Shown: positions 1-64,000 of the stretch, in pieces
Numbering within the stretch: the stretch's first letter is position 1
Layout of the letters: the number at the start of each line of letters is the position of its first letter
DNA from: Notolepis coatsorum
Taxonomy: Eukaryota > Chordata > Actinopteri > Aulopiformes > Paralepididae
DNA: 64,000 nt
NCBI GenBank assembly: GCA_963971535.1
Contig: OZ020585.1
Span: 161,528,226-161,592,225, forward strand
Direction: 5' to 3'
Made by a program: the position numbers and the translations under genes
The notes under the pieces: model-generated
Database searches by the model: none
Told to the model about the DNA's origin: nothing
What the model saw: the letters and a program-made list of their open reading frames with translations, nothing else

Positions 1-1819
1 AAAATGGCAAAAACACTCAACAGAGGAACGCCGTTTTTTTCACAATGAGAGAATACATCATTCTTGATTAGTATCGACCACAGGCCTTGCTAAGCACACA
101 TGACAGCAACCAAACCAATTTCCCTTTAGGAAATAAGTTTCTCCAGCAGATTTAGCACAACCTCAGCAATCAAGCTGAGAGTTACATCGTATCCCTACCA
201 CACAAAAGACACAATTAATGCACAACATGTCTGATAGGAGGTGATAAAGTCCCCAGGGAACCGGGGGGGGAAACACAATCCTCCTATTTTACCCTCAATA
301 CGGCCAGTTAAACAGGAAAACCTGTTAATGTGTGAACTCACTGTTCATTGTCATTACAGTCTGAGAAAGAACATTCTTTCACTCACTCGTCACCAAGCAT
401 AGCTTCATAGGTTAGTTGCCTTAGTAGTGAGTACACGGTACACATAAACACCATGATGTTTCTCACACAACAACCAGATCAATACATCACGACCTGCACG
501 GAGAAGCTAACTGCCAGTGACAAAAACAGCTCACACACAACCCGCAACGTATCTCAAATGCATTGCAACAACACACGTTTTGGGAAAAAACACCGTTATT
601 CACAATACATTTAGCAAGGTAAAACCAGAAGACGTGTTTATGAGGTCTGGCCAACCCCGTACCTGCCCGGAACGCAGATCAGCGAAGTGCAGTCACAAGC
701 CACCGTAGAACACAGCCGTCCCGTGTTGTTCGATCCGGGCAGCGTCGCCGCTCCACCAGTCGCTACAGTCCTCTTTGTTGACGCAATCCCCGTCTAGGTT
801 CAGGCAGGGTCGACGAACATCCCCTGTCAAGGATGACGTCGTGGTCAAGAGTGTAAAACATGTTAAAAATCAAAGCACGTTCAACAGAATAGCATCAAGC
901 TAACGGCTGCTCCAACCGTTCGGGTGCTATTGCTTCCGCTCGCGAGACGCCGATCTACGACGCACGCGATCAGGAGCGAGCTCCCGGCGGCGCGCGAGAA
1001 GCCAAGCTACCCCGCGCCAGGCCACCGACCGGCTAACCGTAAGCTATGAACATGTAAACAATGACATAACACTCACCCAGACAGGCCGCCGTTCTGAACC
1101 CTCCTCACTTTTTAAGAGAAAAGAGAAAACAAGACGTCAACACCGCTTCACAACGGTGACATTAACACGTCCGGCGGAATCAGCACAGTACCAACTGGCC
1201 TGTATAGCTGACTTTGAACATGAATCTGCCGCTATCGCACATTACATGCACATATCCCCTCGTGAAGGAATACTCTCATTTGGATATGAAAGATGGGGTC
1301 TTAACACGGTGACAGAGAGAATCCACTCGTCCAGAACACACAGGGATCACCAGTGTCAATGGTCGCGGCCCACTAGTTAAAACTATAATGGTCGCCAGAC
1401 CAAGGCCTTCTGTCGCCTAGACGGCTAAACAAAGGACCCTAGCCTGGGGCCGGTTTCCATAAACTTTGTCAAGTAGCCCCCATAGCACTAACAGACAAGT
1501 GGAGCCCGCCAGCAAACACTACTCACCCAACCTGGAACGCACCGCTCCTCACAACAGCGGCATGTCCGACAGTTCAGCTGTGGCCTGACAGGTTTCACCC
1601 CAACAAACACAGCAAGGAACTGCAGTTGAGAAGCATGCAGCGGCGTGCTCCCAATACGAAAACCGGTGGAGGGTTTGTAGAATGATCATCATCTTCTAGA
1701 CACTCCAGTACGAAGACAATATCGCCGTATTTTCTCGAAAATAGTGAGAGAGAAAATAAAGATATGATGTCAACGTATCCTTGTTTCCCAAGCTGTTCCT
1801 AATCCAATTTCTTCCATCA
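1..1819. other. No gene recognised; CpG-rich stretch, possibly part of a long LTR
   Basis: Only short, unconvincing open frames occur here. The part from about 700 to 1080 is rich in CG dinucleotides and could be a CpG-island-like promoter or an LTR. An AATAAA signal lies at 1755-1760. About 60 bp further on, TGGTGTCAAGTGTGGGG (1820-1836) resembles a Gypsy-type primer-binding site following a CA terminus. No matching second LTR was seen, so a decayed or truncated LTR element is only a guess. Confidence 0.25.
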
Positions 1820-2272
1820 TGGTGTCAAGTGTGGGGATCTACCGAGGCACCTCTTCCTTGTGGTGAAAGCGAGAAGGAGGAGAGCAGGTGACCACACACC
1901 TGCTTATGAAGGTAAGCTGATGAGGGGTGTGGTCAGACTAATACTGGTATTAGAGGTACATTTGTGGTTTATTCAGTACGCGTGCACGTACGCGAGATAG
2001 TGCAGAAGGCGATGCCAAGCTAAGCCACTAACGATACAGAACTGAAAATTTGTTGAAAAAAGTTAAATAATACAATTTCATGACATCTGTAAATCCTTGT
2101 TTATTCACTGTGTCCATGGAAACGATGATGAACGCAGCCATTCATAAATATTCAGACACGCTTCACTTTTGGTTACTTGTGATACCCTGTATACACCCTA
2201 TTCAAAGTTATAACCACATTTTCCTTCAAACTAATTTGGTTGCGGACGTCCGGATTTGGTATAGTTATAAGG

Positions 2273-3606
2273 CACTCGAGGCAGAGTTGTTTAGCAGGCT
2301 GTGGCGTACAGATGTAGAGACAGAGCTGTTTAGCAGGCTGTGACTCCACCTACCCCCTCCCGTGCTAGCGAACTTTTATCGCTGTACGATTGAGAGCATC
2401 CTCACCACCTGCATCTCAGTCTAGTACGGCAACTGCACCATTAAGGACCGGAAATCACTGCAGAGGGTAGTGAAAATAGCCCAATGCATCACCAAGACCC
2501 CACTCCCCCCCATCAATCTATGAGAAGCGGTGCTCACGGAGAGCACGGAACATCATCAAAGATGCTTCTCACCCCAACCATGGACTGTTCACCCGCCTGC
2601 GGGGTACTCGCTCTGGGGCACGCTACAGCAGCCTCCCAGGCAGAACCAACAGGACCACAAATAGTTTCTTCCCCTCAGCTGTCAGACTTCTGAATCAAAA
2701 CTCTACTTAGCCCACTGCACCTCACTGTATACCTGTGTATATAGCCCATAACGTATGTAGACTTTATTTTAATTATTATTATTATTTTTTTTTTTTTCTC
2801 ACCATCGCACATTGTGCTAACCATTGCACTTTACTGTACAGTTTTATTTATATGTGTCTTATATTGCAACTGACTGTTGATTGTCACATCCTGGTTGGAC
2901 GTACACAATCTCGTTGCACTGTCTTGTACTGTGTAATGACAATAAAGTCAATCTAATCTAATCTAATAGGCGTAGAGACAGCTGTTTAGCAGGCTGTGAC
3001 GTACAGGCGTAGAGACAGAGGTGTTTAGCAGGCTGTGACGTACAGATGTAGAGACAGAGGTGTTTAGCAGGCTGTGACGTACAGGCATAGAGACAGAGGT
3101 GTTTTGCAGGCTGTGACGTACAGGCGTAGAGACAGAGGTGTTTAGCAGGCTGTGACGTACAGATGTAGAGACAGAGGTGTTTAGCAGGCTGTGACGTACA
3201 GGCATAGAGACAGAGGTGTTTTGCAGGCTGTGATGTACAGGCGTAGAGACAGAGGTGTTTTGCAGGCTGTGACGTACAGGCGTAGAGACAGAGGTGTTTT
3301 GCAGGCTGTGACGTACAGATGTAGAGACAGATGTGTTTAGCAGGCTGTGACGTACAGGCATAGAGACAGAGGTGTTTAGTAGGCTGTGACGTACAGATGT
3401 AGAGACAGAGGTGTTTAGCAGGCTGTGACGTACAGGCATAGAGACAGAGGTGTTTAGTAGGCTGTGACGTACAGATGTAGAGACAGAGGTGTTTAGCAGG
3501 CTGTGATGTACAGGCGTAGAGACAGAGGTGTTTAGCAGGCTGTGATGTACAGATGTAGAGACAGAGGTGTTTAGCAGGCTGTGACGTACAGGCGTAGAGG
3601 CAGCTC
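2273..3606. repeat. 39-bp minisatellite, split by a LINE tail
   Basis: Units of 39 bp built on TTTAGCAGGCTGTGACGTAC plus AG-rich sequence run from about 2969 to 3606 (around 16 copies). About two more units lie at 2273-2343. The two blocks are separated by a LINE fragment at 2344-2968, so the array existed before that insertion. Because 39 is a multiple of three, a long frame stays open on the minus strand; it is not a gene. Confidence 0.85.
2344..2968 (+). mobile_element. 5'-truncated Rex1-like LINE, RT C-terminus and 3' tail
   Basis: The first part translates, with stops and shifts, into the end of a LINE reverse transcriptase (a fragment reading close to [10 protein letters not shown], then GNCTIKDRKSLQRVVKIAQ). 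An A/T-rich 3' UTR follows and ends in AATAAAGTCAATC with a short (TAATC)n tail at about 2950-2968. It resembles the C-terminal part of the Rex1-like LINE at 39.4-40.5 kb on the minus strand. Insertion inside the 39-bp minisatellite is visible from matching units on both sides. Confidence 0.7.
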
Positions 3607-3781
3607 TGCGTAGGAGTGTGCTGTCATTGGCCAGTAGCCATTGTGACATCATCATCATTAGAATATTCAGTTCTCACATTTGTAATCTCATACATGATTA
3701 AACACCTGAGAGGGTTCGTACGGGACTGATTAATACCAACGTTTGAGCTCAGATCTCCCTGTTTTCTCAGCTGCCTGGATA

Positions 3782-4179
3782 TATAGACCTGTTCGCTGTA
3801 TACAAACACGCCAAGTTCGAGCCAATCAGCAATACCAACTGAGTCACGTGACTAGGTGGCCCCCTTACCCGCGCGAGCTGCTGCGCTAAAAGAATACGAC
3901 AGGGCTCTATGGAGAAACCATGGCACTCCCCTGACTAAGAGCTGTTTCAAACGAAAACGGCTGGATGTCATTTAGCCAAATCAGCACGGCTGTGAGCGCG
4001 AGTCTTTCACCTTTTACATATCTAGCTTTGGCATGGATTGATTGTTTAGATCGCTAGCATGGCTAACTGAATGCAAATATATTGTAGTCTGCCCCGTCGT
4101 TCTGACCAGGATTACGTTCCTTTTGCCCCCTTGATGCGCGCGGTCACTGAGTCTGACGTGGACAGCGAACAGGTCTATA
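3782..4179. mobile_element. Small non-autonomous DNA element with 18-bp inverted ends
   Basis: TATAGACCTGTTCGCTGT at 3782-3799 is matched by its exact reverse complement at 4162-4179. The ~400-bp interior has no coding potential. The TA at the outer edge could be a TA target duplication or part of the repeat. Superfamily not assigned. Confidence 0.55.
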
Positions 4180-4455
4180 GAAACATCTATAATCTGAGTG
4201 ACTCACTAATTGCAATATTTCAGTAAACGTACCCTCTCTGTTTACCTCTGACATTCAACAAGGGGAACACTGAACTGGTGACACGAGGCGTTGGCTGAAG
4301 AAACAGTGGCTGTGGAGCTAACTGTTATTCTTATCCCTCGCTAATGAAATGGAAGTAAATAGTCATATTCTAATATAATATATGCGTCACTGGATATACA
4401 AGTAAAGTCCACGAAGGTTACAGATGACGATACACAAACATAAAATAAGTGAAGA
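4180..4455. other. Spacer, nothing recognised
   Basis: AT-rich unique-looking sequence between the small TIR element and a short tandem repeat. No credible ORF, RNA or repeat was seen. Confidence 0.3.
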
Positions 4456-4461
4456 TAAGTG

Positions 4462-4596
4462 ACTCATCCTTAGAACACAAGGAGTCTCATCCTTAGAACA
4501 CAAGGAGCATCATCCTTAAAACACAAGGAGTCTCATCCTTAGAACACAAGGAACCTCATCATAAGTCACAAGTCCTTGTAGAACACAAGGAGCCTC
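4462..4596. repeat. Short ~26-bp tandem repeat
   Basis: Four to five imperfect copies of a unit containing TCATCCTTAGAACACAAGGA lie directly beside the 12-bp array that follows. Confidence 0.7.
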
Positions 4597-4620
4597 AAGA
4601 AATCAATGTCAGATTTATAT

Positions 4621-5909
4621 ACATTCTGAGCTGCTGTCTGAGCTGCTGTCTGAACTGCTGTCTGTCTGAGCTGCTGTCTGAACTGCTGTCTGAGCTGCTG
4701 TCTGAACTGCTGTCTGAACTGCTGTCTGAGCTGCTGTCTGAGCTGCTGTCTGTCTGAACTGCTGTCTGAGCTGCTGTCTGAACTGCTGTCTGAGCTGCTG
4801 TCTGAACTGCTGTCTGTCTGAACTGTTGTCTGTCTGAGCTGCTGTCTGAACTGCTGTCTGAACTGCTGTCTGAACTGCTGTCTGAACTGCTGTCTGAGCT
4901 GCTGTCTGAGCTGCTGTCTGTCTGAACTGTTGTCTGTCTGAGCTGCTGTCTGAGCTGCTGTCTGAACTGCTGTCTGAGCTGCTGTCTGAACTGCTGTCTG
5001 TCTGAACTGTTGTCTGTCTGAGCTGCTGTCTGAGCTGCTGTCTGAACTGCTGTCTGAACTGCTGTCTGAGCTGCTGTCTGAGCTGCTGTCTGAGCTGCTG
5101 TCTGTCTGAACTGCTGTCTGGACTGCTGTCTGTCTGAGCTGCTGTCTGAACTGCTGTCTGAGCTGCTGTCTGAACTGCTGTCTGTCTGAACTGTTGTCTG
5201 TCTGAGCTGCTGTCTGAGCTGCTGTCTGAGCTGCTGTCTGAACTGCTGTCTGAACTGCTGTCTGAACTGCTGTCTGAACTGCTGTCTGAGCTGCTGTCTG
5301 AGCTGCTGTCTGAGCTGCTGTCTGTCTGAACTGCTGTCTGTCTGAACTGCTGTCTGAGCTGCTGTCTGAACTGCTGTCTGAACTGCTGTCTGAGCTGCTG
5401 TCTGAACTGCTGTCTGGACTGCTGTCTGAGCTGCTGTCTGAACTGCTGTCTGGACTGCTGTCTGAGCTGCTGTCTGAACTGCTGTCTGAACTGATGTCTG
5501 AGCTGCTGTCTGAGCTGCTGTCTGAGCTGCTGTCTGAGCTGCTGTCTGTCTGAACTGCTGTCTGGACTGCTGTCTGTCTGAGCTGCTGTCTGAACTGCTG
5601 TCTGAACTGCTGTCTGAACTGCTGTCTGAGCTGCTGTCTGAGGTGCTGTCTGAGCTGCTGTCTGTCTGAACTGCTGTCTGAGCTGCTGTCTGAACTGCTG
5701 TCTGAACTGCTGTCTGAGCTGCTGTCTGAACTGCTGTCTGGACTGCTGTCTGAGCTGCTGTCTGAACTGCTGTCTGGACTGCTGTCTGAGCTGCTGTCTG
5801 AACTGCTGTCTGAACTGCTGTCTGAGCTGCTGTCTGAGCTGCTGTCTGAACTGCTGTCTGGACTGCTGTCTGTCTGAACTGCTGTCTGAACTGCTGTCTG
5901 AACTGTCAC
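4621..5909. repeat. 1.29-kb array of 12-bp units (CTGCTGTCTGAR)
   Basis: The array is over 100 copies of a 12-bp unit alternating GAACTG and GAGCTG forms. Irregular 4-bp TCTG insertions (TGTCTGTCTG) and rare variants also occur. On the minus strand it keeps a 485-codon frame open, reading as S/D-rich or A/Q/V/T-rich repeats depending on the frame. The composition follows entirely from the repeat, so it is treated as non-coding. The interspersed variant units suggest higher-order duplication. Confidence 0.9.
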
Positions 5910-5916
5910 TATATTT

Positions 5917-6190
5917 GAATTGAAATAAACTTTATTCGTATAGAACCTTTCCTCAAGGATTGCAGCCCAAAGTGCTTCACAGCAGTGATGTAGGTAAAAT
6001 AGACATAGGCATAACATTTGCATAAGATAGACAGAATAAATGCAAGAAAAGAGTAAAAGTAATGCAGAGTAAGAAAAGAGTAAAAGTAATGCAGAGAGTA
6101 AGAAAAGAGTAAAAGTAACGCAGAGAGTAAGAAAATAGTAAAAGTAACACAGAGAGTAAGAAAAGAGTAAAAGTAACGCAGGTAATAACC
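5917..6190 (-). mobile_element. LINE/SINE 3' tail (minus) with a 27-bp minisatellite
   Basis: Read on the minus strand, 5917-5985 has the conserved 3'-tail form CAAAGTGCTT... ending AATAAAGTTTATTTCAATTC, typical of fish L2-like LINEs and the SINEs that use them. Next to it, 6045-6185 carries about five copies of a 27-bp unit (AGTAAGAAAAGAGTAAAAGT plus variable bases). No coding part remains. Confidence 0.55.
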
Positions 6191-6628
6191 ATCTTGATGT
6201 GGAATAATGAAAGTCTATTTCAGTATAAAATAGATGTAAATCATTGTCAGAACCAATGTTGAGTGACTCATTAGGATAACGCCGGTCCTGGAGGTTAGCC
6301 CGCCCCCTTCTATCTCATTAGCCTTCTAATAGACTCTGCTGCCTGGACTCAGCCTCCAGACTGTGCTCGGACTGCAGATGACTCATTATACTCATTCTAT
6401 GTCTGCACTTTATGCACTGCTTTTATTTAGTCAGAAACCTGTTAGTCTTTTATAGATTTTAATGTCCGAAATCTATCAACGAAAGTGTGCTCTTCACGTA
6501 TTTCATGTATCACATATATTGCAATCTTTCTTACAGATTACAGATTTAATGACAGAAATCTATTACAATTCCTTCGGGATGTTTTAATGTCAATTATCGT
6601 ACAAATCTCACTTTTATGCTAATGTAGT
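6191..6628. other. Unannotated AT-rich spacer
   Basis: No gene seen. A stretch near 6390-6425 resembles part of the (ATT)n-tailed repeat at 24.95-25.25 kb. That repeat may have been split here by the LINE tail that follows. Confidence 0.3.
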
Positions 6629-7112
6629 TTCAAGTTTCTTTATTAGTTGTCATACAGAAATACAGAATACTTTGCATGAAATGCTTCTTTCTGTTTTGCT
6701 CCTGAGAGTGTGCTAGATAATAAAAAGATAGTATAAAATAAGTATAATATAAGTATAAAATAGAAAGTCAAGTACGTAAACAAGTGTAAACAACAAAAAA
6801 ATGCAATATACCTATATACAGTATATGTACAGTATATACAGTGCAGGTACAGTACAGTGTAGAAATGGTGAGGTATAGCTTAGCTTGTGGTGCCACCTTG
6901 TGGTGGTGAGGTGCAATGAGGTGCAATGAGGAATGAGATTGATGTGCAAATTTCCTTACCAATAAATATAAAGTGTGTTAGTGTCTAAAGTGGTAAAGTG
7001 GGTGCTACAGTGTGTTGTTTATTTAGAGTGAGTGTGTGCGTGTGGATGTGTGTGCTGTGGGTGTATTGATGGTTTGTTATTGTTCATTGTTCATTGAGCA
7101 TCCTGATGGCCT
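6629..7112 (-). mobile_element. 5'-truncated Rex1-like LINE 3' UTR (minus)
   Basis: It is homologous over most of its length to 38931-39450, the 3' UTR of the larger minus-strand LINE. Shared features are the terminus TTTCAAGTTTCTTTA on the plus strand, the run through TAGTTGTCATACAGAA, then a GTGTGTG-rich part and ATTGTTCATTGAGCA(T/G)CCTGATGGCCT. Only non-coding 3' sequence is retained. Confidence 0.75.
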
Positions 7113-7236
7113 CTAATGTCCGTTTTATGTCTACATTACTGCTGTGGAGCACCTTGGTCTGCAATTCTTGTATGAAAGGTGCTATACAAATAAAGTGTAT
7201 TATTGTTGTTGTTATTATTATTATTATTATTAGGGT
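7113..7236 (+). mobile_element. (ATT)n-tailed LINE/SINE 3' end
   Basis: The segment TTCTTGTATGAAAGGTGCTA followed by TACAAATAAAG and a TTATTATT tail matches the 3' end at 25.09-25.25 kb. Only the terminal hairpin-like region and tail are kept. Confidence 0.6.
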
Positions 7237-7447
7237 AGGATCACGCTGATCCTAAAGAAAACAAGAAGGCAACTCAGAGAGACACCAGCACTCCCCTAGT
7301 GGGCAAAGCCTGCAAGTGCTGTTGTCCAACCTACTAATGGGTCTAATTTGTAGACCCATTAAACATACATTTGACTAAATACTTGCATAAAGAACCAAAC
7401 ATACCTGTTCATACTTCACTGACTCATACTCTTTGCACATAACTGTC

Positions 7448-7590
7448 CAATGGACCTATCTCAAACCATGCCCTCTTTTCTTGATCCTCCAATCACAGCT
7501 GTCGCTTACCTCGGACTTCCTCGTACGAGGTAAGCGACAGCTGTGATTGGAGGATCAAGAAAAGGGGCAGAGTTTGAGATAGGTCTATTG
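7448..7590. repeat. Long near-perfect hairpin (65-bp arms, 12-nt loop)
   Basis: The left arm (7448-7513) and right arm (7526-7590) are inverted copies with only a few mismatches, around a loop at 7514-7525. The inner stem includes CAATCACAGCTGTCGCTTAC. It may be a fold-back MITE. Transcribed, it would form a ~65-bp stem, so a small-RNA precursor is an alternative that cannot be tested here. Confidence 0.8.
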
Positions 7591-7918
7591 CACAGCCCTG
7601 GCCTATTCCTATTTTTATTGTACTATATTCTATTGTGCTATATTTAATTTAGTTTATATCCCATTTAATATTATTCGACCTCTTTATTTACAGTTGTACA
7701 GCCCTGGCCTATATTTGATTTTATTCCATAATTATATTCTATTCTATTGTGCTTAACTTAGTTCATATTTCATTTTATCTTACTCCACCTCTTTATTGTA
7801 TTATCTGTCTGTTAATATCTGTCCGCCAATGTCGCACCGAAAACTACCAAAGCAAATTCCTTGTATGTGAAAACTTCTTGGCAATAAGAACCTTTCTGAT
7901 TCTGATTCTGATTCTGAA
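7591..7918 (+). mobile_element. LINE 3' UTR with (TTCTGA)n tail
   Basis: An internally duplicated stretch (each copy begins CAGCCCTGGCCTAT) leads into AAATTCCTTGTATGTGAAAA, then GGCAATAAGAACC and a short (TTCTGA)n tail. This is a common teleost LINE 3' end. No RT sequence remains. Confidence 0.6.
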
Positions 7919-8021
7919 TTCATTCCTGCCACGAATGGAGCAGGAAGCTCCTCTGCACTTCAGTCGTCCTTCAACTGTGTCCCTGTCTGACCGCAGTGCT
8001 GCACTCAAGCCGATAAGATGA

Positions 8022-8180
8022 GATATTCCTTTATTGATCCCCTTGAGGAAATACTGGCATCATAGCAGCATGGGGGAGGGGGGAGGGGAGGTACAGGTAT
8101 GGGCAGGGAAATAGTAGAAAGACATAAATAATAGCATAACATAAATATAGGCAATAATATTAGATCTGAATATAAAAATA
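8022..8180 (-). mobile_element. LINE 3' end (minus), GATCAATAAAGGAATAT terminus
   Basis: The plus strand begins GATATTCCTTTATTGATCCC, the reverse complement of a LINE 3' terminus with a polyadenylation-like signal. It resembles the minus-strand LINE end at about 18.88 kb. No coding sequence. Confidence 0.55.
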
Positions 8181-8814
8181 TGAGAAGAATAAAGGGTCTA
8201 TATTATGTCCTATAGGTTGTAATATACTGTACGTTTATACGTTTCTAAACCACAGCGCTGCTCCTAATAATTCATCACCTCCAATTCTGATTCTACAACA
8301 AAGTATTAATATTTCACTTTTAATGCCAGTAAAACATATAAAACAATATATCCTGGTTTGGATTCTCTCCCTCCCCAGAGATGGACAGTGTAGGCGTGTA
8401 GAATAGTGTAGAGAGAAAGTATTGTGATATCTGGCCAGACCAGCCATCTTGTCTAGTTGTAAATACACACGTAAACACAACACTGCTTAGCTACACAATG
8501 TTGTTGTAACTAAGAGGCAGTGTTTGGCAAGAATACTAATGTGGTTTGATGAAGGGTCCGACGTGAAGCAGTGTGAAACCTGACGCTGACAGGGAAGCCT
8601 CTACCAGAGCCAGTGACGCAGGGGCGGGGCTAGGGGGTGGCTACTTGGGCTCAAGCCCTGAATGTTTTCTGAAAAGCCCCGAATCTACTTAAATTTTTTT
8701 GGACAATGAATCATTGTTACATGAAAATATGTTTGCACCAGATTTAGCAGAAGCTCATTTCCATCTGTAGTCTATCCAGCTGCTAACTGTATTTGAGTGA
8801 GTTAAGTCTTGGTG
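8181..8814. other. No gene seen
   Basis: Low-information sequence with scattered short ORFs. A small part around 8735-8760 (GCACCAGATTTAGCAGAAGC) resembles the interior of the hAT element at 40.5-41.7 kb. Confidence 0.3.
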
Positions 8815-9011
8815 TTATGGTAGACTCAGACCTAAGCTTCAAATCACAATCAACAAGTTGACAAAAACATAATTCTTCCACCTTAGAAACATAGCTAAAG
8901 TACGGCCATTTATAAATCAAAAGGACGCTGAAAACCAGATCCATGCCTTTATCTCAAGCTGACTCGACTACTGTAATGCACTCCTTACCGGCCTCCCGAA
9001 AAAATACGATG
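8815..9011 (+). pseudogene. LINE reverse-transcriptase C-terminal fragment
   Basis: The plus strand translates into the recognisable end of a Jockey/L2-type reverse transcriptase, reading GVMVDSDLSFKSQINKLTK, then FFHLRNIAKVRPF, then LDYCNALLTGLPKKY. An in-frame stop interrupts it before LDYCNA. The BEL element begins directly after it, but the LINE does not resume beyond that element, so the fragment ended here. Confidence 0.7.
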
Positions 9012-9016
9012 ATAAC

Positions 9017-10343
9017 TGTTACAAAGGGTCAGATTAAACCGAATATATATATTTATTACTTGAGATATATTGTATAGTATTTGTATATCGTCTGATATCC
9101 CTTGTATATTCTTTGTACATATACACGGAATATCCCTTTACCTAGTACAGGCCAGACCATAATATTCGTTCTCCTATTGGACAGCGATCCCCTAGGCGCC
9201 ACGGCCATACCCCCCAATGTCTAGTTCAAAGTCACCGCTAAGACATGCCTGGTTCTGCGCAGGAATACGAGACAGAAATAAGGCTGGTACTAGATTGTTC
9301 ACCTTACGTATAAATACGTTGCAGGTGGATACAGCAGTATGTTACCCCAATAAGTTGAAGCCTCACACCACGATACAACGTGCTGTGAAGTGGGCCCGTT
9401 TTGCCCCGAAAAAGAGCCTTGAGACCGCGTGCGAATTGATAGCTGAAGTGTCAGAGTTTAACGCTGTATCGTCGAGTTCGACCTATTCTATTATTAAGTA
9501 ATAGTCTATTATGTATAGTGTATCGTGCGGCTACCGTTCTACAGTGACCAGCATTACCAACGTTTCATCGTACCGAGCTAGTGTGCTTATCCAGGCTGGG
9601 CGGCCTAACCTTGTGCCGTCATCCGAGGAGCCCTAGACGAGAACCGTGTGGATATGTACACTGGATAACCTACACCGACGACTACAGAGCCCTTTTCGGC
9701 TGGATTATATTTGCTTTGGTCCTGTGGCTGTTGGAGCGGAGAATCGTCTACACCCACTACCGTGTGGGATTTACCCTGTGAGGAGCACCGTCGAGCCCGC
9801 CTATAGGACTCTGAGGCTGGCTAGCTTTCCTCCATGCGGCACTGCATACCGGAGAATAGCTGTTGTTTGTCTACGGATCAAGGGATTATTGCACTGTCTC
9901 CTGTACCTGGAGTCTCCTTATTCCTCGTTGACCCAGACTTTTGCTACCGACAAATCCTCTCCCCTGCTGGCTTACAACCGGAGGGAACCCCCTTAGTATC
10001 TCCAGCTGACCTACTAGTGTACCATATATAATTCTTATGATACAGGTGGTATTAATTATCTCCAGCGTAATATGCTCATGGACTTACGCTCTTGACCTAT
10101 TCATGCACATTCTTCGCCTTACAAGCGCAACTCTCAATCTTGATAAGTAATGTAAGATAATCTTGGTGCTCTTCTAATAAATATTATTCTAAACAGTATT
10201 TCTTGTGAAGCCGTGTTATTGTGGGGGTGTTCATCTCATATACATGTGTACTGTATGGCCAGTAGTAATGTACATAACTCAGTAGTGGTTTAATGATACC
10301 ATACTTATTCAATACAGTCAGGGAATTGTACCCCTCAGTTACA
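9017..10343 (+). repeat. BEL/Pao 5' LTR
   Basis: It begins TGTTACAAAGGG and ends CAGTTACA, and is 1327 bp. An AATAAA-like polyadenylation signal lies near 10178-10190. Short ORFs inside occur in both LTRs and are not genes. Confidence 0.93.
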
Positions 10344-10345
10344 AT

Positions 10346-10363
10346 TGGTCCTTCGAACCGGAT
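10346..10363 (+). promoter_or_regulatory. Primer-binding site of the BEL element
   Basis: TGGTCCTTCGAACCGGAT starts 2 nt after the LTR, where a tRNA 3' end would pair to prime minus-strand synthesis. The tRNA was not assigned. Confidence 0.75.
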
Positions 10364-10401
10364 GGTAATTAGCGTAATATTAATATAATATTAATATTGA
10401 C

Positions 10402-11850
10402 ATGGCCAACGATGAACACTCCACAAACGGTTCTCCTAAGCTAGATCGCCCGCAGCGCAGACGGCAGCCACCTTCTTACCTAGAGGACTACGCTGCCAGT
10501 CTACTACCTAGCTTTATACAGACATTAAACGCGGGAAAAGCGGATAGTAAAAGTATGTCAAACCCTACCGACCAGGCGACCCTGCCAGTAGAGACCCTAG
10601 TGGGTTCTAACGTAACTGACCAAGCTCACGGGGGGGACCAGGAGGGACATGACATGACTTTACCCCCCGCCAACGTCAACGAGATAGTCCCCGGAGAGCT
10701 CCAGGATAAAGAAAGCCCTCCAGGGACGGAACCCGACCCACCAACAGAAGAGACGCGCACCCAGGAGATGGACCTCCTCGGAGCGCGACCGGAGAACGGA
10801 TCTCCAACGAGCACTGCCAGAAGCCGATCACCTCCATCAGTGTCTTCCCCCAGCGAGGCGGAGAAGATGCTGGCGCAGGCATTTATCGCCACCCTGGCAG
10901 CCTCCACTGAACGCGATCGACTCCAAGCACAGACGCTTAGCGAGCGCGAACATTCTTCCATGGAACAAGAGCGCCTCCGCGCGCAACACCAAAGTGAGCG
11001 CGAACACTCTACCATGGAAAGAGACCGCCTGCAGGCTCAACAACTAAGTGAGCGCGAACAATCTGCAGACCAAAGAGAACGCTTCCACGCGCAACTCCAA
11101 GCGCAAGCCCTTAGTGAACGCGAACACTCTGCAATCGAGCGAGAGCGCTTCCAGGCGCAGCAAAGGAGTGACGACGACCGCATACGCCTGGAGACTAGAC
11201 GCCTCCAGACGGAAGAGAATATGGAAAGAGACCGCGCCGAAGCCCAGCGCGCCGCCGCCGATGCACAGCGCGGAGCCGCCAATGCACAGCGCGACGCAGC
11301 CCAAGCCCAGCGCGAAGCAGAGCGTGACCTCGCTCACATCAAGCGCGAAGCCGAGCGCGACCGATTACAAGCGCAGATAATGGAGCAACTGATTGCCAGG
11401 GCGACTCCCCCTCCCTCCGCACGGAGCTCCAGGGCCTCGTCAAGACAAGGGTCTAGGGCACCCTCCCCTACCCGATCAAGCGACCCGGAGCCCGGCCAAC
11501 AGAAAGAGCCTATACACGTCTCCGAACCCCCTCCCCGACCGGTCCATGCGAGACCCAGCAACAGGGAAGAACCGGCCTACGCCGCTGAGAGACTAAATAG
11601 ACGATTACAGGATCTAGAAGACCTGGCAGAGGAAGAAGAAGAGGGAGATGAGGAAAGTCAAGCCCAACAGCAGCATCGTACTCCACAGGACCAGGAGGTC
11701 CAGTACAGCCCAGACTTTACCCCCGAGGCCCTGCGTTACAGACCCCCGACTCAACTCACGGGTGAGCTTGACGCACGACCAGCCCGAGGAACAGCACCTG
11801 GGTACACGGGCCTTGGTACCCACCAGGTACCAGCCCACCACGACACGTAA
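10402..11850 (+). CDS. BEL ORF1: charged coiled-coil N-terminal (Gag-side) protein
   Basis: 482 aa from the first ATG after the LTR. Residues 1-150 are polar and low-complexity. About 152-330 are a long predicted coiled coil made of degenerate ~20-aa repeats rich in SEREHS and ERxRLQAQ, then AEAQRAAADAQR-type heptads. A P/S-rich part and an acidic run (EEEEEGDEE, about 410-420) follow. No enzyme motif is present. It lies upstream of the DUF1759-like Gag in a different frame, so it is probably the N-terminal part of Gag or an assembly protein. The downstream frame is -1 relative to it, and the two frames overlap for about 78 nt (11772-11850). It could be a separate protein or the start of one polyprotein made by frameshifting. 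Confidence 0.8.
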   Translation: MANDEHSTNGSPKLDRPQRRRQPPSYLEDYAASLLPSFIQTLNAGKADSKSMSNPTDQATLPVETLVGSNVTDQAHGGDQEGHDMTLPPANVNEIVPGELQDKESPPGTEPDPPTEETRTQEMDLLGARPENGSPTSTARSRSPPSVSSPSEAEKMLAQAFIATLAASTERDRLQAQTLSEREHSSMEQERLRAQHQSEREHSTMERDRLQAQQLSEREQSADQRERFHAQLQAQALSEREHSAIERERFQAQQRSDDDRIRLETRRLQTEENMERDRAEAQRAAADAQRGAANAQRDAAQAQREAERDLAHIKREAERDRLQAQIMEQLIARATPPPSARSSRASSRQGSRAPSPTRSSDPEPGQQKEPIHVSEPPPRPVHARPSNREEPAYAAERLNRRLQDLEDLAEEEEEGDEESQAQQQHRTPQDQEVQYSPDFTPEALRYRPPTQLTGELDARPARGTAPGYTGLGTHQVPAHHDT

Positions 11851-11891
11851 GAGGAGACTCGCCTAGGAGGCCTCTCCCCCAACGCTCACCG

Positions 11892-14800
11892 ATGTGCCAG
11901 CCATCCATGGCATCGTACCTTGGCACACCGACGTTCCCGGACTTCACACACGAGAACAGAGCACAGTACACAGAGCTACGAATGTGCTTAGAGACAATGA
12001 TGTCCGATGTCCCCGATGAGACGTACAAGTATGCTATCCTACTCAAGCACCTGAAGGTGCCCAGAGCGCATAATATAGCGCTGGCATATTCCAACTCAAG
12101 TACCCCATACACCGCGGCTCTAGTAGCCCTCGACCAACGTTATGGACGCATATGGGACTACGTAATACAAGAGATAAGGAATATTGACCGTCTACCCCCA
12201 GCCACAGACAATCGCTCATTAGATGACCTCTCAATCAAGGTACAATCCCTGGTAGGGATGCTGGGGGCACAAAAGGAAAAGGGTAGGCACGAACTGTACG
12301 CAAACTCTAATGTTGAGAGAATATTAGAGAAGCTTCCGCCCGCCCGACAAGAGCGCTTCAGGCGGCAAAAGGACCACCGTGATCCCAACGGTCCCGAGCC
12401 ATCCCTCCTAGACCTGGCCGACTTCCTGGCGAGAGAAGTCAGCAGCCTACGACTGGATACGTTCGTGCGGAGCGTACCAAGCTCCAGAGAGGGACCTAGG
12501 AGATCAAACGATAACCGCAGGCTGGTGACCGTCATGCACCAAGCCGAATCAGTACCGCGCAACAAGAACCACAGTACCCCCTCGACGAAAGAGAAGTGGA
12601 AGATTGTATGCCAGTACTGCGAAAAGGAACACTGGCTGTCACACTGTGACACGTTCAAGAAGATGACCGCCGACTCGGTGAGTCAATGGATAAAGTCCAA
12701 CCGCCGCTGTTACCGCTGTGCGCGCAGTCACATGGCAGCCGAGTGCCGCTTAAAGAAGAGGTGTAGTCGGTGTGACGGAGCCCACTTGGACGTTTTACAT
12801 GACAGTAACAGAAGAAAGCCTGCACCCTCAAGCAGCACAAAGGCAAGTGTTATGTACATTGACCCCGCCAGCAGCGGGGGCGCCCGGGTGCTCTTGAAGG
12901 TGGTCCGCGTAACATTGAGCTACGAGGACAAGGTCATGGACACCTACGCCGTCCTTGACGACGGGTCGGAAAAGACCCTTCTCCTCGCGTCCGCTGCGGC
13001 CCAGCTGGGGCTGCGGGGGAGCGAAGAAACGATGACGATTCGGACTATAAGAAGAGACCTGAAGACGATCAAGGGTGAGAACGTCTCCTTCACTATCGCA
13101 GCAAGCGGGCAGCCAGAGAGACGGTATAGGATCACTAACGCTTTCACCAGCCAAGACATAGGCCTGTCGCGGTACACCTACCCCATCGCCAAGCTGATGG
13201 ACAAATACGTGCACCTGCGTCAACTACCTATACCGCTCATAGACGGCACCACCCCGACCCTGCTCATAGGATCCGACCACGCACACCTCATCGTCCCGAT
13301 GGACCGGGTCCACACTGGGCCCAGAGGCTGTCCAGCAGCAGTCGAGACCCGCCTAGGATGGACACTACAAGGCCCCCTCTCCAGGTCTCCCAACCGAACA
13401 GCAGCCACTCGCTGCCTCCACTCCAGAGTGACAGAAGAAGACACCGCCCTCTTACAGCACGTCGAGAGGCTATGGACACTAGAGACAATGCCCTTTAAGA
13501 ACGAAAAGAAACACATTCGTTCCAAGGAAGACATTTATGCCATAGCCCTCCTCGAGCAGGGGACAAGGAGAATCAAAGTCAACGGAGTGATGAGATACGC
13601 AACTCCACTCCTGAGGCGAGAGGGTATGCCTACCTTCCACGCCCCAAAAGAAGCGACGGAGCGGTATCTATCGAACACAGAGCGGCGCCTAGCCAGAGAC
13701 CCCGCTCAAGCTACTGTGTACCGCGCTGAGATTGACAAGCTAATCACAGCGGGACACATAAAGAGAATTGACATTAAAGAGGCCGATCAGACGACCGAAT
13801 CATGGTATGTGCCGCACCACAAAGTCCACCACAACGGCAAGGATCGTATTGTGTTTAACTGCAGCTACCAGATCGGATCACAAAATCTGAATAAAGAGCT
13901 CTTGCCCGGCCCAACACTCGGCCCCTCTCTACTAGGCGTGTTGCTACGTTTCCGCCAGAACAAGGTGGCCATCAGCGGCGACATCAAAGGGATGTTCCTG
14001 CAGGTGCGACTAGTGGAAGAGGACAAGCCCTTGCTGCGGTTCTTATGGAGAGAGAGGATCGGGGATGAGCAACCATCCATCTATCAATGGGAAGTCCTCC
14101 CTTTCGGAACCACATGCAGCCCATGCTGTGCTACGTTCGCACTGCAAAAGCACGTCGCAGAGGACCCAGCAGCTGATGAAGAGGTCCGACAAAGTGTAGG
14201 AAATAGTTTCTACGTGGACAACTGTCTGCAAAGCGTCTCGACGCCAGAAGAAGCCGAGGCCCTCCTACTCAAGCTCCGCGCCTCTCTGATCAAAGGCGGC
14301 TTTGATCTCCGGCAGTGGGCCAGCAGCGACCCTCAAGTATTGCGCAGCCTCTCCCCAGAGGACAAGGCAGCAAGCAGCGAGACCTGGATGGCGACCATCC
14401 CAGGAGAAGCCCAAGAAATTACATTAGGACTAGTCTGGCGCTTCAAAACAGACTCGCTCCATTATAGACACACACCCCTGACCAAGGAGCAGGGAAGGTC
14501 GACTTCACTACCGACCACAAGACGGAGTGTATACAGAACACTCGCCAGACAATATGACCCGTTGGGATGTATTCTACCTTACACCACCAGGGCAAAGATG
14601 ATTGTACGAGCGCTATGGGACAAGGACCAGGGCTGGGACGATCCCATACCCGAACACCTTGCCTCCACATGGAGAGAGTGGGAGACAGAACTCAGCTCGC
14701 TCCCAGGTGTCAACATACGCCGCAGCTACTTCCCACCCACAGTGAGGCCGGAGACGTGTCAGATGGACCTGCATGTCTTCAGCGATGCCTCCGAAGTAGC

Positions 14801-16811
14801 CTACGGTTCGGTGGCCTACTTGCGGGCCCGAGAGGAGGGAGGAGAAATACATACTGCCTTCATCCTGGCTCGCTCAAGAATAGCCCCCCGCAAGCAACAA
14901 TCTATCCCGCGTCTAGAGCTCTGCGCAGCCCTAGTAGGAGCGCAACTCGCCACGTTAATCCAACGTGAACTCACCATCCCGGTGCAAAGAACAATCCTGT
15001 GGTCAGACTCCATGACCGTACTCACATGGATCCAATCCGATTCGTGTAGATACAAGGTCTTCGTGGGAGTCAGAATCACAGAGATCCTAGATTTAACAGA
15101 AGCAGCATGCTGGAGGTATGTGGACACAAAGCAGAACCCAGCCGACGTCATCACACGGGGAATGTCCCTGGATGACCTCACCCGTCACAATCTCTATAGT
15201 GACGGTCCCGAGTTCCTCAAGCTCCCGGAAGAAGAGTGGCCTACACCCACCCCACGGGAGGCGAGTGAAGAGGAGGCAGAGAAGAAGAAATCTATGTTCT
15301 GTGGGTTGACACACACACTAGTCCCCACAGATCCCAACATAGACGACTGCCCCACCTTTGAGAGTGCGCAGTTAAAGACATTCCTGTGGCACCACCCAGA
15401 GGTTCCGTCCACTACTGACATTAATGCAGCTAACTACGAAGAAGCAGAACTCCTTCTGCTACAGCGAGCCCAAAGAGACTCGTTCCCCGCCGAGCTAGAC
15501 TGTCTGCAGGGATCAAAGCCAGTCCCGTCAGACAGCAGACTGCTCCACTTGGCCCCTGAGAGCGACGCCCATAATCTCATCAGAGTGGGTGGTCGTCTGA
15601 GGAGAGCCCCAGACTTAACAGATGACGTCAAGTTCCCGATAGTCTTAAACAGCCGACACAAGGTCACAGAGCTCATCATAAAGAAATACGACGAGGACGT
15701 GCACCACGCCGGGGCAGAGAGATTCTTCGCGGAGATCAGACGTCGCTATTGGATACTGCAAGGAAGAGAAGCAGTACGACGCTTCCAGCGGACCTGTCTA
15801 GACTGTCGCAAGTGGCGAGCACAGCCCAGTATACCCCGGATGGCTGACCTACCCCCCTGTCGCCTCCGACTCGGCGACAAGCCCTTTCACTCCACCGGTA
15901 TGGACTGTTTCGGCCCGCTGTATGTAAAGAAAGGAAGAGGGACGGAGAAGCGGTGGGGTATTGTATTCAAATGCATGACCACCCGAGCGATACACATAGA
16001 ACTCCTTCCAACCATGAGTACGGACTCATTCCTTATGGCCTTCTGGAGATTCACATCGCGGAAAGGAAAACCGTCTATATTATTGTCTGATCACGGGACA
16101 AACTTCAAAGGCGGAGAAAGAGAGCTGAGAGAGAGCTTCCAAGCTATGGGCCCAGAACTTAAGACCCACCTCGCTCCCTCTCAGATTGATTTCCAGTTTA
16201 ACCCCCCGAATGCACCTCACTTCGGTGGAACTTGGGAACGAGAAGTACGTTCAATAAAGACAGCCCTGTACGCCGTGCTTGGGACCCAGACCGTGGCGGA
16301 AGAAGTCCTCACGACAGTCCTCACGGAGATCGAGGGAGTATTGAACTCAAAGCCCCTCGGTTACGTCTCAAGTGATGTAGCAGATGTCGACCCAGTCACC
16401 CCCAACACTCTCTTGATGGGGCGGCTGGACCCCGCGCTCCCACAGACAGTGTACAGACCTGAAGAAGCGAACGGCCGAAGAATGTGGAGGTACAGTCAAG
16501 TATTGGCTGACAAGTTTTGGAACAGTTTCCTCCTCCACTATCTACCGTCTCTACAGACCCGCCAGAAATGGGTAAAAGAAAGAGACAATTTGACGGAAGG
16601 CACAGTCGTCAGGATTATCGACCAGTCACTACCCCAAGCTATGTGGCCGGCCGGCCGCGTAAGCAAAGTGATCACTGGTGCCGACGGAAAGGTCAGAGCG
16701 GCAGAAGTGCTCGTCCAAGGGCGGACATACACCCGACCCGTGGCGAGGCTGATAGAGTTGCCAAGGCTCCCCGACTCTCTTGATGACGACCATGACCCCC
16801 TGACTTTGTGA
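11892..16811 (+). CDS. BEL/Pao Gag-Pol polyprotein
   Basis: 1639 aa, uninterrupted. Residues ~15-190 are a DUF1759-like Gag region. Zinc knuckles follow at ~240-252 (CQYCEKEHWLSHC) and ~271-305 (CYRCARSHMAAEC, CSRCDGAH). An aspartic protease has its active site at ~351 (LDDGSEKTLL). The RT spans ~635-800, with FYVDN at the catalytic turn (~773), where the usual second Asp is Asn. RNase H lies at ~960-1095 (FSDAS, RLELCAA, WSDS). The integrase H2C2 finger is at ~1270-1310, and the DDE core has Asp in MDCFGPL (~1337), Asp in SDHGTNF (~1400) and Glu in GGTWEREV (~1447). A DUF5641-like tail ends the protein. The first ATG is used here, but the frame is open from 11772, so the real product may start by -1 frameshift from ORF1. 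Confidence 0.92.
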   Translation: MCQPSMASYLGTPTFPDFTHENRAQYTELRMCLETMMSDVPDETYKYAILLKHLKVPRAHNIALAYSNSSTPYTAALVALDQRYGRIWDYVIQEIRNIDRLPPATDNRSLDDLSIKVQSLVGMLGAQKEKGRHELYANSNVERILEKLPPARQERFRRQKDHRDPNGPEPSLLDLADFLAREVSSLRLDTFVRSVPSSREGPRRSNDNRRLVTVMHQAESVPRNKNHSTPSTKEKWKIVCQYCEKEHWLSHCDTFKKMTADSVSQWIKSNRRCYRCARSHMAAECRLKKRCSRCDGAHLDVLHDSNRRKPAPSSSTKASVMYIDPASSGGARVLLKVVRVTLSYEDKVMDTYAVLDDGSEKTLLLASAAAQLGLRGSEETMTIRTIRRDLKTIKGENVSFTIAASGQPERRYRITNAFTSQDIGLSRYTYPIAKLMDKYVHLRQLPIPLIDGTTPTLLIGSDHAHLIVPMDRVHTGPRGCPAAVETRLGWTLQGPLSRSPNRTAATRCLHSRVTEEDTALLQHVERLWTLETMPFKNEKKHIRSKEDIYAIALLEQGTRRIKVNGVMRYATPLLRREGMPTFHAPKEATERYLSNTERRLARDPAQATVYRAEIDKLITAGHIKRIDIKEADQTTESWYVPHHKVHHNGKDRIVFNCSYQIGSQNLNKELLPGPTLGPSLLGVLLRFRQNKVAISGDIKGMFLQVRLVEEDKPLLRFLWRERIGDEQPSIYQWEVLPFGTTCSPCCATFALQKHVAEDPAADEEVRQSVGNSFYVDNCLQSVSTPEEAEALLLKLRASLIKGGFDLRQWASSDPQVLRSLSPEDKAASSETWMATIPGEAQEITLGLVWRFKTDSLHYRHTPLTKEQGRSTSLPTTRRSVYRTLARQYDPLGCILPYTTRAKMIVRALWDKDQGWDDPIPEHLASTWREWETELSSLPGVNIRRSYFPPTVRPETCQMDLHVFSDASEVAYGSVAYLRAREEGGEIHTAFILARSRIAPRKQQSIPRLELCAALVGAQLATLIQRELTIPVQRTILWSDSMTVLTWIQSDSCRYKVFVGVRITEILDLTEAACWRYVDTKQNPADVITRGMSLDDLTRHNLYSDGPEFLKLPEEEWPTPTPREASEEEAEKKKSMFCGLTHTLVPTDPNIDDCPTFESAQLKTFLWHHPEVPSTTDINAANYEEAELLLLQRAQRDSFPAELDCLQGSKPVPSDSRLLHLAPESDAHNLIRVGGRLRRAPDLTDDVKFPIVLNSRHKVTELIIKKYDEDVHHAGAERFFAEIRRRYWILQGREAVRRFQRTCLDCRKWRAQPSIPRMADLPPCRLRLGDKPFHSTGMDCFGPLYVKKGRGTEKRWGIVFKCMTTRAIHIELLPTMSTDSFLMAFWRFTSRKGKPSILLSDHGTNFKGGERELRESFQAMGPELKTHLAPSQIDFQFNPPNAPHFGGTWEREVRSIKTALYAVLGTQTVAEEVLTTVLTEIEGVLNSKPLGYVSSDVADVDPVTPNTLLMGRLDPALPQTVYRPEEANGRRMWRYSQVLADKFWNSFLLHYLPSLQTRQKWVKERDNLTEGTVVRIIDQSLPQAMWPAGRVSKVITGADGKVRAAEVLVQGRTYTRPVARLIELPRLPDSLDDDHDPLTL

Positions 16812-16906
16812 ATTGCCCTAACGCTCACAACGGACATTGAGTAGTGGACAGTGCGGTTAATCTGTCTCTGCTTATCTAATTAGGTGCGGACTAATTAGGA
16901 GGCGGC

Positions 16907-18284
16907 TGTTACAAAGGGTCAGATTAAACCGAATACATATATTTATTACTTGAGATATATTGTATAGTATTTGTATATCGTCTGATATCCCTTGTATATT
17001 GAGATATATTGTATAGTATTTGTATATCGTCTGATATCCCTTATATATTCTTTGTACATATACACGGAATATCCCTTTACCTAGTACAGGCCAGACCATA
17101 ATATTCGTTCTCCTATTGGACAGCGATCCCCTAGGCGCCACGGCCATACCCCCCAATGTCTAGTTCAAAGTCACCGCTAAGACATGCCTGGACATGCCCG
17201 GTTCTGCGCAGGAATACGAGACAGAAATAAGGCTGGTACTAGATTGTTCACCTTACGTATAAATACGTTGCAGGTGGATACAGCAGTATGTTACCCCAAT
17301 AAGTTGAAGCCTCACACCACGATACAACGTGCTGTGAAGTGGGCCCGTTTTGCCCCGAAATAGAGCCTTGAGACCGCGTGCGAATTGATAGCTGAAGTGT
17401 CAGAGTTTAACGCTGTATCGTCGAGTTCGACCTATTCTATTATTAAGTAATAGTCTATTATGTATAGTGTATCGTGCGGCTACAGTGACCAGCATTACCA
17501 ACGTTTCATCGTACCGAGCTAGTGTGCTTATCCAGGCTGGGCGGCCTAACCTTGTGCCGTCATCCGAGGAGCCCTAGACGAGAACCGTGTGGATATGTAC
17601 ACTGGATAACCTACACCGACGACTACAGAGCCCTTTTCGGCTGGATTATATTTGCTTTGGTCCTGTGGCTGTTGGAGCGGAGAATCGTCTACACCCACTA
17701 CCGTGTGGGATTTACCCTGTGAGGAGCACCGTCGAGTCCGCCTCTAGGACTCTGAGGCTGGCTAGCTTTCCTCCATGCGGCACTGCATACCGGAGAATAG
17801 CTGTTGTTTGTCTACGGATCAAGGGATTATTGCACTGTCTCCTGTACCTGGAGTCTCCTTATTCCTCGTTGACCCAGACTTTTGCTACCGACAAATCCTC
17901 TCCCCTGCTGGCTTACAACCGGAGGGAACCCCCTTAGTATCTCCAGCTGACCTACTAGTGTACCATATATAATTCTTATGATACAGGTGGTATTAATTAT
18001 CTCCTGCGTAATATGCTCATGGACTTACGCTCTTGACCTATTCATCCACATTCTTCGCCTTACAAGCGCAACTCTCAATCTTGATAAGTAATGTAAGATA
18101 ATCTTGGTGCTCTTCTAATAAATATTATTCTAAACAGTATTTCTTGTGAAGCCGTGTTATTGTGGGGGTGTTCATCTCATATACATGTGTACTGTATGGC
18201 CAGTAGTAATGTACATAACTCAGTAGTGGTTTAATGATACCATACTTATTCAATACAGTCAGGGAATTGTACCCCTCAGTTACA
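16907..18284 (+). repeat. BEL/Pao 3' LTR
   Basis: 1378 bp, TGTTACA to CAGTTACA. Compared with the 5' LTR it has a 49-bp tandem duplication near 17000-17048, a 10-bp insertion near 17190 and an 8-bp deletion near 17482. A purine-rich tract (AGGAGGCGG) lies just upstream. Confidence 0.93.
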
Positions 18285-19002
18285 ATAACTATTTTATTGC
18301 AATGCACTATTGCATTATTTTATTCTATTTTACTAACTATTTTATTGCACTGCACTATTTTACTTTGTATCAGTGATAATCAAACCGTAAACAAAGACGC
18401 CTATTAACACTTTCAGCGCCAGATGGCGCTGTTTACTGTTACTGTTGAAAGGCCGGCGCCTTTTAACATGGGGATACGTGGCTGTGTTTGCAGGCCTAAA
18501 GCTATATTATATATTATAGCTATGGATCTAATAATATAGTCGATTGTCATTGAGTTTCTTCCGGTCAAGATGCAAAAAACAGATCATTTTCCCATCCATA
18601 CATTTCCGTTTTATACCGTCGTGAATATGAGTGTAGTTTCAGGGTGGTCTGGTGTCATTTCCAAAATGCTTCGTAATGGCCGTGTATTCTAGTAAACGCG
18701 TTATCGTTTCTTCCCTGGACTAGCTACTGTTCTCAAATCAAATTTAGATTATCGGTATTATGTTTAATCATGGATGCATGAAGGGGGGGGGGGGCGCCCC
18801 TCCGTGCTTTGATCGCAACCAACGGAACACGTCACACACACACACACCCCGATCAGCATGAAGGAATTTTTGGATCAATTGATTGAATTTAATTGAAAAC
18901 CTTTATTTATCCCCGAGGGGAGATTCAGATGTCCTTTACAGCATAAACAGCATAACAGCAATTAAAAAACAGCAATTAAAAAACAGTTTATACATAACAT
19001 AC

Positions 19003-19466
19003 TGTAAGGGGCTGAGGGGAATGGTGATCAATGGATGCTATGTTCCTGCCTGTTGGCTCCCCCCAATGGAGAGAAGAAAACTGACAGCTGCACACAGGCA
19101 GACCCACACACAGCTGTCTTTCAATTAGCAATCAGCATGCCTCTCAAAGAGGACAGACCAAGAACATCAGAGTGTGTCTTGGAATGGAGAATGGGAGAGC
19201 TGTTGGGAGACAACCAAACTGTGAGTTAACAGCCGGTAAGCCGGACAGCGGCCCGGCTTAGTTAAAGACTGGACTATAGCCAAGACAGTTAGGTGCTTCA
19301 CTGGGAGCCAGTATGATTTTTGTTTGTTTCTTAATTTTCTGTTTTGTTTAAATAAATGCCCCTGGCCATTGTCCAGCGGGGAGCTAAAGCTGTTTGACTG
19401 TGTGTTTGATTATTTGTACAACCATATTGCACCTTCCACCTACCCCTGTCTGCTACCTTTGTTACA
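19003..19466 (+). repeat. Gmr1-like 5' LTR
   Basis: 464 bp from TGTAAGGGGCTGAGG to CTTTGTTACA. It contains AAATAAATG as a possible polyadenylation signal near 19350. A TGG that may start the primer-binding site lies at 19470. Confidence 0.9.
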
Positions 19467-19528
19467 TTGATGGAGAATGCGGGCACTGTAATTTGTTTGT
19501 ACAATAGTCAAACACTGTTAAAAGCAGC

Positions 19529-21160
19529 ATGGAGAACCTGGTGATACAGCTGTTAAAGGCCAATGAGGAGCAGAAGGCTATGCACCAGGAGCTCCTGGCA
19601 GAACAAAGGCAGCAGAATACTCTCATATATGCAGAGATGAAGAAAGGTACGGCGCCAGGCCCTACCCATCACAGTGGAGCTGGGGGTCAAACCAACCCGA
19701 GCAGATTTATCCCCAAGATGACTGAAAATTATGATGTGGAAGCCTATTTTCTGGCATTTGAACGAACAGCCACCAGGGAGGGGTGGGCTGAGGACACCTG
19801 GGCAGATCTCATTGGACCTTTTCTCACCGGGCCTGCGCAGCATGCCTATCTTGACCTCTCCCCTGAACAAGCTAAGGTATATACCCATCTAAAAAAAGAG
19901 ACTTTGGCTAGGTATGGTTACAGCCTGCATGCTCGAGCTCAAAGATTTCATGAGTGGAAATACACTCGAGAGATGTCTGCCAGAGCCCAGCTGTATGACC
20001 TAGCTCGTTTGGGCAAATCCTGGCTGACTAATGACCCAGAGGGGGTGAGTGTGTTGGAGAGAGTGGTTATGGACACATTTATCCGTACATTACCCTATGA
20101 TGCCAAGAAAATGGTGAGCCATGGTAACCCAACCGGGATTGATGATCTGGTCAATCTTGTTGAAAGCCACCAGGTCACAATTGAACTGCTAAAGTCAGGA
20201 AGGACTGAGCGACCAGAGGCTGGGAAAAACAGGAAAGTCCCAGAGAAGGCCCGAGTGTGGGAAAAAGAACCAGAGCGAGAAGACCAGGTGCTGAGACGCA
20301 GACGGTTCCCAGTACTTGGGGATAGGAGGAGGTGCTTTGAGTGTGGAGAGGTGGGACACCTCGCCTGGGACTGCCCCACAAGGGATGAATCCATGCCTAC
20401 TGCAGCCTCGGCTGGTGGAGGCTCAGGGAGGCCTTGCCACCTACTGGACTCCTGTTGGGCCACCGAATGCTCCCCTCCCCACATGGTGCCGGTAAAGATA
20501 AATGGAAAGGATGCAGGAGCACTGGTGGATTCAGGTAGTTCAGTCTCACTGGTCCAACCCCATCTCCTTGACCAGCTGGAACCTGGTGAGTCGATACCTG
20601 TGTCCTGTGTTCATGGGGATACCAGGGAATATCCTGTGGGTAAGGTTCAGCTCACCACACCTCAGGGTACCTGTGAACTGAAGGTGGGAGTGGTTCCCCG
20701 TCTACCCGTCCCGGTGCTGGTTGGCCGAGACTGCCCCCTCTATGAGAAACTATACCAGATGAAAAAGGTGAGCGAGAGAACTCAATATACTCGATGTAAT
20801 GTAACCTCAAAAGGACGCAAACGTGTACTAACTTCCCCAAAGGTGTATTCCCCAGGAGGAGAGACCTCCAAGCTGGTGTGTGTTGCTCCGGAGAACGATG
20901 ACCAGAGCTCCACAGGGCCCAGCTCAGAAGAGGAGTTGGAGAACCTATTTGCTTCCTTTCCAGATGAAGTGAGCTTGGGGGAAGCCGAGCAGGGAGCCCA
21001 GCCCTTACCCCGGTTGAGAGGACAGTTTGGTACGGCCCAGTTGGGGGATCCCAATCTGCTGCATGCTCGGAGCAATGTGCAAGAGATAGAATGGAAACTG
21101 GCTCCCGGGGTGAGTAAACTCTCATATCCCCATTTTCTGATAAAAAATCAACTTCTCTAG
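19529..21160 (+). CDS. Gmr1-like Gag-protease with SCAN-like capsid region
   Basis: 543 aa from an ATG 63 nt after the LTR. A short N-terminal helical part is followed at ~60-200 by a capsid region resembling SCAN domains (FERTATREGW, LIGPFLTGPAQHAY, then RFHEWKY). A single CCHC knuckle lies at ~269-282 (CFECGEVGHLAWDC). A retropepsin-like protease has ALVDSGSS at ~332. Known from the literature: the SCAN domain of vertebrate zinc-finger proteins is thought to descend from the Gag of Gmr1-like elements, which fits. The frame ends at a TAG at 21158-21160. Integrase continues in the same frame after another stop at 21191-21193, so the Gag-Pol reading is broken here. Confidence 0.85.
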   Translation: MENLVIQLLKANEEQKAMHQELLAEQRQQNTLIYAEMKKGTAPGPTHHSGAGGQTNPSRFIPKMTENYDVEAYFLAFERTATREGWAEDTWADLIGPFLTGPAQHAYLDLSPEQAKVYTHLKKETLARYGYSLHARAQRFHEWKYTREMSARAQLYDLARLGKSWLTNDPEGVSVLERVVMDTFIRTLPYDAKKMVSHGNPTGIDDLVNLVESHQVTIELLKSGRTERPEAGKNRKVPEKARVWEKEPEREDQVLRRRRFPVLGDRRRCFECGEVGHLAWDCPTRDESMPTAASAGGGSGRPCHLLDSCWATECSPPHMVPVKINGKDAGALVDSGSSVSLVQPHLLDQLEPGESIPVSCVHGDTREYPVGKVQLTTPQGTCELKVGVVPRLPVPVLVGRDCPLYEKLYQMKKVSERTQYTRCNVTSKGRKRVLTSPKVYSPGGETSKLVCVAPENDDQSSTGPSSEEELENLFASFPDEVSLGEAEQGAQPLPRLRGQFGTAQLGDPNLLHARSNVQEIEWKLAPGVSKLSYPHFLIKNQLL

Positions 21161-21193
21161 TATGCTCAGATGGTGGACAGTCAAAAAAGATGA

Positions 21194-22333
21194 TTGCTAG
21201 TGGTGCCCAAACAGTATGTGTCCACAGTTTTACACCTGGCCCACAGCCATGTCCTCGGTGCCCATCTGGGGGTCGAGAAAACCAGAGACCGTATCAGGGG
21301 ACGGTTCTATTGGCCAGGAGTGGTAAGAGCGGTCACAGACTACTGTTGCACATGCCCAGAATGTCAAAAGATGGCACCAAAACCCCACTTCAAAAATCCA
21401 CTGATACCATTGCCGATTATTGAGGTGCCCTTTGATAGGATTGCCATGGACCTAGTGGGACCGCTAGTGAAATCTGGAAGGGGACACCAATATATCCTTG
21501 TTGTCCTTGACTATGCCACCAGGTATCCTGAGGCCATTCCCCTCCGGAACATGACAACGAAGGGCATTGCACGGGAGCTGCTCCAGATGTTCAGCAGAGT
21601 TGGGATACCCGGAGAGATACTTACGGACCAAGGGACCCCCTTTATGTCTAGGATCATGAAGGACATGTGTCGGCTCCTCAAGGTAAAATAAATTAGAACT
21701 TCAGTATACCACCCACAAACGGATGGTTTGGTCAAAAGATTTAACAAGACCCTGAAGTCCATGCTCCGGAAAGTGGTTGATAAGGATGGCAGGGACTGGG
21801 ATCAGTTGCTGCCTTACCTCATGTTTTCCATTAGAGAAGTACCACAGGCATCTACAGGATTCTCACCATTTGAACTCCTGTATGGAAGGCAACCAAGGGG
21901 CCTGCTTGATGTGGCTAGAGAGGCCTGGGAGGAGCAGCCCAGCCCACATCGCAGCCTGGTGGAACATGTGGAGGTGATGCGGGACCGCATGAAGGTACTG
22001 TGGCCAATGGTAAGGGAACATATGTCACAAGCCCAGGAAGCCCAAAGACGAGTCTATAATAGGGGTGCACAGCCACGTGAGTTCCAACCTGGGGACAAAG
22101 TGTTGGTACTGGTACCCACCACTGACCACAAGTTTCTGGCCTCCTGGCACGGACCATATGAGGTGGCCGAAAGGGTAGGCCCAGTTAACTACAAAGTGCG
22201 CCAGCCAGGACGCCTATTCAAATCTATCATGTCAACCTGCTTAAGATGTGGTATGCCAGAGATGTGCTGGTGTCTTGTGTTTCTCCTTGTGTCTTCCCTT
22301 ACTCCTCACCAAGGGATGAAGGTGTCGAGGTGA
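21194..22333 (+). pseudogene. Gmr1-like integrase (broken)
   Basis: It starts with an H2C2 zinc-binding region (HSHVLGAHLG, CTCPECQK). The core follows, with Asp in MDLVGPL and Asp in LTDQGTPF. A TAA at 21689-21691 interrupts the frame just before YHPQTDGLVKRF; the expected catalytic Glu of that motif is Lys here. The downstream part reads through FELLYGRQPRG into a chromodomain-free C-terminal region. A frameshift near 22218-22245 then moves the frame to that of RT. Lying before RT is the defining Gmr1 feature. Confidence 0.85.
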
Positions 22334-23765
22334 CGTATGGGCCAGGGCTCTCAAAAATGCAGCTGCAGCAGATGAAGGAATTGGTGCAGAGAGCCTCAGG
22401 TGTGTTCTCCAGTGTACCAGGCCAGACCACCCTGGTGGAACACCACATCCAGACAGAGCCGGGTCGGAAGGTGAAAATGCGGCCTTACAGAACCCCAGAA
22501 GCCACGAGGGTCATCATTGAAGAAGAGGTCAAGAAGATGCTGACACTGGGCGTCATAGAGGAGTCCTATAGTGAATGGGCTAGCCCGATCGTCCTGGTCC
22601 CTAAGCCAGACAACACAAAAAGGTTCTGTAATGATTTTCGGAAGCTTAATGAAATATCTAAATTTGATGCCTATCCCATGCCTAGGGTTGACGAGCTGAT
22701 TGACCGGCTGGGGGAGGCCCGGTACATCAGCACCCTGGATCTAACCAAGGGGTATTAGCAGGTGCCTCTAGCAGCTGACTCCAAGGAGAAGACTGCGTTT
22801 GCTACCCCCACAGGGCTGTACCAATACACAGTGTTGCCCTTTGGCCTGCATGGAGCCCCAGCCACCTTCCAAAGGCTAATGGACAAAGTGTTGAGACCTC
22901 ACGTGAGTATGCAGCTGCATATCTGGATGATGTGGTAATCCACAGTGAGGACTGGGAGAGCCACTTGGACAGGCTTGCTGCGGTATTAGAGGCTCTCCGC
23001 AAAGCAGGTTTAACAGCCAATCCAAAGAAGTGCAAGCTTGGTTTGGAGGAGGCTGAATACCTGGGTTTCACCATCGGACGAGGAAATGTGAAACCACAGG
23101 AGAGTAAGGTTCAGTCTATTGAGGAGTGGCCCCGACCAGCAACTAGGAGACAGGTAAAGACCTTCCTGGGACTTACCTCCTATTACTCTCGTTTCATCCC
23201 TAACTACTCCTCTATAGCTGCTCCCCTCACAGACCTAACCAAAGCCACCAAGCCCCTCATGGTGGAATGGACGGAAGAGGCAGAGAAGGCGTTCCAGGGT
23301 CTCAGAGAGGCACTTTGTGCACGGCCCGTGCTGGTCACCCCGGATTTCACGCAGGAGATGATCGTGCAAACAGATGCGTCAGAGGTGGGAGTAGGAGCCG
23401 TACTCTCTCAAGAGATACGAGGTGAGGAACATCCAGTACTCTACATCAGTAGGAAGCTGAACCAAAGGGAGCAAGGATATGCCACGGTAGAGAAGGAAGG
23501 ACTGGCTATCAAGTGGGCACTGGAGCATCTCAGATATTATCTGGTGGGCCGACATTTCTCTCTCGTAACTGACCATGCACCCCTAGTCTGGATGTCCAAA
23601 AAGAAGGAGACTAATGCTCGAGTCGGTAGATGGTTTCTTTCCTTACAAGAGTTTGATTTCTCTGTGATCCACAGGTCGGGAGCCAAACACGGGAACGCAG
23701 ACGCCCTGTCCCGGAGAGATGCCCTCTGGACCTTATTTGCCTCTCCTAAGCAGGGACTGAAGGGG
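22246..23765 (+). pseudogene. Gmr1-like reverse transcriptase and RNase H (broken)
   Basis: RT motifs appear in order: ASPIVLVPKPD, then DFRKLNEI, then TLDLTKGY. A TAG at 22756-22758 follows, where a Trp codon would be expected. Next come [17 protein letters not shown], a frameshift at about 22903, and YLDD at ~22917-22928 leading into the thumb. RNase H follows (QTDASEVGVGAVLSQ, YATVEKEGLAIKWAL, TDHAPLVW, GNADALSR). The last long frame (22932-23897) runs into the 3' LTR. No integrase follows RNase H, so the usual Gypsy order is excluded. Confidence 0.88.
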
Positions 23766-23771
23766 GGGGTA

Positions 23772-24234
23772 TGTAAGGGGCTGAGGGGAATGGTGATCAA
23801 TGGATGCTATGTTCCTGCCTGTTGGCTCCCCCCAATGGAGAGAAGAAGACTGACAGCTGCACACAGGCAGACCCACACACAGCTGTCTTTCAATTAGCAA
23901 TCAGCATGCCTCTCAAAGAGGACAAACCAAGAACATCAGAGTGTGTCTTAGAATGGAGAGTGGGAGAGCTGTTGGGAGACAACCAAACTGTGAGTTAACA
24001 GCCGGTAAGCCGGACAGCGGCCCGGCTTAGTTAAAGACTGGACTATAGCCAAGACAGTTAGGTGCTTCACTGGGAGCCAGTATGATTTTTGTTTGTTTCT
24101 TAATATTCTGTTTTGTTTAAATAAATGCCCCTGGCCATTGTCCAGCGAGGAGCTAAAGCTGTTTGACTGTGTGTTTGATTATTGTACAACCATATTGCAC
24201 CTTCCACCTACCCCTGTCTGCTACCTTTGTTACA
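23772..24234 (+). repeat. Gmr1-like 3' LTR
   Basis: 463 bp, same termini as the 5' LTR. It differs by a few transitions and one T in the TTATTTGTAC/TTATTGTAC run. Confidence 0.9.
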
Positions 24235-24944
24235 ATACATAACATACACTTATTAGTATGTGTTAAAAACAAGATGAACAAGTACACAGGGATAAAAAAC
24301 AAAGAAAAAAACAAGTCCAATCATGAATGTGTTGTTAAATAATTAAATTAATTTGTTACAGTCCACAACCCAGCTCCTCCAGTCCACGGCAGTTGGCCCG
24401 TCCTGGCCCTGCTTGGTTGTGGAGCCAAAGGACTGCCCAAAGCGCTTTGTGGTATGTCGGGGGGGGATGAGTCTGTGGCTAAACGTGGACCGCATTGCGG
24501 TCAGCTCATCATAGAGGGGGTGGCAACGCAATATTGATACCATATAGTCCTTACTTTGACCAGGATCTGTCCCGAAAAGAATATTCCAATGATCTGATCG
24601 CCATTCCAAGTACTGATGTCGATCAAGGTGCCAACGTAATCCAGCATTGAACATGAACCCGACCCTCGTCGATGCATGCGTTATAAGCGTTTGGCTTGAC
24701 CGAGTAGTTAGACCCCGCCCACAGGCCGCAGCTCGGCCCAGACACCAAGCCACATCGTTTCAAATGGAGTGCAATAGGCGGCTTTTGAGATCTCAGACCC
24801 ATCCCCAGTGATAACACAGGCTGCCGGCATGTCTTTATGAATGGAAATATCGAATAAAAGAAACAACGATGAAAACCCGACTATACTCTGGTTTTCGGGG
24901 GTCCTGGCGCTCAACGTTCGGCGAGTTAACCCTAGATCTTAGAT

Positions 24945-25253
<309 letters not shown>

Positions 25254-25283
25254 TGCTTTGGCGTCCGTTCACGAGTATATACG

Positions 25284-25850
25284 TTCTGAGGACAACAGCA
25301 GAGAGGGTAGGCTCTTTTAACTGAATACTGTGTACATCATTTTGAAGTGTGTGACTAAATTGTGTTGTGGAAATTGTTTGTAATTAGTTTCACCCAGCTG
25401 ACAGAAACTGGAGGTGTGGCCTTTGTGCATGTAGTTAAGTGGGCACTTGTGACAGTTTTTCTGCTTAAATACCAGCTTTTTCTCTGTTGGATTCATTCTG
25501 AGGACAACAGCAGAGAGGGTAGGCTCTTTTAACTGAATACTGTGTACATCATTTTGAAGTGTGTGACTAAATTGTGTTGTGGAAATTGTTTGTAATTAGT
25601 TTCACCCAGCTGACAGAAACTGGAGGTGTGGCCTTTGTGCATGTAGTTAAGTGGGCACTTGTGACAGTTTTTCTGCTTAAATACCAGCTTTTTCTCTGTT
25701 GGATTCATTCTGAGGACAACAGCAGAGAGGGTAGGCTCTTTTAACTGAATACTGTGTACATCATTTTGAAGTGTGTGACTAAATTGTGTTGTGGAAATTG
25801 TTTGTAATTAGTTTCACCCAGCTGACAGAAACTGGAGGTGTGGCCTTTTG
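25284..25850 (+). promoter_or_regulatory. Tandem 212-bp monomers in the LINE 5' region
   Basis: TTCTGAGGACAACAGCAGAG recurs at 25284, 25496 and 25708, an exact 212-bp period. There are two full monomers and a third of about 140 bp. Each full monomer contains CTTAAATACCAG, a TATA-like stretch, shortly before the next unit. By analogy with monomeric 5' UTRs of other LINEs these may be promoter units; that role is inferred. Confidence 0.8.
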
Positions 25851-26101
25851 CTGCAGGTGTCACTCATCAGTAATTAGTGATAGTGATTTAAAGACTTGCT
25901 GGCATAGCGTCAGCGAAGCGTCGAGAAACGAAGAGGGACAAAGAGGAGGAGTTTTCCTGGAGTTTACCGCAGAGGGATCCACCGATCCACCCAGTGCTAA
26001 GTACACCATAATCCCATATTCCCGTCCCACTCTGCTATTTCCCTACTATCTCGCTTCCTCCCTAGCCCCTTCAACCTCCTCCTACCACTCTTGACACCAC
26101 A

Positions 26102-29025
26102 ATGTGCCTCATACCTATATCCACAATCTGCTCCTCAAGAACAGAATCAACCCATCCACGCCAGTTTGCTAGCAACCCGGCTAATCTCTCCTACCCTCCT
26201 ACAGCCACTAATACACCTGTCACAGTACAGGGAGGCTTATGGAATTGTCAATCAGCAGTCAAGAAAGCTGACTTCATTACTGCCTACGCCCATAGTCTAA
26301 ATCTGCAGCTCCTGGCTCTAACTGAGACCTGGATAACCCCCAATAACTCGTCAACACCTGCAGCATTATCTACAAACTATAACTTCACTCACACACCTCG
26401 ACCCTCCAGACGGGGTGGAGGCACTGGCCTCATGACATCTCCTTCATGGGCTACAAACCTAACGCAACTCCCAGAACTGTCACTCTCCTCCCTCGAATAT
26501 CATGCAGTATCTGTCTCTAATCCTTTCAATCTCACCATTGTTACACTCTATCGCCCTCCAGGTCCCCTCGATCACTTCACAGATGAGCTGGACATGCTTC
26601 TAAGCTCCTTACCGGAAGATGGTACCCCGCTCCTTCTATTGGGCGACTTCAACCTGCCTGACTCATCTCAGTCGGTCCCAGTGGTCTCCCTCCTACAACA
26701 ATTTGACCTGACTCCCACTGCCATGCCTCCCACCCACAAAGCAGGCAACTCCTTGGATCTCATATTTTCCCGTAACTCCAGCATCATTAACACCACGGTA
26801 ACTCCCCTACATGTATCTGACCATTCCTTCATATCCTTCTCACTAACTCTCATGCTTAACCGAAAAGTCTTCACCCCAACTCAAACCGTCTCACTCAGAC
26901 GCAACCTGCCCTCCCTATCCCCCTCCACCCTCTCCTCTGACATAATATCCGCTCTACCTTTGAGTGACACCTTCTCTGCTCTCCCCACAGAGATGGCAAC
27001 CTCCACCCTCCTCTCAGCCCTTGCAACCTCCTTCGACAAGCTCTGTCCCCTCGTTGAGAAACCTGCCCGCCGTTCCCCACCCAGTCCATGGCTGACGGAT
27101 GCAGTGAGAGAACAAAGACAGGTCCTGAGAGCGGCTGAGAGGAAGTATAGAAAGTCACGCCTCACTGCTGACATCGACACATATCACAACCTCTTGTTAA
27201 CATTCTCCAAAACCATTACTAATGCCAAAGCTTCTTTCTTTCACCATAGGATCGAGGCCTCTGCCAAGAATCTTCGCAAACTGCATGCTACCATGTCCTC
27301 CCTCCTCACTCCCCCCCCACCTCCTCCTCCCTCATCTTTTTCTGCCGAAGACTTTGCGATCTTCTTTGAGGAAAAAGTGGAGAACATCCGCAGCTCCTTC
27401 TCCCAACCCCCACCCATTCCAAACGCTGAATCGAGAACCTCATCCTTCACTCTGTCATCTTTCTCTCCCATTACAGAAGCCGAGACCCTGACACTGGTAA
27501 CGTCGAACCGTCCGACTACATGCCAGCTGGACCAGCTACCCTCCCCACTCCTCCAGACCATAGCACCGGACATCCTCCCATTCCTAACTGCAACCATCAA
27601 CTCCTCACTCAACTCGGGGGTGGTCCCCACCTCCCTAAAACAAGCCAGAGTCACGCCCCTCATAAAAAAACCAACCCTGAACCCCACCGTCATAGCCAAC
27701 TATCGCCCTGTCTCTCTTCTCTCCTTCCTTTCTAAAACACTTGAACGTGCTGTATCCAACCAACTTACTGCTTATCTCTTACAGAATGACCTCCTAGACC
27801 CCAATCAGTCTGGCTTCCGGACTGGCCACTCCACAGAAACGGCCCTCATTGCGGTCACAGAGGCACTTCACTTAGCAAAAGCGAAAGGCCTCTCCTCTGT
27901 CCTGATTCTCCTAGATCTATCTGCAGCCTTCGACACAGTCAACCATCAGATCCTCCTCGCGGCCCTCGCAGGAATGGGAGTGGCTGGATCTGCGCTGACA
28001 TGGCTGACATCATACCTCAATGACCGCTCCTACCAAGTGTCATGGAGAGGGACTCTGTCGGCCACCCGCCCCCTCCGGACGGGTGTCCCCCAGGGCTCGG
28101 TCCTAGGACCCCTTCTCTTCTCCCTCTACACTAAATCACTGGGTAACATTATCACATCTCATGGCTTCTCATATCATTGTTATGCCGATGATACTCAACT
28201 CTTCCTCTCCTTCCCTCCCTCAGATATCCACGTCTCTGAGCGGATCTCGGCCTGTCTGTCCGACATCTCCGCCTGGATGACGACCAACCACCTCAAACTG
28301 AACCTAAGCAAAACAGAATTGCTCCACCTGCCGGCCAAATCCTCCCCCCTGACCGACCTCTCCATCACAGTCGAGAATGCAGCTGTGACCGCGTCGCCGA
28401 CCGCCAAGAACCTTGGTGTTGTCCTCGACGACCAGTTGAACTTCTCTGCTCACATCGCAGCGACAACCAGAACCTGCAGATTCCTCCTGAGCAACGTCAG
28501 AAGGATACGCCCCTTCCTGACAAAAGAAGCCACCCAACTCCTCGTCCAATCAACAGTCATCTCCCGCCTCGACTACTGCAACGCACTGCTAGCTGGCCTC
28601 CCGGCCACTGCCACCAAGCCTCTTCAACTCATTCAAAATGCAGCGGCCCGCCTGATCTCAAACCTACCGAAGTCAGCCCATGTCACCCCACTTCTTAGGG
28701 ACCTGCACTGGCTCCCCATTGCTGCACGTATCCGCTTCAAGGCCCTCGACCTAGCATACCGTGCGGCAAAGGGAACCGCTCCCGCCTACCTCCGGTCAAT
28801 GGTCTCTAACTACACACCCTCAAGACCCCTACGCTCTGCGTCTTCTGGCCGCCTCAGATCTACTCCTATCCAAGCTCCCGGAGGGTCATCAAAGAGAAGC
28901 CGCCTATTCTCAGTCCTTGCCCCACAATGGTGGAATGAACTACCCATCCCAGTTAGGACAGCCGAATCCCGTCCAATCTTTCGCCGTCGACTAAAGACTC
29001 ACTTCTTCAACCATTATCTGAAATG

Positions 29026-29026
<1 letters not shown>
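26102..29026 (+). CDS. L2 ORF2: AP endonuclease plus reverse transcriptase
   Basis: 974 aa, no interruptions. The APE-type endonuclease spans ~45-250: WNCQSA, LTETWI, LLGDFN (~180), then SDHSFISF (~240). A linker carries a poly-Pro run at ~400. The RT spans ~515-800: YRPVSLLS, SGFRTGHSTETAL, LDLSAAFDTVNH, GVPQGSVLGPLLFSLY, and YADD at 694-697. The C-terminal region ends with WWNELPIPVRTAESRPIF and FRRRLKTHFFNHYL, typical of the L2 clade. It nicks target DNA and primes cDNA synthesis from the LINE RNA. No separate ORF1 was seen. Whether translation starts at this ATG or at a nearby codon is uncertain. Confidence 0.92.

Positions 29027-29028
<2 letters not shown>

Positions 29029-29065
<37 letters not shown>
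29029..29065 (+). repeat. Internal poly(A) run just after the ORF stop
   Basis: About 37 A residues directly follow the stop codon and precede the L2 3' UTR, so this is not the element's end. Confidence 0.8.
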
Positions 29066-29068
<3 letters not shown>

Positions 29069-29207
29069 AACCCCGACTAACCTTAATGTCATGCACTTGT
29101 CCTAATAAACTAACCTACACTGTAACACGCAACACTTTGATGAACATTGTTACTCAGCTGATAGAGTTATACCCTTCTTGCTGTCTTGTCGCACAGAACT
29201 TGTAAGT

Positions 29208-29224
29208 CGCTTTGGATAAAAGCG
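29208..29224 (+). ncRNA. L2 3'-terminal RNA hairpin
   Basis: CGCTTT (29208-29213) pairs with AAAGCG (29219-29224) around a GGATA loop. In eel UnaL2 this hairpin is what the RT recognises. A short repeated TGTAAA tail follows. Confidence 0.85.
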
Positions 29225-29265
29225 TCAGCTAAATGACTAAATGTAAATGTAAATGTAAATATACG

Positions 29266-30114
29266 TGTTTCGATTCCATGCGTTGTGGTCCAGAGCCACG
29301 AGTATACTCGTGACGAGTTGTTATTGTTTTATTCCATATTTATAACGCTTATTAGGTCCCCGATCCACTAGCAGGATCTTTCGACATATTTGATTTTCGA
29401 AACATGCAGTACCGGCCAGATCCGCTTAGGGGCGCCATCGCTCCACTGCAGTATCATTGAGGGGATTTAAAAAAAAATGCTTTTACAGTCCTGTGGGCGG
29501 ATCATAGAGCCTTGATTCCAAACGAAGACCCTCCATCTTTGATCAGCTTGCCGAACGTTTTTTTCAGCGTGGAATAATGGGATTTATGATTAGCCAATGT
29601 GCATATCGATCTACCAGAATCCGATTACTGGTGAGGAAATGCTGCCGGCGATCACATGGCCTGACGGTAGGATAATATTACCCCAAATTACAGCTGGATT
29701 GGACATTGTTTTATAACCTAACGTGATAGACTACTGACATTGGCTACCGGAACGCACACTCTATTGCTAATCAATAATACTGATCGGCGTTCCCCGCCGC
29801 CCTCCTTTCATCCATAGATGCTCTGTAATAGTCCGGATGCTACGCAGTTTGTTTTATTTCATTCGTGTATATATACAGCAGAAATGGCATTTGATATAAC
29901 GGCGCCAACGTTTAGCTTTTTTTGCAGCCTCCTGCAGAAAAGCCTAGACGAAAAGCGCGATATACCTTATATTCACAACGCTATAAAATGACAACCAACC
30001 GATGGATTTTTATTTTCTTTAAGCCATTATGAAGGCACGGTTTATGCACTCAAGTGACAATGAGAATGGACAGATAGCAATACTATAAATGATATATAAA
30101 GCTCTTAGAAAGTA
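29266..30114. other. No gene seen
   Basis: Includes AT-rich runs and decayed repeat-like sequence. A target sequence for the L2 insertion (CGTGTTTCGATTCCATGCG) begins it. Nothing else can be supported. Confidence 0.3.
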
Positions 30115-30117
30115 CAT

Positions 30118-30345
30118 CGGAGGGGGAGCTCCCGTAGCTCACCGCGTATCTCTGCGCTATTTCGGCGTCGGGGACAACCGTGCTCGTCACGGATCTGGGG
30201 TACACAAGTTCGATTCCCGGACCCGCCGTATTTTCTCAGAGTGTCTTCCCCTACTCTACATCCCATTCAACCTGTTTCTGTCGGTCATGCTTGACCAGTT
30301 TCTGTCGGTCATGCTTGACCAGAAAAAGCGATAAACGCAAAAAAA
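30118..30345 (+). mobile_element. Possible tRNA-related SINE
   Basis: CCCGTAGCTCACCGCG resembles an RNA polymerase III A box. AAGTTCGATTCCCGGAC (30207-30223) is a good B box. The spacing (~70 nt) is larger than in a tRNA. A 22-bp direct repeat (GTTTCTGTCGGTCATGCTTG plus two bases) and an A-rich end follow. Weak call. Confidence 0.35.
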
Positions 30346-30399
30346 TGAAGTTTAAAAAAAAGAAAGTACATCGGTTTGTTTACAATCCTCTGTCATCTG

Positions 30400-31199
30400 A
30401 GGCCTAAATCGCCGCGGGGCTCCGGTCGCCATAGTGTGAATTTAAGTGTGAATTTAAGTGTTCTCTAGTGCCTTTTGTCCGCTTTAAGGTGGTGGTATAA
30501 GTTAAAGGTTGTGGCGTCGAAGTAAAAAAAATTCTATCTGGGCTAAGCCCCGGATCTCCTACAATCCGCCCCTGCAGTGATGTAAACAAAACAACAGAAA
30601 CTGGATCTATGATCAGGGCAAACAAGCACCCCGTGGGTGGAGAAGGGCTGAAGGAGCTCATCGCTGGGTATCTCGTCGAGGAGATGTTACCTGTTCACAA
30701 AGAACAATGTCAAGCTGCCAGTGCCAACAGAGAAAGACGTTTTCTGGCTATGGGAGAGAGAGAGAGAATATACAGTGATGGAAGCTAATTTGAAGGCCAG
30801 ACTCAGAGAGTAACATAATGAGTAATGTAACTAATTACTACAGCGACGGAGCAGGGACATGAAGAATAAATCTGTGAAATGCGTTAAATAATTGGCACTA
30901 GGCTCTAACAGAAGTGGCACTAAACAGTCTTTGGACGGTGACCAGCTCCACGCGTATCTCCGATTGCGGTATATTCTAAAAGCAAGTATCCTTTTGTACC
31001 TTATTCCCAAAGGTACCGGCTACCTGATATACAGTAGGTAGGACCATTTGATAGTTATTCAAAGTAACTAGGATAGCTCCACAATTAATTATTTTCCATC
31101 TACAAATCAAACTCTTCAAGAATGTATGTGAATGTACACCAGACATGCAGCATAGTAAAATTAAATAATAATAATAATAGGTGCTTTTAAGATTAACGT
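30400..31199. other. No gene seen
   Basis: A patchwork of short ORFs, a short (GA)n at ~30750 and no recognisable protein or repeat family. Confidence 0.3.
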
Positions 31200-31385
31200 T
31201 TTCACTACCACACTATAGAAGGTTAACCGTCCGTAGTGTGGTAGTGAAAGGGTTAACCTTCTGTAGTGTCACTAGTGGTAGTGAAAGGGTTAACCTTCTG
31301 TAGTGTGGTAGTGAAAGTGTTAACCTTCTGTAGTGTGGTAGTGAAAGTGTTAACCCTTTGTAGTGTGGTAGTGAAAGGGTTAAAG
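31200..31385. repeat. ~29-30-bp minisatellite (inverse of the one at 46.0 kb)
   Basis: The unit TGTAGTGTGGTAGTGAAAGG plus GTTAACCTTC is repeated five to six times. The first unit is in the opposite orientation, so 31200-31250 folds into a hairpin. The same unit, reverse complemented, makes the array at 46030-46262. Confidence 0.8.
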
Positions 31386-31480
31386 TAACGTGCTGGACCA
31401 TAACATGATGGTATAACATGGACACGGAAAACTTTAAGGCATCAGCAGCTGCTGAGAAGACCAGAGGCAGAGGGTCAGTT

Positions 31481-31557
<77 letters not shown>
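31481..31557. repeat. (GA)n microsatellite
   Basis: About 36 GA units directly upstream of the LINE fragment. A second (GA)n lies at the LINE's other end. Confidence 0.9.
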
Positions 31558-31560
<3 letters not shown>

Positions 31561-32923
31561 AGCTTTTTTAATCTGGTTAAAAATAAATAAGGAACTTACA
31601 TCAACCGAGAAAGATGTCTACCTGTGTGCCACCTACATCCCCCCAATCGAATCCCCATATTATAAGGAGGACATGTTCCCAATCCTACAAGACGAAATCA
31701 ACCAGTTCCAGGCTTGTGGTCACATTATAGTCTGTGGGGACCTCAATGCCAGGACAGGACGAGAACCTGACACTCTCAGCACACAGGGTGACAAACACAT
31801 ACCAGGAGGTGGAAACATCCCCTCCCAAATATGCCCCCCCAGAAAGAACTATGACCAAACAACAAATAAACATGGGTCACAACTTATACAGCTCTGTTGC
31901 TCGCTGGGACTGTACATAGTTACCGGTAGGCTCAGAGGGGACTCTTATGGTAGGTACACATACAGCTCATCTCTGGGTAACAGCACAGTAGACTATTTTA
32001 TCACTGACCTCAGCCTAGAGCAGGGGTCAGCAACCTTTTTGACATGGAGTGCCTGTTTGAAATATAGTTGTAACTAGTGTGCCTCAACAATATTCCATGC
32101 ATCGTAAATTTTTTTTCTCATAATCAGGTCTTTTTAATGATCATTTTTACATTATTACATCATTATTGTTATTGTTATTATTAACAATATTATTATGATG
32201 GTTGTATCAACCCTAAATCTGAGTTGGGGGAGGGGGAATGCAATGCAGACAAACAGCTGCATACAGTGCGACCATTTTGCCCATTCATTTTTGGACACAT
32301 CACACACCATCGGTGTACTGTACGTGTGCTGTCATAGCTCCACCTACAGGCCTAATGGAGAACAGGATGTGAATGGAGGGTGAATGTGAGGTATATCGTG
32401 TAAATAAGTTTTGATTGATCGCAAGACTACACTGTAAAAAAATAAATAATAATAAGTTACCAGAACTTAAAAATATTGAGTTCAGTTACTGTGCATTAAG
32501 GTTTCCAGTTTTCAATCCATAATAAGTTAACAGAAAAATAAGTACACAACCACATTATTTCAACCTAATAAAACTATGTTTATTGTCATTGTTTTAAGAA
32601 CACAAGTTGACTTGGTAATACTCACATTTTGAGTAAAAAAATTGCTTTTAACATGTGCAATGTTCAATGAAATAGAAAAATAAATAATAAAATTTGTTGA
32701 TTAATCCCACTGGTCACAATGGTGACCGTAATAATGTTTTTGTTATAAGGCTCTGCAAATGTTACTGAATGATGTAGCAATGTATTTCCAGCTAAATTGA
32801 AATAATAAACAAATAAAGGGTCTCAATTAAATATGTGGTATAGTAAAAAGAACCTGTGGGAGGATTTCAACAAGATAAATGCGACAACAGTGCAAGATAT
32901 TTCACTATAATATTTAAAAGAAA

Positions 32924-32955
<32 letters not shown>

Positions 32956-33571
32956 TTTTTTCTTTTTCTTTTTTCTTTTTTTTATGCTGCCCCCTGTGCC
33001 TATGAAAATGCCCCCTGTTGCCTACCCCTGGCCTAGAGTCTCTCAGAGCGTTCACAGTCAGCCCGCTAACACCCCTATCAAAACCACTGTCTACCTGAAT
33101 AGATCAACACCCAAACAGGAAATACCAAAACCAAACAAACTACACACTATTAAAAAACACTACAAATGGAAAGAAAGTAGTATGGAAGCATTCCAATCCG
33201 CTATCAAGCTACAAAAAGTCCAATCAAAACTAGACCAATTCCTGAAAAAAAACGTCCAACACAACAGCAAAAGCGTAAACGGGGCGGTAGAAAACCTCAA
33301 TAATATATTCGACATTACAGCTTCCTTATCCAACCTAAAGGCCTCAAATAGGAAAGCGAGGAAAAATATAAATATGCATGACAAATGGTATGATAATGAT
33401 TGTAAAAATCTCAGGAAGAAATTAAGGAACCTATCAAACCAAAAACACAGAGACCCAGACAACCAGAACACACGTCTCCAATACAGTGAAACACTGAAAC
33501 ACTACAAAAACACAGTTAGAAAAAAAAGGGACCAACACGTTAGAAACCAGCTACAAGATATAGAGGAATCC
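31558..33571 (+). pseudogene. LINE endonuclease region and linker (split by hAT MITE)
   Basis: 31620-32020 encodes the middle and end of an AP-like endonuclease (IIVCGDLNARTG, YTYSSSLGNSTVDYFITDLS). After the MITE the linker continues (33039-33571), with a K/N/Q-rich part containing MHDKWYDNDC and LRKKLRNLSNQKHRD. One frame change occurs after the MITE. The N-terminal endonuclease is missing. Confidence 0.75.
32021..33030. mobile_element. Non-autonomous hAT element (1010 bp)
   Basis: It begins CAGGGGTCAGCAACC and ends with the inverted form TTGCCTACCCCTG. The flanking 8-bp duplication is GCCTAGAG (32013-32020, 33031-33038). AT-rich, with (TA)n near the right end and no transposase. Termini match the hAT transposon at 58.2 kb at CAGGGGTNNGCAA. 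Confidence 0.9.
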
Positions 33572-34023
33572 AGGGCAGCTAGGTGGTGTAGTGGGCACGG
33601 CGCTCACCACCAATGCAGGAGACGCTGGGTTCGAGCCCAGCTCTCCGCATTGCTTTCAGCTTGGCTGGTCGTTCATACTAACACAATTGGCAGTGTTAGG
33701 GGTGGGAAAGCTGATGGGTGGGGATCGCACGTTGTGGACAGGGACTCCTACAGGTCGGTTGGTGCGCCTGCGCAGCAGAATCAGGAAGCGGCGGGGGCGG
33801 CGGGTCCCTCCCACGCAGACCCCCACCGCTGAGAGATCGCGCTGTGCAGGTGAAAAGATGCGACGGCTGCTTCCTCGAGTACCGGAGGGGACACCTGATG
33901 TAAGGCTTAGTCCACATTGCAGCCGGCTTGTGGGAGGCATGGCCTAACAGCGTTCGAGACAGGGGAGGGTAGAATTGGACGATACGAAATTGGGATGGGA
34001 GAAAAAAGTAGATAAAAAAAAAG
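33572..34023 (+). mobile_element. tRNA-derived SINE, copy 1
   Basis: A tRNA-like head has an A box (TGGTGTAGTGGGC) and a B box (GGGTTCGAGCCC). A ~300-bp body and an A-rich tail follow. The flanking 17-bp duplication AAGATATAGAGGAATCC (33555-33571, 34024-34040) shows L1/L2-style target-primed insertion into the LINE. Confidence 0.9.
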
Positions 34024-34040
34024 AAGATATAGAGGAATCC

Positions 34041-34237
34041 ATAAAAACAAACAACTTCTGGGAAAACTGGAACAAACTAAACAAAGAACACCACGAGGAG
34101 CTACCCATCCAAATTGGAGATGTATGGGTAAACCTCTTCTCCAATCTCTTTAGCCCAATACAAAATAATGAACAGCAAAAACATATACAAGATAAATTAC
34201 AACGCCTAGAGTCAACCATAAAAGATTACCAGAACCC
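34041..34237 (+). pseudogene. LINE linker between the two SINEs
   Basis: Reads SIKTNNFWENWNKLNKEH, then QIGDVWVNLFSNLF, continuing the LINE ORF2 upstream of RT. No stop within this piece. Confidence 0.7.
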
Positions 34238-34718
34238 AGGGCGGCTACGTGGCGTAGTGGGCAAGGCACTCGCCACGAATGCGGAGACGCTGGGATCGCC
34301 TGTTCGATCCCAGCGCTCCACATTGCTTTCAGTTTAGCTGGTCGTCCGTACTAATACACATTGGCCGTATTAGGGGGTGGGAAACTGATGGGTGGGGATC
34401 GGGCGTTGTGGACAGCGACTCCTACAGGTCGTTTGGTGTGCGCCTGCGCAGTAGAATCAGGAAGTGTCGGGGGCAGCGTGAGCCTCCCACGCGTTACTCC
34501 TCGCCACTGAGAGATCGAGCTGCGCAGGTGAAAAGATGCGACTGCTGTTACCTCAAGTACCGGAGGGGACTTGTGCTATGTATGACTTAGTCCACATTGC
34601 AGCCGGCTTGTGGGAGGCAAGAAACAGCGTTCGTGACAGGGGAGGGTTGAATTGGATGATACGAAATTGGGATGGGAGAAAAATATAGAAAATGGGAGAA
34701 AAAGTGGATAAAAAAAAA
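34238..34718 (+). mobile_element. tRNA-derived SINE, copy 2
   Basis: Same family as copy 1: A box TGGCGTAGTGGGC, B box CTGTTCGATCCCAG, and the shared body GTGGACAGCGACTCCTACAG. The A-rich tail is longer. The target duplication of about 18 bp (AAAAGATTACCAGAACCC) lies at 34220-34237 and 34719-34736. Confidence 0.9.
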
Positions 34719-34736
34719 AAAAGATTACCAGAACCC

Positions 34737-37660
<2,924 letters not shown>

Positions 37661-37826
37661 GACATCCAACGGAATACAACCACCATAAAGACTGTACAAG
37701 AAATTCCTTCCGTAATGTACTGATTTCTTTTGATTTCTCTGTTTGATTGTTTTGTTTTGTTTGGCTTTGGCAATGTAAACGTATGTTTCCCATGTCAATA
37801 AAGCCCATTTGAATTGAATTGAATTG

Positions 37827-38040
<214 letters not shown>

Positions 38041-38280
38041 AGAGAGAGACGTGACAGGAGGTCGTGGCCGAGAGGAGGATGAGGAAAAAGCTGGACGCTA
38101 TACTGGAAAACCCCTCCCACCCCCTCTTTGAGGAGCTAGCCAAGATGAGGAGCACATTCAGCCATAGACTTATCCCCCCCCCCCGACACACCACAAACTG
38201 CCTCGGCCAGTCCTTCATGCCAGTAGCCATCAGGCTCCACTGCTGCCAATTGCTGGAGAACTAACGGATGGAGAACTTGA
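38041..38280 (+). pseudogene. LINE ORF2 C-terminal fragment
   Basis: Reads RRMRKKLDAILENPSHPLFE, then KMRSTFSHRLIPP, then GQSFMPVAIRLHCC. This is the same conserved ORF2 end as on the minus strand at 24.35-24.54 kb. It stops at the border of the 33-bp minisatellite. Confidence 0.7.
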
Positions 38281-38402
38281 GAACTGTTAGGACTATCTGA
38301 CTCTTAATAATAAACACTGTTAGGACTCTCTGACTCTTAATAAAAAACACTGTTAGGACTCTCTGACTCTTAATAATAAACACTGTTAGGACTCTCTGAC
38401 TC
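38281..38402. repeat. 33-bp minisatellite, block 1
   Basis: The unit contains ACTGTTAGGACTCTCTGACT followed by CTTAATAATAAAC. About 3.7 units end exactly at TTAA (38403-38406), where a piggyBac-like element starts. Later blocks are at 47131-47200 and 48535-48722. Confidence 0.88.
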
Positions 38403-39428
38403 TTAACACTTTCAGTGCCAATGAACTAAATTTCTCGTTAGTTCATGCCAACCGTTGAGTGCCAGCCGACGAGAGATCTCGTTTTTAATCGTTATTTTTT
38501 TTATTATCGATTTCCATTCATTTTTCATCAATCTAGCCTCACGTTACCAGTGGGAATCGGTCTGAGCTCGAAGAGGGAAAATACCGCCCCTATCGTCTCT
38601 CCGGATGGTACTGCACCCCATTGGATTGGATTGAATGAAACGCATGGAGAAAGAAATTTCCTGCTTCCACATTTTACTTGTCAGACAAGTAACCGTAGAC
38701 TATCCAAGTCATTGCCCACCACCAGAACAGCGGAGAATATGTGTTTCCAGTACCCAGCGTTGGATCAATAAACGCGATCGATATTTGGAATGGCGATCAG
38801 GAATTGGAATAATCTTTTTGGAGAACATCTGATCTGAGGTAAGGAATCTATTTTACCAGTCTTGGAGTAATCAGAGCTATTTTCACCTATATATCAGTGT
38901 GTGCCATATGTGTGTATGTGTGTGTGTGTGTTTCAAGTTCAAGTTTCTTTAATAGTTGTCATACAGAAGTACAGAATACTTTTATACAAAATGCTTCTTA
39001 CTGTTACGCTCCAGAGACTGTGCTAGACAAGATAAGTATGAAATAAAATAGTATAGCAGGTAGAATAGAAGTAAAAATAGAGGTCACAGTGTACAGTATA
39101 GACATATGTACAATGTTCGATGCAGAATAGAAGTAACTGAGTTACCATACAATATACAATATACTATGCAATGTACTAATATATATACACAATATATATA
39201 CAATACTATATAGTGCAGAGCAGAAATGGGATGAGGTACAATTTAGGTACAATTTACAGTAAGGTGTACGAGTTGTAGTGCAAATCCTTTACAAATAAAT
39301 ATAAAGTTTAAAGTGTGTTTTGGTGATCTAAAGTGTGGAGAGTGGGTGCTGCAGTGTGTTGTTTGTTTAAGTGAGTGTGTGCGTGTGGGTGTGTGTGCTG
39401 TGTGCATTTGATGGTTGTTGCATAGTGT

Positions 39429-40506
39429 TTATTGTTCGTTGAGCAGCCTGATGGCCTGGGGATAGAAGCTTCTTCTGAGTCTTTCTGTGCTCGCCTTAAG
39501 ACTCCGGTATCGCTTGCCTGACCGCAGCAGTTCAAAGAGGCAGTTGTTCGGGTGGCTGGAGTCCTTGATGATTCTCTTAGCCTTACCCCTGCACCACTTG
39601 TTGTAAATGTTCTGGAGGGTGGGAAGCCCCCCTCCAATTGTGCGTTCGGCTGAACGTGTCACTCTTTGTAGTCTGCTACGGTCTTGTGCAGTGCTATTCC
39701 CAAACCAGGAGATGATGTTGCCAGTCAGGATGCTCTCTATTGTACATGAGTAGAAGTTCTTAAGGATCTTCTGACTGACTTGGAACTTCCTTAGGCGCCT
39801 GAGGAAGTAGAGGCGTTGTCGTGCCTTCTTCACAACACTGTCAATGTGTGTGGTCCATGTCAAGTCCTCGGATATGTGGGCTCCGAGGTACTTGAAACTG
39901 TTTACTCTCTCAACCGGTGCCCTGTCGATGCTGAGGGGGCTGTAGTCCTTGACCCCCGACCTCCTGAAGTCCACAATCATCTCTTTTGTTTTGCTGACGT
40001 TCAGGAAGAGGCAGTTCTCCTGACACCACTGTGACAGATTCTCTACCTCTTCCAGGTAGGCCCTCTCGTCGTTGGCAGAGATCAGGCCCACCACTACTGT
40101 GTCATCAGCAAATTTGATGATTGTGTTGTTGTTCCGCTGTGCCACGCAGTCATGTGTGTACAGGGAGTAGAGGAGGGGGCTCAGAACACAGCCCTGGGGG
40201 GCCCCTATGTTGAGCATGATGGATGAGGAGGTGCAGTTGCCTGCTCTTACCACCTGGGGTCTGCCCGTCAGGAAGTCCAAGACCCACTGGCAGAGGTCAT
40301 AGTTCAAGCCCAGGTCCCTGAGCTTGGCTATGAGTTTGGAGGGGACTATGGTATTGAATGCTGAGCTGTAGTCGATGAACAGCATTCTCACATAGTTCCC
40401 CTGCCTCTTGTCCAGGTGTGATGCTGCTGTGTGCAGCACCTCCGTGGACCTGTTAGGGCGGTATGAAAATTGCAGGGGGTCCAGGTTGATGGGGAGGGAG
40501 GAACAG
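39429..40506 (-). pseudogene. Rex1-like reverse transcriptase, C-terminal half
   Basis: After the hAT insertion the RT continues: [48 protein letters not shown], then the catalytic [11 protein letters not shown]. The thumb ([19 protein letters not shown]) and the end [16 protein letters not shown] with [11 protein letters not shown] follow. About 355 codons read open to the stop. It lacks its own N-terminus because of the insertion. A copy of its 3' UTR is at 6.6-7.1 kb. Confidence 0.85.
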
Positions 40507-40514
40507 ATGTAGCC

Positions 40515-41703
40515 TAGAGCCATATGAAATCTGTTTTATTATTTTCCAAATTCCATTTGATTTTTTCCCAAATTCCATTTTTTCCGTTTTAATATTTCAG
40601 AATTCTGTATTTTGCCTTTTATGCTCATTTTACCATCAGAAATAGTGTCCAATAAGTGGGAATGAATAAATGTCCACAATTGAATAAGATATAACAGTCC
40701 ATTTAATGTTTTTAAGTGCTGCAACTCAGAAATACAGTTCAATTTTACACAATATTTTTCAATTAATATTGTGACAAAATAAAAATACATATTTCAAGTG
40801 TAAACAATAGATACAGCTAGCTACTACTGACATTATCACAATGACAATGTCAGTAACCTAGCTATATCTATTATATTGTGATGAAATATAGTAATGCATA
40901 ATTTAGGCACCTTTAGTTTAGTTTATTTCGTTTATAAAGGACAGTGTATAATGGCAATCGTTTGGATTAAACAAATGGATGGGTGCACTAGATTTAGCAA
41001 GAAGCTATCATTTCCAACTATAGTCCTATGTACTGTAACGTTTCATAGCTATTTAAGTTTATTTAGATTATAAAGGGCAGTGTATAATGACAATAGTTTG
41101 CATTAAACAAATGGATGGGTGCACCAGATTTAGCTAGAACTTCTAGAAGCTATCATTTCCATAGATAGTCCTATAACGTTACATAGCTATTTAAGTGTAT
41201 TTAGTTTATAAAGGGCAGTGTATAATGACAATCGTTTGCATTAAACAAATGGATGGGTGCACTAGATTGAGCTAGAAGCTAAACGTCCTAACGTTATAGC
41301 TATTTAATCACAATAGTGTCGCAAGTGTTTTTGCGGGTCCAGTCCACGGAACGTTGACAGAATTAGCAAAACACCTTATCACCGGAGGCATAAAAGTCAT
41401 TAGGATACTGTTCTGCTCTGAATTTAGGGCTTATTGTGGAATTGTTTAGCTTCTTGACGATGTTAACACTGAAGCAGCCAGACGGCAGACGCTTAAGCAC
41501 CGCGGCTGTGTTGTGTGTAACACGCTGTAGAGTCCCCGCCTCCCCGGTCGCGTGTGCACCAAACGTTCCACCCAAAAACGAAATTTCAGTCCAGATTAGG
41601 CCAAATTCTGCAATATTCCACATTTTGCAGTTGATTCCATTTTTATTGGTTAATTCCGCGATTCCGTCCGCGATTCCGTGAACGCGGATTTCATATGGCT
41701 CTA
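40515..41703. mobile_element. Non-autonomous hAT element in the LINE RT (1189 bp)
   Basis: Termini are TAGAGCCATATGAAATC and its inverted form, flanked by the 8-bp duplication ATGTAGCC (40507-40514, 41704-41711). The interior has three tandem-like copies of a ~110-bp segment (AAACAAATGGATGGGTGCAC at ~40970, 41105 and 41247) and no transposase. Removing the element and one duplication reconnects the LINE reading frame. Confidence 0.9.
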
Positions 41704-41711
41704 ATGTAGCC

Positions 41712-42556
41712 CTTCATTAGCTTCTCAAAGCACTTCATGGCTATGGAGGTGAGAGCTACAGGGCGGTAGTCGTTGAGGCAAGCGGGCGTAGATTTTTTGG
41801 GTACAGGGATGATGGTGGACTTCTTCAGACAGGTGGGGATGACAGCCTGTTCTAAGGACAGGTTAAAGATGTCAGTGAATACCGGGGCCAGTTGGTCGGC
41901 ACAGACTTTTAGGACGCGGCCGGGGATGCCGTCCGGTCCTGCTGCCTTCCTGATATTCACTTTTTTAAAGGTCCGCCTCACCTCATGCTCTGTTACCCTG
42001 AACACTGAGTCTCCATCAACAGACCCCCCCCCCCCCCCATTGCCGTGGCTTGTAGGCTGGTGTTGTTATTCACAGCCTCAAACCTCGCATAGAAGGTATT
42101 GAGATCATTTGCTAAGGAGATGTCACTGTTCAGTTTGAGGGAGGTGCCTTTGTAATCTGTCATTGTTCTGAGGCCCTGCCACATACCTCTAGAGTCAGCC
42201 TGTTCAAACTGAAGTTCAACTTTATCCATGTAACGCCGTTTTGCCTCTATTACTGCTCTCCTGATGTTGTATCTTGCCATCTTGTGTTCATCCATGTTGC
42301 CTGTCACAAGCCCGGTGTTGTAGGCTGAGGTGCGCACTTTCAGAGCCTCACGGACGGATTTATCTACCCAGGGCTTTTGATTTGGGTAGATTCTAATTGT
42401 GGTAGAGGGGATTGTTTCTTCTACCAGAGTACAGACAAAGTCAAGCACCGTTTCAGTGTATTCGTTAATATTGGCTGTGTTATCACGGAATATATTCCAG
42501 TCTGTGCATTCTAGTGCAGCCTGGAGTGTCTCCTCTGACACTCTGTCACAGTCCAA
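41712..42556 (-). pseudogene. Rex1-like RT, N-terminal part
   Basis: Reads YPNQKPWVDKSVREAL, RYNIRRAVIEAKRRYMDKVE, then a frame change at the poly-C run (~42025-42038). [20 protein letters not shown] and [20 protein letters not shown] follow, up to the hAT insertion. Confidence 0.8.
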
Positions 42557-43296
42557 CGCTTAACCTCTCGCGATACTACCGGCGTTCGCTTGAGACTCTG
42601 TTTATACTTTGGCAAAAGAAAGATGGTGGCGTGGTCCGACTTGCCGAAAGGACTAAGAGCCTGTGACTTGTACCCATTCTTAAATTGCGAGTATACATGG
42701 TCTAATATGTTCTCGCCTCTGGTGGGACAGGTCACATGCTGATAGAAATTCGGCAACACCTTTTTAAGACGCGCGCTGTTGAAATCGCCCAGAACCAAAA
42801 TGGCAGCGTCAACATTAGCTATCTGTAGTTTATTTACCTCGTCGTGTAGCTTTGAAAGTGCGGCCCCAGTGTTCGCTTGTGGTGGGATATATACTCCGAT
42901 CATGATGATGGACGTTAACTCCCTCGGGAGAAAGAAGGGTCGGCATTTGATCGTGATAAACTCCAGGTCTGGGGAGCAGTGGTTAGACAATTCCTTTGTG
43001 TTGCCTATATCGCACCACTCCTTGTTTACCATGAAAGCAATGCCGCCTCCTTTCGTCTTTAGTGATTCTTCTGCCGTTCGGTCCTTACGGAGAATGAAGA
43101 AGTGATCTGCCGGTTCTATTGCATGGTTTGGGATGTCTGGAGACAGCCAAGTTTCTGTGAAACAGAGGACGTTGCAGTCCCGAATGTCCCTCTGGAATTG
43201 GATCCGTGCTCTGATGTCGTCCAGTTTGTTTCCTATCGATTGCACATTGGCCAACAATATGCTGGGCAATGTGGTTCTGTGTCGCTTGGACCTCAA
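42511..43296 (-). pseudogene. Rex1-like LINE AP endonuclease
   Basis: About 260 aa: LLANVQSIGNKLDDI, LCFTETWLSPDIPNHAI, GGGIAFMVNKEWC, IIMIGVYIPPQAN, ILVLGDFNSARL, then GKSDHATIFLLP. These are the Asn, Glu, Asp and His motifs of APE-type endonucleases. An upstream open segment (43348-43587) holds the probable N-terminus, starting near 43581 in another frame, so this copy carries a frameshift. Confidence 0.85.
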
Positions 43297-43612
43297 TCTA
43301 TTTCGGACGCCGGCTCTTCTCCCTCGTCGTCGTGCCTTTTCCTTGCCTCATCCACAACAAAGGATCTCCGCTGGCCACTGATGTTGTTCAGCAATCCGAT
43401 CCAGAGAGCAATCTAGTCGGTAAGTTTTCCTTAATCCAATGTCAATGAGTGACTGACGGTCATACACGTATAATGCACCAACAGTTGGTGCAAATAAAAC
43501 TCTTAAAACTATAAAAATTAACAAAAGCAAGCACAGTCTCGACGGAGCGAACAGAAAGGCAGCCGGTCGGAGCAGCGCCATTCTCAATGCGTGTGTGTGT
43601 GTGTGCGATCAG

Positions 43613-43914
43613 CAGGCATGCGTTCTTCATGGGACGGGGGTTGCACTCTGTGCAACCCCAGATAAGTACTTGCTATTTGCATATCAATAGCGCCGGTCGT
43701 CAGGTGTGTTAAATACGTTCTCAGATACATTCACACCTAACTTGTTGTGAAGACATGTGTTACATTCCATTCGTAGAGGCAATTAGGCACTGTCTTTAGT
43801 CTGTGCTCAAGCGAGGGGACATTAAATGTGCATTCGCGGGAGCGGGCGCACGCGCCGGGAGCGCACGTGCACGTGGTGCGTGCAAGCCCAGATGATTTCA
43901 ATAACGCACCACTG
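43613..43914. mobile_element. hAT MITE, copy 1 (302 bp)
   Basis: CAGGCATGCGTT to AACGCACCACTG, with the 8-bp duplication GCGATCAG (43605-43612, 43915-43922). Near its left end lies a perfect 10-bp hairpin, GGGGTTGCAC/GTGCAACCCC (43637-43659). Copy 2 is at 48723-49014. Confidence 0.9.
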
Positions 43915-43922
43915 GCGATCAG

Positions 43923-44672
43923 GAAATAAGATAATCGATTTTTCAGCCCGCTTCTATAGCGTGCATAAGTACACATATGTGACCCGCCGTGACCAAACCC
44001 GATTTGATCCGCAAAGGGGGAGGTGCTCTGAAATGAAGAAAATGTCTTGCTGTTCAGAAAATCCTAAAAATCGAAATCTTGATTTTTTTTACATATTTGA
44101 ATTGTCATTAATGTGTTCCCTTATTTGCCCTTAGTTGCAAACTTAAATACAACTTGTAAATGAGGTAATTATTGTTATAATAGTTCCACAAATTTTCTTC
44201 CAAGTGAGGAGAAAAACTACACGCGCGGGCTTGGGCCTGTCCACAGGGGGCTTAATAGGTGTACTTAATAGGTGTTAACACACAGACGTCATTATTTAGC
44301 TCTCCTTTCTCAGAGAGAGAATAACACACTATTAATACACTATCTTAATGTTATAAGTTATAAGCAACGTAACGCAGTGTCTAAAAAAACATTAAAAAAA
44401 AATAGGCCTTGACGGCCGTTATAAAACGCGTGTTTTAACTTAATTAAAAACCATTAAAACACAGTTCGAATTTTATGAGCGAACGAATTTCGGTAGGGTG
44501 CATTTTTTCCAACCTAATGGCTAAAAGTAAATTAATTTAATACGGAAACGGAGTGATAAAAAATGGCTTTTTCATCGGAGCGAGAGATTATTATTATTGT
44601 GGGGGCCCTGATGTAAACTATTTTCTGCGCTGGCACCGTGTATAGGCAGGGGAGATGAGATGAGGCGCGCGT
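43923..44672. other. No gene seen; decayed repeat sequence
   Basis: Contains GTGACCCGCCGTGACCAAAC near 43980 and long A/T runs. It is probably interior sequence of piggyBac-like element 1 or of another insertion. Confidence 0.3.
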
Positions 44673-46033
44673 TAACCCTTTCACTGCCACACTACAGAAG
44701 CGCTTAGTAATGCTTCGCCTCAACTCCGTTTCTGGTCGAACTAGTGAGCGAATCTTTAATATTTTTTTTTATTCATATTCAGAGGTAATTCGTCGAGATA
44801 TTTCTAATTGGTATTTATCAAAAATAAATATTAGAAATATGGTCAAACAACATTTCGAACCGCTGAGCGCTTCGTAACGTTCGCCTCAACTCCGTTTCTG
44901 GTCGAACTAGTGAGCGAATCTTTAATATTTTTTTTGATTCATATTCAGAGGTAATTCGTCGAGATATTTCTAATTGGTATTTATCAAAAATAAATATTAG
45001 AAATATGGTCAAACAACATTTCGAACCGCTGAGCGCTTCGTAACGTTCGCCTCAACGCCGTTTCTGGTCGAACTAATGAGCGAATCTTTAATATTTTTTT
45101 TGATTCATATTCAGAGGTAATTCGTCGAGATATTTCTAATTGGTATTTATCAAAAATAAATATTAGAAATATGGTCAAACAACATTTCGAACCGCTGAGC
45201 GCTTCGTAACGTTCGCCTCAACGCCGTTTCTGGTCGAACTAATGAGCGAATCTTTAATATTTTTTGTTATTCGTATTCAGGGGTAATTCGTCGAGATATT
45301 TCTAATTGGTATTTATCAAAAATAAATATTAGAAATATGGTCAAAAACAACATGTATCCGTTTCTTTTGAAACGCACTCGCAGTGTACCACTTGGTAAAG
45401 TTTCGCCTCAACTCCGTTTCTGGTCGAACTAGTGAGCGAATCTTTAATATTTTTTTTTATTCATATTCAGAGGTAATTCGTCGAGATATTTCTAATTGGT
45501 ATTTATCAAAAATAAATATTAGAAATATGGTCAAAACAAACATTCATCCGTCTTTTTCGATGAAAAACTCCGTGGGGGTGGGGGGGGGTGACTCGGGGAG
45601 CGAGTGAATTTTCAAGACAGAACCTTCGCCTCAACTCCGTTTCTGGTCGAACTAGTGAGCGAATCTTTAATATTTTTTTTTATTCATATTCAGAGGTAAT
45701 TCGTCGAGATATTTCTAATTGGTATTTATCAAAAATAAATATTAGAAATATGGTCAAAACAAACATGTATCCGTCTTTTTCGATGAAATTTTTTTTTTTT
45801 TCAATAAAAACTGACGTGGTATCAAACAAACACTAATTTAAGTGGTTAAAATTCGAAAATATGTGTAATTTTTTACAGATATCTTGAGAATAGGCTATGA
45901 ATGTTAAACATGGGTAAAAAAATGTTTTAAAAATAGTTAACAGTTAAAATTATATGGCTTTAAACATGATGTATCTTTTCCTCTCCCTTAAGCCCAGTGA
46001 GCTCCCTCATCGTTAGGACAGCACAAGGGTTAA
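44673..46033. mobile_element. Possible second TTAA element around the ~166-bp repeats
   Basis: TTAACCCTTTCACTGCCACA at 44673 and the inverted ...CAGCACAAGGGTTAA at ~46020-46033 could be imperfect piggyBac-type ends around the tandem repeats. The left end is also very close to the 29-bp minisatellite unit that follows, so it may simply be a stray unit. Confidence 0.35.
44716..45790. repeat. Six copies of a ~166-bp tandem repeat
   Basis: CGCCTCAACTCCGTTTCTGG (or CGCCG variant) starts at 44716, 44882, 45048, 45214, 45404 and 45627. The ~130-bp core ending AATATTAGAAATATGGTCAA is strongly conserved. The linker is uniform in the first three intervals and different in the last two. ORF fragments of ~60-80 aa on both strands simply repeat with the unit. 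Confidence 0.9.
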
Positions 46034-46262
46034 CCTTTCACTACCACACTACAGAAGGTTAACCTTTCACTACCACACTACAGAAGGTTAACCTTTCACT
46101 ACCACACTACAGAAGGTTAACCTTTCACTACCACACTACAGAAGGTTAACCTTTCACTACCACACTACAGAAGGTTAACCTTTCACTACCACACTACAGA
46201 AGGTTAACCTTTCACTACCACACTACAGAAGGTTAACCTAGTTGTTGTGTCTTTCACTACCA
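46030..46262. repeat. 29-bp minisatellite, unit starts TTAACC
   Basis: Seven exact-period units (46030-46232) of TTAACCTTTCACTACCACAC plus TACAGAAGG, then partial units. The same unit in opposite orientation forms 31200-31385. Confidence 0.9.
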
Positions 46263-46980
46263 CACTACATGTATTTACATCTAAATGCTTCTGGAGAGGC
46301 CATCAGAACATTGAACATTGACTTTAGCATGTCTATTTTTATCTCGTGTTATTTTAAATGCTAATAAAATCTTGAAACTTGATTAAGTTTCTTGTTTATT
46401 ATCAGGGTCCCTTTCACTACCACTACCAGTCACCAGACTCATTGTAATAACAAAGAGCCTCAGACTGGAAAGCTGCCAGGTGTTAATTGCCCTAGAGAGA
46501 GGGGGGCCATGGATTACAATGACTTCTGGGTAGTGTTGTAGTTGTTTCACTATTGTCACTGAATAGCCTGCTCGTCTCTTGAAGGCTATTATCTCTGAAT
46601 ACGTTTTGTGATAATCACCATGAATCATAGGAAGTAGCTTGCAAAGTATCCCACCAAAATGTTCAAGTGATGGCTTATTTTGAAGGTATGAATCTGTACT
46701 TTCATAATATGTAAAAAAAAAAAAAAAAAATGAAGATCCCTCAACATGACCCTGAAGTCCATACCTGGTCACATATACTATCAATAATCTAGCGTTTATT
46801 TGAAAACGATTCATAAATAGGCAGAAAAATTACAACGTGTTTTGTGTATTCCAGTAAAGGGCATTTATCACAGAATCTAAATTTTTTTCTGAAACTTTCA
46901 AAAAACTAGCGTTTTTCAAAATGGTATAAAACGGAAATTAACCGATTAAAAAACAATCCGTTTGACAATGTTGACTGCAA
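46263..46980. other. No supported gene
   Basis: A minus-strand frame of 143 aa at 46383-46814 contains a low-complexity poly-Phe run and no recognised motif. The rest is AT-rich. Confidence 0.3.
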
Positions 46981-47130
46981 ACAAGTCATTGATAAGCGAC
47001 AGCCATATTAGACACATAGCCATTATTTAAGATATAGTTTATGCGTTCGCAAATATGAGAGCTCTGTCATTGAATAGAGCGGTGGCACGCAACAGGGTTC
47101 CTAGGCACCGCATGGCTGGCACGGAAAGTG

Positions 47131-47200
47131 TTAATAATAAACACTGTTAGGACTATCTGACTCTTAATAATAAACACTGTTAGGACTATCTGATTCATAA
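47131..47200. repeat. 33-bp minisatellite, block 2
   Basis: Two units separate piggyBac-like elements 1 and 2. The last one carries ATAA instead of TTAA at the border (47197-47200). Confidence 0.85.
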
Positions 47201-48534
47201 CACATTGAGTGCCACGACCCTTCCGGGAAGTGCATCTGGCCTTGCCGTCCATTAACCCCATGTAATCGCTCACCTTGTTTGTAGAGCTAAACCTATATTT
47301 TATATTATAGCTATGGGTCTAATAACGCCGTCCATTGTCAGTGAGTTGCTTCCAGTCAACGTGCAAAAAACAGATAATTTTTGTATCCGTACATTTCTGT
47401 TTTATACTGTTTTGAATATGAATATAGTTTGGGTGCTTCTGAGTAATTCCAGGAAAAAGACGCGATAATAGCGTTTTTGTGTAATTCACTTCTCACTTAG
47501 GTACTTTTAAAGATACCTACCGAATCACGTCGGTACTACCGAGTACCGATTCACGTGAGATCCGTCGGTGCCAGATTTCGGTACTGTTAATTACCCTAAC
47601 CCTAACTTTAAAAAAAAATGATTACGTCAACGTTCACACACAATATACGCTCACCTAGGATTCAACAACAAAGCAGCCGGGGCAATGGCAAGCTGAAAAC
47701 GGTCGAAAGTGTGGTTATTTGAAGTTTGGATTTTCTTTTTCACAACTGAGGTAGGTAGATTACATTTTTAGAGACTAAAGTACAGAAAAAAGGTACAGTT
47801 GGGTACCGGTATCGATTCACAGGTACCGGTACCGTATCGGTTCAAATGTGAACGGTACCCATCCCTACTTATCACGTTGTAATTTTTCGCCTGATTATCG
47901 AATCTTCCTGAAATCAATGCTAGATTATCATTATTATGTCTCCTCGTGCATACATGAAATGGGCCCTGGAGCGCAGCGCTCCCCCCTCCCCTCCTGCACC
48001 CAACGGTAAACAGCCACACACAGCACACACAGATAGCTTCAATCGCGGGAGAAAGAAATATCAGATCAACACAAGATTGGATATATAGAGTCCTTACCAT
48101 GTCTCTGATGTAATGCAAAAAAAATAATCCAATTATCTGATCGCCATTCCAGTTATCCACAGCGATCCTGTCTCCGACGTTATTGGGCATTGCACATGAA
48201 CGGGCAGGCGGGGTCAGTTGTCCAAGCCATCCCTAGAAGCGAGTGTTTTGCCAGAGTGTTTAGGACCCGCCCCCACGCCGCAGCTCGGTAGAGAAAATAA
48301 ACTACACCGTTTCTAATGGAGTGCAATAACGGCCGAAGGCGTTAGAGGGCGGTATAAGACCGTCTGCCAGCTCAGACACATTCAGAACAGTATGTACAAG
48401 GTGCCCCGCTGAATTATGAATGGCAATAGCTAATAAAAGAAATACTGTGAGAAAAACGTAGATCTACGTTTCCGGCACTCAACCGTCGGGTGACAGAAAC
48501 GTAGTTCTACTGTACATGAACGGCACCCAAAGGG
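47201..48534. mobile_element. piggyBac-like element 2 (1.33 kb, non-autonomous)
   Basis: Left terminus CACATTGAGTGCCACGACC follows ATAA (a mutated TTAA). Right terminus ...GGCACCCAAAGGG precedes TTAA at 48535-48538. It lies in the opposite orientation to element 1: B end left, A end right. The minisatellite continues on both sides. A ~370-bp insertion rich in GGTACCGGTA-type palindromes (about 47500-47872) lies inside. No transposase ORF. Confidence 0.65.
47500..47872. mobile_element. Palindrome-rich insert in piggyBac-like element 2
   Basis: Left part has ACCGAATCACGTCGGTACTA. The right part, on the minus strand, is GGGATGGGTACCGTTCACAT then ACGGTACCGGTACC. This resembles ends of a common fish hAT family. 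A clean target duplication was not found. Confidence 0.4.
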
Positions 48535-48722
48535 TTAATAATAAACACTGTTAGGACTCTCTGACTCTTAATAATAAACACTGTTAGGACTATCTGACTC
48601 TTAATAATAAACACTGTTAGGACTATCTGACTCTTAATAATAAACACTGTTAGGACTATCTGACTCTTAATAATAAACACTGTTAGGACTATCTGACTCT
48701 TAATAATAAACACTGTTAGGAC
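48535..48722. repeat. 33-bp minisatellite, block 3
   Basis: Five to six units of TTAATAATAAACACTGTTAG plus GACTATCTGACTC, ending where hAT MITE copy 2 begins. Confidence 0.9.
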
Positions 48723-49014
48723 CAGGCATGCGTTGTTCATGGGACGGGGTCCCACGGTGTGGGACCTCACTCGCTATTTGCATATCAATAGCTCCGGTCG
48801 TCAGGTGTGTTAAATACGTTCTCAGACACATTCACACCTAACCTTGTTGTGAAGACGTGTTACATTCCATTCGTAGAGGCAATTAGGCACTGTCTTTAGT
48901 CTGTGCCCAAGCGAGGGGACATTAAATGCGCATTCGCGGGAGCGCGCGCACGCGCAGGGAGCGCGCGTGCACGTGGTGCGTGTCACCCCAGATGATTTCA
49001 ATAACGCACCACTG
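48723..49014. mobile_element. hAT MITE, copy 2 (292 bp)
   Basis: CAGGCATGCGTT to AACGCACCACTG with 8-bp duplication GTTAGGAC (48715-48722, 49015-49022), taken from the minisatellite unit. Its hairpin GGGGTCCCAC/GTGGGACCTC (48746-48768) differs from copy 1 but is still paired. Confidence 0.92.
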
Positions 49015-49022
49015 GTTAGGAC

Positions 49023-49470
49023 TCTCCCTATGCTATGACACAGAGGGCTAGAATGAAATCAAGATAAGGAGGCAGTATGAGGGTGGAGGGGGCGATGCAC
49101 TCAGGGGGGGGGGGGGGGGGGGGAAAGCAAACCTGAGTGAGTCATACAAGACAAAGGACTAACTAAAGGGCAGAGGGTTTTTTGTTCTCCCAGTATGTTT
49201 GACTTTCAAAGACATCCCTCCCTTCACTTCCAGAGCAAGAGAGAATAAGGGCCCTTTCTCACTCACTGCTCTGTGTCGAATCAGACCCGGCTCGCATCAG
49301 AAAAGGGTGTGTCTGTCTGAGTGAGAACGCTGTCCCCCGTCCCCGCCCCCTGCTGATTCGTCCCCGGGGGCGCTGAACCTGGACCGCTGAAATAGGTGGT
49401 CTCAGGTGCGCACTAGTGGGGGCGGTTAGGCCTGGCAATTTTGTTTGCCATTGCTATGTCTATACATTGT
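49023..49470. other. No gene seen; poly-G run
   Basis: Contains a G20-22 tract (~49104-49123) and GC-rich sequence near 49320-49430 without a convincing ORF. Confidence 0.35.
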
Positions 49471-49605
49471 TTGAATGCATTTATTTCTATTAGACCAGTG
49501 GTGCCCAACCAGTCGGCCGTGGTCGACCAGTAGATCAATAACATGCAATATAATTGCCACAAGCGATGGGATAATGTTAGCTTCTGAACAGGCTAGCTAA
49601 CTAGC
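49471..49605. repeat. hAT-like relic, left of the Gypsy insertion
   Basis: GAATGCATTTATTTCTATTA and CAGTGGTGCCCAACCAGTCG are repeated at 54433-54500, on the other side of the Gypsy element. The two stretches look like neighbouring copies of one older repeat, with the Gypsy element inserted between or within them. Confidence 0.55.
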
Positions 49606-49831
49606 TGTAATATCCTAGGGATATCTGTGTAGCCCATAGCCTACCACAGCACAGCAATGATGCGTGCGTGATGACGTGTTACGTATTCCGAGTCATCCGA
49701 TATGCAGACGCTGGTTCATTGTGTTGTCATTGCTGCCCGGGACGTGATAATAAACGGTAACCCAAATAAGCAGTCGCCCGATTCCATCATTCCCTATAGA
49801 CACTAAGAGTGACGTTTAGCGGAATATTACA
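49606..49831 (+). repeat. Gypsy 5' LTR
   Basis: TGTAATATCC to AATATTACA, 226 bp, with AATAAA-type signal at ~49748. No difference from the 3' LTR was seen. Confidence 0.92.
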
Positions 49832-49862
49832 TGGTGCCAGAAGCCGGGTCTTTTTCGAACCC

Positions 49863-52800
49863 ATGCCAAGAAAGAAAAAGAGAAAGAAAGACAATATGGA
49901 GGCTGCAGCAGTACCAATGCCGACGATGCATTGGGAATCCTCAAACCTACCTGACGCATGGAAAAAATTCCGCCAGCACGTCGAGCTAATGTTTAGCGGA
50001 CCGTTCAACGGCAAGACAGAGGAAATCAAATGCAGTTACCTCCTATTATGGATTGGGGAAAAGGGAAGAGACATTTTCAACACCTGGCAGTTGTCCGACG
50101 ACGACAGGAAGGAGCTTAAAAGCTACTACGACAAGTATGAAGAGTACGTTATGCCAAAGGCGAATCCCATATTTGCAAGGTACAAATTTCAGGAGAAGGT
50201 CCAGGGGCCTAGCGAAAGTGTTGACCAGTTTGTTACAGAACTAAGACTGCTCGTGAATGACTGTAACTACCCCAATAGTGAGGAGATGGTTAGAGATAGA
50301 ATTGTTTTCGCTACAAACTCTGTAAGGGTCCGGGAGAAGCTATTGAGCCACGGGGCAGCGCTAACGTTCGAGAAGGCCATGGACATAGCACGCTCCCACG
50401 AGCTAGCCCAGGTACAGATGAAGCGAATGATTAGCCCAGGGGCTAACGCTAGCCAGGACGTGCACGCGGTCGGCAAGAAGCCGTACGGGGCACGTGCACA
50501 GCGCCCAGCCATGGACAAATACAGAAGCAACAGAGAAGACTCGACAGATAACACATGTAGGAACTGTGGAAGAGAGCGCCACACGGAGTCAGAAGACTGC
50601 CCAGCTAAAGGTCGCAAATGCAATAAATGCCAGAAATTCAACCATTTTGCAAACGTGTGCAGAAGCCGCACGGACGTGCACGGCAAGAGGAAGGACGTGC
50701 ACGAGGTAGCAGAGGAATGTGCATGTGCGCAACAGGATGACGAATGGTTTGTGGACTCCATCGTAACTGAGCACGCAGATACGAAGCGGGAACAGGCGTT
50801 CGCTGAGTTGGAGGTTGGTAAAGTCAACAAGCACAAAATAAAGTTTAAAATTGACACTGGTGCACAAGCGAACGTAATGCCAACAGCAACCTTCCACCAG
50901 ATGTACGGTAAAGTGACACTAGGCCCACCATCCAGCCGACTCTCAGGTTATGGTGGCCATGCTCTCAAGGTAGAGGGGTCATGCAAACTCACATGCAAGC
51001 ATAAAGAAAATGTGCAAATGTTGGATTTTGATGTTGTGACCACTAATTCCCCCCCTGTATTGAGTTTAAGAGCATGTCTAGATCTGAACTTAGTGAAAAT
51101 GATACACGTTGTGGATGCACAGGTAGAGGACCCTGTTAACGTCAGGCAGGAGTTTCCAGATGTGTTTCAGGGCATCGGGTTATTCCCAGGGGAATGCAGT
51201 ATCAGCATAGACCCAGCGGCTACGCCAGTCATATACCCCTCCAGGCGCATCCCATACGCTCTCCGTGGGCGTCTCAAAGAGGAACTGGACAACATGGAGA
51301 AGTCAAACGTCATAAAGAAGGTGACAGAACCCACAGAATGGGTCAGCGCCCTCGTCGTTGTGGAAAGACGCGACGGTAGGCTACGAGTGTGTTTGGACCC
51401 CCGAGACCTCAACAGGGCGATCCAGAGACCACACTACCCGCTCCCAACATTGGACGACATAACCCCAAGGCTCGCCGGAGCAAAGTACTTCAGTGTACTC
51501 GACGCAAGATCGGGCTACTGGGCGATCAAACTGACTGAACAATCATCAAAGTTAACTACTTTCAACACGGTGCACGGAAGGTACAGGTTCCTACGGCTCC
51601 CATTTGGGATCATCTCAGCACAGGATGAGTTCCAGAGGCGGATCGATGACACATATGAGGGACTGTCGGGTGTGTCCGCCATCGTGGACGACGTGTTGGT
51701 CTACGGCCACACCAGGGCCGAGCATGATGCCAACCTGCGCGCCATGCTACAAAGGACAAGGGAAAGAGGGGTGAAACTCAACCCAGACAAGAGTGTCATC
51801 TGTGTGACCGAGGTAAGCTACTTCGGTCACAGACTGACACAGGAAGGCATCCGACCAGACCCAGACAAGGTCAAAGCAATCAGGGAGATGGAGCCGCCAA
51901 AGAACAAGGCTGAGCTGGAAACGATCTTAGGAATGGTCACATACCTCTCAAAGTTTGCTCCAGGACTGTCCGACGTGAACGCGCCACTGCGCCAACTCGT
52001 GAAGGAGAGCAGCGAATTCCAGTGGGACCCTGTGCACGACCAAGCGTTCCAACAGATGAAAGAGCTCATAACCCGTGAGCCGGGCCCCGTCCTCACATAC
52101 TTCGACCACACCAAACCTGTGAGACTCCAGGTCGACGCCTCAAAAAGCGGACTAGGCGCAGTCTTACTGCAGGACGGTAAGCCAGTCGCGTACGCATCTA
52201 AAGCTCTGAACAAGACCGAAGAGAACTATGCGCAAATAGAAAAGGAGCTGTACGCTGTCCTTTCCGGATGTAAGAGGTTCCACCAGTACCTGTATGGTCG
52301 ACAGGTAGTGGTGGAGTCAGACCACAAGCCACTCGAGGCGATCCTCAGAAAATCCCTCGCCGCTGCGCCACCGCGCTTGCAACGCATGATACTGCAGCTC
52401 CAAAGGTATGACATCGTCATTATGCACCGCCCAGGGAAAGACATTCCAGTGGCGGACACCCTGTCGAGAAAGTCTATCACCTACCACGACCGCACACTAA
52501 GTGAGGGTATGGACACACAAGTACACACAGTCCTGAGCACCCTGCCTGTGAGTGACAACAAAATGACTGAGATCAAAGCAGCCACCGCCCAAGACCAACA
52601 GCTCATCACCCTAAGACAGATCTGCGAGTCAGGATGGCCTGAGACACGAAAGACATGTCCACCCAGTGTTGCAGACTACTGGAACCACAGGGACGAGATC
52701 ACAGTGATGGACGACGTCCTCTTTAAGGGTGAGAAGATTATCGTGCCACACACACTGAGACAGGACATGTTAACACGCATACACATAGGCCACAAGGGTA

Positions 52801-52868
52801 TAGAAAAGTCTAAAGAGAGGGCGAGGGATGTACTATTTTGGCCTGGAATGGGTAGACAAATACTGTAG
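49863..52868 (+). CDS. Gypsy Gag-Pol (Gag, protease, RT, RNase H, integrase start)
   Basis: About 1001 aa if started at the first ATG after the PBS. A basic leader (RKKKRKK) is followed by a retrotransposon Gag at ~20-215. Zinc knuckles follow at ~230-275 (CRNCGRERHTESEDC, CNKCQKFNHFANVC). The protease has KIDTGAQANV at ~330. RT has VCLDPRDLN, SVLDARSGYWAIKL, LPFGIISAQDEFQR and the catalytic IVDDVLVYG (51681-51707). RNase H has LQVDASKSGLGAVLLQ, EKELYAVLSGCKRF, SDHKPLEAI and VADTLSRK. Integrase begins (HIGHKGIEKSK, LFWPGMG) and is cut by a frameshift at ~52862; the remainder is 52874-53560. No internal stop elsewhere. Confidence 0.92.
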   Translation: MPRKKKRKKDNMEAAAVPMPTMHWESSNLPDAWKKFRQHVELMFSGPFNGKTEEIKCSYLLLWIGEKGRDIFNTWQLSDDDRKELKSYYDKYEEYVMPKANPIFARYKFQEKVQGPSESVDQFVTELRLLVNDCNYPNSEEMVRDRIVFATNSVRVREKLLSHGAALTFEKAMDIARSHELAQVQMKRMISPGANASQDVHAVGKKPYGARAQRPAMDKYRSNREDSTDNTCRNCGRERHTESEDCPAKGRKCNKCQKFNHFANVCRSRTDVHGKRKDVHEVAEECACAQQDDEWFVDSIVTEHADTKREQAFAELEVGKVNKHKIKFKIDTGAQANVMPTATFHQMYGKVTLGPPSSRLSGYGGHALKVEGSCKLTCKHKENVQMLDFDVVTTNSPPVLSLRACLDLNLVKMIHVVDAQVEDPVNVRQEFPDVFQGIGLFPGECSISIDPAATPVIYPSRRIPYALRGRLKEELDNMEKSNVIKKVTEPTEWVSALVVVERRDGRLRVCLDPRDLNRAIQRPHYPLPTLDDITPRLAGAKYFSVLDARSGYWAIKLTEQSSKLTTFNTVHGRYRFLRLPFGIISAQDEFQRRIDDTYEGLSGVSAIVDDVLVYGHTRAEHDANLRAMLQRTRERGVKLNPDKSVICVTEVSYFGHRLTQEGIRPDPDKVKAIREMEPPKNKAELETILGMVTYLSKFAPGLSDVNAPLRQLVKESSEFQWDPVHDQAFQQMKELITREPGPVLTYFDHTKPVRLQVDASKSGLGAVLLQDGKPVAYASKALNKTEENYAQIEKELYAVLSGCKRFHQYLYGRQVVVESDHKPLEAILRKSLAAAPPRLQRMILQLQRYDIVIMHRPGKDIPVADTLSRKSITYHDRTLSEGMDTQVHTVLSTLPVSDNKMTEIKAATAQDQQLITLRQICESGWPETRKTCPPSVADYWNHRDEITVMDDVLFKGEKIIVPHTLRQDMLTRIHIGHKGIEKSKERARDVLFWPGMGRQIL

Positions 52869-53560
52869 AGGAAATGGTAGGCTCATGCAGCACATGTCAA
52901 CAGTATCGTAGCTCCAACCCCAAAGAGCCAATGATATCTCATCAGATACCTGACCGACCATGGCAGACCGTCGCCACAGACCTCTTTACATTACATGGAG
53001 AGGACTACATAGTCACAGTAGACTATTATAGCAGGTACATTGAGGTAGACAAACTACGCAGCACCACTACATCAGCCGTAGTGCGAATGCTCAAAGCCCA
53101 GTTCGCAAGGTTAGGCATACCAGAAACCGTAGTCAGTGATAACGGCCCATGCTATAGCTCCAGTGAATTTAAGACATTCGCACAGGACTGGGACTTTAGA
53201 CATGTAACTAGCAGCCCTACTTACGCCCAGAGCAATGGCCTCGCAGAGAAGGGAGTCCAGATTGCAAAGGCACTGTTAGAGAAGGCTAGAGTAGACAACA
53301 AGGACCCATACTTGAGTCTGTTAGAATATAGAAATACACCAGTTGACAACCTCAAGTCACCCGCACAACTGCTCATGAGCAGACGCCTACGCTCTATCCT
53401 CCCCACCACCAGTCAGCAGCTACGACCACAGGTTGTAAACCAGAGCACAGTGCGCGCCAAGAGAGAACTATGCCAACAAAGACAGAAATATTACTATGAT
53501 CGGACAGCGAGACCGTTGCCGACTCTGCAGGATGGAGGCCGTCCGTTTCCAACAGAATAA
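52862..53560 (+). pseudogene. Gypsy integrase core, frame-shifted
   Basis: It continues the integrase in another frame: CSTCQQYRSSNPKEP (the CC of H2C2), Asp in VATDLFTLHGEDY, Asp in VVSDNGPCYSS and Glu in SNGLAEKGVQIAK. All three catalytic acids are present. A second frame change at ~53515-53545 leads into the C-terminal 53496-53852 segment. Confidence 0.88.
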
Positions 53561-53852
53561 TGGACAATGGAAGCCCGCCACTGTCATTCAACCAGCAGGC
53601 GCTGAAAGGTCTTACCACGTTCGTACTGATGAAGGCCAGGAATACAGGCGCAACAGACGCCACCTGCTACAGACAAAAGAGACTGACCAAGATACCCACC
53701 GAACATTGGCACAGGAGGCCAACACCCAGCCCCAACAGCCGGAGATGGCATCACCGGAATGTCCACCACCTGAAGGCCCAGATGAACATTCTAAGTGCAT
53801 CACTACCAGATCTGGTCGCATCGTTAAGCCAAGAGTAAAGCTTGACATTTAA
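53496..53852 (+). pseudogene. Gypsy integrase C-terminal segment
   Basis: In a third frame: EAVRFQQNNGQWKPATVI and YRRNRRHLLQTKE, then a Q/P-rich part and TTRSGRIVKPRVKLDI. This ending is typical of Mag-like Pol proteins in fish. Confidence 0.8.
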
Positions 53853-54162
53853 GATCCTAAGACCCTACTCAGTGGACCCTGAATCATTGCGGCCACGTGA
53901 AAGTGAAATGCATGTAAAAAAAAAAAAAAAAAAAAAGGAGGGAGTAGAAAATATTGTAATTACTGTAATTATCATAATAATTGACATGTCTTGAGACCGT
54001 TTTCTACTTATATCGTTTAAGTATACCGTTTCTGCCTATATTGTTTGAATATGAATAATGGTCCACAGGTGTGTGAATATAGAACAAACGGTACCCTATA
54101 TTCTAAACTAATGTTTTCAGGATTCTAGGTTGCCACCGTGAGTTTCATCTTAGGAAGGGAGA

Positions 54163-54388
54163 TGTAATATCCTAGGGATATCTGTGTAGCCCATAGCCTA
54201 CCACAGCACAGCAATGATGCGTGCGTGATGACGTGTTACGTATTCCGAGTCATCCGATATGCAGACGCTGGTTCATTGTGTTGTCATTGCTGCCCGGGAC
54301 GTGATAATAAACGGTAACCCAAATAAGCAGTCGCCCGATTCCATCATTCCCTATAGACACTAAGAGTGACGTTTAGCGGAATATTACA
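54163..54388 (+). repeat. Gypsy 3' LTR
   Basis: 226 bp, identical by eye to the 5' LTR; preceded by the purine tract AGGAAGGGAGA. Confidence 0.92.
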
Positions 54389-54393
54389 CTAGC

Positions 54394-55067
54394 GTTAGCC
54401 GTTAGCCATTGCTGTATACTATACTTTCTTGTTCGAATGCATTTATTTCTATTAGACCAGTGGTGCCCAACCAGTCGGCCGTGGTCGACCAGTAGATCAA
54501 CGACATTCAATATAATCGATGCGAGCAATGTTACTAGTAAAAGGCTAAGCTAACTAGCGTTAGCCGTTAGCTTAGCGTTATTGTTAACCCTGCAAAACGA
54601 TCAAAAGCGGACTCTACAACAGAGTTCCATTCGTGAGAAAAGGGGGGTGGGTTATATTGACAAGGCTTGACAACAGAGGTTCAAATATAACTTCATATTT
54701 ATTAGTTATTTGTTTCTTTATATCAGAATCCAGTCTCCAGTCTCCGTGTTAACACTTCCTGTGTTTACATTTCGAGCGTGACATCATCGACTACGGCAAG
54801 CTTACAAGCTCAAAACGCAAACCGTAAACAAAACCCAGAGCGCACCAAGACTGAAGTGTGTACACAAACTAGAGGGGGGAGAGGGGGGGGGGGGAGTTCG
54901 GCACGGAACTCGGAATGAGGACGGCACGGAGCTGATTCGACCCCGATGTTGAGTGAGAAAGCCCCATAAAAAGAAAGGCATTCGGGGGTCAAAGGTCGTA
55001 TTAACTGAAGAGAGGTGACTGGAAGACATCTAACGACTGATTCATGAAGAGTAGTGACTGAGTGGCT
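54394..55067. other. No gene seen
   Basis: Includes the right copy of the hAT-like relic (54433-54560), several GCTAACTAGCGTTAGC-like stretches and a poly-G (~54885-54897). No credible coding sequence. Confidence 0.35.
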
Positions 55068-55410
55068 AGCCATGGTCTACCATGGTATGGTATGGTATGG
55101 TATGGATTGTGTCTCCATTAGCTATGTTCAGCCTGGCTGGGGCTAGTCATGGTCTAGTATGGTATGGTATGGTTGGGTTTGTGTCTCCATTAGTTATGTT
55201 CAGCCTGGCTGGGGCTAGTCATGGTCTAGTATGGTATGGTATGGTATGGTTGGGTTTGTGTCTCCATTAGGTATGTTCAGCCTGGCTGGGGCTAGCCATG
55301 GTCTAGTATGGTATGGTTTGGTTTGTGTCTCCATTAGCTATGTTCAGCCTGGCTGGGGCTAGTCATGGTCTAGTATGGTGTGGTATGGTTGGGTTTGTGT
55401 CTCCATTGCG
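55068..55410. repeat. ~70-bp minisatellite
   Basis: Five copies of a unit with GTGTCTCCATTAGCTATGTT, CAGCCTGGCTGGGGCTAG and (TATGG)n of varying length. Short plus-strand ORFs come from the repeat. Confidence 0.88.
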
Positions 55411-55845
55411 TTTATTGTAAACTCTCCGGTTGCTAGGCAACCTTTCAAAATTCACACCACAAATGTGGTACACAAGCTAGACCATGATGATGCAACAGTC
55501 TCATCCGCCTTTGTCCAGGCTGTGAAAGGACGTTGTCTCACCCAGTTCTAAAGACAGGTTTGACCAGGTTCTAAAGACATGGAAGATAAATACTGGAAGA
55601 TTTTGTAACAACAGATTGATGAAGAACAGTGACTTAGACACTGGACGATTTCTAACAGATTCATGAAGAGTGAATACAGCCACTCTGGGGAAGCAGGAGG
55701 GTGATTTATTCAGTTGCCAGATGGGAAATGTTAAATTATCATCCCAGAGGCTTGAAGTGGTTGTTTTTTGAGGAAGATTATTGTTTACAAAAACAGACGT
55801 AAATGTGTAATTTCAGAAGACACATATTTATGGCTGTTCCAACAA
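55411..55845. other. No gene seen
   Basis: Contains a decayed repeat of the sequence around 54990-55040 (TTCATGAAGAG, GACTGG, GACGATT). No ORF of note. Confidence 0.3.
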
Positions 55846-55962
55846 CAACTCTCCCCTCCTCCTCTCCCCTCCTCCTCTGCCCTCCTCTTCTCCTCTCCCC
55901 TCCTCTGCCCTCCTCTCCTCCTCTCCCCTCCTCTTCCTCTCCTCCTCTCCCCTCCCCCTTAA
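55846..55962. repeat. Polypyrimidine (CTCCTCTCCC)n tract
   Basis: The same simple-sequence type as the longer tract at 60809-61143. Confidence 0.85.
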
Positions 55963-56079
55963 TTAATTCTTAATCCTTAATTTTTCAAAATGTTCAGTTG
56001 CTATTGCATGCACTCATCTGTGTTTCACTACACACATGAGTGCATGCTTACCAACTGTTAGTCTGCAACACTATCACCG

Positions 56080-56215
56080 ACATCTAAGAAGGGAGATCCC
56101 CCCTTGAAAGGCCCTTCTAAGGTTTCTCTCCTCCACACTGCCTGTGGTGCATTTTTCCCTATTGTTAGGTTTTAGTGAGTTTTTCCTTACTTTCGCATGG
56201 GGCATGTCTGGGAGT
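56080..56215 (+). repeat. Fragment of a common dispersed fish repeat
   Basis: TCTAAGGTTTCTCTCCTCC, then TTAGTGAGTTTTTCCTTACT is reminiscent of a widespread teleost element. Assignment from memory of the pattern only. Confidence 0.4.
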
Positions 56216-56330
56216 GCTTGCATTCATTCATTTATTTGCATTTATTTTAAATGTGTTGGACCTTATGGTGTTCTTGTTTTATTCTTGACTTATTGTTATG
56301 TTTCTTCTTAACTTGTTTAAAGAAGACGTG

Positions 56331-57850
56331 TCCGGCCCGCGTGAATATTAAAGGCAACCAACTTGTGTTCGGCTTTTCTCTGATTGGCCGCGCCCCCCCC
56401 GCCCCCACGCGCAGGCAAGCGCAGTCGTCCCACGTCCCAAATGAAATCCAAGGAGCGCGCGCGAGCGGCAGCGCGGGCAACCAACTTGTGGCTGCTGTTC
56501 CAACGCACTTGTGTTGGGCTGCGGTAGCAGTGGAGCGCTATGAAATGCGCTGAACTTGTCTAGAAAGCGTAACGTTATTATGTTTAGCGTTTTTAACAAC
56601 CAACTACCAGATTCACTCGTGTATAAACAAAGCCCATACAGTTATGAAATGCGCTGAACTAGAAAGCGTAACGTTATTATGTTTCGCGTTCCATTGATTA
56701 ACGCCATTACCTGCTGTGCTGTAGGAAGCAGAGGTACAGTAAGTTACAGTAGGTGTAGGTTACATGTTTAATCAAAGCCCATACAATTTTTTTAGATGAA
56801 TGATTGTGGATATAATATAGAAAACACATCATTATGATATTGTCAGAGGGAGAGGCATGACTTCGCGACAGCCATATTAGACACTCACTGTACATCAGTG
56901 TGGAACTGTAACGTTATATGTTATTTCGCCCGTGGAGGCTGCTGAGCCTGAAGCGCCAGCGGGGCGACACGGTGGTTTATCCCCGGCTTTTGTGCGCCGC
57001 CGCCGGCTTGATACAGCTTCAGCAGCAGCAGCGGCGGTGCTCTGTTGTAGGAAGCCCTTCAATGACAGCGGCGCGCTCTCATATTTTGCGAATGCATAAA
57101 CTATATCTTAAATTATGGCTATGTGTATAATATGGCTGTCGCTTATCAATGACTTCGCGACAGCCATATTAGACACTCACTGTACATCAGTGTGGAACTG
57201 TAACGTTATATGTTATTTCGCCCGTGGAGGCTGCTGAGCCTGAAGCGCCAGCGGGGCGACGCGGTGGTTTATCCCCGGCTTTCATGCGCCGCCGCCGGCT
57301 TGATACAGCTTCAGCAGCAGCAGCGGCGGTGCTCTGTTGTAGGAAGCCCTTCAATGACAGCGGCGCGCTCTCATATTTTGCGAATGCATAAACTATATCT
57401 TAAATTATGGCTATGTGTCTAATATGGCTGTCGCTTATCAATGACTTTGCGACAGCCATATTAGACACATCGCCATAATTTAAGATATAGTTTATGCATT
57501 CGCAAATATGAGAGCTCTGTCATTGAAGTGGGTGGTGGCAGCATTACTAACAGTAGCGATTTTTATTGTTTTGTCATGACCAAACATAATCCCAACATAG
57601 ATAGGAGGTGTACTGTATGTCAAATGTCGGTCATGTGGTGGAAGAGTTTAGTACAGTCACACAACAGAACACCGCTGTAGTACAGTCACACAACAGAACA
57701 CTGCTGGTTCGACCAGCTCTCCTGCCGCGTCTCTCTTGCCGCAAGGGCGTGTGCTAGTGGATTGATTGATTGGCCGTGTGGCCAATCAGAGAAACGCTGA
57801 ACGAAAAGCTGAACACAAGTTGGTTGCCTTTAATATTCACGCGTCCGGCT
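56331..57850. mobile_element. ~1.5-kb composite element with ~60-75-bp inverted ends
   Basis: GTGAATATTAAAGGCAACCA then ACTTGTGTTCGGC at 56341-56383, followed by TCTCTGATTGGCC, is found inverted at 57774-57844. The inside contains a 292-bp tandem duplication and further inverted repeats. No transposase. No target duplication could be defined. Confidence 0.55.
56861..57440. repeat. 292-bp tandem duplication with inverted ends
   Basis: Two copies (56861-57152 and 57153-57444) share GACAGCCATATTAGACACTC, then CGTGGAGGCTGCTGAGCCTG and a GC-rich CAGCAGCAGCAGCGGCGG. Each copy starts and ends with inverted forms of GCGACAGCCATATTA. The last copy is followed by an inverted segment (57446-57528), making a ~80-bp palindrome arm pair around 57440. 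The same segment is in the B end of piggyBac-like element 1 (46985-47095). Confidence 0.85.
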
Positions 57851-57853
57851 CAT

Positions 57854-57910
57854 GGGGACATTAACGTGTGTTGTCGAGCCTTACAAATAAATTTGATTTG
57901 ATTTGAGAAT
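57854..57910 (+). mobile_element. LINE/SINE tail with (GATTT)n
   Basis: TTACAAATAAATTTGATTTG followed by ATTTGAGAA looks like a 3' tail with short repeats. Very little body is present. Confidence 0.4.
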
Positions 57911-58224
57911 GTGAATGTGAGTGAAACAGAGCCCGCCTCACACGCAGTGTGACTCACAGTGGGAGGAGTGTATTTAGAAGACGGAGCATCTGATTGGCTT
58001 AAAACGGAGCATCTGTGATAATGACAGTCAAGTTTGTTTGGCCGGATGGCTTACGACCAAATTATCGTACATTATGGGACTTTTGGGCAAAAGTGTTGAT
58101 CGTACAGAAGGCAAAAATACGATAATTATTGTACAAATACGATAATCAATCATTGTACGTCTGGCAACCCTGATTCCAACTCTCAGCTGGATGTACAGTC
58201 GGCTTCATCATGTTGCTGGCTATA
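57911..58224. other. No gene seen
   Basis: Unassigned sequence with repeated AAATACGATAAT near 58115-58150. Confidence 0.3.
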
Positions 58225-58747
58225 GACTAGAGCAGGGGTGGGCAATTATTTTTCCCAGGGGGCCAAATGAGCAACTGAAAATATTTTGGAGGGCCGGGCC
58301 AAAATTTCGAACTCAATTATGCATAATATACATTTTATTTCTATATAAAAAGCAGTAAATAGCATTGTTTTGACCGCTGGTAAGAGTGTATGTTATTATT
58401 TGGCAATTAAAAGGTGAGGTTAGCTTTCAAAAATATCATTTATTCAAATAGAATTTATTTCCAAAATGATAAACAAAATGTGAAACATTTGACTCATTTT
58501 CAGTCACATTAATAACAAAGGGCATTTTGAGTTTCAAGGATTTTCTTAGCTTTCTAAAGACATCACATCATCTTTGTAGCCTAAATAAACAAGACATGTC
58601 ACTGAACTGTGTAAAGAAAAGTGTCCCAGTATTGTAGCCTTTTTGACTTTACATGCCTATATTAAACATTTAATGTTTTCAGAACTGTGCAAAAAAAAAA
58701 AAATCAAGTGTCCAATTTCATTTGTTATATTCACATTTTAGTGTTCT

Positions 58748-58978
58748 TCAGTTCTTTTTTTTCATTGAGTGTGAGAAATCCAGTCTCTGTTGAGCTTTAA
58801 CAAGTCCATCAAAGTCAGGTTGTATTTCTGAGGTAGAGATGCGAAGCACAGCTGCCAGATGTTCATCAGTGAGAGAGGATATGTACCTGGATTTGGTAAA
58901 CGTCATGACTGAGAATGTCTGTTCACATATGTATGTGGATCCAAAGAGAACCAACATCTTCTGAGCATGTCTCCTCAT
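58748..58978 (-). pseudogene. hAT transposase C-terminal dimerisation fragment
   Basis: Reads MLVLFGSTYICEQTFSVM, then KSRYISSLTDEHLAAVLRIS. This is the conserved hAT C-terminal (dimerisation) motif, in which Tyr/Cys-Glu and the R-LTDEHL stretch are typical. It is separated from the main frame by stops. Confidence 0.85.
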
Positions 58979-59173
58979 GTTTGGAAAGTTCTCCTCCTTG
59001 AGAGCAGAGTAAATTACTTAAAGTGCTCTTTCAGTAGTGAATCAGACTGCAGGTCAATAAGTTCAAGCTGAACATCAGTGGGTGCACTATCAACACTGCA
59101 GGTAAAGGGAGAGGAAACCAGCTGCATTTCATCCTCAACTTTTTTGAAATCTTGAAAACGCCTTGAAAATTCA

Positions 59174-59410
59174 TCATGCAGTGCTCCTAACATGGATGTG
59201 CCGGTGATCAGCTGATGGTTTGACTTCTTTCAGGGTTTTCATGTGTTCGAGATTGTTGCTGCCTAGTTGCCTTGAAATTAATTGCAACTTTGTCATGAAG
59301 GCTTTCACATGGCTATGCATTTCATGAGCAAAAAGGCCCTTGCCCTGCAGTTGTGTGTTCAGTTCATTCATCATTGCAGTCACATCAACAGCAAATGTTA
59401 AATCTGCCAT
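59174..59410 (-). pseudogene. hAT transposase middle fragment
   Basis: MADLTFAVDVTAMMNELNTQ, then LFAHEMHSHVKAF and KLQLISRQL match the region between the catalytic core and the C-terminal domain in this transposase group. It follows the main ORF after a frameshift and a stop. Confidence 0.78.
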
Positions 59411-59464
59411 CCAGCTCTGGGATGGTTTTGCCTTTCATCTCACAAAACTCTTTTATCTCTGATT

Positions 59465-60397
59465 TCAGAACCCAAAACCTTTGAGCACTTTGCCCAGGCT
59501 GAGCCATCTGACAGTTGTGTGGTACCTGACATCACCATGTTCGCTCTCTTGCTCCAGGCTGAGCCATCTGACAGCTGTGTGGTACCTGACATCACCATGT
59601 TCGCTCTCTTGCTCCTCCAATAGTGAAACAAACTGCCTGTGATTTAATGCTAGCGCTCTGATGAAATTAACTGTTGTAGTAACAACATCAACCACATGGC
59701 TAAGTTTTAGCACTGACTTGCACAACGCTTGCTGATGAATAATACAATGTATAAACACCAATTTCTGCTCTGCGTTGAGTTCACTCACTTTATCTTGCAT
59801 TCTTTTCAAGAGCCCAACATTTTTCCCTGTCAAATTCGGACATCCATCCGTAGTGACACCTGCCAGTCTGTCCCATTCGAGTACCAGTTTGTCCATGCAT
59901 GACTTTACCTCGGTGAACAGATCACTCCCCGTTGTGGTTCCTTTCATTGGCCGCATCGCTGCCAGCTCCTCCGTAAGCTTGAAGTTGCGCGTTATCCCCC
60001 AGATAAATATGAGCAGCTGGGCTGTGTCACGGACGTCACAGCTCTCATCCAAAGCCAAAGAAAAGAAGTCGAAGCTTCCCACTTCACTTTGCAGCTGAAA
60101 CTCCAGATTCTCTGCGATGTCCTCCACCCTTCTCGTCACGATGCGGCGGGACAGCGGGACGCTTTCAAGCGCTTCTTTTTTCTCTGGGCATAGCAGTGCT
60201 GCAGACTCGACCATGAACTCTTTCACAAACTCCCCCTCCGAGAATGGCTTACTGTTCTGGGCGATTTTGTGGGCTATCACAAAGCTGGTTCTGGTCGCTG
60301 CATCTCTGGCTGCATGCAGCTTTGTAAAACAGCCTTGTTGTTTTTCTAGCTTTGCTAGTAAATCTGTTGATGTCCGCGCTCGTTCGGCATCAGTCAA
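59465..60397 (-). pseudogene. hAT transposase core
   Basis: About 310 aa: FSLALDESCDVRDTAQLLIF (catalytic Asp region), AGVTTDGCPNLTGKNVGLLK, VFIHCIIHQQALCKSVLK, then the WLS motif. RYHTAVRWLSL is present twice through a 60-bp in-frame duplication (59495-59554 and 59555-59614). The protein is truncated just after it (GKVLKGFGF). The catalytic Glu region downstream is disrupted. Confidence 0.85.
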
Positions 60398-60741
60398 GTT
60401 TTTGTATTTTGTTTCATCTCGTAATGCTGTTTCAAATTGTACTCTTTAAACACGGCGACATGCTCCCCACAAACCAAACACACAGGTTTACCCTCGACTT
60501 CAGTAAAGAAAGAATTTGTTGTCCATATTTGATTGAAAGTTCTGCTTTCGCATTTTTCAGGGGTGACACGGAAGGAAGACAGGTTGTCAATCACACGCAT
60601 TTCACGTGCACAGTTGACGCACTGTGAGAATAAATCGGCTTCAAAATAAATAAAGCATATCTTTTCTTCAATTATCATGTAATCTTTCGCGGGCCGGTCA
60701 GAATCATCCCGCGGGCCATATTTGGCCCGTGGGCCGTACAA
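60394..60741 (-). pseudogene. hAT transposase N-terminus with BED finger
   Basis: PVCLVCGEHVAVFKEYNLKQ then HYEMKQ is a BED zinc finger (two Cys, first His). The last His position is hit by a 1-nt frameshift that separates it from the core ORF, which overlaps by only a few bases. The finger binds element termini in related transposases. Confidence 0.82.
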
Positions 60742-60808
60742 TGCCCAGGTCTGGACTAGAGAGTGGGCGCAGTAAAGACTTCATAGACATACATGACCGT
60801 CATGTCGT

Positions 60809-61143
60809 GTCCTCCTCTCCCCTCCTCCCCTCCTCTCCTCTTCTCCTCCTCTCCCCTCCTCCTCTCCCCTCCCCTCCTCTCCTCCTCTGCCCTCCTCCCC
60901 TCCCCTCCTCTCCTCCCCTCTTCTCCCCTCCTCCTCTCCTCTCCCCTCCTCCTCTCCCTCCTCTCCTCCTCTCCCCTCCTCTTCTCCTCACCTCCTCTCT
61001 CCTCCTCTCCTCCTCTGCCCTCCTCTCCTCCTCTCCCCTCTCCTCCTCTCCTCTTCTCCCTCCCATCCTCTTCACCCCCTCTCCTCTCCTCTCCTCTCCT
61101 CCTCTCCCCTCTCCCCTCTCTCCTCCTCTCTTCCCCTCCCCAG
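60809..61143. repeat. Polypyrimidine (CTCCTCTCCC)n tract
   Basis: About 335 bp almost entirely C and T on the plus strand. ORFs of S/P/L-rich composition are artefacts. On the minus strand it would lie in the intron after the 61.2 kb exon. Confidence 0.88.
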
Positions 61144-61167
61144 GCCTGGTCTGCTGCTACAGGTTAC

Positions 61168-61322
61168 CTGCTGGAAGAGCTGCCCCCAGGATGCTGACGG
61201 AGGGCTCTGCTGCTGATCTGCTGCTTCACTCATCAGCAGAAAACACAGGTCCTCCTTCAGCTGCAGGACGGGCTCCACTGTGGAGGTCCTGAAGACCCTC
61301 CTCTGCTGCTGCAGGACCAGCG
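61168..61322 (-). CDS. Candidate host-gene internal exon (155 bp)
   Basis: On the minus strand GTGCTCAG precedes the exon and GTAACC follows it, a proper acceptor and donor. The 155 bp read without a stop: two bases then 51 codons, including RRVFRTSTVEPVLQLKEDL, CFLLMSEAADQQQ and WGQLFQQ. It begins in phase 1, which is exactly what the exon at 61609-61700 supplies (the joined codon is Ala). The flanking introns are a GT-rich repeat upstream and a polypurine tract downstream. I did not recognise the protein; other exons were not found. Confidence 0.55.
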
Positions 61323-61330
61323 CTGAGCAC

Positions 61331-61445
61331 GCACACACACACGCACACACACACGCACGCACACAGATACACACAGATACACACGCAGATACACACACAC
61401 AGATACACACACACACACAGACACAGACAGACACACACACCAACG
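61331..61445. repeat. (CA)n-rich simple sequence in the intron
   Basis: ACACACACGC and CAGATACACA repeats between the two candidate exons. Confidence 0.85.
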
Positions 61446-61608
61446 CATGCACATAATCAGCATGGCACTGACTGTCACTATCCAAGTCTTGCGTTTAGTT
61501 TACCATAATCTTACGATAATCTTTATTTAGTTTATGTTTAGTTTACCATAATACAGCATTCATTCAGCTCTAGTTTAACATAATCTTGCATTGAGTTTGC
61601 TTTCTCAC

Positions 61609-61700
61609 CATCGTCTTGCAGGGAGAAGATGCCAGAGTGGGCTCTGCTGCTTGGTGTCATCTGCCTCAGGAAGTCACCCAGGTCCTCCTCAGCCCTCTCC
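61609..61700 (-). CDS. Candidate host-gene internal exon (92 bp)
   Basis: On the minus strand, CTCCTCCTCTTGACAG is a good polypyrimidine-AG acceptor. GATG followed by GTGAGAAAGC is a strong donor. One base then 30 codons read open, with RAEEDLGDFLRQM and SRAHSGIFSLQDD, ending one base into a codon. This phase matches the exon at 61168-61322 downstream, and the two join into an 82-residue open stretch. The gene is unidentified. The intron between them (~286 bp) holds CA-rich sequence. Confidence 0.55.
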
Positions 61701-61801
61701 CTGTCAAGAGGAGGAGACCGCAGTCTGTCAGGAAGTACCTGTGGATGCGGGTATCATGGACAGTGAGAGCTAGCATGGAGGGGGTGGTTCTGAGACGCTG
61801 G

Positions 61802-62045
61802 AACTAACTGTTGGCCCTGGTGACGTGCTGCTCTCACTGTCTATCTATCTACACTTGATAACCCTGGTGACGTGCTGCTCTCACTGTCTATCTATCTACA
61901 CTTGATAACCCTGGTGACGTGCTGCTCTCACTGTCTATCTATCTACACTTGATAACCCTGGTGATATGCTGCTCTCACTGTCTATCTATCTACACTTGAT
62001 AACCCTGGTGATGTGCTGCTCTCACGGTCTATCTATCTACACTTG
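61802..62045. repeat. 44-bp minisatellite
   Basis: Five copies of a unit with TGCTGCTCTCACTGTCTATC, TATCTACACTTGATAACCCT and GGTGACG. Confidence 0.9.
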
Positions 62046-62140
62046 GTAGGATATGTAGCATCTATCTATCTACATGTTGAATTGTGGTCATTAGGGGTCA
62101 TGTGGTAGGGTATGGTGGTCATTAGGGGTCATATGGTGAC

Positions 62141-62725
62141 GGGCGGCATGTGGTGTAGTGGTTAACACTGTCGCCCCACAGCTAGAAGGTCCAGGGTTCA
62201 ATTCTCGCTTGGGGACCAGGTTGCCGCGTTGCCAGTAACCCAGGTGGGGTATCTCCCGGGCCTTTCTGTGTGGAGTTTGCATGGTCTCCCCGTGCTGGCA
62301 AAGGGTTTCCCCACCCGATAAGATAAACCCAATAGAAAAACATGCAGGACATATGGCTATCGCTGTCGAGTCCCTGACGACACGGTAGTCACTGTGTAGT
62401 GTGATGTGTGCCTGGTGCCAGTGTATAGTCATTGTGTAGTGTGATGTGTGCCTGGTGCCAGTGTATGGTAGTCACTGTGTAGTGTGATGTGTGCCTGGTG
62501 CCAGTGTATAGTCATTGTGTAGTGTGATGTGTGCCTGGTGCCAGTGTATGGTAGTCACTGTGTAGTGTGATGTGTGCCTGGTGCCAGTGTATGGTAGTCA
62601 CTGTGTAGTGTGATGTGTGCCTGGTGCTACACAGTGGTGGTGAAGGAGGTAATTTCCACCCTACATTGTAAAGCCCTTTGAGAGAGAAGCGCTATATAAA
62701 TGCAATATTCATTCATTTATTAAGT
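62141..62725 (+). mobile_element. tRNA-derived SINE with an internal VNTR
   Basis: A tRNA-like head has an A box (TGTAGTGGTTAAC) and a B box (GGGTTCAATTC). It is followed by CCTTTCTGTGTGGAGTTTGC, a body motif common in teleost SINEs. The body is interrupted at 62388-62630 by about five copies of a ~47-bp unit (GTGTAGTGTGATGTGTGCCT, GGTGCCAGTGTATGGTAG). The 3' end GTAAAGCCCTTTGAGAGAGA, then GCGCTATATAAATGCAATA, is the LINE-like tail. Confidence 0.78.
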
Positions 62726-62975
62726 ACATGGGATTCGGAATCGGCAGTGAAAAAGCACCATTGTGTCCCTAATTATGTGTGGAGTCTTGGCAGCAGCAGT
62801 ACTGTCTACGTCCTTGTGACTGGGCTCATTAATGAGGTACAACATTAACCTTGGGGTGCCTCAGTCACAGTCATTACCCAGCCAACAGACTGCAGCCTTA
62901 ACCCTAACCCTACGCCTGTAGTACGTCACAGACCTGCCAACAGACTGCTGAGCTGCCTCTATGTACGTACATCAC
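62726..62975. other. No gene seen
   Basis: Unique-looking sequence with AACCCTAACCCTA (~62901), too short to be telomeric. Confidence 0.3.
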
Positions 62976-63130
62976 ATGTTACTCCTGTTACACCGGTTAC
63001 TCCTGCTATACCTGTTATTCCTGTTATACCTGTTACTCCTGTTGTACATGTTACCTATACATGTTGTGCATGTTATGCCTGTTATACATGTTGTACCTGG
63101 TATACCTGTTATACCTGCTATACCCGTTAC
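62976..63130. repeat. Short TTACTCCTG/TTATACCTG repeats
   Basis: 9-bp units of the type GTTACTCCT and GTTATACCT repeated with variation. Confidence 0.75.
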
Positions 63131-63485
63131 TCTCTCTCTTCCTCTATCTATCTCTCTCTCTCTTCATACATCTCTTTTTCCATTCCTCTACCTCTCTCTT
63201 TCTCTTCTTCTCTCTCTCTTCATCTACCTCTCTTTTTCTCTCTTCCTCTACGTCTCTTTTTCTCTCTTCCTCTACCTCTCTCTTCATCTACCTCTCTTTT
63301 GTTATCTTCCCCTATCTCTCGCTCTCTCCCTCTACCTCTCTTTTTCTCTCTTCCTCTACCTCTCTCTATCTTCCTACACCTTTCTCTCTCTCTCTTCCTC
63401 TACCTCTCTTTTTCTCTCTTCCTCTCTCTCTCTCTTCCTCTACCTCTCTATCTCTCTTCCTCTACCCGTCTCTCTTTTCTCTCTA
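63131..63485. repeat. (CT)n-rich array
   Basis: Units such as TCTCTCTTCCTCTACCTCTC, giving artefactual L/S-rich frames. Confidence 0.88.
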
Positions 63486-63552
63486 TCTGACAAGGACATT
63501 TACCAACACACACACACACGATACATAGCCTTCACTCATTCAACTCATCTCT

Positions 63553-63701
<149 letters not shown>

Positions 63702-63837
63702 ACATCCCTGTAGCCTTCTGTCCACATAGCATTCTATTCCACATACTGTAGCATTCTCATAGTCTGCATATCATATCTATAACTCATAGTCTGTATGTCA
63801 AGGTACCACTTTGTTTTGTCTACACTCCTGTATGAAT

Positions 63838-63995
63838 ATGAGACCTAGGCTATAGGTCCCATTGCTGTAACCTATAGGTCTCTCTATGTTGCAACATGTC
63901 ATTCTACAGAGATATGGGCTATAGGACCATTGCTGTAACCTATAGGTCTCTCTATGTTGCAAACATGTGATTTTGTCAGTAAACTAACTCTGTCC
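63838..63995. repeat. ~65-bp tandem duplication at the window edge
   Basis: Two copies of a segment with CATTGCTGTAACCTATAGGT, CTCTCTATGTTGCAA. Confidence 0.75.
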
Positions 63996-64000
63996 TTAAT

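Follow-up and report, generated by a model that had tools for sequence, protein, structure and literature searches.

The closest described relatives of the locus analyzed here are the LTR retrotransposons of the Gmr1 group. In published work, the group is characterized by an integrase encoded upstream of the reverse transcriptase (RT; PMC8220671), SCAN domains are reported in over half of the frog Gmr elements (PMC4131045), five zebrafish elements have a SCAN protein placed after the 5′ LTR and ahead of pol (PMC8672886), and the Gmr elements of Tetraodontiformes (pufferfish and relatives) are described with a single Gag-Pol frame of 1506–1634 residues (PMC11117352). The SCAN domain itself is traced to the Gag of a Gmr1-like element (PMC3424704, PMC3406341), so that both the integrase-first order of the group and the descent of SCAN from its Gag, which the initial annotation of this locus had given as known, are in print.

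The element at 19003–24234 lies in a window of 64 kb (the whole stretch of DNA that was analyzed) from the 3.42-Gb genome of Notolepis coatsorum and is, with high confidence, a decayed, non-autonomous Gmr1-type Ty3/Gypsy LTR retrotransposon, its membership in the Gmr1 group being judged from published descriptions of these elements. Pfam matches and LTR coordinates confirmed the earlier reading of Gypsy-type proteins in the order Gag, protease, integrase, RT, and RNase H inside an LTR pair, with all features on the plus strand. The 5′ LTR (19003–19466, 464 bp; found by LTR comparison and by an LTR search of the genome) and the 3′ LTR (23772–24234, 463 bp; found by LTR comparison) have TG...CA ends and differ by five transitions and one transversion over 463 aligned bases, plus one indel (K2P 0.0131, 1.3%). 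An ORF at 19508–21160 contains the SCAN, zinc-knuckle, and aspartic-protease matches; its Gag-protease frame is open from the first ATG at 19529 to the stop at 21158–21160 (19529–21160). The CCHC zinc knuckle (PF00098) is at 20330–20377, and the protease at 20483–20734 matches PF13650, PF13975, and PF00077, each under the curated cut-off, with 33–41% identity to the protease region of the SCAN-hit loci described below. The ORF at 21194–21691 encodes the zinc-binding domain and the start of the catalytic core of integrase (PF17921, 5.4e-20; PF00665, 5.6e-11) and ends in an in-frame stop; the ORF that follows (21692–22333) contains the remaining core and the C-terminal domain (21692–22243; PF22938, 27.4 bits, cut-off 27). 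RT and RNase H are assigned to the ORF at 22189–23897: the N-terminal part of RT (22342–22755), which has a stop at its end, is weak in Pfam (PF00078, E 0.03) yet 49–68% identical to related families, the C-terminal part with the YLDD motif (22869–23270; PF00078, 5e-10) is in a different frame, and RNase H is at 23343–23654 (PF17917, 2.3e-38). Neither an Rfam match reaching the gathering score nor a tRNA gene was found in the 64-kb window.

The flanks of the element match over 13 bp, with ATACATAACATAC on both sides (18990–19002 and 24235–24247), and the last four bases of the left flank and the first four of the right are the likely target-site duplication. The initial annotation had described a 4-bp ATAC duplication; ATAC is indeed repeated at the two edges, but the match is longer than was noted. 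A target duplication of all 13 bp, which the matching flanks taken by themselves would allow, is quite unlikely, given that a 9-bp tandem repeat at the target accounts for the 13 bases and that the other copies duplicate differently. Twenty further 5′ ends were fetched, and 10 of these copies could be read at both outer edges: four have a duplication of exactly 4 bp, two have 2 or 4, two sit in microsatellites where 4 bp or longer matches are possible, and two have none. The two copies without a duplication are L066, whose end runs into the following tandem copy, and L075. Because the four own-family copies at unambiguous sites duplicate exactly 4 bp, the flanks of the present element are likelier to reflect a 4-bp duplication within a 9-bp tandem repeat. 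Duplications of Ty3/Gypsy elements range from 4 to 6 bp, and the element has the TG...CA LTRs, primer site, polypurine tract, and 4-bp duplication of that superfamily.

Immediately after the 5′ LTR, 17 of 19 bases (19468–19486) are complementary to the 3′ end of tRNA-Ala(AGC) plus CCA, and in five other copies compared (of nine in which the site was read) 16 to 19 of the 19 bases fit tRNA-Ala. No sequence in a random set of 100,000 gave as many as 17 matches, in a comparison for which the tRNA was chosen after the site had been seen and the choice among tRNAs was not counted. The tRNA-Ala gene was located through its 5′ half, which has 326 exact matches in the genome, and two fetched gene copies (L081 and L082) were called tRNA-Ala by ARAGORN. 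The 3′ end compared with the primer site is that of L082 and is not shared by L081, which diverges close to that end. The match makes tRNA-Ala the likely primer of the family. At the other end of the element, the purine tract GACTGAAGGGGGGGGTA (23755–23771) abuts the 3′ LTR, and a polypurine site recurs there in other copies with a G run of varying length.

The integrase of this copy is cut by stops, its RT is broken by one stop and a frame change, and its integrase triad has Lys in place of the third acidic residue. Among the 22 other copies that could be read there (7 of the 29 own-family loci being unreadable), this position is Glu in 19, Lys in two (L031 and L033), and Val in one. With integrase and RT broken and Lys in the triad, the copy is therefore not autonomous, and any movement of it would depend on the help of others. 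In some own-family copies, by comparison, the frame around RT is unbroken for 1,371–1,507 codons, as it is for 1,446–1,502 codons in many entries of the sister families, and these long frames make it probable that the family produces Gag and Pol as a single protein. The LTR search of the genome, in which 40 of 352 candidates were scored, returned matches of 97–100% identity, the two LTRs of the window included. Nine other own-family LTR pairs, one of which (L066) comes from a tandem with a shared LTR, have K values of 0.0021–0.0108, all below the 0.0131 of the present copy. Assumed substitution rates of 1–4e-9 per site per year, which may not be those of the host, would place the insertion at 1.6–6.6 million years ago. 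Judged by LTR divergence, the own-family copies measured are young insertions. The suggestion that this copy could help date the lineage in the host did not hold, as the divergence between LTRs dates a single insertion and not a lineage.

When the RT-RNase H piece was used as query against the host genome, 125 of 27,794 candidates were scored, and the 126 matches among them comprised the window itself, 41 other places at 93–97% identity, one copy in two pieces, and a remainder at 64–69%. Among the 29 other own-family loci that were fetched, integrase precedes RT in 26; the three without an integrase match upstream of RT are L055, L057, and L058. A 35% integrase match is present beyond the LTR of L055. 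In all 29 loci an LTR follows RNase H directly, with no integrase match in between. The search of the genome for copies with the same order, proposed at the outset, thus found agreement in 26 of 29 loci and no copy with integrase downstream of RNase H and ahead of the 3′ LTR. From the more than 80 sister-family entries listed, two loci (L079 and L080) were fetched, and both have the integrase-first order; L080 has no match to the first RT piece. From a SCAN search in which 150 places were scored out of 5,144 candidates, 20 loci were chosen by eye for spread of score and contig, two of which (L009 and L010) coincide in position with L001 and L003. The full Gag-protease-integrase-RT-RNase H order was found in 16 of the 20 and RT before integrase in none; L010, L015, and L022 are incomplete, and L027 gave no match. 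In the shorter locus L004, RT-RNase H precedes a SCAN Gag, behind which come protease and integrase; this locus is read as two joined copies. In all four classic controls RT comes first: the classic Gypsy of the window has RT at 51210 and its integrase core at 52856, L083 and L084 have integrase after RT-RNase H, and Ty3 (chain 7q5b) has its RT match at 742–1009 and its integrase match after it, at 1089–1244. Across the loci compared, integrase before RT is a property of the family of 19003–24234 and of related families of the host.

The Gag matches the Pfam SCAN profile above the curated cut-off (PF02023, 32.5 bits; cut-off 27), as the profile search suggested in the initial annotation was expected to reveal. 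The capsid motif FERTATREGW..LTGPAQHAY had been offered as the SCAN-type region; the Gag does have a SCAN match, but alignment places the motif at 19757–19849 (ORF residues 84–114), within the N-terminal capsid half and ahead of the SCAN-like C-terminal domain, which occupies 19931–20173 (residues 142–222). A structure prediction suggests a two-domain capsid whose C-terminal domain has the capsid C-terminal fold; the usable model, of a monomer, was built from 13 rows, an earlier one from 6 rows (pLDDT 49) having been discarded. The SCAN domain forms a domain-swapped dimer, and no solved SCAN entry appeared among the 50 structure matches listed, a result that is uninformative in view of the preselected list and the swapped dimers. 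Pfam found no C2H2 zinc-finger family in the Gag ORF. A SCAN match was also obtained for five of five other Gmr1-type Gags tested, and none for the Gag of the classic Gypsy at 49800–53560 of the window. The present family and its sister families score 32.5–41.9 bits, the 150 best SCAN matches in the host score 85.9–94 bits, and the Gags of the L013 and L019 lineages score 90 and 86 bits. This wide range among the families of one host could help to locate the donor of the SCAN domain, whose origin was reportedly traced by Emerson and Thomas in 2011. The host contains at least three clearly separate SCAN-bearing, integrase-first Gypsy lineages, two of them being those represented by the high-scoring L013 and L019. 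As a tentative proposal, which we regard as possible but rather doubtful, the vertebrate SCAN donor may trace to one particular Gmr1 sublineage that survives in this host, and the lineage of 19003–24234 would be an early-branching relative.

Among solved proteins, the best relative of the RT-RNase H is Ty3 (1.9e-53), with retroviruses from 1.2e-22, and the best relative of the integrase is again Ty3 (7.8e-14), by a narrow lead over PFV integrase (1.2e-12). RT-RNase H shares 48–55% identity with 13 integrase-first rows of SCAN-bearing families, against 41% with Ty3 and 35% with the classic Gypsy of the window. Trees were built in three rounds: the first drew on 13 full-order loci, the other three of the 16 (L009, L011, and L026) having been omitted because their RT is split, and had one joined row in its integrase tree; the second used nine of the 13, with three own-family and two sister rows added to the RT tree; and the third used six, with two own-family rows added to the RT tree and L080 omitted, its integrase tree lacking L025 (stop) and L083 (integrase in another frame). 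All three RT trees put the integrase-first rows on one side (bootstrap/SH-aLRT 78/74, 57/62, and 51/76), as did two of three integrase trees (45/73 and 57/80); in the integrase tree of the second round, classic and integrase-first rows were not separated. The grouping in five of six trees, with weak support, few classic rows, and long classic branches, agrees with a single integrase-first group without proving it. Two scans of public viral contigs matched two stretches and one stretch, and confirmed no relative among them. A separate Gypsy lineage that acquired the integrase-first order independently of Gmr1 would be compatible with the weak branch support and with SCAN scores in the family and its sisters far under those of the host's 150 best matches; it is nonetheless highly improbable, as the nearest rows by path, for RT and integrase alike, are other integrase-first, SCAN-bearing families, the Gag type is held in common, and a single origin is simpler. 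A classic, RT-first Gypsy rearranged locally in this copy or in the ancestor of a few copies has next to no probability: L004, where a SCAN Gag follows RT-RNase H, demonstrates that joined copies do occur, but the order is common to own-family (26/29), sister (2/2), and SCAN-hit (16/20) loci, and RT-RNase H is closer to the SCAN-bearing families (48–55%) than to classic Gypsy and Ty3 (35–41%). Local rearrangement was accordingly rejected as the source of the order, which is the element's own, as had been claimed.

For the Gmr1-type element favored here, the sequence itself shows the layout, the match at the primer site, the polypurine tract, the size of the duplication, and the identity of the domains, and the replication steps (reverse transcription and integration) would follow by analogy with LTR retrotransposons in general. 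From Gag through protease, integrase, and RT to RNase H, all the proteins of the family appear to be encoded in a single long open frame. The element's RNA would be transcribed from the 5′ LTR and packed by a two-domain capsid with a SCAN-like C-terminal domain; tRNA-Ala would act as primer at the site that follows the 5′ LTR, the polypurine tract would prime a second time just ahead of the 3′ LTR, and insertion would produce a 4-bp target duplication.

The integrase-first order and the link between SCAN and Gmr1 were already known, and 19003–24234 is an ordinary, fairly recent insertion with many relatives in its genome. The analysis confirms the order and the link in a 3.4-Gb host genome and adds, for one family, the likely primer tRNA-Ala, the duplication size, and LTR divergences. 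With Ty3 and the classic Gypsy of the window (49800–53560) the element shares Ty3/Gypsy RT-RNase H and integrase; it differs from them in that they have RT before integrase and the classic Gag has no SCAN match. The likeness to the SCAN/ESCAN domain of vertebrate transcription factors is a C-terminal capsid domain above the SCAN profile cut-off, which here, unlike in those factors, stands inside a retroelement capsid and is followed by a zinc knuckle and a protease. With Gmr1-like elements (Gadus morhua Gmr1 and relatives), as described in the publications, it has in common the integrase upstream of RT, the Gypsy-type RT, RNase H, and integrase, the SCAN-type Gag of frog Gmr elements (PMC4131045), and, for its family, probably the single Gag-Pol frame of those of Tetraodontiformes (PMC11117352), whose consensuses are described as 6.1–6.5 kb long, whereas the broken copy at 19003–24234 is 5.2 kb.

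At the third catalytic position of the integrase, the last acidic residue of the catalytic triad, lysine is found in three copies (the window element and two other host-genome loci of its family, L031 and L033) vs. glutamate in 19. Either these three copies descend from one ancestor whose integrase was already dead and which was copied in trans, or the change to lysine arose more than once.

Two further copies of the family, L046 and L048, form a tandem pair (G000:C7:162568054-162577670) with one LTR common to both; this LTR lies behind the first copy, and after it come the second copy's primer site and Gag. At L004, a host-genome locus with a strong SCAN match, the RT-RNase H of one copy leads on to the next copy's SCAN Gag (97-3216); the two matches lie about 180 bases apart, and 3.9 kb upstream there is another SCAN match (G000:C27:90903645). 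Genes resembling tRNA-Ala(AGC), the likely primer of the window element's family, occur, among the listed places, in large arrays at G000:C9:8945407-9177716 and G000:C4:17410481-17526205; a 36-base half of such a gene has 326 exact matches in the genome, many of them at intervals of about 934 bases or about 2.23 kb.

Mobile elements and tandem repeats make up much of the window. A BEL/Pao element (10384-16811) has an open frame of 1679 codons with Pao peptidase, RT and an integrase zinc-binding domain, and pieces of non-LTR retrotransposons with RT or endonuclease domains are present at 26066-29026, 36327-36899, 39429-40535, and 42511-43347, one of which includes a 986-codon open frame. A second Gypsy element (49800-53560), in which two overlapping frames divide the integrase, served as a control and has the classic order, RT followed by RNase H and then integrase.
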